Source: Eutreptiella sp. 'Long Island Sound 2002' (lineage: Eukaryota; Euglenozoa; Euglenophyceae; Eutreptiales; Eutreptiaceae). From it: a stretch of 64,000 nt of DNA. The notes beneath the pieces are model-generated. The model saw only the letters and a list, made by a program, of their open reading frames with translations, was not told the origin of the DNA and searched no databases. Where the stretch lies: the NCBI GenBank assembly GCA_964036045.1, contig OZ038391.1, positions 46,410,711 to 46,474,710 on the forward strand, written 5' to 3'. The position numbers and the translations under genes were made by a program. This document shows positions 1-64,000 of the stretch, in pieces; the stretch's first letter is position 1; each line of letters starts with the position of its first letter.

Positions 1-3000
1 GCCCCCTGCGCAGCCCCACGCTGCGGCCATGCGCGGCCCCACGCGGCGCCCCTGCGCGTCCCCACGCGGCGCCCCTGCGCAGCCCCACGCTGCGCACCTG
101 CGCAGCCCAACGCTGCGCCCGTGTGCAGCCCGATGCTGCATCCATGAGTAGCCCCACGCTGCGCTCCTGCGCAGCCCCATGCTGCGCCCCAGCGCAGCCC
201 CATGCTGCGCCCCTGCGTAGCCTCATGCCACACCCTTGCGGAGCCCCACGCTGCTGCGCCCCTGCGCAGCCCCATGCTGCGTCCCTGCGCAGCCTCATGT
301 TGCACCCTTGCGCAGCCCCACGCTGCTGCGCCCTAGCGCAGCCTCACGCTGCTGCGCCCCTACACAGCCCCACGCCCCATGCCGGACCAAGCGCGACCCC
401 ATGCTGCGCCGATCGGCAGCCCCATGCTGCACCTATCCGCAGCCCCATGCTGCGCCCCTGCGCAGCCCCACGCTGCACCCCTGCGCAGCCCCACGCTGTG
501 CCCCTGCGCAGCCCCATGCCGCGCCCATGCGCAGCCTCTTGCTACGCCCCTGCGCAGCCCCATGCGCCGCCTCACGCCGCGCCCCTGCGCTGCCTCACGC
601 TGCGCCCCTGCACAGCCCCACGCTGCGCCCATGCGCAGCCACACACTGTGCCCCTGCGCAGCCCCATGCACAGCCTCACGCTGCGCCCATGCGCAACCCC
701 ATGCTACGCCTTTGTGCCGCACCACGCTGCGCCACTGCGCAGCCCCACGCTGCGCCCCTGCACAGCGCCATGCTGCACCCCTGCGCAGCCCCGCGCTGTG
801 CCCCTGCACAGCCCCATGCTGCGTCTCTGCGCAGCCTCATGCTGCACCCTTGCGCAGCCCCACACTGCTGCGCCCCTGCGCAGCCCCACGCTGTTGCGCC
901 CCTGCGAAGCCCCACGCCCCGTGCCGCGCCCAAGCGCGACTCCATGCTGCGCCCATCCGCAGCCCCATGCTGCGCCCATCCGCAGCCCCACGCTGCGCCC
1001 CTGCGCAGCCCCATGCTGCGTCCCTGCGCAGCCTCATGCAGCACCCTTGCGCAGCCCCACGCTGCTGTGCCCTAGCGCCGCCCCACGCTGCTGCGCCCCT
1101 GCGCAGCCCCACGCCCCATGCCGCGACAAAGCGCGACCCCACCCTGCGCCCCTGCGCTGCCCCACGCTGCGCCCATGCGCAGCCCGATGCTGCACCCATG
1201 CGCAGCCCCACGCTGCGCACCTGCGTTGCCCCACGCTGCGCCCCTGCGCAGCCCCATGCTGCGCCCCAGCGCAGCCCCATGCTGCGCCCCTGCGCAGCCT
1301 CATGCTGCACCGTTGCGCAGCCCCACGCTGCTGCGCCCCTGCGCAGCCCCACGCTGCGCCCATGCGCGGCCCGGTGCTGCACCAATGCGCAGCCCCACGC
1401 TGCGCACTTGCGTAGCCCCACGCTGCGCCCCTGTGCAGCCCCATGCTGCGCCCCAGCGCAGTCCCATGCTGCTCCCCTGCGCAGCCTCGTGCTGCACCCT
1501 TGCGCAGCCCCACGCTGCTGCGCCCCTGCGCAGTCCCATGCTGCGTCCCTGCCCAGCCTCATGCAGCACCCTTGCGCAGCCCCACGCTGCTGCGCCTCTG
1601 CACAGCCCCACGCCCTGCACCCATGTGCAGCCCCATGCGCAGCCCCGGGCCGCGCCCATGCGCGGCCCAGTGCTGCACCCATGCGCAGCCCGATGCTGCA
1701 CCCATGCGTAGCCCCACGCTGCGCCCCTGCGTAGCCCCATGCTTCGTCCCTGCGCAGCCTCATGCAGCACCCCTGCGCAGCCCCACGCTGCTGCGTCCTA
1801 GCGCAGCCCCACGCTGCTGCGCCCTCGCGCAGCCCCGCGCTTCTGCGCCCTAGCGCAGCCCCACGCTGCTGCGCCCCTGCGCAGCCCCACGCCCCAGCCG
1901 CGACCAAGCGCGACCCCACCCTGCGCCCTTGCACAGCCCCACCCTGCGCCCATGTCCAGCCCCATGCGCACCCCCACGCTGCGCCCATGCGCGGCCCCAC
2001 GCGGCGCCCCAGCGCAGCCCCACGCGGCGCCCCTGCGAGGCCCCACGCTGCGCACCTGCGCAGCCCCACGCTGCGCCCATGCGAAACCCGATGCTGCACC
2101 CATGCGTAGCCCCACGCTGCGCCCCTGCGCAGCCCCATGCTGCGCCCCAGCGCAGCCCCATGCTGCTCCCCTGCGCAGCCTCATGCTGCACCCTTGCGAA
2201 GCCCCACACTGCTGCGCCCCTGCGCAGCCCCATGCTGCGTCCCTGCGCAGCCTCATGCTGCACCCTTGCGCAGCCCCACGATGCTGCGCCCTAGAGCAGC
2301 CCCACGCTGCTGCACCCCTACGCAGCCCCACGCCCAAGGCCGCGACCAAGCGCGACCCCATGCTGCGCCCATCTGCAGCCCCATGCTGTGCCCATCCGCA
2401 GCCCCATGCTGCGCCCCTGCGCAGCCCCATGCTGCACCCCTGCGCAGCCCCACGCTGTGCCCCTGCGCAGCCCCATGCCGCACCCATGTGCAGCCCCGTG
2501 ATACGCCCCTGCGCAGCCCCATGCGCTGCCTCACGCCGTGCCCCTGCGCAGCCCCACGCTGCGCCCCTGCACAGCCCCACGCTGCGCCCATGCGCAGCCA
2601 CACACTGTGCCGCTGCGCAGCCCCATTCACAGACCCAGGCTGCGCCCACGCGCAGCCCCATGCTACGCCTTTGTGCCGCCCCATGCTGCGCCCCTGCGCA
2701 GCCCCACGCTGGGCCCCTGCGCAGCCCCATGCTGCACCCCTGCGCAGCCCCGCGCTGTGCCCCTGCACAGCCCCATGCTGCGTCTCTGCGCAGCCTCATG
2801 CTGCACCCTTGCGCAGCCCCACGCTGCTGCGCCCCTGCGCAGCCCCACGCTGTTGCGCCCCTGCGCAGCCCCACGCCCCATGCCGCGCCCAAGGGCGACC
2901 CAGTGCTGCGCCCACGCAGCCCCATGCTGCGCCCATCCGCAGCCCCAAGCTGCGCCCCTGCGCAGCGCCATGCTGCGCACCAGCGCAGCCCCATGCTGCA

Positions 3001-5530
3001 CCCCTGCGCAGCCCCACGCTGCGCCCCTGCGCAGCCCCATGCCGCGCCCATGCGCAGCCGCAGGCTGCGCCCCTGCGCAGCACAACGCGGCGCCCCAGCA
3101 CAGCCCCAAGCTGCACCCCTGCGCAGCCTCATTTGCAGCCTCAGGCTGCGCCCATGCGCAGCCCCATGATGCGCCCCTGCGCAACCTCATGCTGCGTGCG
3201 TGCGCAGCACCACGCTGCGCCCCTGCGCCACCCCATGCCGCCCCCCTGCGCAGCCCGATGCTGCGCCCATGCACAGCCCCGCGCTGCGCCCCTGCGCGGC
3301 CCCACGCGGCGCCCCTGCGCAGCCCCAGGCTGCGCCCGTGCGCAGCCTGATGCTGCACCCATGCGTAGCCCCACGCTGCGACCCTGCGCAGCCCCATGCT
3401 GTGCCTCAGCGCAGCCCCATGCTGTGCCCCTGCGCAGCCTCTTGCTGCACCCTTGCGCAGCCCCACGCTGCTGCGCCCTAGCGCAGCCCGGCGCTGCTGC
3501 GCTCCGCCGCAGCCCCACGCCCCATGCCGCGACCAAGCGCGACCCCATGCTGCGCCCATCTGCAGCCCCATGCTGCGCCCATCCGCAGCCCCATGCTGCG
3601 CCCCTGCACAGCCCCACGCTGCACCCCTGCGCAGCCCCACGCTGTGCCCCTGCGCAGCCCCATGCCGCCCCCATGCGCAGCCCCGTGCTACGGCCCTGCG
3701 CAGCCCCATGCGCCACCTCACGCCGTGCCCCTGCGCAGCCCCACGCTGCGCCGCTGCACAGCCCCACGCTGCGCCCATGCGCAGCCACACACTGTGCCCC
3801 TGCGCAGCCCCATTCTCAGCCTCATGCTGCACCCATGCGCAGCTGCATGCTACGCCTTTCTGCCGCCCCATGCTGCGCCCCTGCGCAGCCCCACGCTGCG
3901 CCTGTGCGCAGCCCCACGCTGCGCCCCTGCGCAGCCCCATGCTGCACCCCTGCGCAGCCCCGTGTTGTGCCCCTGCACAGCCCCATGCTGCGTCTCTGCG
4001 CAGCCTCATGCTGCACCCTTGCGCAGCTCCACGCTGCTGCGCCCCTGCGCAGCCCCACGCTGTGGCGCCCCTGCGAAGCCCCACGCCCCATGCCGCGCCC
4101 AAGCGCGACGCCATGCTGCGCCCATACGCAGCCCCATGTTGCGCACATCCGCAGCCACATGCCAGGCCCCTGCGCAGCGCCATGCTGCGCACCAGCGCAG
4201 CCCCATGCTGCACCCCTGCGCAGCCCCACGCGGTGCCCCAGCACGGCCCCAAGCTGCAGACCCTGCGCAGCCTCATTTGCAGCCTCACGCTGCGCCCCTG
4301 CGCAGCCCCATGATGCCCTCCTGCGCAACCTCATGCTGCGCCCGACGCAGCACCACGCTGCACCCCTGCGCAACCCCATGCCGCGCCTCTGCGCAGCCCC
4401 ATGCTGCGCCCATGCATAGCCCCGCGCTGTGCCCCTGCGCAGCCCCATGCTGCGTCCCTGCGCAGCCCCACGCTGCTGCGCCCCTGTGCAGCCCCACGCT
4501 GCTGCGCTCCGGCGCAGCCCCACGCTGCTGCGCCCCTGTGCAGCCCCATGCTGCTGCACACGTGCGCAGCCCCATGCTGCGCCCCTGCGAAGCCCCATGC
4601 TGCGCCCATGCGCAGCCCCGCGCTGTGCCCCTGCGCAGCCCCAGGCTGCGTCCCTGCGCAGCCTCATGCTGTGCCCCTGCGCAGCCCCACGCTGCTGCAC
4701 CCCTGCGCAGCCCCACGCTGCTGCGCTCCTGCGCAGCCCCACGCTCCTGCGCCCCTGTGCAGCCCCATGCTGCTGCACCCCTGCGCAGCCCCATTCTTCG
4801 CCCTTGCGCAGCCCTATGCTGCGCCCATGCGGAGCCACGCACTGTGCCCCTGCGCAGCCTCATGCTGCGTCCCTGCGTAGCCTCATGCTGCGCCCCTGCG
4901 TAGCCCCACGCTACTGCGCCCCTGCGCAGCCCCACGCTACTGCCCCCCCACGCAGCCCCATGCACAGCCCCACGCTGTGCCCCTGCGTAGCCCCACGCTG
5001 CACCCCTGCGCATCCCCAGGCTGCGCTGGTGCGCAGCCCCACGCTGTGCCCCTCCGCAGCCCCACGCAGCGCCCCAGCGCAGTGCCATGCTGCGCCCGCG
5101 CCCCTGGGCAGCACCATGCTGCGCCCCTGCGCAGCCCCACGCTGCGCCCATGCGCATTTCCACACTACGCCCCAGAGCAATCCCACGCTGTGCCCTGGGC
5201 AGCCCCACGCAGCGCACCAGCTGAGCCCCACGCTGCGCTCTGGCGCTGCCGCTTGCTGCGCTCCAGCGCAGCTTTATACCGCGCCTCTTGCACAGCCCCA
5301 CGCTCTGCCCCAGCGCAATCCCACGCTGCGCCCCTTGCGCAGCTGCTGCGCCCACTACAGCTCCAGGCAGCACCCCCGTGCAGCTCCACGCTGCGCCTCC
5401 TGCGCAGCCGCATGCTGCACCCTTGCCCCGGGCCTCGCAGCGCCCCAGCGCAGTCCCATACTGCGCCCCTGTGTGACAGCCTTGCCCACGGCGCCCTGGG
5501 CATCCTGCACAGCCCCCGAACCAGCGGAGC
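1..5530. repeat. 23-bp GC-rich tandem satellite with higher-order structure
   Basis: Degenerate tandem copies of a 23-bp unit (core GCGCCCCTGCGCAGCCCCAC, then GCT) fill this stretch, with occasional 3-nt GCT expansions. Because 23 is not a multiple of 3 and stops are rare, long open frames exist in almost every frame; they are repeat artefacts. A distinct variant unit carrying CCGCGACCAAGCGCGACCCC recurs near 379, 918, 1112, 1893, 2335, 2878, 3524 and 4088, so longer blocks were duplicated as well. The array becomes irregular after about 4.9 kb. No gene was seen. Confidence 0.95.
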
Positions 5531-5710
5531 CCCCCCCCTCCCCACCCTGAAACTACGGCAGGTGTCAGCCACGGGTGGCGCAGGGTGCAGGCATGGGTCG
5601 CCCGCTTCGACCCACCCTGGCGGGACCGAGTAATCTGCCGCGTGGTGGTTGGGAGTCCCTTATTTTCAGGGACCCCTTCCGGCTGTGTCGGAGCCTAGGG
5701 CGGGTCAACA
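5531..5710. other. Short unique segment between satellite and N1 tail
   Basis: No repeat unit and no convincing open frame. It lies immediately outside the proposed 3' end of N1, so it may represent the pre-insertion locus. Confidence 0.4.
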
Positions 5711-5731
5711 GGATACCAGATACCAGATACC
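5711..5731 (-). repeat. 7-nt microsatellite tail of retrotransposon N1
   Basis: Three tandem copies of a 7-mer (GATACCA on the plus strand, GGTATCT family on the minus strand) lie downstream of all minus-strand retroelement ORFs. Short tandem tails of this kind terminate many non-LTR retrotransposons, so I read this as the N1 3' end. Confidence 0.5.
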
Positions 5732-6035
5732 TTCGGGCGCTAGGCCGCCGCGCGGGTCCTCGCCCCCGGCCCCCCCGCTCCGCTCGCTGCCGCCGCCTCA
5801 CCGCGTGGTGCCGGTGGGGGGGGGGGGGGGGGTCGGCGGGTGCTGGGGGTGGCGGTTTGAGTCAGTGGTTAGCGGTTAGCGGTCTGCGGGGCAGTGGGGT
5901 CCCCCCCTCGCTTGTTGGCCCCGCCCTCTCCCCTACTGGAGGCGTCGCGCGCCCCCATACGGCGGGGGGGTGGGGTTACGCTCTGGGTCGGGGGGCCCGG
6001 TCCTGCCGGGGGGGGGGTCCCGCGTCACTGGTCCT
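5732..6035 (-). other. Probable 3' noncoding part of N1
   Basis: GC-rich sequence with G runs between the last minus-strand ORF and the microsatellite tail. No coding signal was seen. Confidence 0.35.
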
Positions 6036-8042
6036 TCACCACCCCCTTATGCCCATCGCCTGGGACCATCGCCGCCGGGCGCGGCCGTCACCTGCGCCGC
6101 CGCTTGTGTGGGGGCTGGGGCTGCGGCGGCGGTGGGTTCCGTCGGCGGTACCGCCAGTGGGTGAGGGCGATGCGCAGGGCCCGGGGGAGCCAAGTGTTGG
6201 CCTCGCGTCCGTGATGCGGAGCACCGCCCCCCCCTCCAGGAAAGCCGGCAACGTCGGCTCCCTGTCGGGCCTCCCCGCCCGAATCACGGTCTGGAGGACC
6301 CTCTCGTGGTTGTCCTGGGGCGCCCATCCCCTCGGGTGCACCTGCCGGTTCCCCCCGTTCCTCCAGAGGAGCACGGCATCGAAGGGCCGGTTCCTCATCA
6401 CCCTGTTGGTCCTCGAGGAGGCCCGGCTCAGCCACCCATACACCTCCATCACCAGGGGGAGGACCTCGCCCCCCAGGGGGTCCGGGACGGCGTCCCAGTC
6501 CCGGTCCCAGGGCCGGGCTGCCTCTGCCCCCCGCGCCAGCTCCGCCTGCAGCCCCTGTGCCTGCGGCACCGGTGCCGCGCCCTGCCCCCTCGCCGCCGGT
6601 GCAGCGGCCATCCGCGCCGGCTCGGCCCTCGGCTCTGGTGCCGCGGGGGGGGCTGGCCGATGCGGGGGTCGGGGGGGTTGGGGGGGGATGAGGTCCCCCG
6701 CGTCGGGGTAGATGTTGTAGAGGTGGGCGTGGTGGTGGTGGTGGTGGTGGGTGTGGTGCGCCGGCATTTGATGGTTACCGGGGGAGATGCACCGCACCGG
6801 CTGGATGTCCGGCTGCGGGGGCGCCCCGCTCCCCGTCCCCCTCTCTGCACCCTGCCCTCCCCCCGCGGCTCCCGCGCCCCGCCCTACCTGTCCCCGGGGG
6901 CCTACGTCGCCCTTCCCCCCCTTGCCCTTGGGCCCCTTCCTGGCCCCGAAACCTTTGCCCTCCTGCCCACGTCGCGGGTCCCGTCCTCTGTCACGCGCGT
7001 CCTTGCCCGCGCCGCCGGCGCCCGTATCCTTCCCGCGTCCTTGCCCATGTTCTTGGCTGTGCCCCCGTTTGCCGACCGCACTTCGCTCCGCCCCATGCGC
7101 TCCGTGGCCGCCGGCTTTGGCGCCCTGCTCGCGTCCCTGCGTCCGTCCCCGGGTGCTGCCGCCCGCGCCCGTGTCCTTCCCGTGTCCTCGCCCTTTCCCT
7201 GTGCCGTGTCCCGCGTCGCGTCGTCCGCTGCTCGTGCTCTGCCCCCCTCCTCTGCCGCTGGCCTTGGCGCCTTGCCTGTGCCCTTTCCCTCGCTCCTTGC
7301 CGCGTGCGCCCAGGCCTATCCCCTGCGTTCGTCCTTGGGCGCTCCCCCTGTCGCCTCCCCTCCCTCGCTCGGCGCTCCAGTGGCCGGTACCCTGCCCCGC
7401 CCGCGCGCCAGGCGTCGTGCTGCCGCTGCAGCTGCGGCAGCGTGATGCCCGGCGGCGTAAGTTCGGGCGCCGGGGGCGGACGGGCCGCCGCCGCCCCTCA
7501 GGGAGGGCGGCCTTGGGGGGGTACAGCTTGGGGGGGCTGGTGTGGGTGTGGCTGGAGTTGGTGTGGGCGCGGTACTTCGCGCCCGCCCTGCCCCCCGCTG
7601 CGGCTGCGGCGGCCTCCGGCGAGGCGCTCGGGGCCCGCGCCGGGGCCGCTCCCTGCGCCGGCGTCGTGCCGGGGGCCGCGGCGTAATCGGTCGGGGCCGT
7701 GGCGCGGCTTGCCGGGACTGCGGTCTCAGCTCCCTGTGCGCCCGGGGCCCCCTCCGGGGGCGGGGCGGCAGGGTTTGCGGCCTGGGCGGCGGGAGCGGTC
7801 TCCTCGGTCGGCGCAGGCTCCTGGGCCGACGGCTCGGGGTCGGCGGGGGCCGCCCGGGGCTGCCCGGCTGGCGGCCCGACTGGCATCACTGCCTCCGCCG
7901 GCCGCCGCTCCTCGCGCTCTGCAAGGGTCTCCCCCGCGCATCCCGGGGAAACGGGGGAGCGGGAGCGGGACTGGCGGTGGTGGCGGTCGTCCCGCTGGGG
8001 GGAGCCATCGGAGTCCGACTTCACTGTTATCCTGGTAGGCAT
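6036..8042 (-). CDS. Unrecognised low-complexity ORF, 3' part of N1
   Basis: An open frame of about 668 codons if started at the Met at 8042 (MPTRITVKSDSDG...); the frame stays open upstream to 8249. Visible parts, in order, are a Ser/Arg/His-rich start, an Ala/Pro-rich stretch, a long Gly/Lys/Arg/Gln-rich low-complexity block, a His run (about 6746-6765) and a more ordinary C-terminal 150 residues rich in W, R and E. It lies downstream of the RNase H region on the same strand, so it is either an extra 3' ORF of N1 or part of another element abutting it. Basic low-complexity composition suggests nucleic-acid binding, but I recognise no domain. Confidence 0.35.
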   Translation of the reverse strand: MPTRITVKSDSDGSPQRDDRHHRQSRSRSPVSPGCAGETLAEREERRPAEAVMPVGPPAGQPRAAPADPEPSAQEPAPTEETAPAAQAANPAAPPPEGAPGAQGAETAVPASRATAPTDYAAAPGTTPAQGAAPARAPSASPEAAAAAAGGRAGAKYRAHTNSSHTHTSPPKLYPPKAALPEGRRRPVRPRRPNLRRRASRCRSCSGSTTPGARAGQGTGHWSAERGRGGDRGSAQGRTQGIGLGARGKERGKGHRQGAKASGRGGGQSTSSGRRDAGHGTGKGRGHGKDTGAGGSTRGRTQGREQGAKAGGHGAHGAERSAVGKRGHSQEHGQGRGKDTGAGGAGKDARDRGRDPRRGQEGKGFGARKGPKGKGGKGDVGPRGQVGRGAGAAGGGQGAERGTGSGAPPQPDIQPVRCISPGNHQMPAHHTHHHHHHHAHLYNIYPDAGDLIPPQPPRPPHRPAPPAAPEPRAEPARMAAAPAARGQGAAPVPQAQGLQAELARGAEAARPWDRDWDAVPDPLGGEVLPLVMEVYGWLSRASSRTNRVMRNRPFDAVLLWRNGGNRQVHPRGWAPQDNHERVLQTVIRAGRPDREPTLPAFLEGGAVLRITDARPTLGSPGPCASPSPTGGTADGTHRRRSPSPHTSGGAGDGRARRRWSQAMGIRGW

Positions 8043-8189
8043 GCGTGGCGGCAGGTGTGTCCGCTCCACTACCTCCCAGTGCATGAGTTGTGCGCCGTGG
8101 GCAGTGCTGTGCAGTGCTGCGCGGGGTGGAGGGGGGGAGGGGAGGGGGGGCCCGCGGTGGTGTTGATCCCCTGCCGGCAGGGGCCGGTG

Positions 8190-9318
8190 GTCATCCATCA
8201 GCACTGGGGCGGGAGGCGGGTGAGCCACGCGGCCCACACCTCGCGCCACAGCTCCCAGTCTGGGGCAGGGCTCAGGGCCCTAAGCCCCCGGGGGTCGTCG
8301 GATGACGCCAGGGGGAGCCGCACTAGGTGGACCCCCGTAACAGTGGTGACCTGCTGTGTTCGCAGGAAGGCGTGCACCCCTCTCCTGCGCCGCGGGCACC
8401 GGGAGGGGGGGGCGGGGCAGGCACGCTGACCCGTAGAGGTGGGTGGGGGTGATCCCTAGGACCCGCTCTGGGTCCCCGCGGGCCGTGACGACGAGGAGGA
8501 GCAGGGGGGTGCCCGGGCGCTCTTGCCAGAGGACCTGCCCCCTGTGGTGGGCACCCCTGGTCCTGGAGAGGGGGGGGGGCTAGGTGCGGGCTGGCGGAGC
8601 CGCGGGGTGCGTGCGTCGCCGGTGGGAGGGCGGGGCACCGGGTGGGCTCCCTGGGGATTGCCTCGCACATGACGGCGTACGGGGGGGTCGGCCTGGTGCC
8701 GTTGTACACCGGGTTGATCGGGCGGGGGCGGGTGGGCGCCTCGCCCGCGCCTTCGACGAATACCGTGATTTCGCCAACTTCCAACTCCTCGTCCGGCGGA
8801 TGTAGAAGGTGGAGTGCCGCATCCAGTTCGGACACCCCTCTCGGGTACGTGGCCCGCGCCTGGTTCAGGTACGGGGCCGCGTCCCCGTGGCAGCGCGTCC
8901 TCAGGGCGTGCAGCAGGGCTGGTGCGCTGCTGTGGGAGGACGTGTCCGACCCTGCGCCGGTCAGCCGTAGGGTGTCCCCCATGGACAGGGGCCGGCCTGA
9001 CTGGTCGGACGTGCGCCACTCTATCCAGTGCCCGCAGAGGGTTGCCTCGGGGCTTATGAGCCCTGACTGGACCGCGTTCACGATCCGGTGCATCGCCGGG
9101 AGCAGCGTAGGGGCCCCCGCCCCGTTCAGGGCGCGGACGGCCGGGAGGGCGGCCTCGCTGAGGAAAGTCCTCGCGCTGCCCGTCGGGTCGTGCTGGGCGG
9201 CAGCGTGCGCCTCGTGCGCCTCCACCACCGCTTCCGCCACCAGGCCCCGGACGGCCGCCTCGTGCGCTCGGCGGCGGGCACTGGTGTCCTCCGGCCCTTC
9301 CCCCCTTCGGCGAGGCAT
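8190..9318 (-). pseudogene. Unrecognised retroelement ORF with one frameshift
   Basis: Opens with Met at 9318 (MPRRRGEG...) and reads an Ala/His/Glu-rich helical N-terminus, then a globular-looking segment and a Pro-rich stretch. Near 8.35 kb the plausible frame changes: the next good stretch (a TTVTGVHLVRLPLASSDD... type sequence ending about 8190) is in another frame, which I take as a frameshift. It starts about 40 nt after the stop of the upstream ORF (10302-9358) on the same strand. Family unknown. Confidence 0.35.
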
Positions 9319-9357
9319 GGTGCTGCGGGCTCTGCAACGCGCGGCGATGGGCGGAGG

Positions 9358-10302
9358 TCAGGGCGCGAACACGTGCGAGAGGTGCGCGACGGACGTGGGG
9401 TCCTGCAGGTGCACGTGGATCCACGGGAGGGCGGCGCCCGCGGGGCCCGCGTGGCCGTGTGAGAGGGTGTACGCGCCCCCGATGTGCCGCTGCAACGCCT
9501 TCTCTTCCGTGTGTCTGCACGGGCCCGCGGGTGGTTCGGGCCAGGGGCATGCGGCCACCTGGGAGCATCGCGCGCACCTGTTGGCGCCCATCGGCGCCGC
9601 GGAGGATACCGTGTCGCACTCCCCGCAGAGGTGGCAGGTGTGTGGGAGGTGGGAGGCTGGCGACCAGGGGCCGAGACGGCGGAGCCAGAGGTCGTTTCGC
9701 CTTTGGCGAAGGGGGTCCCGGAGCTCTAGCAGGCGGGCGCGAACGCCGTGCTGGTAGTCCCTGCCGAGCGTCTTCTGCCGGACCTCCTGCCACGTGTCGT
9801 CGGGGAGGATCCCGTGGTCGTGGATGGCGGCGATGAGGTCATCCCACGCCGTGCAGGTGTGCCCCCTGGGGGGGCGTGCCATATACGTGTGGTGCCCGGT
9901 GAGGTGGGGCACCAGAGCGCCCCACTGGCATCCGTCCGCAGCGCCCCGACGGAGCAGGGCCAGTAGGTTGCCGTCCGTGATCGCCTCCCACTCTACCCTC
10001 AATCCTTCGCAGGTGTCCAGCTCCCGGCGTAGCGCGGCCGCAAGGTCAGTGGGGATCATGAGGAGCAGGGGCCCCGGAGTGTCGCCCAGCCGGAACAGGG
10101 CGTCGTCGTACACAGGCCCCCCACTTTTGAAGTGCGCCACGGTGAGCCGGGCGGCCTCGCTTTCCGGGGGGAGCCACCGGACGGTGGCCGCGTCGCGTTC
10201 CCATGCGTGTATCTCCGTGGCTCGGAGCACGTTGGCGGCGCGGAGAACGAGGCGGGGGGGGGGGGGGGCTCTCAGATGAGCGAGGACACGTCCCCACTCC
10301 AC
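9358..10302 (-). CDS. N1 3' ORF with Cys/His cluster
   Basis: A 314-codon frame on the minus strand immediately downstream of the RNase H/zinc-finger region of N1 copy A. Residues about 225-265 hold a dense Cys/His cluster (CHLCGEC, then CARC, then a later C and H) that looks like a zinc-binding module. The N-terminal part shares sequence with the end of the duplicated block, because the 10213/16302 duplication boundary falls inside it. It is probably a late portion of the N1 polyprotein or a separate ORF; function unknown. No start is favoured over Met at 10302. Confidence 0.4.
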   Translation of the reverse strand: MEWGRVLAHLRAPPPPRLVLRAANVLRATEIHAWERDAATVRWLPPESEAARLTVAHFKSGGPVYDDALFRLGDTPGPLLLMIPTDLAAALRRELDTCEGLRVEWEAITDGNLLALLRRGAADGCQWGALVPHLTGHHTYMARPPRGHTCTAWDDLIAAIHDHGILPDDTWQEVRQKTLGRDYQHGVRARLLELRDPLRQRRNDLWLRRLGPWSPASHLPHTCHLCGECDTVSSAAPMGANRCARCSQVAACPWPEPPAGPCRHTEEKALQRHIGGAYTLSHGHAGPAGAALPWIHVHLQDPTSVAHLSHVFAP

Positions 10303-11866
10303 CCCACGTGTGGCTCAGGGGCCGCCTGTAGCCCCCCCTCTGCCGCTGCGTCCCACAGGTGGTCGGGACCCGCCCCGCGGATCATGGTGCCCCCATCCCT
10401 CGAGCAGGATGGTGGCGTACTGCTGCGTGGGGGCCCCTGGTGCGCGCGTGGCGGCGCACCACCCGTGCGCCCACTCCGCGCCCGCTATACGGGCCTCCCA
10501 CGCGGTCATGGAGCCGCACCCCATGATCCACGGCGGGAAGAGGGCGTCTTGTAGGTGCTTCCAGAAACCCGCCAGCAGGTCTCGGTACGATGGGGGTCCT
10601 CTTGCGGTGGGCATTACAGGGTGCTGTTCATGACACGGAGGGAGGCCACGAAGCCCCTGCCAGGGCGCGGGGGAGGGGGGGGGGCAGTCGCCCCCCGTCG
10701 CGGTGTGCCACTGGTGCACCCGGGCCGCCGCGCTTAGGGGCTCGTGGAGGAGTTGCTCCAGCTGGCGATTGCGGAGCTCCCACATGAAATCTCTTAGCCG
10801 GAGCATGTGGTGGAGGGAATCGTCTACGGAGGTCCCTCCCGGCGGGTCGTAGCGGGCTATTGCGCGGAGCTGCGCTTCTGCCGCCTCGGGCACCAGCCCA
10901 GAGCAGAAGACTTCTGTCCATGCGGCGCCTGCGGAGCGCCACGAGGCCACCCATAGATCCTTGTCCCCGGGCGGGAGGTGGCGGGCCGCCTCTTGCACCG
11001 CCTGGCGGAAGGTGGGGCCAGAGGAGCCGCGAGTGGGCGCATCCCACGTGCATGTGCACCGGGGTCTCCTCCGGGCCGCCGCAGAGGAGGCACGGCTGCG
11101 GGAGGATGGCACGCCGGAGAGCCGCTCCTTTCGGATGCGGAGCCTGCGCTGCAACGGCGTGTGGCCGTCTCTGGCCCGCAGCGCCCGGTGGTTGGTGGCC
11201 GTCGTGGTGAGGTCCCGGGCGTGGACATAGGCCGTGGCGTGGGCCGCGTCCAGGGGTGTGTGCCCTCGGTGCGTCAGCGCATGGTCCATTTGCGCCTGCT
11301 GCGCGACCGTGCTGAGCGTCCGCATTCTGGGGGGCCTCAGGTCGAGGTGGCCGTCATGACCGGCGATTATGAGCTGGGCGTGACGGGGGCCCGGGGGCGT
11401 GTCGTGTAGGACGGTGTCCTGGGACGCCGCCCAGTCAGCCCTGTCCAGTAAGGCGTCGCTGTGGTGGGAGGTGGCTCGGGCAAACCAAAATAGGTGCTCG
11501 GTGGGTTGCCCTCGCACGTGCAGGCCGTTCGGAAGCCATCGCAGGGGCATCTGGTTGACCACCTTTGCCGCGCCCGCGGGGACCCCCGTGGCCTGCTCGC
11601 GATCCGCGTGTGGTAGAAGGTGGAGGATGACTTCGGCGTCCACCGTATGGACCCACGGCCTGTGGATGCCGTATTGCAGGGGGAGGGAGGCGGCTACCCC
11701 CTCCCCGTCGGGCACCGTGCCCGAGATGGCCACTGCCCACGTGCGGGTGAGGTCCGCGGCGAGAGCGACACCGGTGGCGCGCCTGCAGGGCCCGCCCCTG
11801 GACGCATCAGAGGAATATGGCCCCCGGCCTCCGGCATCCAGTAGTATCCACCGGGCACGCGCAACA
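10213..11866 (-). repeat. Long direct duplication, copy A (flanks X1 on the left)
   Basis: This ~1.65-kb block is repeated in direct orientation at 16302-17957, with scattered substitutions and small indels by eye. The left edge starts at CTCCGTGGCTC and the right edge lies just past a YYWMPEAGG-coding stretch. Its two copies bracket element X1 exactly, as a target-site duplication would, but the length is extraordinary. Confidence 0.85.
10315..11866 (-). pseudogene. N1 RNase H-like region plus LINE zinc finger (copy A)
   Basis: Minus strand. The N-terminal part has an Asp/Glu pattern like a LINE RNase H domain (SDAS, then ...TVDAEVILHLL). A C-terminal zinc finger C-x2-C-x8-H-x4-C with the typical GGPEETPVH core lies around 11048-11101; this finger is characteristic of non-LTR ORF2 C-termini. 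Downstream helices (LRDFMWELRNRQL) match the region usually following it. The finger and the following helices are in different frames, in both this copy and copy B, so the frame change predates the duplication. Beyond 11866 an overlapping frame continues into X1 sequence and is spurious. Confidence 0.6.
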
Positions 11867-12059
11867 CAACAGGCAACAACACAAAAGGAGGAGGCGCAGG
11901 CAGGGGGCACCGAACGACGGAGTGCAAGCGCACACAGTCCCCCACCGAAGCACAAGGCCCACAGCAATACACACCAACACACCCAAGAGTCCAGGACACA
12001 CAACCGCAGCACCGCACAACAGGCATACCACGGCGAGGAAAAAAAAAACAAGAGAGGAG

Positions 12060-12480
12060 GGGGGGCACAAGGCGCCAAGGCCCAAGGCACCCAGGGCCAG
12101 AAAACACGGAACGCCGGAGGCAAGGGGGGGGCGGGTGAGAGGAAAAAAAATGAAAAAAAACAAAAAAAACCACAAACAGAGGGGGGGTGGGGACCAGGCG
12201 CCAAGGCCCAAGGCACCCAGGGCCGGAAAACACGGAACGCCGAAGGCAAGGAGGGCGCAGAAGAGGGAAAGGAAAAAAAAAGGAAAAGAAAAAAGAAAAA
12301 AAACACCAACAAAGGGGGGGGGGCACAAGACGCCAAGGCCCAAGGCACCCAGGGCCGGAAAACACGAAACGCCGGAGACAAGGGGGGCACAGAAGGGGAA
12401 GAAAGCAAGAAGAACCACAAACAGGACGACCCCAGCCGAACGGGGGCCGAGCAGACAAAGAGGGCACCAAGAACAGCCAC
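12060..12480 (+). repeat. Three ~130-bp repeats with A-rich tracts in X1
   Basis: A core beginning CGCCAAGGCCCAAGGCACCC recurs at about 12073, 12199 and 12333, each followed by a G run and a purine/A-rich tract. It sits near the 5' end of X1. Confidence 0.85.
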
Positions 12481-13129
12481 AAAAAAGATGAGGCGCACCA
12501 AAACGCGCCCGGGAGGCCGGCCCGCCCGACCCGGCCAAGAAAGCACGCACACGCGCACACGCGCGGGACCCGGGCGTGGCGTCCTCCGACCTGAAAGCGG
12601 AGGTGTCGGCGTCCACACGAAATAGCCCCCTCGAAAGACGGACGGTAGGGGAAACCGGACGCGTCAGTGACCGGGTCCACACACGCCACACCACCGCAGC
12701 GCACGCAGCCCAAGACCGCAGACGGAGGGGGCCGCCAGGGACAACCCCATCGCGGGGGCCCGAACGGGTACAACGCGGAGCGCGCCCAGCGCCCCTGCCT
12801 CGGCAGGGGCCAGCGGCAGGCACAAAGACCCCGGTTCTCGGCCGGCCTCCACATGCCCCGCGCAGCCACCCAGTAAAGCCGGAGGCGACAGCCCCTGGGG
12901 TGGGGGAAGGCACCACGGCGACAGGAAAGCGGACTGGAGCACCGAGAGCGACCGGACCGGACGAGGCGCGGCGCACCAACGCGGGGCCACGAGACACGCC
13001 AGAGAGGCACGCCGCCGGCCACAACCACGGCACGAGGACAGGTGCCAGGCCACAACGGCCACCGGGTGCCGCTAACCCGGGAAGTGCGCACAACACAAGA
13101 CAAACTGCGGCACGGGAGGAGGTGCCAAG

Positions 13130-15440
13130 GACAGCCGGGACCCCACGCCCGCTCACCGCACCCACAGCCAGTGGGTACTGGGCCCCGGCCGCACGCCCCA
13201 GAGGACGGGCGGTCGGGGGTGGGAGAGCGCCCGACCCCTGACGCCCCACAGCCAGGCAAGAGGCGCCCCCCCCCGGGTGCCCTCGGGCCGCCCCCACACC
13301 GCGCAAGAGCGCGCACGGTGGGGTAGGTGACGGGTCCCCACGCCCGCACCCCCCGCACCCACAGCCAGTGGGTGGCGGGCCCCGGTTGCACGCCCCAAAG
13401 GACGGGCGGTCGAGGCTGGGAAAGCGCCCGACCCCGGGCGCCCCACAGCCAAGCAAGAGGCGCCCCCCGGGCGCCCTCGAGCCTCCCCCACAGCGCGCAA
13501 AGCCAGCCTGCAAGAGCGCGCTGTGGGGTTGGTGACGGGTCCCCACGCCCGCACCCCCCGCACCCGCAGCCAGTGGGTAGTAGGCCCCGGCCGCACGCCC
13601 AGAAGGACGGGCGGTTCAGGGGGGGAGAGCGCCCGACCCCGGACGCCCCACAGCCAGGCAAGAGGCGCCCCCCCCAGGCGCCCTCGAGCCGCCCCCACGG
13701 CCCGCAAAGCCAGCTCGCAACAGCACGCGCTGTGGGGTAGGTGACGGGTCCCCACGCCCGCACCCCCCGCACCCACAGCCAGTGGGTGGTGGGCCCGGGC
13801 CGCACGCCCCAAAGGACGGGCGGTCGGGGGTTGGAGAGCGCCTGACCACGGACGCCCCACAGCCAGGCAAGAGGCGCCCCCCCTGAATGCCCTCGAGCCG
13901 CCCTCAAAGGGCGCAAAGCCAGTTCGCAAGAGCGCCCGCCGTGGGGTCGGTGACGGGTCCCCACGCCCGCGACCCCCGCACCCACAGCCAGTGGGTCCTG
14001 GGCCCCGGCCGCCCGCCCCAAAGGACGGGCGGTCGGGCGTGGGAGAGCGCCCGACCCCGGACGCCCCACGCCCAGGCAAGAGGCGCCCCACCGGGCGCCC
14101 TCGTGCCGCCCCCAGGGCACGCAAAGCCAGCTCGCAAGAGCGCGCGCTGTGGGTTCGGTGACGGGTCCCCACACCCGCAGCCCCCGCACCCGCAGCCAGT
14201 GGGTAGTGGGCCCCGGCCGCACGCCCCAAAGGACGGGCGGTAGGGGCTGGGAGAGCGCGCGACCCCGGACGCCTCACAGCCAGGCAAGAGGCGCCCCCCC
14301 CCGGGCGCCCTCGTGCCGCCCCCACGGCACGCAAAGCCAGCTCGCAAGAGCGCACGCTGTGGGTCCGGTGACGGGTCCCCACACCCGCATCCCCCGCACC
14401 CGCAGCCAGTGGGTAGTGGGCCCCGCCCGCACGCCCAAAAGGAGGGGCGGTCTGGGGTGGGAGAGCGCCCGACCCCGGACGCCACACACCCAGGCAAGAG
14501 GCGCCCCCCCGGGGCGCCCTCGCGCCGCCCCCACAGCGCGCAAAGCCAGCTCGCAAGAGCGCGCGCTGTGGGGTTGGTGACGGGTCACCACGCCCGCACC
14601 CCCCGCACCCACAGCCAGTGGTTAGTGGGCCCCGGTCGCACGCCCGAAAGGGCGGGCGGTTGGGGTTGGGAGAGCGCCCGACACTGGACGCCCCACACCA
14701 AGGCAAGAGGCGCCCCCCCCAGGCGCCCTCGTGCCGCCCCCGCGGCGCGCAAAGCCAGCTGGCAAGAGCGCGCGCTGTGGGTTTGGTGACGGGTCCCCAC
14801 AGCCGCACCCCCCGCACCCACAGCCAGTGGGTGGTGGGCCCCGGCCGCACGTCCCAAAGGTCGGGCGGTCGGGCGTTGGAGAGCGCCCGACCCCGGACGC
14901 CCCACAGCCAGGCAAGAGGCGCACCCCTCGGGCGCCCTTGTGCCGCTCCCACGGCGCGCAAAGCCAGCACCCAAGAGCGCGCGCTGTGGGTTTGGTGATG
15001 GGTCCCCACACCCGCAGCCCCCCCACCAACAGCCAGTGGGTAGTGGGCCCCGGCCGCACGCCCCGAAGGACGGGCAGTCGGGGGTGGGAGAGCGCCCGAC
15101 CCCGGACGTCCCACAGCCAGGCAAGAGGCGCCCCCCCTGAATGCCCTCGAGCCGCCCCCACAGCGCGCCAAGCCAGCTCGCAAGAGCGCGCGCTGTGGGT
15201 TTGGTGATGGGTCCCCACGCCCGCACCCCCCGCACCGACAGCCAGTGGGTTCTGGGCCCGGGCCGCACGCCCCAAAGGACGGGCGTTCGGGGTTGGCAGA
15301 GCGCCCGACCCCGGACGCCCCACACCCAGGCAAGAGGCGCCCCCCTTGGGTGCCCTCGTGCCGCCCCCACAGTGCGCAAAGCCAGCTCGCAAGAGTGCGG
15401 CCGTGGGGTCCGTAACGGGTCCACACGCCCGCACCCCCCG
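13130..15440 (+). repeat. ~206-bp tandem array of X1
   Basis: About 11 units, each with a landmark GGGTCCCCACGCCCGCACCC, then CCACAGCCAGTGGGT, GGACGGGCGGTCGGG and GCAAGAGGCGCC. Landmarks recur every 205-212 bp (for example 13325, 13530, 13741, 13951, 14156). One unit corresponds to roughly half of the ~420-bp unit of X2 and of the N1 upstream array. Confidence 0.93.
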
Positions 15441-16224
15441 CACCCACAGCCCCAGCCGCATGCTTCAAGGGCCCGCCCAAAGGGGGGCACACAACCCCAA
15501 GCCAGGCAAGGGGGGAAGGGGACCGGGCCGCTCCCCCCACCAAGCAAACCAGACAGCGCACGGGACCGAGGCAGGACACTGCGGAGGGGCACGGACCGCG
15601 TGGAACGGCCCTACCAGCACCCAGCACCGGAACCGCGCGAGGTGCGCGCACCACACCGACCCAGGGTGGGGGTTAGGGCGCGAACGCCGCGAGAGCGCAA
15701 GCGGACGCACACGCAAAGGACACGCGGGCAGGACCAGAAGGGCAACCAGACGGAGCCCGCGGAACGCACACACCGCACCGAATGGCGTACCAGCGAGCGA
15801 GGATAAGGGACACGGCCCGCCACACACAGCGCGGGAAACGCGGGGCGAGAAGGGGGAAACAGGGAAGACACAAACCCCGGCACCGGCCCCAACCCCCCCG
15901 AACCGGCCGCGAGCGCCGCGTACACACAGCCAAGGCACTGCACCCGCCAAGGCAGTAGTGGCGCACCACGCAACGCACCAGCCCCACAGCTAGGCAGCCT
16001 CCGCACCAGCCCACGGGGGTCACACTGGCGACAAGCCAGTAGCACGGGCCCTGCGGCGCCGGCACCCCTGCAGCTACGGCTGCTAAGCGATGCACTGACC
16101 GGGGAGTGGCGAAATGGGGAAGCCGGGGAGGGACAGGGCTCCAAGCCCTGTGAACCCGGGGGACTCTGCCACCAGGCAGGAGGTGTGTCATGAAGGGCCC
16201 CCCACTAGGACCTGGTGGGAAGAA

Positions 16225-16245
16225 CCACCTGGCCCGACCAGGTGG
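16225..16245 (+). other. 3' terminal hairpin of X1
   Basis: Perfect 8-bp stem CCACCTGG / CCAGGTGG with loop CCCGA, 38 nt before the microsatellite tail. The same hairpin occurs at the same place in X2. Such 3' hairpins are often recognised by the reverse transcriptase of LINE-like elements. Confidence 0.7.
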
Positions 16246-16282
16246 CCCCCCGGGGCCGAAAGGCGTCTAGTACCCGCAAAAT

Positions 16283-16301
16283 CAAACCTCAAACCTCAAA
16301 C
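16283..16301 (+). repeat. 7-nt repeat tail of X1
   Basis: Nearly three copies of CAAACCT (TTTGAGG family on the other strand) directly abut duplicated N1 sequence. X2 ends with the same tail. Confidence 0.85.
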
Positions 16302-17957
16302 CTCCGTGGCTCCGAGCACGTTGGCGGCGTTGAGAACGAGGCGGGGGGGAAGGGATGCTCGGATGAGCGAGGACACGTCCCCACTCCACCCCACGTGTGA
16401 CTCCGGGGCCGCCTGTAGCCACCCCTCTGCCGCTGCGTCCCACGGGTGGTCGGGACCCGCCCCGCGGATCATGGTGGGCCGTGGCCGGGTGTTCCGCCCC
16501 CACCCCTCGAGCAGGATGGCGGCGTACTGCTGCGTGGGGGCCCCCGTTGCCCGCGTGGCGGCGCACCACCGGCCCCATTCGTGCGCCCACTCCGCGCCCA
16601 CTATACGGGCCTCCAACACGGTCATGGAGCCGCGCCCGATGATCCACGGCGGGAAGAGGGCGTCTTGTAGGTGCTTCGAGAAACCCGCCGGCAGGTCTCG
16701 GTACGATGGGGGTCCTCTTGCGGTGGGCATTCCAGGGTGCTGTTCATGACACGGAGGGAGGCCACGAAGCCCCTGCCAGGGCGCGGGGGAGGGGGGGGGC
16801 AGTCGCCCTCTGTCGCGGTGAGCCACCGGTGCATCCCGGCCGCCGCGCTTAGGGGCTCGTGGAGGAGTTGCTCCAGCCAGCGATTGCGGAGCTCCCACAC
16901 GAAAACTCCCAGCCAGAGCATGTGGTGGAGGAAATCGTCTACGGAGGTCCCTCCCGGCGGGTAGTAGCGGGCTATTGCGCGGAGCTGCGCTTCTGCTGCC
17001 TCGGGCACGAGCCCAGAGCAGAAGACTTCTGTCCATGCGGCGCCTGCGGAGCGCCACGAGGCCACCCATAGATCCTTGTCCCCGGGCAGGAGGTGGCGGG
17101 CCGCCACTTGCACCGCCTGGCGGAAGGTCGGGCCAGAGGAGCCGCGAGTGGGCGCATCCCACGTGCATGTGCACCGGGGTCTCCTCCGGGCCGCCGCAGA
17201 GGAGGCACAGCTGCGGGAGGATGGCACGCCGGAGAGCCGCTCCCTTCGAGTGCGGAGCCTGCGCTGCACCGGCGTGTGGCCGTCTCGGGCCCGCAGCGCC
17301 CGGTGGTTGGTGGCCGTCGCGGTGAGGTCCCGGGCGTGGACATAGGCCGTGGCGTGGGCCGCACCCAGGGGTGTGTGCCCTCGGTGCGTCAGCGCATGGT
17401 CCATTTGCGCCCGCTGCGTGACCGTGCTGAGCGTCCGCATTGTGAGGGGCCTCAGGTCGAGGTGGCCGTCATGACCGGCGATTATGAGCTGGGCGTGACG
17501 GGGGCCCGGGGGCGTGTCGTGTAGAACGGTGTCCTGGGACGCCGCCCAGTCCGCCCTGTGCAGTAAGGCGTCGCTGTGGTGGGAGGTGGCTCGGGGAAAC
17601 CAAAATGGGTGCTCGGTGGGTTGCCCTCGCACGTGCAGGCCGTCCCAAAGCCATCGCAGGGGCATCTGGTTGACCACCTTTGCCGCGCCCGCGGGGAACC
17701 CCGTGGCCTGCTCGCGGTCTGCGTGTCGTAGAAGGTGGAGGATGACTTCGGCGTCCACCGTATGGACCCACGGCCTGTGGATGCCGTATTGCAGGGGGGG
17801 GGAGGCGGCTACCCCCTCCCCGTCGGGCACCGTGCCCGAGACGGCCACTGCCCACGTGCGGGTGAGGTCGGCGGCGAGAGCGACACCGGTGGCGCGCCTG
17901 CAGGGCCCGCCCCTCCGACGCATCGGAGGAGGCGTGGCCCCCGGCCTCCGGCATCCA
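16302..17957 (-). repeat. Long direct duplication, copy B (flanks X1 on the right)
   Basis: Direct-repeat partner of 10213-11866, of the same length within a few bases. N1 continues without a break beyond 17957, whereas copy A continues without a break below 10213. Confidence 0.85.
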
Positions 17958-19100
17958 GTAGTACCCGCTGGGGCTGAGCCACCCTGCGTTGAGGTCGGCG
18001 GAGTGCCATCGGACGTCGGGGTGGCCAGGGGTCAGTTGGTCCACCCACAGCGCCCTGATGTTGTCGGGGCGGATCGCCGGGTGGTCATGGAGTCGGATCT
18101 TAGCCCCGGCGATCGTGCTCGCCCAGGACCGGAGCACCGTCACATGCTCCCTGAGCCACGCCAGGCCTCCGCGCTGGTGCACCACCAGGTGTCCCGTGTC
18201 TTCCGGCTGGTCCTCCAGTGTGTGCACTGCCATGTGTGGGTTGTTTCGCACCTCTGTAGTCACCAGTAGGGCGGTGCCGCGGGGGAGTCCACGGGGCCTG
18301 GGCTGGCCGGCCCCCACCTGCACTATCACGCACTCGGCCTGGAGCTGCGCTTGTTCCGTCGCTTGGGCGCATTGGTTGTCCGTGGTCACCAACCACACCG
18401 GCGTCGACGCGTGGGGCCGTGGGCACAGAGGCTCGGGCCACGCCACGTCTGCGTCAGGTTCCTGGTGCTCGCCGTCCGCGAGTACGTCGCGGAGGATGTA
18501 CAGGATGGCCGCCGGTGAATGGTATGCCGCCCCCTCCGTTGGGGGGGACAGACTGCCCTGACGGCGGTAGCCACCGACGTGGAGGTGCAGGTCATCCGGA
18601 GTCACCCGTGGTCCAGTGTGGGCGTCCTGCTTAGCCCTCGTGGGGTGGACGAGCCGCAGGCGGGGGTGCCGCGTGCCGGTGGGGGGGAAAAGGTGGACCA
18701 AAGCGTCGCGCCACCCGGGGTGGTCGGTGGGCTCCTGTTCGCGGCGGCAGTAGTGGAGGTGCTCATTGGCGCACTGGTTGGGGCATTCCCGCACTGCCGC
18801 TGGCCACGGGTCGTCGTTGTTGGGCAAGGGGTGGTGCGGCCCGTGGTGCCCGTGCCACGGCGTCCTGTGTGGAACCGTCAGGTGGCACCTGTCGCGGTGC
18901 CGCAGCTTGGCGGTGCGGAGAGTGACGATGTTGCCCGGGGGGGACTGTGGCTGGATGTGGGCTGCCCTGGGGCAGACGATGGGGTTGTAGAGCCCCACCC
19001 CCAGGGCGGCTAGGGCCCGGGGTATGCGGTGGACCCAGTTCTTCCTGCCAGGGTTGCGAACTTCGGGACGGGGTAGTGCGCCTCGGGGCATATGCCGTGC
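16404..19100 (-). pseudogene. N1 linker, RNase H-like region and C-terminal zinc finger (copy B)
   Basis: Continues the N1 polyprotein after the reverse transcriptase. About 19.1-18.0 kb encodes a linker of ~360 residues with no recognised domain. The RNase H-like stretch follows at about 18.0-17.6 (YYWMPEAGG, SDAS, TVDAEVILHLL), and the C-x2-C-x8-H-x4-C LINE zinc finger lies around 17163-17215. The 577-codon frame ending at 17469 and the 433-codon frame 17923-16622 overlap and carry different parts, so at least one frameshift is present. Compared with copy A it differs by scattered substitutions and small indels. Confidence 0.6.
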
Positions 19101-19132
19101 GCGCCGGCAATTTTCCAGAACATCCTGGTGAC

Positions 19133-20895
19133 CTAGGCGCGCACGGAGGCTGAGCGGTGGTAGACGAGCGTGCCCACGAGGGCCACAGCTGCCTGCTGGC
19201 ACCGCGTTGGCACCCGCGTGAGTCCCAGGGTCCGGTCATCCTGCAGGCTGTCCTGCAAGGCGTCGAAAGCATACCGCACCCTGTTCTTCGCGACCTGGAC
19301 CGTGAGGTGGTCCAGGTGGCGCGCGGTGCTGGAGTCGTCGGCGATGAAGGGGGCGCCATATTGCGTCACTCCCCCCGGGATTGCCAGGATGACGTCCTGC
19401 ACCACTTTCGGCGGCGCGAGGATGTTGAGGCACCAGTGGGGTACCGCCGCCAGGCGCAGCCGGTGCTTGCGCTGCAGGGAGAACTCCCCATCCGGCTGCA
19501 GCTGGAGTCCCACGTAGGAGACGGAGTCCGCCGCCGGCACCCAGTGCCATGGATTTTCCAGGTGGGGGCAGAGGCGTAGCTGCAGGCCCGGAACCCCCTC
19601 CGTGGTGGCCATGGCGCACTTGCGGGGGTTGAGCTCCATGCCCATCATCCCTAGGTACGCGGCCACCCCCTCCACACCCTCGACGAAGTGCTGAAGCGTG
19701 TGGGCCACTACCAGCAGGTAGTCTATGTAGGCCTGGATGAGGCGCCTTTCGGCCTCCCCGGGCAGACGCAGGCGGTCCCCCTGGGCCCTGAGTAGGGGCT
19801 CGAGGAGGGGCGCGTACAGTAGGGGGCTTTCAGGGTTTTCCTGCCGGACGCCGCGCAGCATGTCGACGGGCTGCGTGAGCCCGTGCGCGGTGACGATGCG
19901 CAGCCCGGCGCATGTGTGGAGGAAGAGCAGGAGGTCAATGACCTCCGGCGGCACGGAGATTTGGCGCAGGATGAGGTGGAGGGCGCCGTGCGGGGCGTTG
20001 TCGAAGGCCTTGCGGGCGTCGAAGGGGAAGAGGTAGTTGGGCATTCCCCGCTGGAGCTGCCGCTGCGCCATGAACAGGGGGGGGCCGATGTTGGAGCCGG
20101 GGAGGGCCCCCCGCTGCCAGTCGCTGACCACTCCGTGCTGTGTGAGCACCTCCGTGATGTGTTGGGTGAGGGGGCCCGTGAGCAGCTTCATGTCCAGTTG
20201 GCCCAGGGCTATCGGCCGGTAGTCGTCCAGCCTGGCGGAGCCCGGCACCTTGGGGCTGAGCCAGATGTGCGCAACCCTCCAGTGCATCGGCTGCGGGGCG
20301 CCGCAGAGGATGGCCCGGTAGGAGTGGACCAGGAGCCACTGGACGGGCGCCGGGAGGGCCTTGATGAAGCGGGCCTCCACGTGGTTGGGACCTGGGGCCT
20401 TGCCATCGGCCTTGTCAAGCGCGGACCGCAGGTCCTGCATTGAGTACTGCTGGACCTGGGCCCAGGCCCCATCTCGGACCCGGGGCACATGGCGGCCAAG
20501 GACCGCCTGGAAGCCGGGGAGGTCCACCGGGCGTTTGTCGTACAGCTCCCGCCAGAAGGCACGAACCGCAAACATCACGTCGTGGGCCTCTGAGAGGAGC
20601 GTTTGGGTGTTGGGGACCCGCACGTCCCAGAGGCCCGACGGACCCGGGGCCTCCACCTCTATGGCCCCTGGCACGGCTTTCCACCGCTCGGCGATGTACT
20701 GGGGGTAGCGGGGCCAGAAATCTTTGATGGCGCGCTTGTGGTTGGCCGCCAGGAGTGCGCGCAATTGGCGGATGTCCTCCTCGAGGGTGGCTGCTTGCCT
20801 CTCCAGCTCCTCCTGCAGCTGGCCCTGTGTGGCCGGGCGGAACCCGGGCGATGCACCTCGCAGCTCCTCAGTGAGTCGGAGCGCTGCCTCAGATT
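19133..20895 (-). pseudogene. N1 reverse transcriptase, catalytically damaged
   Basis: The open frame 20764-19133 (543 codons, extending upstream in frame to the DNA-transposon junction at 20895) is a non-LTR reverse transcriptase. Visible motifs in order are KAPGPNHV, a DDYRPIALG block, motif A (FDARKAFDNAPHG), motif B (GVRQENPESPLL) and motif C. Motif C reads YIDY instead of YIDD: the second catalytic Asp is Tyr (codon at 19718-19720), consistent with one G-to-T change. Motif B has QEN where QGC or QGD is usual. The frame is long and otherwise clean, so loss of activity looks recent. The frame upstream belongs to the same ORF as the endonuclease at 27.5-28.6 kb, now 6.6 kb away because of the transposon. 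Confidence 0.88.
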
Positions 20896-20924
20896 CTTAG
20901 GCGGCTCAAGTTGCATGGTCAAAA
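20896..20924 (+). repeat. Left terminal inverted repeat of the DNA transposon
   Basis: 29 bases identical to the reverse complement of 27450-27478. Confidence 0.95.
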
Positions 20925-21242
20925 TACGCCCAAAACTGCCTGTCCGCGGCACTGCGGAAAAATAGTTCTTTTGGGGGGACCCAAAAACACAAGAACCAAA
21001 AATCCCGTAAAAAGCAATTAACTGGTCCATTTTCATTTATTTTCAAGAAAACCGACTGCCCAGGAAAATGATTTATTTCTCCAAAAATGAAGTACTTTTT
21101 TGGGAAAACCATGACTTTTTGTTTCCTCTACCACTTATGCTTTCCAATAAAAACACCCATGAGCTTTCAATCTTTTTGAAAACCAGTTTTCGAAAACCAT
21201 GTTGCACGCAGCACCACAAGAAGCTTTTTTTGGCACCCCTTC

Positions 21243-21264
21243 TTTGCGCGAGGCCTCGCGCAAA
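21243..21264. repeat. Palindrome copy 1
   Basis: Perfect 22-bp palindrome with core GCGCGAGGCCTCGCGC, about 130 nt downstream of the ParB-like gene stop. Confidence 0.95.
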
Positions 21265-21352
21265 CACCAACACCACAGCGCAATAAAATGCATCACAGAG
21301 AAAAATGTGCTGCACAAGGTGACAGCAAAATGGTCGTCGAAGAGGAATGCAT

Positions 21353-21370
21353 AGCGCGAGCCCTCGCGCA
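21353..21370. repeat. Palindrome copy 2 (variant)
   Basis: GCGCGAGCCCTCGCGC, one central mismatch to the consensus, just downstream of the ParB-like gene stop. Confidence 0.9.
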
Positions 21371-21395
21371 TAATATATCAGAACAAACGAAGAAA

Positions 21396-24369
21396 TTACT
21401 TTTTTTTCGGAACAACTTGCATCTTAGAACCCAGTGCCTTAGCAACGGACGTCTTACCCTTAGGCGGTGGCTTTGCGGGCTTGCTCCTTGGTTGGGACTG
21501 ACGGGCTGGCTGCTTGAAGGGAGCTCGGGCCCCGGTTTCCTCGGACCTCGGCTTCGCTGCCGCTTTCTTTGCTGCCTTGCCCTGGGAGACCTGCGGCTCC
21601 TCCTCCTCTTCTTCCTCGCTCTCCTCCTCTTCATCCCCATCGCTCTCGTCGAATTCTGCACTGGTAACCGACTTTGCTGCCTGAGGCTTGGAATCAGTCT
21701 TCTCCTTCTTGGGGGCTGGTTCCCCACCAGTAGACTTCCGCTTTGCAGGGGCCTGTGCTTCTGCAGCTTGACCGTTCCCAAGAGTCTCTTCCTCTTTCAG
21801 CGACAACGCCTCAGAACCCAACTTCTCATCGCGAACCCAAAGGGGAATACCACAGTTTGCCCAGTTGGCCTGCTGGTCCCAATCACCAGACGCGTCGAGT
21901 TTGGACCCTTGTGTCAAGACGTGGTTCAACTGCGTCTGCACTCTGTTGACCCAATCTGAGAGATTGTCGGTGGTGACACCAAGAAGGTACATGCAAGAAT
22001 CCGGCTCAATGGACGCAATCTTGCACACCAGGTCTGGCTGATGATCAATGAACACAAACGAAGGCTTGAAGCTCTTGTCCTGCTTCAGGTAATGGAGGTG
22101 AGTGTCGAAATACGACAAAAAACCGTCGTTATCGGAAGGGGACAGCCAAATTCAACAGCATCCATCTCCTCTACTTGAGTAGGTCCAAACGTCAGATAAT
22201 TCGGAGTCTGCAAAGAGGGAGAAATTGTTGCGCGAGGCCTCGCGCAAAGAGCGGACGTAATTACGGAATTATACCTTTCTCGTCCAGCTATCTGGTGACG
22301 AAATCAGCAACCAGCAAACGTCGAACGTTGTAGGATCCCCTGCAGGCTTCGGTTTGACTGGCCAACTGAAGATGGTAACACGCAACATGTTAGCCATGCG
22401 CGGCGCGTTGAAATCATCGTTGAGACGCCTCTCTGTTTCCGTTTCCAGCACGTCGAACATGTTGTCAACAACAGTTTGAGAGCCGCAGATAAGGGTATCG
22501 GCACGCGCCATCTCTTCATACAGCCAGGCTGGGCACATCATCTCAGGAGCAAGATGTTCAAATATGTTGCCGTTGACGACAATCAGGTTCTTGTCAATCT
22601 CAATAAACCGCCTCGGGGGATCGTGGGCCAAACCTGCAATTTGGGTCGCCTTAATTGTGATAGTTTGACTTGCCAGTAATGGATCCTGCTGTTCCACTGT
22701 CTTGAAGTCACCAGTAACGCCAGCAGCTGGGGGGACCACACGGCTCTTGGTAGGCTCTGGACCCAAGAGTTTTTGGACGTTGAGGATTTTCAGGGAGGCG
22801 GGTTTGCCTTTCTCTGCCACCTGGGACACATGGACCGGGTGGCCGCGACAATGCCTTCCCAAGCACATGCGGGAGCGGCTCAAGAGGCACCTGACATAGG
22901 GCAGTGGGAGGGACAGGACGTCCCCTTGGTAAGACCTTCTTCCTGCAATGCCAAAGGAGGCATCCCGAGCTCCCGAAGATACCTACCCACCTACCTCTGC
23001 CACCTGCCACAGTGGTGTGCGAATCATGGATTTGAATGCCGGCCATGGACCGCGACTTTTGCCTTCAGACTCACGCGAATAGCCCCATGTACCAAGAGTC
23101 ACCTTCAGGGCAGGCCTTTCAAGTGCAGCAACCTCTTTGCGGGTGCGCATGTTCTTGGCTAAAGAACAGAAATGGGGAAGGTGCAGTGCACCAACGCAGA
23201 AACGGAACCCACGTCTCGTCGATGGTACACACCTTTCTCAGGTCGAACGTACTGGCCGTTGTGCGGGTGGTCCAGATGCATTGAGACCCACTGGTCAAGG
23301 ATGATGTCGTCACACGAATTCTGCAAGGATTTAAGGGTTGTTTTTTTTCTTCCTGCATCCTTTCTGCCACTTTCTTGTAGAACTCCGGCAGGAGGATCCC
23401 GTCCAGTTTCCTCAGCGCGTTCTTCGTGACTTTCTCACCTTTGTCGTGGAACTTCTGCAGACCTTTCACAGCTTCCGGACCAGCATAGTAGGCAAACGTC
23501 ATGAAATTCTTCCAGAATTTATACGTTTTGTCCTGAAAGTGACAACGTTATGCGCAAGGCCTCGCGCAACGAACAGCATCGAAACAACGATTAATGAACA
23601 TACGAATTGACCAGGCTGCTTCAGTTCAGCGGTTGGAACCAGGGCACTCATCTGCACAGCATCCACAATGGCGATCTTGAGATTGCTGTACGTGTCAGCC
23701 AGGCCTCGCCGCCGCTGATCTTCAACACATCGAATGAGGTTATCTGCTGCCTCATACAGCGGTATTGGCTCAACGTCTTGTGCGCTTCCTTGTGCTTGTC
23801 CCGCCAGCTTTGCACGGAAGGCCCACGGTGTCGTAGGCTTCAGAATATCGGCGATGCATGTAGTATGCCACTGCTGCAGATCCAGACAGGCTGTGCGTCG
23901 CTTCTCCCGAATCTTCGCAAACGCTTCCACGCTGTGCTGTCCAGATACACACCAATAATCGCCATCTGCAAATATGAGACACGTCCATGTGCGAGGGCTC
24001 GCGCAACGAGAAGAGCGAACAGTCGGTTGGCAACATACTATTATCTTCCCAGAGAACGACGTGTAATGGGCCTGTTGGCGGTGCTGCTTCCAGTGACTCA
24101 ATACGCTTGTGCAGTAACTTCGTATCTTTCCGTCTGATCTGTCCCTTTGTCTTCTCCTGGTCGATTCTCACGTTGTCCAGCTCAACCTCCACCTGCCTCC
24201 CATCTGGCTTCAAGTGGTCCTCGATGTCAGTACCCAAGGTTAGGCCAGAATCTGGTGTTTCCTTCTTCTTCCGCCCCTTCTTTGGTGTTCCAGCCTCCGA
24301 TCCTGAGGTGCCAGGGTCAGAGTCGGTATCTTCTCGTTCCTCGGCTGTTATTTTGGCGGGGCTTGCCAT
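21396..24369 (-). CDS. ParB-like protein of the DNA transposon, six exons
   Basis: Exons inferred from GT-AG sites and frame: 24369-24039, 23965-23604, 23532-23233, 23158-about 22992, 22813-22275, 22207-21396. Start at MASPAKIT (24369). The N-terminal third has an acidic/basic tail, then a ParB/sulfiredoxin-like pattern: a VELDNVRI strand, a helix, a PLHVVLWEDN strand and a GDYWCVSGQHSVEAF motif resembling the DGxHR box, with Ser where Arg is usual. The C-terminal third ends in Asp/Glu-rich and Lys/Pro-rich low complexity. Two breaks: a 1-nt shortfall in an A run in exon 3 (near 23342) and a 1-nt shift near 22130 in exon 6. In bacteria ParB binds a palindromic site; here it may bind the element's own palindromes (inference). 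Confidence 0.5.
22208..22274 (-). other. Intron 5 of the ParB-like gene with central palindrome
   Basis: 67-nt intron, GTATAATT donor and CTCTTTGCAG acceptor, joining codons in phase 0. The perfect palindrome TTGCGCGAGGCCTCGCGCAA occupies 22228-22247. Confidence 0.85.
22814..22991 (-). other. Intron 4 of the ParB-like gene (no palindrome)
   Basis: About 178 nt. The donor lies in a GTAGGTGGGTAGGT run, so several donors are possible; use of GTGGGT keeps the frame. Acceptor GGTGGCAG. Confidence 0.6.
23159..23232 (-). other. Intron 3 of the ParB-like gene (no palindrome)
   Basis: 74-nt intron from GTGTGTACC to a strong pyrimidine tract and TTTAG. Splicing restores the frame, which otherwise hits a stop. 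It lacks the palindrome seen in introns 1, 2 and 5. Confidence 0.7.
23533..23603 (-). other. Intron 2 of the ParB-like gene with central palindrome
   Basis: 71-nt intron, GTATGTTC donor and CACTTTCAG acceptor, phase 0. A palindrome copy with one mismatch occupies 23551-23569. Confidence 0.85.
23966..24038 (-). other. Intron 1 of the ParB-like gene with central palindrome
   Basis: 73-nt intron, GTATGTTG donor and ATATTTGCAG acceptor. Splicing joins ...WEDN to NGDYW. A slightly decayed palindrome copy occupies 23990-24006. Confidence 0.85.
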
Positions 24370-24530
24370 TCTGCGAAAACCGGAAAGCCTGTATTGCAGT
24401 AAACAAAACATTGAAAAATATTAAAATCGTCATCAATAATGCATATGTGACGCGTTTTTAGCGCAAACGAGTACAGTATGGTTGAGAATGCAAAACTGAA
24501 GGGGCACGCCATTGTTCTTGACTGTCAACC

Positions 24531-24550
24531 TTGCGTGAGGCCTCGCGCAA
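24531..24550. repeat. Palindrome copy (intergenic 1)
   Basis: TTGCGTGAGGCCTCGCGCAA, one mismatch to a perfect 20-bp palindrome. Confidence 0.92.
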
Positions 24551-24584
24551 GGGAGGGGACGTAATAACCTGTTGTATCATGCTG

Positions 24585-24604
24585 TTTGCGCGAGGCCTCG
24601 CGCA
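24585..24604. repeat. Palindrome copy abutting the DDE-like gene stop
   Basis: TTGCGCGAGGCCTCGCGCAT lies directly against the stop codon (24605-24607) of the upstream gene. Confidence 0.92.
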
Positions 24605-26554
24605 TCACTGCATGTTCTCCAATCTTCTTCGAACGTTTCGCAGCGTGTCGGCCTCTCTCTGTTCCTCCAACACACTGCGTTGGGGGATCAGCTCCGACAA
24701 TTTTCGCTTAAAACAGGCCTTAAGCGGCCCCTGCTGCGTCAGCACCAACAACACAGACACAAGGACTTGTTTGTAGTGGTTAGAACCCTTTTGAATTAGA
24801 AGAGACGGTGGAAAGTTAGGTACACCCCTGCGCGACCAATCTGCCTGAATTGTACAAGTAGGTTCAGCACACCACCTAACCCAGTGCACATATACACGCT
24901 CTGCGTTCAAGTAAGCAGTTAACCGCTGACGCACGGTATTGACAAAGGAATTGGGGATTTTGCAGGCATTCACCCTGTGACCTTCTTTGCGGATAGTGAT
25001 GAGATGGTACAGATCGTCAACATCTTCAATGGTCACTGCACCTCTGTTTTGGCCCTTCTTTGTCACAAGGCTGGAGAGCAGACTTTCACAAAACTCCTCG
25101 GAAAAAGCCTGTCCAGGCATGGCTGTGTGCCATGCAGTGGGGCACAATAGCGCAGTTGCAACAGTGCGTTCGTACTTTAAAAGTGTGTCCCCCATGTTCA
25201 AACGGTCCAACAGACACATAACGATCTGCTATCTCTCAGAAGCAAAAACACCCGTGTTGGCCGTCTCCCCGGCCCAATTGCACTGTCTAACGAGGTGTCC
25301 TAGGTATATTAACATAGGACAGTATTGTGTTAACAGAACCTGCATGGTCTTACACACAGCGTACCGGAGGCGACTTCGCCGATTTACATGACGTGCCAGC
25401 CCAAGGGAATGACATTTTCCGTTGAGGCGCCGTATGTGGGGGCCCATACCCAACAGCAGTGCGCCAACAGTTATCTCCATTGTGATCAGCTTGGGGAAAC
25501 AGGGGACTGTGTCACCGCTGCGCAGCAAACCTTTACGGAACAAAGTCACGATCGGCCAAAATGAGCGGAATGTTTGTGTAACGCAAAATTTGTACGCGTG
25601 CCAGATACCATACAATACAGGGTGTGACCGCAAGAAAAGCCGGACATTCCAACCCGTTGTTTTTTCACCACACATCATCTTACAAATGCGGTAATGGATG
25701 TTCTCATCACATAAAACAGGGACCACTGGTCGAGTGTGCTGCGCCAAGTCCCTAGTGAATTGCAATAGGTTAAGCAGCGAGACGTTGCCGCTCACCTTTT
25801 CTTTGCTTAGACAAAGGGGTTGCCACTGTGGTCTCTTGGCAGGTACAGGGCGAATAATGTCAGGCGGCGCCCTAATGTATCGAACAACAAGCCGCGTGCT
25901 TGCAAATCCTAGATCACGCAGGATACGTGCAAACGTTCCCTCGGTGTTCCCCAGCATGCGTGCAACAACAGGTACACGCCGGTCAAGCTCTTCCAGGCTA
26001 GGATGACCATGCCAGTAGCGCGGTGCATCCCTCGATAGCAAAACAGCCAACGCTGTTGCGTTAAGGCTTTTGTCGTTCTTGTCAGGACTTGTGGTAAACT
26101 GTTTGTTGTACCAGTTGTCCATCCATAACACAACCCACTGCTGGTGTATTTTGTTCCATATAGTCTGTAACCTGACTGCGGCCTTTTCCTTCACCGAAGG
26201 TGCGCTATATCGCGCCAGACCTGACCTTGCTAAAATGCGACGCTGCGCCCTAGTTCCCTCTATCGCAAAAGCTGACTTTGGTTTTCCCTGGTATTGAACT
26301 GCGCGGTGGCGCATCAGCAAATAAAGGCGCCAGGCTTCCTCTATCAAAACACCAACCCATCTCTTGCCTTCTGCCGTAATCGCCTTTTCAACGCTGCAAC
26401 GCGTCCGTTCATTTTTGCGCAGACGCAGAAAAAACACAAACAACAATCGCGCGCCCTCGTCCCCCTGTTTTAGCCCTTCCCACCATTCTTCCGCCGTGTG
26501 ATACGGCGGTTCCTCTGAGCAGACATCGCGGAAAACTCCAGATGCTGCGGCCAC
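24605..26554 (-). CDS. Putative DDE/RNase H-fold transposase with one in-frame TAG
   Basis: One continuous frame of about 649 codons from Met at 26554, interrupted by a single TAG at 25229-25231; both halves read in the same frame. Candidate catalytic acids are D146 (WMDNWYNKQF), D283 (VLCDENIHYR) and E360 (ITMEITVGAL); the spacing and helix/strand pattern around them resemble an RNase H-fold transposase, but I cannot name a family. The region between is rich in conserved-looking aromatic and Arg residues. Position inside the element with inverted repeats supports a transposase role. Upstream frames near 26.5-27.0 kb could be further 5' exons. The TAG may be a mutation, readthrough or part of an unseen intron. 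Confidence 0.55.
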
Positions 26555-26978
26555 TGTCTTCTCAAGGTCCGCCTCTTTTCACAGGGGCATTGTTGCTGTG
26601 AAAAATAATTGCGTAACTGTATCTGCGTAAAAATCACTGTTTGAAAAACTTTCTTGCTTTGAAACATCAACCTGTCACACAGGTTTCGCGCGACCAATTG
26701 TTCTATGATTCGCTTGTCGCATGCACCATTTTCGGTTAACTGTAACTGTCTGGTGGTCCCACATTTGACTAGTTAATCCTGATTGCGGTACCCAGTTGCG
26801 GCGCGCTACCATCGCTGTTGGGCAGTGAAGCCATCGGTAACCACAGTATGAAAACTGGAGATGCCGGGGGAACCTGCATGGGTGCGCATGCAGCAGCGCC
26901 GCATCAAGGGAATGCACATGCTGTGTAGTTGGTGGATCTGTTCCATTTTTGGTTTCTATGAGCGCTTGTGACCTCCAT

Positions 26979-26998
26979 TGCACGAGGCCTCGCGCAAC
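26979..26998. repeat. Palindrome copy (upstream 1)
   Basis: Core variant CACGAGGCCTCGCGCA with one mismatch. Confidence 0.9.
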
Positions 26999-27036
26999 GA
27001 TCACCGAGACTTGAATGTTTCTCATGCGCCGTTCCA

Positions 27037-27053
27037 TGCGCGAGGCCTCGCGC
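27037..27053. repeat. Palindrome copy (upstream 2)
   Basis: Contains the perfect 16-bp core GCGCGAGGCCTCGCGC. Confidence 0.93.
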
Positions 27054-27261
27054 TTGAAACTACAGTTTGTTCCGGAACATTTATACCTTTCAAGATTCTT
27101 GGGTACACCATTGTTGAACTTTATTCATTAATAGATCCATCTCTATCACGCAATCCTGATACTGGTACTAAGTTACTTGTAAGAATACGACAGGGTTCCA
27201 TTTTTTGACACCCTGCCTAATGCGTCGTGCTGTAGTACATTAATCTGACACAATTGAACGT

Positions 27262-27285
27262 CTTTGCGCGAGGCCTTGCGCAAAG
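27262..27285. repeat. Palindrome copy (upstream 3)
   Basis: The longest copy: 24 bp with one mismatch, about 165 nt from the right terminal repeat. Confidence 0.92.
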
Positions 27286-27449
27286 ATTGGTCACAAAACA
27301 ATACTTTTCCCTGTCTTGCCCACAGGACACGTCATTCTTATAGAAATATTTATTTCCCCATATTTGTTTGCGACGGTTTAGAAATATCCATCAAAACAAC
27401 AATTTTTGATGCCTTTGGAAACCTGTCATTTTCCTACCTTTTCCTTCGT

Positions 27450-27478
27450 TTTTGACCATGCAACTTGAGCCGCCTAAG
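27450..27478 (-). repeat. Right terminal inverted repeat of the DNA transposon
   Basis: Exact reverse complement of 20896-20924; N1 sequence resumes at 27479. Confidence 0.95.
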
Positions 27479-28560
27479 ACATTGGATGCCCTGGCGGGCC
27501 GTGTTTGCCTGGTATGCCGCCGGCGCGCATGCTGCCAGGGCGTCGTAGCCGAGGATCGCCGCCTGGAGCCGTTTCCCGCTCTCAGGGGGGTCCCCTCCTG
27601 CCGGGTCCGACCCCGTCGGGGACGGCTGCCGGCGCCCCACCACGCGCGCCAGGGCGTCATGCGCCGTGTGGAGGTGTTCAAACACCTTGTCTACAGCGGT
27701 TGCAGGGCATTGACCAGTAGGCGTGCTGCTCAGCGGGGCCCAGCCAAGGCGCCAGGGAGGGCTCGTCGTGTGCAGCGGTGACCGCTGGCCACAGGCAGCG
27801 TTGGACAGGCGCGGCCTCGCCGTCGTACGGGAGGAGGTGGCCCTCCGTGTGGCTGTAGGGGGTGAGCATTGCCGTGTGCCCTGCCGCGTTGGGGAGGCCC
27901 GGCAGGGCCAGGCGGACCGGGAGGTGGTCCGACCCGATCACCTGGGGGTGTGCCATGCCGCGGGCCCAGACGCTCTCCCGCAGGAGGGGCTCGTTGACCA
28001 GGAAGGTGTCCAACCTGTGCTGGGACGGGTGGAGCGTGGGGGTCATGTCCTCCACACCGCCTGCCGTGGCCCTCCGGCAACCGCAGGCCTCCCAGCCCAC
28101 TCGGAAGTGCTGCGTGGCCAGGTTGGTGGTGGCCTCCATGTAGATGTTGGTGTCGCCGGCGATGACCACCGGGTGCCTCCCTACGAGGCTGCGGGCCGTG
28201 GCATACATTTGTATGTTCCCCAGAAGGCCGCCCGCCCCGCCCAGGGGGAGCAGCCTGCCTGCCGTCCGTGGACATTGAAGAGGGTGAGGTCACCCCCGTC
28301 TGTGCGGATCTCCAGGGCCGCGGCCTTCCCGGGGACGTTTTCCGTGAAACTGAGCACCTTGTGCTCGGCCACGTAATTGCTGCTGAGGGCGGTGAGGAGG
28401 CCTCCCCCTCTCGAGGTGGAGTTGGCCCCTGTCTTCGCCAGCCGGCTACTGAAGAACGGGGTGTAACCCTTGTCCTGGAGCGCCCCGGCCACGTGCATCT
28501 CCTGCGCCCGGGTGGCGATCCCTGTCTCTTAGAGCATGATGGCAAAGCCCCCCTCCCGGG
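27479..28560 (-). pseudogene. N1 apurinic-type endonuclease (EEP fold)
   Basis: Catalytic blocks of an exonuclease-endonuclease-phosphatase domain appear in order on the minus strand: an LxET block (28520-28535), LTLFNVHG, GDTN (28145-28156), RLDTFLVNE and GSDHLPV (27920-27938). This is the target-nicking nuclease of APE-type non-LTR elements. Three breaks are visible: the LQET block reads L-stop-ET (TAA at 28530-28532), a frameshift lies near 28200 between NVHG and GDTN, and another near 27680 before the linker to the reverse transcriptase. The linker reaches 27479 and is cut there by the DNA transposon. Confidence 0.85.
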
Positions 28561-28924
28561 GTAGCATGCGAGTGATGAGGTGCTCCTTATCGGTACAGGC
28601 CGCCGGCCCCCGGCGCCGTCGGAGTGGGTCCCGGAGGGACCGGTCCGGTGGGATGAGGTCGTTGCGCAGGTTCCAGGAGAGGAGCCAGAGGGCGTCGTCC
28701 GCCGCGTCCTCCTGGAGTCAGCTGTCCCGTATCGGCGTCGCCGCGGGGTCCGCCGGAGCAGCCAGTCTTCTGAATGTGCTGGAGCCTGCTCCCAGGGGGG
28801 CCCACAGGGGGGCCAGGGGGGCCAGTCCCGCAAGGACGGACCCTTGATGGGCTGCAGCGCCAGTTCCCAGGGCCGCTCCGGGCGCCTCCTCCTCGTCCTC
28901 CGGGGCCGCTGCGTGTCCGGCCGC
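28561..28924 (-). other. N1 segment between zinc-finger ORF and endonuclease
   Basis: Pro/Arg-rich reading in several frames with no recognisable motif. Probably the polyprotein N-terminal to the endonuclease, decayed. Confidence 0.35.
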
Positions 28925-29611
28925 CTAGGGTGGGGGGCGCTGGGCGTACGGGGCATGCCACGGGTATCTCGGTGCCCTCCCCTGGAGGATATGGGGGGCC
29001 ACCTCCCTGTCTTCCACTGGGGCGGCGGCGTGCACCGCGTGCCACGCCAGGTGTTCCAGCATCGCCCCGCTTGTGTAGTACTTGTCTGCACATAGGGGGC
29101 ATTTCGTTGGCTCCGTGGCCCCCCGTGCCGGGGAGAGCGGCAGCGACTTTCGGATGGCGCCCTCTGGCGCCGGGTCGAAGGGCAGGTTGGCCAGCAGAAC
29201 CGTATGCGGTGCCAGCGCGCGGCCCGGGTCCGACGCATCGAGGGCTCGTGTCGCGGGCGCGAGTCCAAGACCCTGGATGGCGTTGCGCTGCGCGTCTGCC
29301 TGCAGCCACTCTTGCCAGTGCGTGGTGCCGATTTGGCGGTCGGGCTTGCCCCTCCGGCGCAGGTCGCGGAAGGGCTGTAGCCAGTGGTATACTGTGGTTG
29401 CAACCGCCAGCTGGAGCTCTAGGTCGGCAGGGCGCGCCGCTGCCGGCCACACCCCTGGCTTTGCTGCCTTGGCGTTGTCCCTCAGGCGGACTTGGAGCAG
29501 GAGGGCGTGGTGTTCGCCCTCCCGCAGCGCCTTGACTCGGGTCCCGGCAGGCGCTCGGGGTTGCAGACGGCGATGTGCGCGTCCGCCGGGCTGGACATGC
29601 AGACTACCCAC
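28925..29611 (-). CDS. N1 ORF with C2H2 zinc finger
   Basis: A 228-codon open frame containing, near residues 168-193, a C-x2-C-x12-H-x4-H finger (CPLCADKYYTSGAMLEHLAWH). N-terminal of it are Arg/Gln-rich helices (TTVYHWLQPFRDLRRRGKPDRQIG). It lies between ORF1-like sequence upstream and the endonuclease downstream on the same strand, so it is part of N1 and probably binds nucleic acid. The frame differs from that of the preceding 30-31 kb ORF, which suggests either a separate ORF or a frameshift near 29.6 kb. Confidence 0.55.
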   Translation of the reverse strand: MGSLHVQPGGRAHRRLQPRAPAGTRVKALREGEHHALLLQVRLRDNAKAAKPGVWPAAARPADLELQLAVATTVYHWLQPFRDLRRRGKPDRQIGTTHWQEWLQADAQRNAIQGLGLAPATRALDASDPGRALAPHTVLLANLPFDPAPEGAIRKSLPLSPARGATEPTKCPLCADKYYTSGAMLEHLAWHAVHAAAPVEDREVAPHILQGRAPRYPWHAPYAQRPPP

Positions 29612-31045
29612 TGTGGGTTCTGCTGTCCTCGTTCGGCCACCCTAGGGTGGCCGCCGGGTGGGCGTGCGTGACTCGTCCCGCGTGAAGGTCCGGAACCTCC
29701 GTGGTCCTGATGGCGTCTCCTTGCCATGCGGCCCGTAGATGCTCCTCCTGGTCGGGGCTCCAGACCAGTGTGGGGGGGTTGGCCCACCCCGGTTCCTGCC
29801 TCCTGTTGGGGGCGCTGATGGTGTGTAGCAGGATGGCTAGCGGCCAGGGGTCCGCCGTCATATAGTAGTCCTGGGTGGGCTCCTGCTGCCAGTCGACATG
29901 AAGCGGGAATGCCCCCTGTCTGGCGGTGCCGTGCCAGACGGTCGAGCGGCCCCCGGCGAGGATGTGCGACCGGTACCCTCCGGCGTGGCCGTGCAGGATG
30001 GCCTGGTAGCCCGCCGCCTGCAGCACCAGTGCTTCCCCCTGCTGAGGCCTGGGAGGAGGTGTGCCGCCACCCGCGTCCCTGACGCCGGTGCGCTCGCGGA
30101 GTCTGGCGTGCCATCCATGGGGCGCGTCGCGCTGCGGCCCTTGTATGCTCCCCGTGATCTGCGCCGGGCTGTGGTGGTGGACAAAACTCTCCCCGCCGTC
30201 CGCCAGTAGCGCCGCCGCGATGACGTACAGCTGTTCCGCCGTGAGGTGTGCCGTTGGCGTGGGCGTTGCGGCCGGCTGGCGGGGCCGCGTGTCCCGGTAG
30301 GGCTCATGGGGCAGCAGTTGCGCTGGCCACGCCGCCACAGGTCCCATGGTGACGGCCGCGACCGTGGACGCCAGGGCCTTGCGGTCCTCTGGCCTGTACT
30401 GCCTAATTCCCGCCTTGTCCCGGGCAAGGTGCCTGCAGGCCGCCGTCCAGGCCACCGCCCCGCAGTTCTTGCGGTCCGGCTGGGCCCCGTCCGCGTTGCT
30501 GCTTCCCCTGTGCTGCACCGTGGTGGCCGTGTCAACAGGGGGGCCCTGCTGCAGTGCCTCCGGGCCCTGCCCCTGGCGTGAGGGCGGGCGGGGCCGGCTG
30601 CGGGAAGCTCTGCGCGCCCAGGCGCTCCGGGTACGTGTGGTACGGGTTCTGCCGGCGGTGCTCCGGGGCCGTCCGGGGGGAGGAAGAGGAGTTGGTGTAG
30701 GTACCAGTGGCCCTTCGCGGTGGACGGATTGTGGAGTGTCAGCCACTGTTCCACCACGCCTGCTGGGTGTGCGGCCTCGACAAGGCGCTGCAACCCGAGG
30801 CGGCCCAGGCAGTTTGACGTGCCCGCAGGCGGGATGTGGGTCTGCGGGTACAGCACCCGCAGGGGTTCCAGCGCCAGGTCCAGCAACTCGTCGCTGAGCT
30901 GTTCCGTAAGGGCCGACGCCCTGTGCAGGGTGTGGCGGACCCCAGGTGTGGGGGCCGTGAGCTGCTCGAGCACCGGTTCCGGCGGGTACTGTGCACCCGG
31001 GATCATCATGCACTCCCTGGGGTGGCTCAGCATAGCCTTCATCAC
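29604..31045 (-). pseudogene. N1 ORF1 C-terminal region, copy A
   Basis: Minus-strand coding region shared with 38216-36738. It reads LEQLTAPTPGVRH..., a long Pro/Gln-rich stretch, then a block with a KNCGAVAWTAACRHLARDKAG motif and a later GGYRSHILAGG / FPLHVDWQQ section. The Cys- and His-containing blocks are loosely reminiscent of a cysteine peptidase such as the OTU proteases found in some algal non-LTR elements; this is speculative. The start of the coding region and its middle are in different frames (1-nt differences against the other copy near 30.56-30.68 kb). Frames reading beyond 31045 run into X2 sequence and are spurious. Confidence 0.5.
29766..31037 (-). repeat. Long direct duplication, copy A (flanks X2 on the left)
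   Basis: About 1.27 kb repeated in direct orientation at 36738-38001, nearly identical by eye (first difference tens of bases in; a few small indels). It begins at CAGTGTGGGGGGG and ends near GCTCAGCATAGCC. Confidence 0.9.
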
Positions 31046-31369
31046 CCCTCAGGGGAGGATCGCGCCCGCAGCAGAAAAAAAAAAAACCAAGAAAAAGACG
31101 CACAGCCAGAAAAAATAACGCGAAAAATTGTCTTTTCCGACCTCAGAAACCCCCCAAACAAATTTACGCCGCTGTTTGGCGAGGTCGCAAAATTTAGGAC
31201 ACTCACAAAAAAAGAAGAACAATAGAGTGGCGACGGCGAAGAATCTGAGCGTTGCTTGCGCCAAAACACCTAGCAATGTGCGTGCCCTAGGCGCTAGGGA
31301 CTTGTGCGCGCCCCAAAACAAAACACACACAAACAACAACAACGCCACCGGCCGCCGAAAAACAAGTAT

Positions 31370-32600
31370 GTTATATGCCGCGCAACGCTAAATAACGACG
31401 TAGCAAGCACAACACGGTAAGATGTAGGCAAGGAGAGAGCAAGTATGTTACAAACCGCGCCACGGTGGAGGCGTACCGCAAGTATGAGAGCATGCATTGC
31501 AAGCCCAGTTGCATAGGGAGCACGACGGCACCGTAACACGCGCAACACGAAAGGATGTGGGTAAAAAGGGAGGCACACAAGTATGTTACATGTCATGCCG
31601 CGCGCGCGGGAGGGACAACGAACAAAGGTCACCAAAGAGGCGCCGGGTGTAAGAATAACACACACAAGCAACAACAACGCCACCGGCCGCCGCAAAAAAA
31701 GTATGTTATATGCCACGCAACGCTACATAACGCCGTAACAAACACAATACACAATAAGATGGCAGGGAGGCAAGTGTACGTTACAAACCGCGCCATGGTG
31801 GAGGCATACCGCAAGTATGCACACATGCATGCAACAGCCCCGCCCCAGCACGCCCACTCGCATAGGGGGTACGACGGTGCCGGAACACACCAAACATGAA
31901 AAGAGGTGGGTAAAGAGGGAGCCACGCAAGTATGTTGCATGTCACGCCGCGCACGCGGGAAGGCCAACAAACAAAGGTGGCAAAAGAGGTGTGTGGAGCC
32001 GTGTCGAGTGCAAGTAGGATATAAACCTACGCCAAACAACGCACGCTAAAATACGCCGTAACAAGCACAACACGGTAAGAAAGAGGAGAGGGGAGAACAC
32101 GTACGAGGCATAAGTACGTAACATACCACACCACCGCAAGAGTATGAGACCAACCGAGGATGGCAATGGCAAGATGCCATGGCACGACAAAACCCCCGCC
32201 GCCGCACGCCCGTTTGCATAGGGAGCACAACGCCGCCGCGACTCACGGAAAACGCAAAGATGTGGGTGAGAAAAGTATGTCACACCCACACAAGGAGCAT
32301 AACGGCGACAGGACACACATCACACGAAAGGAAAAGGAGGGAAAGGAGGGAGCCACGCAAGTATGATACCATGTTGTGCCACGCCGCGCACACGAGAGAA
32401 GCAACGAGCGCCCGGCCCGCGCCAGCAACCGAGACCAACGATAGTGTGGAACCAACCAGGGAGCAGGGAGAGGAATAGGAAAGAGGGCCCCCACCAACGC
32501 ACATCCCTTTTTGCATAGGGAGTACAACGGCACCACGACAAACAACACACGAAAGGGTGTGGGTACGGGAAGAGAGACATAAGCACACCATGGTATGGCA
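31370..32600 (+). repeat. ~350-bp repeats in the 5' part of X2
   Basis: Anchor GCATAGGG followed by TACRACGG-type sequence and, 60-80 nt later, AAGTATGTTAC, recurs at 31511, 31860, 32216 and 32513. Copies are diverged. Confidence 0.75.
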
Positions 32601-33060
32601 CGAAGGGGGAGGAGCGTGCGCACATTCGTAGACACAAGTGCGAACGCAGGTATGTTATACGCCGCAACGCCGCAACGAACGTGGTGCCAACGATGCACGA
32701 CGAAAGCCCACATACCCCCACCCTTCTTTTTGTCTCACAGGGCGCAACGAGAAAGAAAGCCGGCGAAGAGAAAGACAGAGACACACACCAGGGCGGAGGC
32801 AGGGAAAAAGTGCATGCCAGGGAGAAGGGCAAGCAGAGGAAAGGGAAAAGAGCGACGAAGCCACGAACGAAACAAGGGGTAGCCAGCAGCCGAGCAAGGC
32901 ACGCGCGCAGGGAAGGGGGCACGGCAGGCACACGGCACACGGCGGGCACCACACCGCACCGAAGCACCGGAGAGGGGAGCACGAGAGGGACAAGAGAAAA
33001 GCGGCGCCACGCACCACGACACCCACCGCACAGACACCACACACACCGCATACACCCACA

Positions 33061-35870
33061 CCCACGTTCACAGCACGTGGCCAGCGAGCCCCGGCAGCCC
33101 GCCCAGAGGGCGGGCAGCCGGGGAAGGGGGAGCGCCTGACCCCAGACGCCCCTCACAACGGCGAACGGCACCCCCCCCGGGGACGCCCATCCGCCACCCC
33201 CACAGCGCGCAACGCCGGCCTGCAAGAACGCGCGCCGTGGGGCCGGTGCTGGGTCCCCACGTCCGCACCGACCGCACCCGGGACACACGGGTCGCGGAAC
33301 CCCGGCTGCCCGCTCAAGACGACAGGCGGCCGGGGGAGGGACAGCGCCTGACACCAGACTCCCCTCACAACGGTGGCAGGCCACCCCCCCCGGGAACGGC
33401 CCCCCACCATTGCCAAGGCACGCAGCCCCCACAGAGCATGCAGGCCAAGGGGACGGTGCTGGGCCCCCACACCCACACACCCTCGCCCACAGCACGTGGG
33501 TGGCGGACCCCGACGGCCCGCCCAGTGAACGGGCAGTCGCGGGAGGACCTCAGACGCCCCTCACAACGGTGGAAGGCATCCCCCCCGGGGACGCCCTTCC
33601 GCCACCCCCACAGCGAGCAACGCCGGCCCGCAAGGGCGCACGCTGTGGGGCCGGTGCTGGGTCTCGGCGCCTGCACCGACCGCACCCAGGACACACGGAT
33701 CGCAGATCCCCGGCTGTCCTGACACCAGACGCCCCTCACAACGGTGGCAGGCCACCCCCCCCAGGGACGGCCCCCCACCAACCCCGCGGCACGCAGCCCC
33801 CACAGGGCATGCAGGCCAAGGGGACAGTGTTGGGCCCCCACACCCACACACTCGCGCCAACAGCACGTGGGTGGCGGACCCCAACGGCCCGCCCAGCGGG
33901 CGGGCAGTCGGGGGAGGGGGAGCGCCTGACCTCAGACGCCCCTCACAACGGTGGAGGGCACCCCCCCCGGAGATGCTCTTCCGCCACCGCCACAGCGAGC
34001 ATCGCCGGCCCAGAAGGGCGCACGCTGTGGGGCCAGTGCTGGGTCCCCACGCCCGCACCGACCGCACCCGGGACACGCGGGTCGCGGAACCCCGGCCGCC
34101 CGCCCCAGAGGACGGGCGGCCGGGGTAGGGACAGCGCCTGACAGCAGACGCCCCTCACAACGGTGGCAGGCCACCCCGCCCGGGGACAGCCCCCCACCAC
34201 CCCCGTGGCACGCAGCCCCCCAGGGCATGCAGGCCAAGGGGACAGTGTTGGGCCCCCACACCCACACACCCGCGCCCACAGCACGTGGGTGGCGGACCCC
34301 AACAGCCCACCCAGTGGGCGGGCAGTCGGGGGAGGGGGAGCGCCTGACCTCAGACGCCCCTCACAACGGTGGAGGGCACCCCCTCCGGGGATGCCCTTCC
34401 GCCACTGCCACAGCGAGCAACGCCGGCCCGCAAGGGCGCACGCTGTGGGGCCGGTGCTGGGTCCCCACGCCCGCACCGATCGCACCTGGGACACACGGGT
34501 CGCAGAACCCCGGCTGCCCGCCCCAGAGGACGGGCGGCCGGGGGAGGGACAGCGCCTGACACCAGACGCCCCTCACAACAGTGGCAGGCCACCCCCCCCG
34601 GGGAGGGCCCCCCACCAACCCCGCGGCACGCAGCCCCCACAGGGCATGCAGGCCAAGCAGACAGTGTTGGGCCCCCACACCCACACGCCCGCGCCCACAG
34701 TATGTTGGTGGCGGACCCGAACAGGCCGCCCAGTGGGCGGGCAGTTCGGGGAGGGGGAGCACCTGACCACAGACGCCCCCCGGAACGGTGGAAGGCACCC
34801 CCCCGGGAACGCACTTCCGCCACCCTAACAGCGAGCAACGCCGGCCTGCAAGGGCGCACGCCGTGGGGCTGGTGCTGGGTCCCACGCCCGCACGGACCGC
34901 ACCCGGGACACACGGGTCGCGGAGCCCCGGCTGCCCGCCCCAGAGGACGGGCGGCCGGGGGAGGGACAGCGCCTGACACCAGACGCCCCTCACAACGGTG
35001 GCGGGCCACTCTTCCCGGGGATGGCTGCCCACCTGCCCCGCGGCACGCAGCCCCCACAGGGCATGCAGGCCAAGGGGACCGTGATGGGCCCCCACACCCA
35101 CATGCCCGCGCCCACAGCATGTGGGTGGCGGACCCCAACAGCCCGCCCAGTGGGCGGGCAGTTCGGGGAGGGGGAGCGCCTGACCACAGACGCCCCTCAC
35201 AATGGTGGAAGGCACCCCCCGGGAGCGCCCTTCCGCCACCCCCACAGTGAGCAACGCCGGTCCGCAAGGGCGCACACTGTGGGGCCGGTGCTGGGTCCCA
35301 CGCCCCCACCGACCGCACCCGGGACACACGGGTCGCGGAACCCCGCCCGCCCGCCCCAGAGGACGGACGGCCGGGGGAGGGACAGCGCCTGACACCAGAC
35401 GCCCCTCACAACGGTGGCAAGCCACCCCCCTCGGGGACGGCCCCCCACCACCCCCGCGGCACGCAGCCCCCACAGGGCATGCAGGCCAGGGGGACCGTGA
35501 TGGGCCCCCACATCCACACGCCCGCGCCCGCAGCACCCGGGTGGCGGACCCCAACAGCCCGCCCAGTGGGCGGGCAGTCGGGGGAGGGGGAGCGCCTGAC
35601 CTCAGACGCCCCCCACAACGGTGGAAGGCAGCCCCCCCCGGGGACGGCCCCCCGCCACCCGCGCGGCACGCAGCCCCCACAGGGCATGCAGGCCAAGGGG
35701 ATAGCGTTGGGCCCCCACACCCACACAACCGCGCCCACAGCACGTGGGTAGTGGACCCCAACAGCCCGCCCAGCGGGCGGACAGTCGGGGGAGGGGGAGC
35801 ACCTGACATCAGACGCCCCCCGCAACAGTGGAAGGCACCCCCCCGGGGACGCCCTTCCGCCACCCCCACG
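33061..35870 (+). repeat. ~420-bp tandem array of X2
   Basis: Repeats alternate two related halves: one with GGGCCCCCACACCCACACAC and GCAGTCGGGGGAGGGGGAGC, the other with GTGCTGGGTCCCCACGCCCG and ACACGGGTCGCGGAACCCCG. About 6-7 full units. The same units appear in reverse orientation at 52.1-54.9 and 63.6-64.0 kb. Long frames here are repeat artefacts. Confidence 0.92.
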
Positions 35871-36659
35871 GGGGGCGCACAGCCCCGAACCAGGTAGGGG
35901 GGAACCGGGACCGGACCGCCCCTCCCGAAGCACGCCAGACGGAGCAAGGGACCGGGGCAGGACACGCGGAGGGCCACGGACCACGCGGAACGGCCCTACC
36001 AGCGCCCAGTGCCGGGACCGCGCGAGGTGCGCACACCACACCACCCAGAGTGGGGGGGAGCGGACGCCGCGGGAGCGCGAGCGCACACACACGCAAAGGG
36101 CACGCGGGGACTACCAGAAGGGCAACCGGACCGAGCTCCCGGAACGCACAGACCGCGTGGAATGGCGTACCAGCGAGCGAGGGTAAGGGACACCCGGACA
36201 GGACGGCCCGCCACACGCAGCGCGGGACACGCGGGGCGGAAAGGGGGGAACGGGAGAGACACAACACCAGGTACCGGCCCGAGCCCCCCGAACCGGCCGC
36301 GAGCGCCGCGCACACACGGACGGGGGGCTGCCCCCGCCAAGGCAGTAGTGGCGCACTGCGCCACGCCCCAACCCCTAGGCTAGGCAGCCTCCGCGCCAGC
36401 CCAAGGGGGTCCCACTGGCGACAAGCAAGTAGCACGGGCCCGGCGGCGCCGGCCCCCCGGGCGACCGTGCATTAGGGGGGCGACGCGGTGGGTAAGCGCC
36501 CGCAGCCACGGCTGCGAATTCATGCACTGACCGGGGAGTGGCGAAACGGGGAAGCCGGGGAGAGACGGGGCCCCGAGCCCTGTGAACCAGGGGGACTCCG
36601 TCACCAGGCAGGAGGTGCGTCTTGGAGGGCCCCCCACTAGGACCCGGTGGGGAGGATAT

Positions 36660-36678
36660 CACCTGGCCCAACCAGGTG
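36660..36678 (+). other. 3' terminal hairpin of X2
   Basis: CACCTGG / CCAGGTG stem, same position relative to the tail as in X1, with one loop-base difference (CCCAA against CCCGA). Confidence 0.7.
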
Positions 36679-36716
36679 GCCCCCCGGGGCCGAAAGGCGT
36701 CTAGTACCCGCAAAAT

Positions 36717-36737
36717 CCAACCTCAAACCTCAAACCT
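36717..36737 (+). repeat. 7-nt repeat tail of X2
   Basis: Tandem CAAACCT copies directly abutting duplicated N1 sequence at 36738, as in X1. Confidence 0.85.
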
Positions 36738-38001
36738 CAGTGTGGGGGGGTTGGCCCACCCCGGTTCCTGCCTCTTGTTGGGGGCGCTGATGGTGTGTAG
36801 CAGGATGGCTAGCGGCCAGGGGTCCGCCGTCATATAGTAGTCCTGGGTGGGCTCCTGCTGCCAGTCGACATGAAGCGGGAATGCCCCCTGTCTGGCGGTG
36901 CCGTGCCAGACGGTCCAGCGGCCCCCGGCGAGGATGTGCGACCGGTACCCTCCGGCGTGGCCGTGCAGGATGGCCTGGTAGCCCGCCGCGTGCAGCACCA
37001 GTGCTTCCCCCTGCTGAGGCCTGGGAGGGGGTGTGCCGCCACCCGCGTCCCTGAGGCCGGTGCGCTCGCGGAGTCTGGCGTGCCACGGATGGGGCGCGTC
37101 GCGCTCCGGCCCTTGTATGCTCCCCGCGATCTGCGCCGGGCCGTGGTGGTGGACAAAACTCTCCCCGCCGTCCGCCAGTAGCGCCGCCGCGACAACGTAC
37201 AGCTGTTCCGCCGTGAGGTGTGCCGTCGGCGTGGGCGTTGCGGCCGGTTGGCGGGGCCGCGTGTCCCGGCAGGGGACGTGGGGCAGCAATTGCGCTGGCA
37301 ACGCCGCCACGGGTCCCATGGTGACAGCCGCGACCGTGGACGCCAGGGCCTTGCGGTCCTCTGGCCTGTACTGCCTAATTCCCGCCTTGTCCCGGGCAAG
37401 GTGCCTGCAGGCCGCCGTCCAGGCCACCACCCCGCAGTTCTTGCGGTCCGGCTCGGCCCCCTCCGCGTTGCTGCTTCCCCTTTGCTGCACCGTGGTGGCC
37501 GTGTCAACAGGGGGGCCCTGCTGCAGTGCCTCCGGGCCCTGCCCCGGCGGGAGGGCGGGCGGGGCCGGCTGCGGGAAGCTCTGCGCGCCCAGGCGCTCCG
37601 GGTACGTGTGGTACGGGTTCTGCCGGCGGTGCTCCGGGGCCGTCCGGGGGAGGAAGAGGAGTTGGTGTAGGTACCAGTGGCCCTTCGCGGTGGACGGATT
37701 GTGGAGTGTCAGCCACTGTTCCACCACGCCTGCTGGGTGTGCGGCCTCGACAAGGCGCTGCAACCCCAGGCGGCCCAGGCAGTTTGACGTGCCCGCAGGC
37801 GGGATGTGGGTCTGCGGGTACAGCACCCGCAGGGGTTCCAGCGCCAGGTCCAGCAACTCGTCGCTGAGCTGTTCCGTAAGGGCCGACGCCCTGTGCAGGC
37901 CGTGGCGGACCCCGGGTGTGGGGGCCGTGAGCTGCTCGAGCACCGGTCCCGGCGGGTACCGTGCACCCGGGTTCATCATCCACTCCCTGCTCAGCATGGC
38001 C
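36738..38001 (-). repeat. Long direct duplication, copy B (flanks X2 on the right)
   Basis: Partner of 29766-31037. N1 sequence continues upstream of it to 38235, where the LTR element begins. Confidence 0.9.
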
Positions 38002-38216
38002 CTCCACACTTCCCTTGTGAGGGCGTGGCGGGGGGCCAAGGGGGAGACCGCCCGTAGAAGGCGGTGGCACGCCGGTGGCGATCGCATGGGTTGCTGGGCG
38101 GCCGCAGTGATCCACCTGCCCCCCACTCGACGGTTCCCATGTCCTCGGCGTGAAGCAGCGCCTGCACCTGCACCAGAAGGAAGTATGGGCTCGGGTGCCC
38201 GTCCTCCTCCCGCCAC
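36738..38216 (-). pseudogene. N1 ORF1 C-terminal region, copy B
   Basis: A single open frame of about 490 codons runs through nearly the whole block, so this copy is better preserved than copy A. It reads from a Gly/Pro/Arg-rich start through LEQLTAPTPGVRHGLHRAS, a Pro-rich middle, the KNCGVVAWTAACRHLARDKAG block, HLTAEQLYVVAAALLADGG and GGYRSHILAGGRWTVWHG, and is cut at 36738 by the X2 tail. Upstream the protein should continue into the CCCH-finger ORF at 51931-50877, from which it is separated by the LTR element. Confidence 0.5.
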
Positions 38217-38235
38217 CGTATTCAGGCAGAAGGTT

Positions 38236-39020
38236 TTATAGTGATTTCAACACTGTGTTGTTGTTGTGCCTCTCCTGCTGCTTGCTGCTGGTGTGGGGTT
38301 CCTGCTGCTTGTTTGTGATGAGGAAAATCTTATATTGTTGAAATACAACCAATCCAGGATAACCCAAACCAGAGATAAGTAAGTAGAAGAGAATCAGGTT
38401 CAAAGCATGAAGGGCTGCAGTCACAAAGAGTTAGATAAAGACAACTATCAACAATAGACCACAGCAATTAGCATACATTGCAACTCAGGATGAAATATTT
38501 TACATGTTTGAGAAAAACTGATTGAAAAACTGCCCCAAGGGCTCACTCTCATCCACAGTGCCATCTTGAGATGTGCACTCTTTGTTTTTGGGTCCCATAG
38601 GTGCTGAGGTGGCATGGCTTGTGGCGCTGAGGTCACTGCCATGTTACATGGGATAATCCTACTTAGCTAGGCTGACTGGGTATTGAACCCAGGACCTCTC
38701 AAAAAGAGGTGCCCCAGCCTCCTAGGGTGCATACCAGTAGGACAGCTAAGAATTCATGAGAAAACATAGATAAATTCATAGGCTCTGCCCTCAGTATATC
38801 AGTGCCTCAGCAACCCAGGAAAAGACGTTTTAGTGCCTATAGCTTGGGGATTAAGGGGTCCACACAACATTCTGATTTAGCGTTTGGGTCCATAGGTCAA
38901 AATGTGTTATCACCCATTTTGGTTAGGCCAATACTAAGATAAAAATGCAAGAGTGCTTAGAGCACCTCTAATACAACTAAAGTATACCCTAAAGCATTGG
39001 AAAAGCACTTTTTCTTACTC
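38236..39020 (-). repeat. 3' LTR
   Basis: 785 bp. On the minus strand it begins GAGTAAG and ends CACTATAA, not the usual TG...CA. It differs from the other LTR by scattered substitutions, a few percent by eye, and the two have the same length. Confidence 0.92.
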
Positions 39021-39032
39021 CCCCCTTGGGCT
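39021..39032 (-). promoter_or_regulatory. Probable polypurine tract
   Basis: AGCCCAAGGGGG on the minus strand lies directly before the 3' LTR, the expected place for plus-strand DNA priming. Confidence 0.6.
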
Positions 39033-41173
39033 GTCGCTGCTACCACTGTCGCATTTTCAGGAAAAAGGGATTTTCTCTTGGCCTTCCCTTGGTTTCCACA
39101 CCTACTTTAAAATACCTATAGCTTCCCTAACACTGGAAAGAAGCGCTTTACCATGGCCAGCGACTCTTGCTGCATTGTTGATGACAACTTCCAACTGAAA
39201 GCTCAGCGCTCTTGGCGCTTCAGGGGTTCCTGTTGCTTGGTAGGGTTAGAATAGGGCATGCCAAGACCATATGCATTTGCATCCCTCCCTCCAAGCTGCA
39301 GCGTAACACAACCCAACGCCAGACTGTCATAGGACGCTCGACCGAAGTCTCATGGAACCTGATGGAGACACCTGTCTTGGTACTGGGGCGAGGGTATACT
39401 GATTTGATTAGAATTGCCCCTTGGAGGGGTCTCGATTCTGGTTCAGTCTCCTGCTGCTGCTTTTCGGCCCGAACAGCGGCCTACTTAACGAGGTTTTGCG
39501 AGGAGGTCTGTACAACAGAGGAATGGGAGGATGAGGGACGAATCCTTGCAAACGCGAAGCGACAACACCTAAATCCGTCAAATGACGGCCTAGAATTTTT
39601 ATGAAGGCACACACCTGGACAGAATCCAATTGTGCATCAAATGCACATTTTCATAAAATTTTTAGTCATCTCTTGATTTTTAAAATCAAGAAATTCTTAC
39701 GCAGAAAAAGTTGGCGCGCAGGAGCGGCTCCTAGCGAAGCGCCAGAAAAAAAAGAATTAATAAGATTATAAACGTATGTTACGCAGAATGACGAAAATGA
39801 CGAAACACACATAAATAGACTAACATAAAGATTACACCCACATTGACAGTAAGAATTCAAGATTCAAGAATTAAAAAATCAACAGAAGGACTTCAATGAA
39901 TCAGGTATAAACCACAGGTGTACTCGTCTTGTATGCAGCATGCACATTGCTCGTCTCGTGTCTCCGTGAACGTGCCTTGTAGCAGCGCTAACAAACGATA
40001 GAGGGATAGATTAGAAAGATTGCAGATGATTAGAGGTAAGTCCAGGGTGATTAGACAGACACACATATGCATAGCGTCGTTTCTCGCTTGTGTCTCGCTT
40101 TTCCCTCACCTTGCTTCACTCTCCAGCGGTAAGTAAGGTAGGTAAGCTCAGGTGGGGCCATCCCCTGGTGGAGTTCGTGATTGTGGGTAAAATTAGGAAG
40201 AGAAACAGTGGTTGACCCAGATTGACGGTAAACTCGTGCATGCTCGTGCATTCACACACGCATTAAAGGGTAGGCCACGCGAAATGCGCACGGTAAACCT
40301 TGTTTAGGTTACCCAGGGGCTCCACCCTACGTTCTATAATAGGACGGGTGGAGCTTCTTAAGCTTGCTTGCTTGATAGGGGCGTTTGTGGACAGTGTATT
40401 ATAGGGCCATCTGAGAAGCGTATAATACGTGGAGATGGTCTTGGTTCCTCCGCTGCAAACGCTCCTTCATCCGCCTTTGCTCTTCAGTGGGAAGGTCATG
40501 GTGAACTGGTGCAGTCCCAAGCCGTGCTAAAATATACGGCGCTGATCACACAAACAACAACCTACGACTCAGCCAGGACTGGCAAGCGTAGCCCGACATC
40601 TTCAACATTCACGCCGTGCACGCCAGAGGTGCACCCCTTCCCTCCGAGCCCTAGCAGGGAAACGCGTAGTGGCGTCCCTGTTAGGCCACAGCTGCTTAGT
40701 AGCGCTGTGTTCTCTTGCTTTCTCACAGGAGGCTCAGTAGGACCCGTGACTCCTTCAACAGCAACACCAAGTAGCGTGTGTAGGTGTTAGGGTCAGCAGG
40801 CCTGGCAGGAGTTGAGTGCAAGTGATGAATGCTCACCCTGCCTTCGAAGGCCGGTGTTGGCGTTAGTGCGTGTAGCGTAGTGGTGTCTCCTGTCCCGCGT
40901 GCTTTTCCACGTGGGCAGGGGAGTGCGTTACCTTTTGGCCTTTAGCAAAAATGGGCGTTTTGTATGCCCTTACCACACTTGGCCACCCCTCCCCTCTAGT
41001 AGGTAGGGCTTTTGCCGTCTTCCCCCAAGGATAGGCGCCAGCACAGAAATTGGGTGCCATAGGAGTGGTTATAGTAACTGAGTAGGACCTTCGGTCCGAC
41101 ATCAGCAAAGCCCGTTCATTCGGGAGCCACGCCTGGGAGAGAAGTGAGACACACACAGACATACGTAGCACAC
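39033..41173. other. Long noncoding 3' region of the LTR element
   Basis: About 2.1 kb between the chromodomain stop and the polypurine tract with no supported ORF. It contains a 9-bp stem hairpin GCTCCACCC / GGGTGGAGC at 40319-40354 and an AT-rich stretch near 39.6-39.9 kb. It could hide a further degenerate insertion. Confidence 0.45.
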
Positions 41174-41420
41174 TTAGGGGTAAGGTTCAGTCCCTAGCTT
41201 TAGTCCTGGAGGAAGGGTCTCAGCGAGCCTCAGCAACTCACCAAGGTTGTTCTGATACACGTAGTCTACCAGAACTGAGTTTAGGCGTGCCTCAGGTAGA
41301 ACAAACGCAGAGAAGGGCTCCCAGGTGGCCTCTTCGACTCCAAAGCCTTCCCAGAGGGTGAGGAAGCGCCAACCCTGGCGATAGCGGTGGCGTAGGACAG
41401 ACTTCACAGGTAGAAGCCCT
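41174..41420 (-). pseudogene. Chromodomain at the end of pol
   Basis: RFLTLWEGFGVEEATWEP followed by a helix with LVDYVYQNN is a chromodomain-like fold, typical of chromovirus integrase C-termini. A 1-nt shift separates it from the integrase tail frame (near 41410), and a TAA lies between them at 41512. Confidence 0.7.
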
Positions 41421-41511
41421 CCTTAGCCATCTCCTCGGCGTTCATGTCGGGGAGTTCCCCTTCAACTTCCATAGGGCTGGCAGCCCCTTGTAGGTCTAAG
41501 GCGGCGATTTC

Positions 41512-42891
41512 TTAGTCGTTCGGCTCCCACTCTTCCCCACAGAGGTCTTCAGAATCATAGTAGTGCTTCAGGTGTTGAGCAGCGCACACCAGGGTCCCCC
41601 CTGGACGGGGAGAACACCGCACGGTTATACGGTGTCCATCCACAGATAGAATCTTGTAGGGCCCGAAGTATGGGTCATCGCTGGTAGAGCGTGGCCAGGC
41701 GGGTAGTCGGCTGTGGTGCACCAGCACCCAGTCCCCCTCTTGGTAGGTGGCCGCTACTCGGTGCTTGTTCTTCTTGTTCCACTGTCGCTCCCTCACTCTC
41801 TGGAGCATAGCCTTGGCCTTGTCCACCTTCGCTTGTTGTTCTTGGACCCACTCGCCCAAGGAAGAATGGGTGTCCTCTGGATAGGGAGCATGTAGGAACC
41901 ACGCCGGGCGCCCTAGGAATAGCTCATGGGGCGAGTAGTCCGTAGCCAAACTCTCTTGGGAGTTCATGATCAAGGATATGACGGGGAGCAGTCTCACCCA
42001 GTCTCTGGTGCGCTCAGTTTTGCACCATATCCTTACATTCTCCTTGAGGACATGGATCTGTCGCTCACATAGGGGGTTGCTCGTGTAAGATTAGGGGATC
42101 CCCGTAGACACCTGGACATTCAGGGATCTCAGGACCCTCTTGTACCAGCCGGTATCTGAGCGTACTCGTACGTCCTCATGGAAGTTGATCTCTTTGGGCG
42201 CCCCATAGACAGAAAACGACTCCTCCAGGAGTATCTTGATAGTCTCCTCACCGGTAATGTGCTTGGTACATGGGAACACCCTGGTAAACCTCGTCAACCC
42301 GCAGGTTACCACGAGGGCGAAGCCATACCCCCCGAACCTCGGCATCTCCGTGTAGTCCACGTAGAAAACACTGTTAGCACAGTGAGGGATGGGCAGGGTC
42401 GAGTAGAGGCCTCTGTCCCTAATATCCCCCGGTTTGCAGGACCTACACGGGCACTTGTCCACCATAGGCTGGAGGGTCTTCCGCAGTTGGTCATTAGTCC
42501 ACGTAGTGTGGAACCACTGCTTGAATAGCCTCAGGGTACGGTCAGCACCCACATGAGCACTGGACTCATGGGTCCATTTCGGCAGCGCTGGGACTCTGTC
42601 ACTGGGTACCACGATGTGGTCTTCGTGCCAGAGGTAGCTCTTGTCCCTCTTCCACTGATCTTGGTTGACCAGGAGGGGTTCAAGGCGTTTCTCCAGGCGC
42701 TTGTAGATATCCCCAAACTCCTTCAGGTACTCAGATTGTTGGAGTCCATCCAGGGGGCGTATCATAGTCATGTTGAGGTCCAAGTGCACGTCCATACGGC
42801 TGAACGCCTCCTTAGCCAGCGCTTCAGACCGGGCACCAATCAGGGCGTCGAAGTTGTTGCGGCTGATAGAGTCTACACACTCGTTCTTCAC
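41512..42891 (-). pseudogene. Integrase with in-frame stop
   Basis: An N-terminal HHCC zinc module is visible (H-x4-H near 42558-42575, CPCRSC near 42440), then a catalytic core starting FYVDYTEM. The second acidic position lies in NFHEDVRVRSDTGW and the final Glu in NPLCERQ. D-x35-E spacing fits if the TAA at 42091-42093 is counted as one codon. After the core comes an integrase C-terminal module (WVLVHHSRLPAWPRS..., YFGPYKILSV). The frame is continuous with RNase H upstream except for a TAG at 42940. The TAA destroys the core, so this copy cannot integrate itself. Confidence 0.85.
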
Positions 42892-42939
42892 TCCCTGGAT
42901 ATGGTGTACTGTCAGCCGTAGTTGGCTGAGGTAGGTCCA

Positions 42940-43386
42940 CTAGCGCCGTAGTTTGGTCTTCTCAGATGGGGGACCCTTCTGGAAAGTGCGGACTGGCTCT
43001 TGGTTGCATAGCCAGACCACAGGGTTACTCCCCAACAGTCGTGCTTGTGAGGATAGCACCAGCATACCCGCGAGGAATTGCTGCTCATAGGTTGAGTAGT
43101 TCCCCCTGGCCTGGTTCCATTTCCAGTTCCAGTGGCCCAGAGGTACTAGGACCCACTTGTCGTCAGGGTAGCTGTGCTTGAGAGTTCCATCTCGGTTGAG
43201 ACCTTCAGTCCCCCATTGGGAAATAGCCGAGGCGAACTCCTCCTTCTCTAGTGCTTGCCATTGGAACAACGTTCCACCACCGCCCACATTGCTGGCGTCG
43301 GTCACCAGGATAATCTCCCCTTGTGCCCTAGGCACGCCCAAGCACTTAGCGTTGGCCACCTTGTCTTTGAGCGCGTCAAACGCTTG
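42940..43386 (-). pseudogene. RNase H domain of pol
   Basis: ILVTDASNVGGGGTL gives the first catalytic Asp region; NYSTYEQQFLAGMLVL gives the Glu-bearing helix, as in Ty3/Gypsy RNase H. It is in frame with the reverse transcriptase, separated by a TAA at 43387-43389, and ends at a TAG at 42940. Confidence 0.83.
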
Positions 43387-45868
43387 TTACTCTTGTGGGC
43401 CCCAGCGGCAAGTAGTACGCTTCTTGATCAGGTCCGTCAGAATGGCGCTGGTGTAGGTGAAGTTTTTGATATTGCGGCGATAGAAGTTGCACACCCCAAT
43501 GAAACTGCGTACATCATGAAGTCCTTTCTTGAGGTCTTCCTGTCGTACCTTAGCGTCCATCAGGGGTTTGGCCTTAGAGGCCGCTGGGGTCCACCACCCA
43601 TAGCCAACGTCAAACCCCAGGGACTGCATGCTCTCCTGCATGAACTCACACATCTCCAGCCTGAGTCGTGTGTGGTTCTCTTGGCAGACCGCAAAGAACT
43701 CACCCAAGACGATTAGGTGATCCTCCTGGGTATTTGTCCCGAGGCATACATCGTTGATGTGCGCTTCCATCTGGGCCCCACGGGATATGAGTTCCTGCAC
43801 CTTAGGTCTTCTTCGTAGGATGGACAAGATCTTGTTCATCAGCTCTTGAAAAAGAGCGGGTGCGTTGGCCGTGCCAAACGGCGTGACCTTCCACTTGAAC
43901 ACCCTCCTCTGAAGGGTGATGAAGACTAGTAGCTCCTGAGCGTTGGGCGTCAGGTCCACCTGCCAGAATCCGCTCCTCTTGTCCATCTTGGTCTTGTAGC
44001 GACAGGAGGCTATCTTCTCAAGGGTAGACTCCATATTAGGAATGGACCCTGAGTGGTTCAGTGTTTTCTTGTTCAGCTCTCCGTAGTCCACTACCAGCCG
44101 TTTGGCTGTAGACCCAAGTTTAGCCACCAGAAAACAGGGGCTGCAGTGTTGGGGGTAGTCCCCGTCCTTGTACTCCAGGAAACAGGCCAGCGTCGATACA
44201 TTCTTGTATCTGTCGCTCAATCTCGTCGGCCTGCTCTTTGGGAGCCGGATAGGGTCTCCTCCGGATCTTGTGACCCACGAACTCGGGTTTCAGCTTGAGG
44301 TCCATCTGTATCAGCTTGTCACATGAGGCTGGGGGTGGTAGTTCCCCGAACACCTCCAGATAGGTCCTTATAAGCGTCTGTACCCGCGGGTCCAATAGCT
44401 TGATCTTGTCCTCCATGTCCTCGTCAGAGTGTAAGTTGCTTGCCCCCTGTGCAATAGACGTCGGGAGGTGATCCTCCACCAACTCTTCGCCCTTGGTGGA
44501 ATCCTTCAACCCTTGGTAGGCGTAGAGTAGGTCTCGTTCAACCATCTCCGGTGGACGATGGCAACATAGGCATGCTCGAGGGGGTTCACATACACATTCC
44601 TCCGAGAGGTCGTCCTCCTCTGGGGTCCTCACATGGGCACCCCACACGCTCCTCATGAGTTTAAGATCTACCTCCCTTTGCCAGGTGGTGATCTTCTGTT
44701 CGAGGTCCTCCTTCAATTGGGATAGATCACCCATACGTCCTTGCTTCAGTGGCCATGAGCTGCAGGTAGGCTTAGCGTAGCATAGCTTTTTCGCCACCAA
44801 ACTCCTCTTGGAGTCCACGTACTCTCTTAGCCTGGATCGGGGATCCAGCTCCTCGTCCACAGGGTCTTCCGCCCTCATGGAGAGTAGGGGTTTCAGTGGG
44901 GCGACGTACTCGGCGTTCTCCACTTCCTCCACACAGGTCTGCACGAAGAAGGCGTCGTGCTCAGTTTCGTCATCTGAGTGGATAGAGCTGGGGAGGTCGG
45001 ATAGTCCACACTCAGAGACTCCATCAGGAACAGGTACATGGCAGGGAGAGTTGGGGGCGTTGGTGTTAGTCAGGACGTATTTATCTCCTCCGGGTATAGT
45101 GTCAATAGCATCTTGAGGTCGTAGTCGATCCTTCAAGTCACCCAAGGCGAGTCCATCGCTTTCTCGTTGTATAGCCTGGACCAGAGTTGAATCCAGGTCT
45201 TCCCAGGGGATGGAGGTAAGACCTCCGTCCACCACGCTGAGCAGACTCCCCCATTCGGGTTTCCCGATAGGCGTCTTACGCCCCGGAGGCACGTAGATGG
45301 CCTCATCAGGTAACCGAACAGAGCTGATAGTCAGCCTGTCCAAGAGGGTTCGCCAGTACTCGTTGCCCCCATGGGCTCCCCAATCGGGGGAACACAGGAC
45401 CATACGGGAACGTTCCAAGGCCACCTTGGTCAAGACCTTCCCCCATTCACTGAACCTGGGGTTCCCGTAGGCCATCCCGAAAGAGGGCCAGTAAAATTTG
45501 TAGCTGCAGTTCTTCCCCTTGCTGCAGTAAAGGCCCAGGACATGTTGTTTGACGCTGGCGAACAACTCCACACTCAGGTCTTCTCTAGAGTAACCCAACT
45601 CCTTCAGACCTTGGTCTAGGACTTCCCCCAATAGTTGATGGTCCTCAGCTTTGGAGGCCGCCATCATTTTCGAGGGCTCCTCCTTTGATACCCTCAGGTA
45701 GCTCGAGGTGTGTTCCGACTGCTCCAGTGGCACGGACTCTCTGCCACTGCCGTGGTCCATGCAGAGGATGTAGGGCGCTTGCAGCGTCAGGGATTGTATC
45801 TGGGAGTGCTGCACGAAGAAGTCAGTCCCCAATACAAAGTCGAAGGCCTCAGTGTCCATCACATACAA
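43387..45868 (-). pseudogene. Pol linker and reverse transcriptase with damaged YxDD
   Basis: 45868-44120 starts in the C-terminal part of the protease (FDFVLGTDFFVQHSQ) and runs through a ~500-residue linker with two Cys-rich stretches. A 1-nt shift near 44170 changes frame into the reverse transcriptase: LVVDYGELNKKT, KMDKRSGFWQVDL, FGTANAPALFQELMN, then the catalytic block reads EAHINDVCLG. The usual Y/F-x-D-D is H-I-N-D here, so the first Asp is Asn (codon 43753-43755). Thumb motifs KKGLHDVRSFIGVCNFYRR follow. Confidence 0.85.
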
Positions 45869-46117
45869 CCAATGGGCGATAGTTCAGGAGCCCATAGGTA
45901 CCTCCACTTCACAGTCCCCGCAGCTGTGCACCACATGTCCATCCCCCATTCGTATAGCCGCGGTGGTCAAGGTGTTCTTCGGGCTCCCACAAGGTAAAAT
46001 TTTCTTGGCCACTATAGATATGGTGGCTCCAGTATCCAATACCCCCAGGTATTCACGTCCCCCTAGTCGGATACGTACCCAGAACACCAAATCCAGGGCC
46101 CCACCGGACCGTCCCCG
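45790..46117 (-). pseudogene. Retropepsin-type aspartic protease
   Basis: LGVLDTGATISIV carries the DTGA active site (46025-46036), and FVLGTDFF is the conserved C-terminal block. A TGA (45884-45886) lies between them, and another TGA (46118-46120) separates protease from gag. Confidence 0.82.
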
Positions 46118-47374
46118 TCAGAACTCCGCGGGACAGGTCACCTCAAACCCCTTGTTCCGCAATTTGCGGGCCATCCTCATGAAACGGCTTCTCTTCTTAA
46201 CGTTGCCGTCATCAGCACCTTCATGCTCACGCTTGGCTCCTTGTTCTTGCTGGGCCTGCGTTTGTGAGTGTGTGGTAGGACCAGACTGCCCTCCAGAGGG
46301 CTCGGAGTTCCCCCCTGGACTAGGGTTGGTGTTGCCTCCATTCTTGTCCGGATTCTTGTTATCCTTGTCTGGCTGGCGGTTAGCGCCTCCTCCTCGTCCA
46401 CCTTGGTTCTTGTCTTGCCCTTTTCCGCGTCCTTTCGACTTGCCGTTGCCAGAGTCGTTGCCGTTGCCTTTGCCTCCACCTTTGCCAGAGCCTTTGCCAG
46501 GATCTTCACCCTTCAGCTTCGCCGACAGGCGCTGCTTGTGGTAGCACTCATCCTCGTAGTGCTTCCTCCTCCCACGGAAGACACAGGTGATAGTACACCT
46601 GTAGTGATCCGGCATCTTCGCTTTGGCGCCCGTGTTGGTCTCCTGCTTCTTCCCTTGGACTATGAAGCAGTATCGCTGCTCGCAGTCAGGGGCGTGCTGC
46701 AGGTGACCCTGCTCATCTCTGGCATCACACCAGAAGAGCTCCTTGAGATTCTCCATGATACGGGCGTGTTTTCTGGGGTAGTCCCCTGTCCAGGTCTAGG
46801 TCCTTGGTAACCTTTGCCATGGCTTCCAGAGCCTCCCCTTCGAGGACGGTATGCGTTCAGGTGCTGGTCGCTTTCTTTCTCCAGCGCCAGCTCCAAGAGT
46901 AGCACACACAAATCCTCGTAGTGGAGGGCTCTAGCCTTGCGCTCTGCCGTTGACCGGCACTCGTCCCACAGCTCCCGAGAGAGCTTAACAACCAACCAGA
47001 AGAGCAGGTCGTCGCTGCTGTAGGAACCTGGCGTCAATTGTCCAGCCCAGTAATCCAGGTCAGCTAATAGCAACGAGACCCTGCCAGGTTTGGGGTTGTT
47101 GGGCAGCACGGCCAGGTTCTGGATCTCAGCCCTGATGGGTACTGTCTCTCCAAGGCAACCAACACGTCGGCAAAGGCGGCGGACTTAGTCACGATCTGCT
47201 TGACCTGCTTCTCCAGGTACTTGGTCTTGTAGCACTGCAGGAGCAGATCACACTTGACTCGCCCACTAGCATTGTTTTGGCCGGTCATTCGGAGGAACCG
47301 GCCAAAATTCTCAGCGAACTCGCTGAGATCCTTGCCTGTGAACTCAGGCAAGTTCAGCACGATCTTGGAGGTGG

Positions 47375-47382
47375 CAATAGCC
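47375..47382. repeat. hAT target-site duplication, left
   Basis: CAATAGCC, repeated exactly at 48774-48781. Confidence 0.93.
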
Positions 47383-48773
47383 TAGGGATGCAGATTCGCA
47401 GCGAATTCAATTTGAATTCGCCGAATTCGCTGCAAATTCGGTCGCAGCGCGAATTCGCTGCGAATTCGGCGTGAAATTCAGAGTACTGCGAATCCGGGGC
47501 GAATTCGGCCTGCAAATTCGCAGGCTACAGGCGCCGGCGGCAGCGCGCGCCCTCCTTTGAACGGAGGTAATTTCCAAAACGTGATTCTGCTTCGGAAATT
47601 TTTTTTGACATTACAGATTGAAAAATATGTCGATTCCGCATCCCATTGTCGATTCTGTTTCTTGAATGGTCCATTGGTACTCGTTTTCAGATCCGAAATT
47701 CATTTCACGATTTCGAGCATACCGCTGCGTGCAGCACGTGAAGGCAGTTCTATTGGTGTTTGTTTTCGGGTCCAAATCAACGGTAACGCGGAAGATAAAG
47801 CCGTCGCGAGATTTTGCAAATTCGAAAAATTCTTGGACTCAATCTGGTGCCTAGACGTGTTTCCTGTGTCCTGCCCTTCACAACGGTACCTTCCTTGCCT
47901 CTAGCGGACGCAAATACACGGAGAAATCCTGATCACCAGCGTTGAAATTCCGCAGATTTGACAGTGTATGAACAAGGTGCCAGCAGGCACCAGGCTATGT
48001 CAAGGCACTGTCACAGTGCACAGGGGTATGAACAAAGGTAATTACTGAATAGTACACTGTGTTTCGATTCCATGTGTTTTCTCACCTTGTAGCTCTGGGA
48101 CTCCCTATCAACATGCCCCTTTCTTGCTTTGTTCCACCCTTTCAAGAACCTTCAAGAATGGAGCGTTGAGATGCATCAAAAAGGTCCAATGGGGTCAACG
48201 TCATAATGCAGAGTTGGAAGGGATTCAAATCTTAGATTGAGAAAGGTCATGAAAGAGATTCACATATGATTATTTCTGTGTGGCTTGATGTTTGTGCATG
48301 CTACGTTGAATTTCGTGTCTCTTTTTTTCATTCAAATATGTTGCAAAGTGGCGAGGTGGACCATTTCTTCCGCGGTTTTAAGTTATGACAACAAGCAACA
48401 AGTAAGCAAACGAAAGGAAGTAAATGGGGCTGAACGGGATAGGTACATGCAAGCATTTGGAGAGATCTTGAATTTTGAATGTCTATTTCAAAATAATGGG
48501 GACCATTTTCCTTGATTTCATTGAATCATGTTGACCCAAAGTGATTCAGAATAGGCAAGGTAGTAGCAAGTTAGCAAGAGACCTGCATGGTGGTCATTCT
48601 TTGGTTCGGAAAAGTAGACGCAACCTGCTTGTAGGAACTGGAAAATGGATACGATACAGAAATTTGAAATTTTTGATTTCGAATTCGAATTCAGGGGGGT
48701 CCACGAATTCCAGCGAATTCGGGGCGAATTCCGAATTCGAGCAAATTCGTGCCATTTCGAACCTGCATCCCTA
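47383..48773. mobile_element. Non-autonomous hAT-type DNA transposon
   Basis: Termini TAGGGATGCAG and CTGCATCCCTA are inverted copies with the hAT-like TAGGGATG start, and the 8-bp duplication CAATAGCC is the hAT length. Both ends are studded with GAATTCG motifs that can fold as overlapping palindromes (47395-47515 and 48670-48760). The 1391-bp interior is AT-rich and has no transposase-like frame, so it must be mobilised in trans. Confidence 0.92.
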
Positions 48774-48781
48774 CAATAGCC
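48774..48781. repeat. hAT target-site duplication, right
   Basis: CAATAGCC, exact copy of 47375-47382; gag coding resumes here. Confidence 0.93.
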
Positions 48782-50068
48782 TTAGCCTCCTGAGACCTGC
48801 GTCCCTCAGGGCGCTTGGTCTTCTTCTTCTTCTTCTTGTTCCGCCCACTCGGGTCCTCGGGGTCCTCAGGGTCGTCGTCCTCCGAGGGTGAAGCAGAAGT
48901 CATCGACGGCAGCTCATCGTCAGGGGGGTCTCCGCCTAGGTCACTAGAGCCATAGGGCTCCACGCCAACCATTGCCCTCAGGGCCGTCAGCCCCAGCCGG
49001 TCCAGCTCGGCTCTCGTGGAATTCCCTACATGGCTGTAGGGTGGCTGGGCCGTTCTCGGTACGAATGGGCTTCTTGGTATCGCTGCAGGGGTCCGCATCG
49101 GTCGGCTCCTCAGGCTCCCCAGGGTGTTTGTCAACCCTGCCACCAGGTGGGTAGCCTGTACTCGATGGGGTGAAATTCCCACCATGGTAGGTGACGCTTG
49201 GGGCAGAATCAGGGGCTCTAGTTTAGCCCAAATCTCTTGAGTGGGATCGCCCACAAGTTCAGAGGTGGCTCCGCAGAGAGCCTCTTTTATCTCCGAACGC
49301 GTCAGGGACCTGTTGGAGGATCTCCCTGATCCTCTACTCCTGCTCCCGCATGACTCAGGTCCTCTCCTGAGCCCACTCAGGGTTGCATACCCAGGAACAT
49401 CCACATAGGCTCCCGTAGCGGGTAGAGGATGGTGATAGTCAGCCGCATACCATCGCGGTGCAGAACTGGAGGCCACCGGCTCACTGGTAGTAGTTGCCTC
49501 TGGAAACGCAGTGGTAGGTGGGTTCACACCATAGGCAGGGTAGGTAGGCATACCAGTAAGGCCCGTGCCCTCAGCCATAGGCGGGGTGGTTATGGGTGTG
49601 GATGTTGTAGCGGCTGGGTCTGGAGTCCGGAGTGTGGTGGTAGTAGGACAGGGTGATGCTTGGAGGCCAGAAGCGCTTGGTGCGCCCTCAAAGGTCGACT
49701 AACTCGTCGGGTCGTGCCCATTGTCTACTCCTTCGTCTGCCATGCTTTCTCTTGCATCCTTCTCTCTCTCTCTCTTTCTCTTCACAGGATTGGTGTCCAC
49801 CTCCTCGACTGAGAGGGCCCGGAAGGCCGACTGAAGTCCCTCCAGCGAGTCATCAACCACGTCCACTGGCCCATGTAAGGGCACCGAAGGTACAGCGCTA
49901 GGTCCAGGTCCAGGTTCACTAGGTGCTGGCATTGCTGGTGCCTCAGGCGAGGTCCTCACGTCGGTGTCCTCCTTCTTCGTGTCCATATTCGCCCTTCTTG
50001 CTTATATATGACAGATCTCGGCGCACTGGATGTACAGCACGGGGTTGCTGCCGGTACGCAGAGACTGT

Positions 50069-50084
50069 CTGCCTCTTGCTACCA
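50069..50084 (-). promoter_or_regulatory. Probable primer binding site
   Basis: On the minus strand TGGTAGCAAGAGGCAG begins 7 nt after the 5' LTR. It resembles the initiator-Met tRNA-type site (TGG followed by TAnCAnAG) used by many plant and algal LTR elements. Confidence 0.55.
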
Positions 50085-50091
50085 GAAAGAG

Positions 50092-50876
50092 TTATAGTGA
50101 TTTCAACACTGTGTTGTTGTTGTGCCTCCCCTGCTGCCTGATGCTGGTGTAGGGTTCCTGCTACTTGCTTTTGATGAGGAAAATGTTTTATTGTTGAAAT
50201 ACAACCAATGCAGGATAACCCAAGCCAGAGATAAGCAAGTAGAAGAGAATCAGGATCAAAGCATGAAGGGCTGCAGTCACAAAGAGTTAGATAAAGACAA
50301 CTATCAACAATAGACCACAGCTATTAGCATACATTGCAACTCAGGATGAAATATTTTACATGTTTGAGAATAACTGATTGAAAAACTGCCCCAAGGGCTC
50401 ACTCTCATCCACAGTGCCATCTTGAGATGTGCACTCTTTGTTTTTGGGTCCCATAGGTGCTGAGGTGGCATGGCTTGTGGCGCTGAGGTCACTGCCATGT
50501 CACATGGGATATTCCTACTTAGCTAGGCTGACTGGGTATTGAACCCAGGACCTCTCAAAAAGAGGTGCCCCAGCCCCCTAGGGTGCATACCACTAGGACA
50601 GCTAAGAATTCATGAGAAGACATAGATAAATTCATAGGCTCTGCCTTCAGTATATCAGTGCCTCAGTCACCCAGGAAAAGATGTTTTAGTGCCTATAGCT
50701 TGGGGATTAAGGGGTCCACACAACATCCTGATTTAGTGTTTGGTTCCATAGGTCAAAATGTGTTATCACCCATTTTGGTTAGGCAAATACTAAGATAAAA
50801 ATGCAAGACTGCTTAGAGCACCTCTAATACAACTAAAGTATACCCTCAAGCATTGGAAAAGCACTTTTTCTTACTC
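50092..50876 (-). repeat. 5' LTR
   Basis: 785 bp, same boundaries relative to the element as 38236-39020; N1 ORF1 resumes at 50877. Confidence 0.92.
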
Positions 50877-51931
50877 AGGGCGCCCCTGCCTGCAGGCTGC
50901 GGAGCGGGCCACGCCGGGGGGTTGTGGCGGTGGGAAAGCCCCCTTAACGGCTTGGGCGGCATGGGCCTGGGTGCCCGTGGGTAAGTACACAGCGGGAGGA
51001 TCCAGGGGTCCGGCAGCGGTTGTGCCCCCCCCGCGTCCCACCGCCACCCGGAGTCGGGCGGGGCGGCCGGAACCGTGCCCGTCTGCAGGAAGTGGCGCGC
51101 CCTCTTGCCGGGGTGCCGCTGGAGGGTTGCCACGAGGCTGAACCCCTCTGTCGCCGGTGCCACTGAGAGGCCGCCCTGGGGCCTGCGCCAGGGGAAATCC
51201 TGGTCGGCCCGCCAGGCGTGGAGGTCCCGGACGATTTCCTCCGCGGCGCCTGTGGGGGCTTCCTCCGGTGCCAGGTGCCACATGACAGCGAGCAGTGCCC
51301 ATGTGGAGAAGGGCCACGCCCGTGGAGGGGTGTACACCTGAATGGTCGACTGCGGGCGCGCACGCCGCGCGCGGGATGCGTGGAGCACCCCTCGGACCAT
51401 GTCTGCCTCTAGGACCAGCACCATTCTCGTGAGCTCCACGACGATCCCCTCCGCCGGTCCGCCGTGGCGGCCCCGGGTGTGCAGGGCCACCTCTGTCTGG
51501 CCCGTGTGGGCAACCCTTTCGACGGCCTCTTGGATGTTCATGCTGCCGCGCGTGGTCTCATCCAGAATCCAGCCCCGCGCTACCCCGTAGCGCGGGGCGG
51601 CGCGTGCGGCCGCGTGCCCCACCGCAGGCAGCGCCCCGTCATCAGGGCAGGGTCGGGGGTGTTGCTTGGGGCACCAGTCTTCTCCGGTGCAGTGGCCCCG
51701 CTTCCACGCGGGGCAGAGGACGGGCCCGCTGCCCGCCGGCGGCGTGGGTCCCGCGAGCGCGCTGCCTGCGGGGGGCCCTGAGATCATCTCCAGGTCGGAG
51801 TCCGCATCCGCGTCCGCCTGGGGGGGGTCCCCGTCTCCGCCTCGGAGTTCCAGCGCCCTGATGACCTCGTGTGCCACGTACAGCGTCGGAGACCGGGGGG
51901 GTGTTTTGCGTGGGGCCGCGGGGTCCGCCAT
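50877..51931 (-). CDS. N1 ORF1 N-terminal part with CCCH zinc finger (interrupted)
   Basis: Met at 51931 (MADPAAPRK) is preferred over upstream in-frame Met codons because the sequence before it is Pro/His-rich leader-like. Residues 73-91 form a C-x7-C-x5-C-x3-H finger (CPAWKRGHCTGEDWCPKQH), an RNA-binding type. Acidic low complexity precedes it, and a globular region of helices (IQEAVERVAHTGQTEVALHTRG, WALLAVMWHLAPEEAPTGAAEEIV) follows. The frame runs into LTR sequence at 50876 and its last ~9 residues before the stop at 50846 are LTR-encoded. The rest of ORF1 lies at 38235-36738. Confidence 0.65.
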
Positions 51932-52130
51932 TGTTGGTGTCGCTGTGCCCAAGAGCAGGTGATGGGGTGCGGATCTCCCGTGGCTGCCCCGTGCCCCGTG
52001 GCTGGTGCACGTGCTGTGGGTGTGGTGGGGCGTAGGTGGGGGAGCTCGAACGCTGGCTCCGCGAGCCGGCACCGAGCGTCACTCCCTGGGCTCCGCCGGA
52101 CGTTTGCTTGCCCGTGGGGGCGTTAGGCGC
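51932..52130 (-). promoter_or_regulatory. N1 leader between tandem array and ORF1
   Basis: About 200 bp of unique GC-rich sequence between the last array unit and the ORF1 Met. With the array it forms a layout like the monomer-type 5' UTR of some LINEs. Confidence 0.4.
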
Positions 52131-54924
52131 TCCCCCTGTTGCCCGTGTGGCACAGGTGGTATGTGCACGGGGGCCTCGCATCGCGCGGGTGTCCCCGAGG
52201 GGTGCCCTGCGCCGTTGCGAGGGGCGTCTGAGGTCAGGGGCTCTCCCTCCCCCTGCTGCCCGTCCTCTGGGCGGGCTGTCGGGGTCGGCCACCGGCGTGC
52301 TGTGGGCGCGTGTGCGCGGGCGTGGTGGTGGGGGGCCGTCCCCGGGGGGGTGGCCTTCCACCGTTGTGAGGGGCGTCTGGTGTCAGGCGCTGGCCCTACC
52401 CCGGCCGCCCGTCCCTTGGGGCAGGCGGCCAGGGCTCCGCGGCCCGTGTTTCCCGGGTGCGGTCGTCGTGGGCGTGGGGACCCAGCACCGGCCCCACAGC
52501 ATGCGCTCTTGCGAGCTGTCGTTGCGCGCTGTGGGGCTGGTGGGAGGGCGTTCCCTGGGGGGGTGCGTTGCACCGTTGCGAGGTGCGTCTGAATTCAGGC
52601 GCTGTCCCTCCCTCGGCCGCCCGTCCTCTGGGCGGGTTGTCCGGGTCCGCTACCCACGTGCTGTGGGCGCGGGTGTGCGGGTGTGGGGGCCCAGCACTGT
52701 CCCTTTGGCTCGCATGCCCTGCGGGAGGCTGCGTGCCGCGGGGGTGGTGGTGGGGGGCCGTCCCCGGGGGGGTGGTCGTCCACCGTTGCGAGGGGCGTCT
52801 GGTGTCAGGCGCTAACCCTCTCCCGGCCGCCTGTCCCTTGAGGCAGGCAGCCAGGGCTCCGCGGCCCGTGTTTCCCGGGTGCGGTTGTCGTGGGCGTGGG
52901 GACCCAGCACCGGCGGGAGGGCGTCCCCTGGGGGGATGCCTTGCGCCGTTGTGAGGGGCGTCCGAATTCAAGCGCTGTCCGTCCCCCGGCCGCCAGTCCT
53001 CTGGGCGGGTTGTCGGGGTCTGCTACCCACGTGCTGTGGGCGTGGTGTGCGGGTGTGGAGGCCCAGCACTGTCCCTTTGGCTCGCATGCCCTGCGAGGGG
53101 CTGCGTGCCGTGGGGGTGGTGGGGGGCCGTTCCCGGGCGGCTGGCCGTCCACCGTTGGGAGGGGCGTCTGGTGTCAGGCGCTGTCCCTCCCTGGACCGCC
53201 CGTCCCTTGAGCCGGGCGGCCAGGGTTCCGCGGCCCTGTCAGTGGTTCCCGGGCGCGGTTGGTGTGGGCGTGGGGACCCAGCAGTGTGCGCTCTTGCGAG
53301 CCGTCGTTGCGCGCTGCAAGGGTGGTGGGAGGGCGTCCCCGGGGGGGGTGCCTCGCGCCGTTGTGAGGGGCGTCCGGTTTCAGGCGCTGTCCCTCCCCCG
53401 GCTGCCCGTTCTCTGGGGGGGCTGTCGGGGTCCGCTACCCACGTGCTGTGGGCGCGTGTGTGCGGGTGTCGGGGCACAGCACTGTTTCCTTGGCTTAAAA
53501 TGCCCTGTGGGGGGCTCCGTGCCGCAGGGGTGGTGGGTGGCCCTCCCGGCGAGGGTGGCCTTTCACCGTTGCCAGGGGCGTCTGGTGTCAGGCGCTGTCC
53601 GTCCCCCGGCCGCCCGTCCTTCTGGGTGCGGAGCCGGCGTTGCACGACCCGTGTATCCCAGGCGCGGTTGGTGTGGGCTTGGGGACCCAGCACCGGTCTC
53701 ACAGCGCGCGCTCTTGCGAGCCGCCGTTGAACGCTGTGGGAGTGGTGGTAGGGTGCCCCCGGGGGGGGTGCCTTTCGCCGTTGTGAGGGGCGTCTGAATT
53801 CAGGCGCTGTCCCTCCCCCAGCCGCCCGTTCTCTGGGCGGGTTGTCGGGGTCCGCGACCCAGGTGCTGTGGGCCCGGTGTGCGGGTGTGGGGGCCCAGCA
53901 CTGTCCCTTTGGCTGGAATGCCCTGCGGGGGGCTGCGTGCCGCGGGGGTGGTGGGGGGCCGTCCCCAGGGGGGCTGGCCGTCCACCGTTGTCAGGGGCGT
54001 CTGGTGTCAGGCGATGTCCCTCCCCGGTCCGCCCGTCCCCTGAGGCGAGCGGCCAGGGTTCCGCGGCCCTGTCAGTGGTTCCCGGGCGCAGTTGGTGCGG
54101 GCCTGGGGACCCAGCAGTGTGCGCTCTTGCGAGCCGTCGTTGCGCGCTGCGGGGGTGGTGGGAGGGCGTCCCTGGGGGGGTGCCTTTCGCCGTTGTGAGG
54201 GGCGTCCGGGTTCAGGGGCTGTCGCTCCACCGGCTGCCCGTTCGCTGGACGGGCTGTCGGGGTCCGCTACCCACGTGCTGACGGGGGTGTGTGCGGGTGT
54301 GGGGGCCCAGCACCGTCCCTTTGGCTTAGATGACCTGTGGGGGGCTCCGTGCCGCGGGGGTGGTGGGGGGCCGTCCCCGGGTGGGGTGGCCTTCCACCGT
54401 TGCCAGGGGCGTCTGGTGTCAGGTGCTGTCCGTCCCCCGGCCGCCTGTTCTTTTGGGTGGGCAGCCGGGGTTCCACGACCCGTGTATCCCGGGCGCAGTT
54501 GGTGTGGGTGTGGGGACCCAGCACCAGTCCCACAGCGCGCGCCCTTGCGGGCCGTCATTGCGCTCTGTGGGGCTGGCGGGAGGGTGCCCCCGGGGGGGGT
54601 GCCTTTCGCCGTTGTGGGGAGCGTCTGAATTCAGGCGCTGTCCCTCCCCCGGCTGCCCGTCCTCTGGGTGGGCTGTCGGGGTCCGCTACCCAGGTGCTGT
54701 GAGCGCGGATGTGCGGGTGTGGGGGCCCAGCACTGTCCCCTTGGCTTACATGCCCTGTTGGGGGCTGCGTGCCGCGGGGGTGGTGGGGGGCCGTCCCGGG
54801 TGGGTGGCCTTCCACTGTTGTGAGGGGCGTCTGGTGTCAGGCGTTGTCCCTCCCCCGGTCGCCCGTCCTTTCGGACGGGCAGCCGGGGTTCAGCCACCCG
54901 TGTGTCCCGGGTGCCTTTGGTGTG
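52131..54924 (-). repeat. ~420-bp tandem array upstream of N1 ORF1
   Basis: Landmark GCGTCTGAATTCAGGCGCTG (or variants) recurs at about 52591, 52969, 53369, 53796, 54208 and 54632; some units are shortened. The units are the reverse complement of the X2 array units. Long open frames here are artefacts. Lying directly upstream of ORF1, the array may serve as promoter monomers. Confidence 0.9.
54906..54924. repeat. 19-bp direct repeat, left copy
   Basis: CCCGGGTGCCTTTGGTGTG, repeated exactly at 63602-63620. Left of it the array is in register, and right of it the array stops. Confidence 0.9.
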
Positions 54925-55266
54925 CCGAAGGCGCTGTTACCAAAGGGCAAAGGCCGGGATGTCTACCCAGGGGTACAGGTAAACGGGCTGGGCTGTGTGT
55001 GTTGTGTGCGCGCTGTGTGTAAGTATGTTGTGGCATAGCCGGACCAGCGCACTCTTGCACTTGGACGACACTGCCTTGCCGACGCCTGCGCGCAGTCACA
55101 CAGGGTCTCATTTGCCCACTGCACCCTGCGTGCCGCGCTGCACCACCAGTGCCTTCTCTGTGGTGCCGCGTTGCTTGGCGCTCGGCACGGCACTGCACTG
55201 TGTGTGCCCTGCTGCTCCGTTGTTGTGGGCAGGGGGCAGTGGGCAGTGTTACGCACCGCCTGGGGG
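54925..55266. other. Left unique end of the LHC-bearing insert
   Basis: No repeat or credible ORF seen. Confidence 0.35.
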
Positions 55267-55799
55267 CTGTGGGCAATGGAAATAGCGCTTCGCACTGCCT
55301 CACTGCCTGGGGGCGGTGGGCAGTGCAACTTCTGCAATCCGCTGCCTCACTGCCCGGGGGCAGTGGGCAGTGCAACTCCTGCAATGCACTGCCTCAGTGC
55401 CCTGGGGCAGTGGGCAGTGCAACTCCTGCAACGCACCGCCTCACTGCCTGGGGGCAGTGGACGGCGCAACTCCCGCAATGCACTGCCGCACTGCCTGGGG
55501 GCAGTGGGCAGTGCAACTCCTGCAATGCACTGCCTCACTGCCCTGGGGCAGTGGGCAGTGGAACTCCTGCAATGCACTGCCTCACTGCCTGGGGGCAGCG
55601 GACAGTGCAACTCCTGCAATGCACTGTCTCACTGCCCTGGGGCAGTGGGCAGTGGAACTTCTGCAATGCACTGCCTCACTGCCTGGGGGCAGTGGGCGGT
55701 GCAACTCCTGCAATGCACTGTCTCACTGCCCCGGGGCAGTGGGCAGTGCAAATCCTGCAATGCACGACCTCACTGCCTGGGTGCAGTGGCCGCACTCCT
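55267..55799. repeat. 47-bp tandem array abutting the LHC 3' end
   Basis: Units built on CAGTGGGCAGTG, CAACTCCTGCAATG and CACTGCCTCACTGCC recur every 47 bp (55314, 55361, 55408, 55455 and on), about 10-11 copies. The LHC reading frame runs into the last copy and stops at 55770. Confidence 0.93.
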
Positions 55800-58700
55800 G
55801 CGGGAAGAGGCAGCGAACATGGCAACAGGGCTGGGGGCGAACTGCGTCACGTAGGCACTGGTCAAACCGTTCACGGCGAATGGGTCGGCAATGTGGAATG
55901 CCCAGTTCTCAACAGGGCCCTCACCAGTCACGATGGCCTGCACGTAGTAGCCGAACATCGAGAACATAGCTAGATGGCCGTTCTTGATCTCCTTCACCTT
56001 CAACTCAGCGAACGTGTCAGGGTCGTCAGCCAATCCCAGAGGATCGAAGGCTTCACCAGGGTGCAGCTTATCCAATCCCTCACCCAATGGGCCAGACTCA
56101 GCTGCACGGTAAGCCTCAACGGCTCCCATCAACAGAACCTGGCAGGCCAGGATGGCCAGGATGGATTGGGCGTGGACCAGCTGAGGCTCACCCAAGTAGT
56201 TGATACCACCCTCACTGAAGATGGCGGCACCAGCCTTGAACCAGACAGCGGAGTCCCCGGCGAAGGAGATGCCTCCTCCGTACTTGGCAAGGAACTCTGG
56301 GGTGATGCACCCCAAAGTGCCCAACATGGCCCAACGGGCATGGATCAGTTCGGCCTCAGGGTACTTCTCCAAAGTGGTGGGGTCAGCACCCAGTCCAGCA
56401 GTGTCCCAACCGTAATCACCAGGCAGCTCACCAGTCAGGTATGCAGGCACGTTCTGGGTGTAGGGGCCCAACCACAGGTTCCGGTCAGGGCCGTACCAGA
56501 GGTCAAGAGGGGTGACGGACTTCTGGAACTTGCGGCCAGACACAGCGAACATGGCAACAGGGCTGGGGGCGAATTGCGTCACGTAGGCACTGGTCAAACC
56601 GTTCACGGCGAATGGGTCGGCAAATTGGGATGCCCAGTTCTCAACAGGACCCTCACCAGTCACGATGGCCTGCACGTAGTAGCCGAACATCGAAAACATG
56701 GCAAGACGGGCGTTCTTAATCTCCTTCACCTTCAACTCAGCGAACGTGTCAGGGTCGTCAGCCAATCCCAGAGGATCGAAAGCTTCACCAGGGTGCAGCA
56801 GATCCAAATCCTCACCCAGAGGACCTCCATTCACACGGTAAGCCTCAACGGCACCCATCAGCACAACCTGGCAGGCCAGGATGGCAAGGATGGACTGGGC
56901 GTGCACCAAGTTGGAGCTGCCAAGGTAGTCCAGACCGCCCTCAGAGAAGATCTGAGCACCAGCCTTGAACCACACAGGCTCGCCAAAGGACACACCGGCG
57001 TACTTGGCCAACAGCTCAGGGGTCAAGCAGCCCAAAGTACCCAACATGGCCCAACGAGCAGGGATCAGCTCAGCCTCGCGGTAGGCAGCGAAGGTGGTAG
57101 GGTCGGCGGCAAGACCAGCAGTGCCCCAGCCGTAGTCACCAGGGTACTCACCAGTCAGGTAGTCAGGGGTGGAGGCATCAGAGAATGGTCCCAACCACTT
57201 GTTCCGCTCAGGGCCATACCAGGCCGCCAGATTGTCAGAGACACGGCCAGACGCAGCGAACATGGCAACAGGGCTGGGGGCGAACTGCGTCACGTAGGCA
57301 CTGGTCAAACCGTTCACGGCGAATGGGTCGGCAATGTGGGATGCCCAGTTCTCAACAGGGCCCTCACCAGTCACGATGGCCTGCACGTAGTAGCCGAACA
57401 TCGAGAACATGGCAAAACGGCCGTTCTTGATCTCCTTCACCTTCAACTCAGCAAAGGTCTCGGGGTCGTCAGCCAATCCCAGAGGATCGAAAGCTTCACC
57501 AGGGTGCAGCAAATCCAAATCTCCACCCAGAGGACCTCCGTTCACACGGTAAGCCTCAACGGCACCCATCAGCACAACCTGGCAGGCCAGGATGGCAAGG
57601 ATGGACTGGGCGTCCACCAAATGGTCGCTGCAAAGGTAGTCCAGACCGCCCTCAGAGAAGATCTGAGCACCAGCCTCCGAACAAAAGGACTCGCCGAAGG
57701 GCACACCGGCGTACTTGGCCAACAGCTCAGGGGTCAAGCAGCCCAAAGTACCCAACATGGCCCAACGAGCGTGGATCAGCTCAGCCTCGCGGTAGGCAGC
57801 GAAGGTGGTAGGGTCGGCGGCAAGACCAGCAGTGTCCCAGCCGTAGTCACCAGGGTACTCACCAGTCAGGTATGCAGGGGTGGCACCCTCGGAGAACGGG
57901 CCCAACCACTCGTTGCGGTCAGGGCCGTACCAGGCAGAGGAGGGGACACTGGCCGTACTCCTGCGGGAAGAGGCAGCAAACAGGGCAACAGGGCTGGGGG
58001 CGAACTGTGCAGTGTACACAGCGGTCAAACCGTTCACGGCGAATGGGTCGGCAATGTGGGATGCCCAGTTCTCAACAGGGCCCTCACCAGTCACGATGGC
58101 CTGCACGTAGTAGCCGAACATCGAGAACATAGCAAGACGGCCGTTCTTGATCTCCTTCACCTTCAACTCAGCGAACGTGTCAGGGTCGTCAGCCAATCCC
58201 ACAGGATCGAAGGCTTCACCAGGGTGCAGCTTATCCAATCCCTCACCCAATGGGCCAGACTCAGCTGCACGGTAAGCCTCAACAGCTCCCATCAACAGAA
58301 CCTGGCAGGCCAGGATGGCCAGGATGGATTGGGCGTGGACCAGCTGAGGCTCACCCAAGTAGTTGATACCACCCTCACTGAAGATGGCGGCACCAGCCTT
58401 GAACCAGACAGCGGAGTCCCCAGGGAAGGAGATGCCTCCTCCGTACTTGGCAAGGAACTCTGGGGTGATGCACCCCAAAGTGCCCAACATGGCCCAACGG
58501 GCATGGATCAGCTCGGCCTCACGGTACTTCTCCAAAGTGGTGGGGTCAGCACCCAGTCCAGCAGTGTCCCAACCGTAATCACCAGGCAGCTCACCAGTCA
58601 GGTATGCAGGCACGTTCTGGGTGTAGGGGCCCAACCACAGGTTCCGGTGAGGGCCGTACCAGAGGTCAAGAGGGGTGACGGACTTCTGGAACTTGCGGCC

Positions 58701-61525
58701 AGACACAGCGAACATGGCAACAGGGCTGGGGGCGAACTGCGTCACGTAGGCACTGGTCAAACCGTTCACGGCGAATGGGTCGGCAATGTGGGATGCCCAG
58801 TTCTCAACAGGGCCCTCACCAGTCACGATGGCCTGCACGTAGTAGCCGAACATCGAGAACATGGCAAAACGGCCGTTCTTGATCTCCTTCAGCTTCAACT
58901 CAGCGAACGTGTCAGGGTCGTCAGCCAATCCGAGAGGATCGAAAGCTTCACCAGGGTGCAGCAAATCCAAATCCTCACCCAGAGGACCTCCGTTCACACG
59001 GTAAGCCTCAACGGCACCCATCAGCACAACCTGGCAGGCCAGGATCGTAAGGATGGACTGGGCGTGCACCAAGTTGGAGCTGCCAAGGTAGTCCAGACCG
59101 CCCTCAGAGAAGATCTGAGCACCAGCCTTGAACCACACAGGCTCGCCAAAGGACACACCGGCGTACTTGGCCAACAGCTCAGGGGTCAAGCAGCCCAAAG
59201 TACCCAACATGGCCCAACGAGCGTGGATCAGCTCAGCCTCACGGTAGGCAGCGAAGGTGGTTGGGTCGGCGGCAAGGCCAGCAGTGTCCCAGCCGTAGTC
59301 ACCAGGGTACTCACCAGTCAGGTAGTCAGGGTTGGAGGCATCAGAGAATGGTCCGAACCACTTGTTCCGCTCAGGGCCATACCAGGCCGCCAGATTGTCA
59401 GAGACACGGCCAGACGCAACGAACATGGCAACAGGGCTGGGGGCGAACTGTGCAGCGTACACAGCGGTCAAACCGTTCACGGCGAATGGGTCGGCAATGT
59501 GGGATGCCCAGTTCTCAACAGGGCCCTCACCAGTCACGATGGCCTGCACGTAGTAGCCGAACATCGAGAACATGGCAAGACGGCCGTTCTTGATCTCCTT
59601 CACCTTCAACTCAGCGAACGTGTCAGGGTCGTCAGCCAATCCCAGAGGATCGAAGGCTTCACCAGGGTGCAGCTTATCCAATCCCTCACCCAATGGGCCA
59701 GACTCAGCTGCACGGTAAGCCTCAACGGCTCCCATCAACAGAACCTGGCAGGCCAGGATGGCCAGGATGGATTGGGCGTGGACCAGCTGAGGCTCACCCA
59801 AGTAGTTGATACCACCCTCACTGAAGATGGCGGCAGCAGCCTTGAACCAGACAGCGGAGTCCCCGGCGAAGGAGATGCCTCCTCCGTACTTGGCAAGGAA
59901 CTCTGGAGTGATGCACCCCAAAGTGCCCAACATGGCCCAACGGGCATGGATCAGCTCGGCCTCACGGTACTTCTCCAAAGTGGTGGGGTCAGCACCCAGT
60001 CCAGCAGTGTCCCAACCGTAATCACCAGGCAGCTCACCAGTCAGGTATGCAGGCACGTTCTGGGTGTAGGGGCCCAACCACAGGTTCCGGTCAGGGCCGT
60101 ACCAGAGGTCAAGAGGGGTGACGGACTTCTGGAACTTGCGGCCAGACACAGCGAACATGGCAACAGGGCTGGGGGCGAACTGCGTCGCGTAGGCACTGGT
60201 CAAACCGTTCACGGCGAATGGGTCGGCAATGTGGGATGCCAAGTTCTCAACAGGGCCCTCACCAGTCACGATGGCCTGCACGTAGTAGCCGAACATCGAG
60301 AACATGGCAAGACGGCCGTTCTTGATCACCTTCACCTTCAACTCAGCGAACGTGTCAGGGTCGTCAGCCAATCCCAGAGGATCGAAAGCTTCACCAGGGT
60401 GCAGCAGATCCAAATCCTCACCCAGAGGACCTCTGTTCACACGGTAAGCCTCAACGGCACCCATCAGCACAACCTGGCAGGCCAGGATGGCAAGGATGGA
60501 CTGGGCGTGCACCAAGTTGGAGCTGCTAAGGTAGTCCAGACCGCCCTCAGAGAAGATCTGAGCACCAGCCTTGAACCACACAGGCTCGCCAAAGGACACA
60601 CCGGCGTACTTGGCCAACAGCTCAGGGGTCAAGCAGCCCAAAGTACCCAACATGGCCCAACGAGCGTGGATCAGCTCAGCCTCACGGTAGGCAGCGAAGG
60701 TGGTTGGGTCGGCGGCAAGACCAGCAGTGTCCCAGCCGTAGTCACCAGGGTACTCACCAGTCAGGTAGTCAGGGGTGGTGGCATCAGAGAATGGTCCCAA
60801 CCACTTGTTCCGCTCAGGGCCATACCAGGCCGCCAGATTGTCAGAGACACGGCCAGACGCAGCGAACATGGCAACAGGGCTGGGGGCGAACTGCGTCACG
60901 TAGGCACTGGTCAAACCGTTCACGGCGAATGGGTCGGCAATGTGGGATGCCCAGTTCTCAACAGGGCCCTCACCAGTCACGATGGCCTGCACGTGGTAGC
61001 CGAACATTGAGAACATGGCAAGACGGCCGTTCTTGATCTCCTTCACCTTCAACTCAGCGAACGTGTCGGGGTCGTCAGCCAATCCCAGAGGATCGAAAGC
61101 TTCACCAGGGTGCAGCAGATCCAAATCCTCACCCAGAGGACCTCCGTTCACACGGTAAGCCTCAACGGCACCCATCAGCACAACCTGGCAGGCCAGGATG
61201 GCAAGGATGGACTGGGCGTGCACCAAATGGTCGCTACCAAGGTAGTCCAGACCGCCCTCAGAGAAGATCTGAGCACCAGCCTTGAACCAAACGGACTCGC
61301 CAAAGGGCACACCGGCGTACTTGGCCAACAGCTCAGGGGTCAAGCAGCCCAAAGTACCCAACATGGCCCAACGAGCGTGGATCAGCTCAGCCTCGCGGTA
61401 GGCAGCAAAGGTGGTAGGGTCGGCGGCAAGACCAGCAGTGTCCCAGCCGTAGTCACCAGGGTACTCACCAGTCAGGTATGCAGGGGTGGCACCCTCAGAG
61501 AACGGGCCCAACCACTTGTTGCAGT
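55770..61525 (-). CDS. LHCII-type chlorophyll a/b-binding polyprotein, eight units, both ends truncated
   Basis: One uninterrupted frame encodes eight tandem LHC units, each with the three LHC membrane helices ([37 protein letters not shown]). Units (minus strand): 61525-60849 P, 60848-60138 V, 60137-59406 K, 59405-58695 V, 58694-57963 K, 57962-57243 P, 57242-56532 V, 56531-55800 K. Types differ in linker ([37 protein letters not shown]) and length (about 720, 711, 732 nt). Each unit ends with a conserved [17 protein letters not shown] processing linker, as in euglenoid LHC polyproteins. The frame runs upstream into the 95-bp array, so no presequence exists; downstream it ends 9 codons into the next linker. 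Pigment-ligand changes occur in units 2, 7 and 8. Probably an internal fragment of a longer gene, perhaps no longer functional. Confidence 0.9.
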
Positions 61526-62205
61526 TTCGGAGTCTCCTGCCAGGCCAAAAGGGGGGGGCCATCGTCTTCAGAGAACCGGGCGCACCGGCCCGGGGGGGAC
61601 GGGGAGTCCTGCCCAGGGGGTGTTCGGAGTCTCCTGCCAGGCCAATGGGGGGCCATCTTCTTCAGAGAACCGGGAGCACCGGCCCGGGGGGGACGGGGAG
61701 TCCTGCCCAGGGTGTGTTCGGAGTCTCCTGCCAGGCCAATGGGGGGTCATCTTCCTCTGGGAACTGGGCGCACCGGCCCGGGGGGGACAGGGAGCCCTGC
61801 CCAGGGGGCGCTCGGAGTCTCCTGCCAGGCCAAAAGGGGGGGGCCATCGTCTTCAGAGAACCGGGCGCACCGGCCCGGGGGGGACGGGGAGTCCTGCCCA
61901 GGGGGTGCTCGGAGTCTCCTGCCAGGCCAATGGGGGGGCCATCTTCTTTAGAGAACCGGGCGCACCGGCCCGGGGGGGACGGGGAGTCCTGCCCAGGGGG
62001 TGTTCGGAGTCTCCTGCCAGGCCAATGGGAGACCATCTTCTTCAGAGAACCGGGCGCACCGGCCCGGGGGGGACAGGGAGTCCTGCCCAGGGGGTGTTCG
62101 GAGTCTCCTGCCAGGCCAAGGGGGGGCCATCTTCTTCAGAGAACCGGGCGCACCGGCCTGGGGGGGACGGGGAGCCCAGCCCAGGGGGTGTTCGGAGTCT
62201 CTTAG
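61526..62205. repeat. ~95-bp tandem array abutting the LHC 5' end
   Basis: CGGAGTCTCCTGCCAGGCCA recurs at about 61527, 61624, 61719, 61812, 61910, 62004 and 62098, with a final partial copy at 62191; each unit also holds GAACCGGGCGCACCGGCCCG. The junction with LHC unit 1 is abrupt. Confidence 0.94.
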
Positions 62206-62233
62206 CAGCAGCAGGCAAGTAAGCAGGGAGTAC

Positions 62234-62372
62234 CGGGGGTCATAACCCCGGGGTAACAGTATCTGGGACTCAACGTGAGTCCTCTTAACAAGGAACAACC
62301 CCAAACACCGCCGGGGCTTAACTCCCGAACGTAACGGTGTTTGGGGCCCCCGTGGGCCTTATGAGCCCACGG
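62234..62372. other. Cluster of four hairpins
   Basis: Four consecutive perfect stems: 62236-62249 (5 bp), 62266-62282 (7 bp, GGACTCA/TGAGTCC), 62299-62310 with 62335-62346 (12 bp, CCCCAAACACCG/CGGTGTTTGGGG) and 62350-62372 (8 bp, CCGTGGGC/GCCCACGG). This could be a structured RNA or a recombination/replication site; no known RNA family recognised. Confidence 0.6.
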
Positions 62373-63601
62373 AGTGTACTGAGGCGTGGCTACCAGCTGG
62401 ACTGTGGCCTGCCATACCCATTTCTGGGCTCGCCTCAGCACGGCCGGTCGAGCCGGCTCTGGGGGTTGCGCACTAAACTGGCCCCGGGGGGGGGGGCCAT
62501 TTACCCTGTTAAGCATTAGTTATGGCAGTAGGCACTATTCATTACGTTAGGGAATTACTCAGCGCATTTGCTTACCCCGCAGACATGCCCCTTCCAGTGG
62601 TGCGCTCACCTTTGGGGCTGCCTCTGGGGGATCGGGGGCTGTTACCCCTCCCGGAGGCCCTCCCTGGTGTTGGCGCCGGGGTGGTGGCCGGGGGGCCTTA
62701 TACCGTACCTAAAGGATGTTGGATACCGATACCGGGGTGTCCAACCGGACGGGGACAGGGACTGTGTCTCCGGGCTTACAATCGACTGACCCACAGTCAA
62801 CGGCTGTTGGTATGGCAGCCTGCTCCACTTCAGTCCTGTACCACTCAGGCCTGCTTCTCATCCCTCCTCATACCCTCGCACATGCTGCAGGGCGGGGGGT
62901 CGCTGTTGGGGCCCCCCGCGCATGCCTACGCCACTGGCCACCCTCTCCTCCCAGGCACCGCGCCTCTGCTAGGGCGGGGGCCTCTCACATGCACCCTTCA
63001 GGGCCCTTTCCACCTGCACACCTGGACGCTTGCCATGAAAACCCCGCATTGGAGCCTCCTCGTCGGCGCGCCCGGGTCCAGCTGTTCACGCGGCCGGCCG
63101 CCGATGCGGGGCCCTGGAGGCGCGCCGCACGGGCGCTGCCGGCCTGTGAGAGGGGCAAGGGCAGGAGAAGGGGGTGGGGGGGGGGGGGCAGTGGGCAGGG
63201 GAGGCGGCACGGAGTGGCTGCGGGAGGTAGTGCATGGGGCGCACCGAGAGCTGCATGGGGGTGTGCGGGATGGAGTCGGGGCAGAGGGCCCCGTGGGTGG
63301 GGCAAAGGCGCGGGGGGGGCGCATGTCCCGGCTCCTGCGTGGGCTGGCGCGTGGGCGGGCACGTAGGGGAAGAGAGGAGGGGGAGGCTTGGTCAGCCGTC
63401 CTCTACGGAGGGTTGCTGACCGTTCCCAGGGCCAAGGCGGCCAGTACTAGGGGGCGCGGGGTCCCTGGGGATGGTGCTTGGCACTGGGACGTGCGCGCAC
63501 CCGACACTGTTGGTACACCACCTAATGGCAGTGCCCGGGCCCTGTCGTCGGGGGCTTCGCACCCGGCACCCAGCCCGTGAGTAGAGCTGGGGAGTACTCA
63601 G
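62373..63601. other. Unique right end of the LHC-bearing insert
   Basis: GC-rich sequence with G runs (for example 63174-63188). The 352-codon plus-strand frame through it has biased composition and no recognised domain, so I do not call a gene. Confidence 0.35.
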
Positions 63602-63620
63602 CCCGGGTGCCTTTGGTGTG
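63602..63620. repeat. 19-bp direct repeat, right copy
   Basis: Exact copy of 54906-54924; the tandem array resumes immediately after it. Confidence 0.9.
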
Positions 63621-64000
63621 GGCGTGGGGACCCAGCACAGGTCCCACCGCGTGCGCTCTTGCGAGCTGTCGTTGGGCGCTGTGGGGGTGGCGGAAAGGGC
63701 GTCCCCCGGGGGGGTGCCTCGCGCCGCTGTGAGGGGCGTCTGGGTTCAGGCGCTCTCCCTTCCCCGGCTGCCCGTCCTCTGGGCGGGCTGTCGGGGTCTG
63801 CTACCCACGTGCTGTGGGCGCGGGTGTGCGGGTGTGGGAGCCGAGCACTGTCCCGTTGGCTTCCATGCCCTGTGGGGGGCTGCGTGCCGCGGGGTTGGTG
63901 GGGGGCCGTCCCCGGGGGGGCAGCCTTCCACCGTTGTGAGGGGCGCCTGCTTCCAGGTGCTGTCCCTCCACCGGCCGCTTCTCCTTTGGGGCGGGCGGCC
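63621..64000 (-). repeat. Continuation of the ~420-bp N1 upstream array
   Basis: Same unit and orientation as 52131-54924, running off the window edge. Confidence 0.9.

Follow-up and report, generated by a model that had tools for sequence, protein, structure and literature searches.

Detailed knowledge of how transposons recognise themselves and escape silencing is available for only a few systems, one being VANC in Arabidopsis. En/Spm (CACTA) elements carry two genes, and their TnpA protein recognises sub-terminally repeated motifs and acts against methylation. Bacterial ParB proteins have a GERR motif, a ParA partner and palindromic parS sites, and Transib transposons are flanked by 5-bp duplications, while the termini of hAT5 and Transib differ from those of the element considered here. 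According to the part of the published account drawn on here, VANDAL elements of Arabidopsis encode a transposase and an accessory protein, VANC, and repeat a short motif in non-coding regions, introns included (PMC5735166); this motif, YAGTATTAY, is non-palindromic, lies in fast-evolving tandem repeats, and is enriched in the element family and changes with it (PMC5735166). Algal transposons such as Sola1-1_Ec32 encode ParB-methyltransferase accessory proteins, for which binding and modification of the own element are proposed in the cited portion of the source (PMC12477816).

In this study, we analysed an element located in the window, a 64-kb stretch of DNA, where it is inserted in an ORF that we take, by eye, to be reverse-transcriptase-like (Table 1). 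The terminal inverted repeats (TIRs) begin with CTTAG and are 100% complementary over 29 bp, as previously read; self-comparison reports 30 bp, as the neighbouring T and A are complementary too. The target-site duplication of this copy matches at four of five bases, and its 5-bp size is fixed by relatives: exact 5-bp duplications were found at 10 of the 11 loci with both ends from the window element's family (AUT) and the 1.7-kb family NA1, where L015 and L016 mirror each other as copies of the same insertion and the sole exception, L018, has mirrored flanks, as well as at 2/2 loci of a related family, F2, and 1/1 of another, F3. TIRs, duplication and gene pair thus confirm the DNA transposon with two minus-strand genes proposed in the earlier note. 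We put about even chances on the joint reading that the element is a degenerate two-gene DNA transposon of the cut-and-paste type and that its palindromes are binding sites. The two-gene organisation is shared with En/Spm, from which the element differs by its CTTAG instead of CACTA ends, the 5-bp duplication and sites distributed throughout. The duplication size is shared with hAT5 and Transib, but gene B lacks a Pfam transposase match. Among the listed titles and abstract openings of open-licence papers, none described this element, and Rfam and ARAGORN scans of the window found nothing.

Table 1. Positions of the element's features within the window.
Feature	Position	Strand	Basis
Target-site duplication, left, AGATT	20891..20895	.	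sequence; size from other copies
Left terminal inverted repeat, 29 bp, CTTAGGCGGCTCAAGTTGCATGGTCAAAA	20896..20924	+	same end in other copies
Palindrome, downstream of gene A, 348 bp from left end	21244..21263	.	
Palindrome, downstream of gene A	21352..21371	.	
Gene A last exon, frameshifted in window copy; acidic and basic tail	21396..22207	-	
Palindrome, last intron of gene A	22228..22247	.	
Gene A exon 4, second part	22275..22820	-	
Insert, 171 bp net, GT..AG ends, 12-bp direct repeat, absent from other compared copies	22821..22994	-	
Gene A exon 4, first part; joined directly to second part in other copies	22995..23158	-	
Gene A exon 3, frameshifted in window copy	23233..23532	-	
Palindrome, gene A intron 2	23550..23569	.	
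Gene A exon 2, ParB/Srx-like domain with GQH motif	23604..23965	-	
Palindrome, gene A intron 1	23987..24006	.	
Gene A exon 1, with basic GRKKK stretch and first portion of ParB/Srx-like domain	24039..24369	-	
Palindrome, between genes	24531..24550	.	
Palindrome, between genes, one base in common with gene B stop	24586..24605	.	
Gene B, transposase-like, WxDN, DEN, WHxYK and EE motifs	24605..26590	-	comparison with relatives
Palindrome, upstream of gene B	26978..26997	.	
Palindrome, upstream of gene B	27036..27055	.	
Palindrome, upstream of gene B, first base at 196 counted from right end	27264..27283	.	
Right terminal inverted repeat, 29 bp	27450..27478	-	self-comparison of window
Target-site duplication, right, ACATT, one mismatch to left	27479..27483	.	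sequence

Gene B had been placed at 26554-24605; by our reading, comparison with P0001 moves its start to the ATG at 26590, and the window copy contains two in-frame stops; an open relative of 661 aa exists. The WxDN and DEN motifs are invariant in 12/12 aligned gene B proteins, and EE is found in eight of the ten that reach that far (QE in P0121, EK in P0230). The search for a transposase family that the earlier note had suggested came back empty, with 0 Pfam transposase matches among the 12 members at E<=5, and searches against PDB and PHROGs returned nothing usable. Gene B retains D, D and E-like motifs and most likely encodes a DDE/RNase H-type transposase.

For gene A, the previously given spliced range of 24369-21396 on the minus strand stands, with the addition that the window copy is frameshifted and carries the 171-bp insert. 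This insert accounts for the apparent fourth of five gene A introns in the window, which is missing from the other compared copies and was therefore rejected as an intron. The protein, 830-880 aa long with an N-terminal ParB/Srx-like domain, had no significant match when its sequence was compared with Pfam, NCBIfam, PHROGs and PDB, and single-sequence HMM searches (Pfam, NCBIfam, PHROGs) yielded no ParB match up to E=10. The ParB likeness claimed earlier is therefore not borne out at that level, but it is recovered in profile-profile comparison: hhalign aligned the N-terminal domain with a ParB profile at a score of 31.7, or 35.9 with sulfiredoxin added, at probabilities of 40-78% and with the G-x-[RH] motif in register, the Spo0J and sulfiredoxin seed sequences of these profiles having been entered by hand. 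Column-shuffled controls (n=100) reached at most 18.8 and, with sulfiredoxin added, 17.4; gene A windows from residue 145 on and all gene B windows stayed at or below 14.5, and the sulfiredoxin profile alone did not match gene A (14.3). The resemblance is modest, though above all controls, and a ParB/Srx-like fold of the N-terminal domain is putative; in place of the GERR of ParB, the domain carries GQH or KQH. The occurrence of a ParB-like domain in the accessory protein of a eukaryotic transposon resembles the cited description of Sola1-1_Ec32, with the differences that gene A lacks a methylase motif, candidate cognate dyads are visible and gene B has no Pfam match. Prompted by that Ectocarpus work, we considered a methylase function of gene A and rejected it, since the N4C/N6A methylase motif [DNS]PP[YWF] is absent from the three C-terminal parts analysed, one each from AUT, F2 and F3; a methylase Pfam match was likewise not found. 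A database search with gene A returned five matches, all fragments on long ENA contigs and none shown as another organism's, and tblastn of the ParB-like domain against phages gave two records that are not meaningful (E 3 and 5). Among 37 pattern matches on viral contigs there was no gene B relative; one viral contig contains the 18-mer palindrome.

A ParB/Srx-like domain, matched by profile comparison, together with palindromic sites is reminiscent of bacterial ParB-parS and would fit a segregation system maintaining extrachromosomal copies, a function the earlier note had raised. However, the fetched copies with both ends are chromosomal insertions, nearly all with duplications, for which segregation is unlikely; no ParA-like Pfam match was obtained among seven ORF pieces, the GERR motif is replaced, and the many sites belong to a chromosomal eukaryotic mobile element. 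We consider such a segregation system extremely improbable.

The ten palindromes were found again as 20-bp dyads at <=3 mismatches, with starts 0-3 bases from the positions given before. All lie inside the element, none was found elsewhere in the window at this threshold, and 100 shuffles gave 0 matches. The perfect 12-bp core GCGAGGCCTCGC occurs four times in the window, always within the element, and a 12-nt part-match at 23698, inside an exon, was left out of the count. As far as exons are readable, the palindromes lie outside coding exons, although one overlaps a stop by a single base; a naive estimate of this non-coding placement arising by chance, built on non-coding fractions of 0.30 (AUT) and 0.32 (F2), is ~1e-5 per family. 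Across the 2.28-Gb genome, the pattern, with the F2 variant included, matched at 13,886 places at <=2 mismatches per strand, compared to a single place for the reversed control. Among the matches listed, 50/50 perfect TT..AA palindromes fall in AUT or NA1, so that in this sample the palindrome is confined to elements; the refuting finding named in the earlier note, a palindrome equally common outside them, was not encountered. AUT palindromes show 1.9% mismatches against 3.8% in other non-coding DNA, a within-family conservation that we set aside as biased because the loci were picked by perfect palindromes. In the window copy, five of the six differences from the family majority within palindromes are CpG transitions; in the other non-coding DNA of AUT copies, however, CpG transitions, at 4.2% (51/1230), are barely commoner than other mismatches, at 3.5% (437/12415). 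This CpG decay is weakly suggestive of methylation.

F2 and F3 carry the same gene pair with their own TIRs, 5-bp duplications and ten palindromes each. Compared to AUT, F2 is 46% identical in gene B and 35% in gene A, and F3, represented by a single locus, is about 35% identical in gene B. BLAST between AUT and F2 gives five matches, two in gene B and three on palindromes. The F2 sites (GTGCGC..GCGCAC, n=10) are changed relative to AUT on both dyad arms; arms thus differ by family, while a 12-bp core is common to all three. A core shared among families whose proteins differ strongly could indicate that a host factor, such as a transcription factor, an insulator or a methylation-sensitive regulator, recognises the palindromes and that the elements converge on its sites, but neither the restriction of all 50 perfect TT..AA sites among the matches listed to elements nor the change of both F2 arms is expected from this, and we regard it as improbable.

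The layout is conserved as well, with a 3+2+3+2 pattern in AUT (196, 424, 482; 2874, 2929; three in introns; 6108, 6216) and F2 (198, 423, 609; 3103, 3159; three in introns; 6338, 6497), and 3+2+2+3 around the core TGCGAGGCCTCGCA in the one F3 locus. Three of the four original gene A introns hold a site in each of AUT (introns 1, 2, 4) and F2 (introns 2, 3, 4), and two F3 sites fall in GT..AG introns, so the palindromes might act in RNA, as hairpins in introns or UTRs affecting splicing, stability or small-RNA silencing. That the site-bearing introns differ between AUT and F2, and that NA1 keeps four sites though it lacks both genes, makes this very improbable. NA1 resembles AUT in ends and palindromes only: all 39 BLAST matches fall on palindromes (35) or TIRs (4), with 0 elsewhere; in NA1, no ORF exceeds 122 codons and neither A nor B is matched at E<=0.1. 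In F2, 65/68 scored gene B copies are without stop, 48 having one bit score, and identity among six copies is 99.9-100% over 4.8 kb; such near-identity means that F2 was recently mobile. One stretch of 241 bp, located upstream of gene B, is 85% identical in AUT and F3, and DNA exchange may therefore explain part of the family likeness.

The near-fixed distances to the ends, 196, 424 and, at the other end, 348 in AUT and 198, 423 and 344 in F2, also suit a role of the palindromes as cis-sites for transposition, where A or B would bind, pair the ends and regulate the transposase, as TnpA of En/Spm does at sub-terminal repeats, the internal sites being auxiliary. NA1, for whose mobility cis-signals alone would suffice, has retained sites 206 and 375 from the two ends. 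On the other hand, five of the ten AUT sites are internal, in intergenic and intron DNA up to ~3 kb from an end, and the outermost F3 sites sit at 268 and 646 bp. We judge such a role rather unlikely.

Evenly balanced in our estimate is that the ten palindromes serve as dyad sites bound by a protein of the element itself, A as a dimer being the most likely candidate; against A counts that the product of gene B or a host factor could instead bind the common core. From sequence we infer A as the binder, its fold and the outcome of binding. We propose a model in which A would coat every copy, gene-less ones included, through its non-coding DNA, and this coating would keep the element open to transcription or mobilisation, an anti-silencing role such as is reported for the VANC proteins of VANDAL elements; the sub-terminal sites may also help to pair the ends. 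The recurrence, in two distant relatives, of a family-specific word at ten sites in near-identical layout is suggestive of an element tagging its own copies, and the self-recognition proposed earlier is well supported by this layout. The sites would mark all copies, probably to counter silencing and/or to assemble the ends, and by analogy silencing evasion is plausible. With VANDAL/VANC, as described in the cited part, the element shares the pairing of a (here putative) transposase with an accessory protein and a family-specific motif in non-coding DNA, introns included, and differs in that its sites are 20-bp dyads, ten in number, dispersed and stable in layout; VANC is not termed ParB-like in that part of the source. 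Only tentatively, and below even chances, do we extend this to an undescribed eukaryotic transposon superfamily that marks itself with a ParB-derived protein on ten dyads in a 3+2+3+2-like pattern in each family, forming in trans, on autonomous and gene-less copies alike, an element-wide nucleoprotein complex that would license transcription or mobility against silencing, with protein and dyad arms diverging together by family.

Three diverged families in one genome thus show the same site number and near-same layout with family-specific arms, and they are accompanied by gene-less elements that retain only ends and sites; self-recognition is therefore testable by simple binding assays. If true, a eukaryotic mobile element whose transposase is unclassified would be home to a ParB-like protein for which candidate dyads are visible.

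The element at 20896–27478, the window copy of the family AUT, ends in perfect 29-bp terminal inverted repeats (TIRs), which bears out what the earlier note had claimed, and is flanked by AGATT and ACATT, a 5-bp duplication with one mismatch. The ten palindromes reported with them are likewise real, as none arose in 100 shuffles, and the rest of the 64-kb window holds no further one. G+C content is about 50–53% in the element vs 66–72% in the adjoining kilobases, and the ORF hosting it is one that we take to be reverse-transcriptase-like. Elsewhere in the window, arrays of a ~209-bp tandem repeat (13141–15484, 33046–35866, 52320–54914) lie beside the LINE-like ORFs, a 23-bp repeat array lies within the first kilobases, and a minus-strand ORF of 1963 aa (55770–61661; repeat spacing 711–732 bp) encodes a tandem polyprotein, identified as light-harvesting (LHC) by PDB sequence search.

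In a pattern scan of the host genome (G000; 2.28 Gb, 2205 contigs), the AUT palindrome was found with at most two mismatches at 13,886 places, a count that takes in the variant of the distant family F2 (two differences from the AUT palindrome), while the reversed pattern gave one place. The scan listing, ordered by position, gives 50 perfect palindromes, all on contig C1 (loci L001–L030, some overlapping), and all 50 sit in stretches matching AUT or the 1.7-kb family NA1; equal abundance outside the elements, which the earlier note had considered, is thus not seen among these. Identity of the palindrome-bearing stretches is mostly 91–94% for AUT, with one piece at 90% and L009 at 79%, and 94–95% for NA1, except L027 at 82%. 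NA1 has the TIR of AUT and four palindromes; in it the longest frame between stops measures 122 codons, and the best tblastn match to genes A and B has E=0.24. BLAST of AUT vs NA1 returned 39 matches, the longest of 40 bp, with 35 on palindromes, four on TIRs and none elsewhere. TIR ends with at most one mismatch number 1747 and 1717 in the genome (control 0), and 10 of the 11 AUT/NA1 loci having both ends show an exact 5-bp duplication (Table). The remaining locus, L018 (G000:C1:13375500–13380500), is a foldback-like AUT derivative with mirrored flanks; it is a long inverted repeat of the AUT left end, and its left flank is similar to that of the window insertion (AGATT). L015 and L016 (G000:C1:22106500–22118000), two NA1 copies ~9 kb apart with mirror-image flanks, are an inverted duplication of one insertion.

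Table. Target duplications of AUT/NA1 loci, and palindrome positions in the three families with genes A and B
Feature	Locus or family	Sequence or positions	Remark
Duplication	L001	TCAAA	L002 is the same place
Duplication	L005	TTACA	
Duplication	L008	ACTTA	
Duplication	L013	CAAGT	
Duplication	L015	TGATA	
Duplication	L016	TATCA	mirror copy of L015 insertion
Duplication	L019	ACCTG	
Duplication	L024	AAAAA	
Duplication	L028	AAGCA	
Duplication	L029	AATGA	
Palindromes	AUT	196, 424, 482 / 2874, 2929 / 3473, 3910, 5232 / 6108, 6216	gene orientation
Palindromes	F2	198, 423, 609 / 3103, 3159 / 4138, 4511, 5293 / 6338, 6497	gene orientation
Palindromes	F3	270, 377, 437 / 2908, 2969 / 3819, 4902 / 5734, 5842, 5980	core; gene orientation

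Aligned AUT copies give gene A five exons (introns of 73, 71, 74 and 67 bp) and a product of ~830 aa whose tail is acidic and basic; all five other copies with a readable gene A start (L005, L006, L007, L020, L021) carry at least one stop or indel. The window copy has an insert at 22821–22994 (net 171 bp), missing from the other copies compared, with GT..AG ends in gene A orientation and a 12-bp direct repeat, and akin to the repeat adjoining L001. It may work as a new, introner-like intron, or else may belong to the non-conventional introns of Euglena. The NA1 copy of L001 lies inside the repeat that also makes up this insert; the empty site is visible in the insert.

In F2, the family of the gene B relative P0116, 68 of 8464 candidate places were scored, 65 being stop-free and 48 sharing one identical bit score, and six copies are 99.9–100% identical across 4.8 kb. 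The element measures 6860 bp with the TIR CTTAGCCCACGCAAACTGCACCC, and the two fetched whole have the duplications AGAGT and AGGGA. Gene A, read in one copy, is intact (881 aa), 35% identical to that of AUT and interrupted at matching positions by four introns (69, 73, 71 and 97 bp). The F2 palindrome, GTGCGCGAGGCCTCGCGCAC with a GGGC centre at two sites, occurs at 6345 places genome-wide with at most one mismatch (control 0), and of the 50 places listed, 46 have a listed neighbour no more than 5 kb away. For F3, kin of P0230, 97 of 6177 candidates were scored, many with stops; the element is known from one fetched locus, L059, where it spans 6641 bp with ends CTTAGGCGGC and TCTTG duplicated on both sides. 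It bears ten palindromes of core TGCGAGGCCTCGCA with at most two mismatches, a count leaving out weaker part-matches at L059 3615 and at element position 2155, and its gene B is 34–35% identical to those of AUT and F2.

Coding exons, with F3 limits taken from ORFs, are free of palindromes except for one AUT site having a single base in common with the gene B stop; the two intronic F3 sites are flanked by GTATGT and CAG. Since the palindrome-bearing gene A introns are 1, 2 and 4 in AUT vs 2, 3 and 4 in F2, number and spread rather than exact place appear conserved, and the sites closest to the ends hold nearly fixed positions between these two families. AUT and F2 align by BLAST in five places: gene B accounts for two of these, palindromes for three. 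AUT and F3 share a 241-bp stretch of 85% identity upstream of gene B (AUT 523–761, F3 463–701, gene orientation), with no second match at E≤1e-3; the likeness suggests exchange between families, the alternative being a shared insert. The exact 18-bp palindrome TGCGCGAGGCCTCGCGCA was found in one IMG/VR contig only, at one site (L049, IMGVR_UViG_3300001594_000221, 3335).

Concerning the proteins, a database search with gene B scored 8000 candidates and yielded 224 hits at E≤1e-3, with P0001 (open, 661 aa, 91% identity) ranking first; a profile search gave 119 hits at E≤0.01. The latter include P0156 and P0168 from other data sets, 36–38% identical to P0116, and, at 28–32%, P0219, P0225, P0227, P0229, P0230 (the host's own F3), P0231 and P0232. 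Since P0156 finds at best 38–41% in the host genome (68 scored of 7558 candidates), it probably comes from another organism. W-x-D-N, D-E-N and Y-G-x-W-H-x-Y-K are invariant in twelve aligned proteins, and EE is present in 8 of the 10 long enough to show the region (P0121 has QE, P0230 EK). These motifs are as would be expected of a DDE transposase, short of proof; Pfam gave no transposase match and PDB no match.

The N-terminal domain profile of protein A scored 29.6 against a ParB profile of seven domains (six fetched from plasmids, and Spo0J entered by hand) and 33.8 against ParB plus sulfiredoxin, with a maximum of 17.9 in 100 column shuffles scored against ParB only; with F3 added, the scores were 31.7 and 35.9 (control maxima 18.8 and 17.4). 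The known relatives sulfiredoxin and ParB score 19.1 against each other. Gene A windows from residue 145 on and all gene B windows stayed at or below 14.5, and the two windows at 73 and 109, which partly overlap the domain, gave 18.9/26.8 and 11.9/17.0. The alignment begins at a first strand, includes a helix and ends on G-x-Y-x-V-x-G-Q-H, this motif being in register with G-x-Y-x-x-x-G-E-R-R of ParB. The proposal of a ParB-like protein therefore stands as far as the profile match above controls goes, while sulfiredoxin alone is not matched (14.3); the scores support a ParB/Srx-like domain, the fold itself not being proven thereby.

The simplest account would be that the elements are marked via the palindromes by a putative element-encoded binder, since the palindromes are confined to elements, retained in NA1 and changed on both arms by family, and since they sit in non-coding DNA and are conserved while protein A diverges (identity among families down to roughly 19–35%). 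Putative action of A at these sites might prevent silencing, pair the ends, or both, and VANC proteins would be its nearest functional analogue. The host lineage may be equipped to methylate DNA, since DNMT1 is reported for Euglena and DNMT5 for euglenozoans (PMC12344493). Compared with the family majority, the palindromes of the window copy show six differences, five of which are CpG transitions; over all AUT copies such transitions are little commoner than other changes, so that the sequence points only weakly to methylation.

A ParB-like accessory protein in an algal transposon is not new in itself, since PMC12477816 describes a ParB-methyltransferase protein encoded by a Sola1 transposon of Ectocarpus and mentions similar ones from green and red algal transposons. 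In E. gracilis, transposases and recombinases are abundant (PMC12455990, whose consulted passages hold no description of the present element), and ~32.7% of the genome consists of unclassified repeats (PMC11252322). Fungal transposons carrying TET/JBP dioxygenases (PMC12730594) provide a precedent for countermeasures encoded by transposons.
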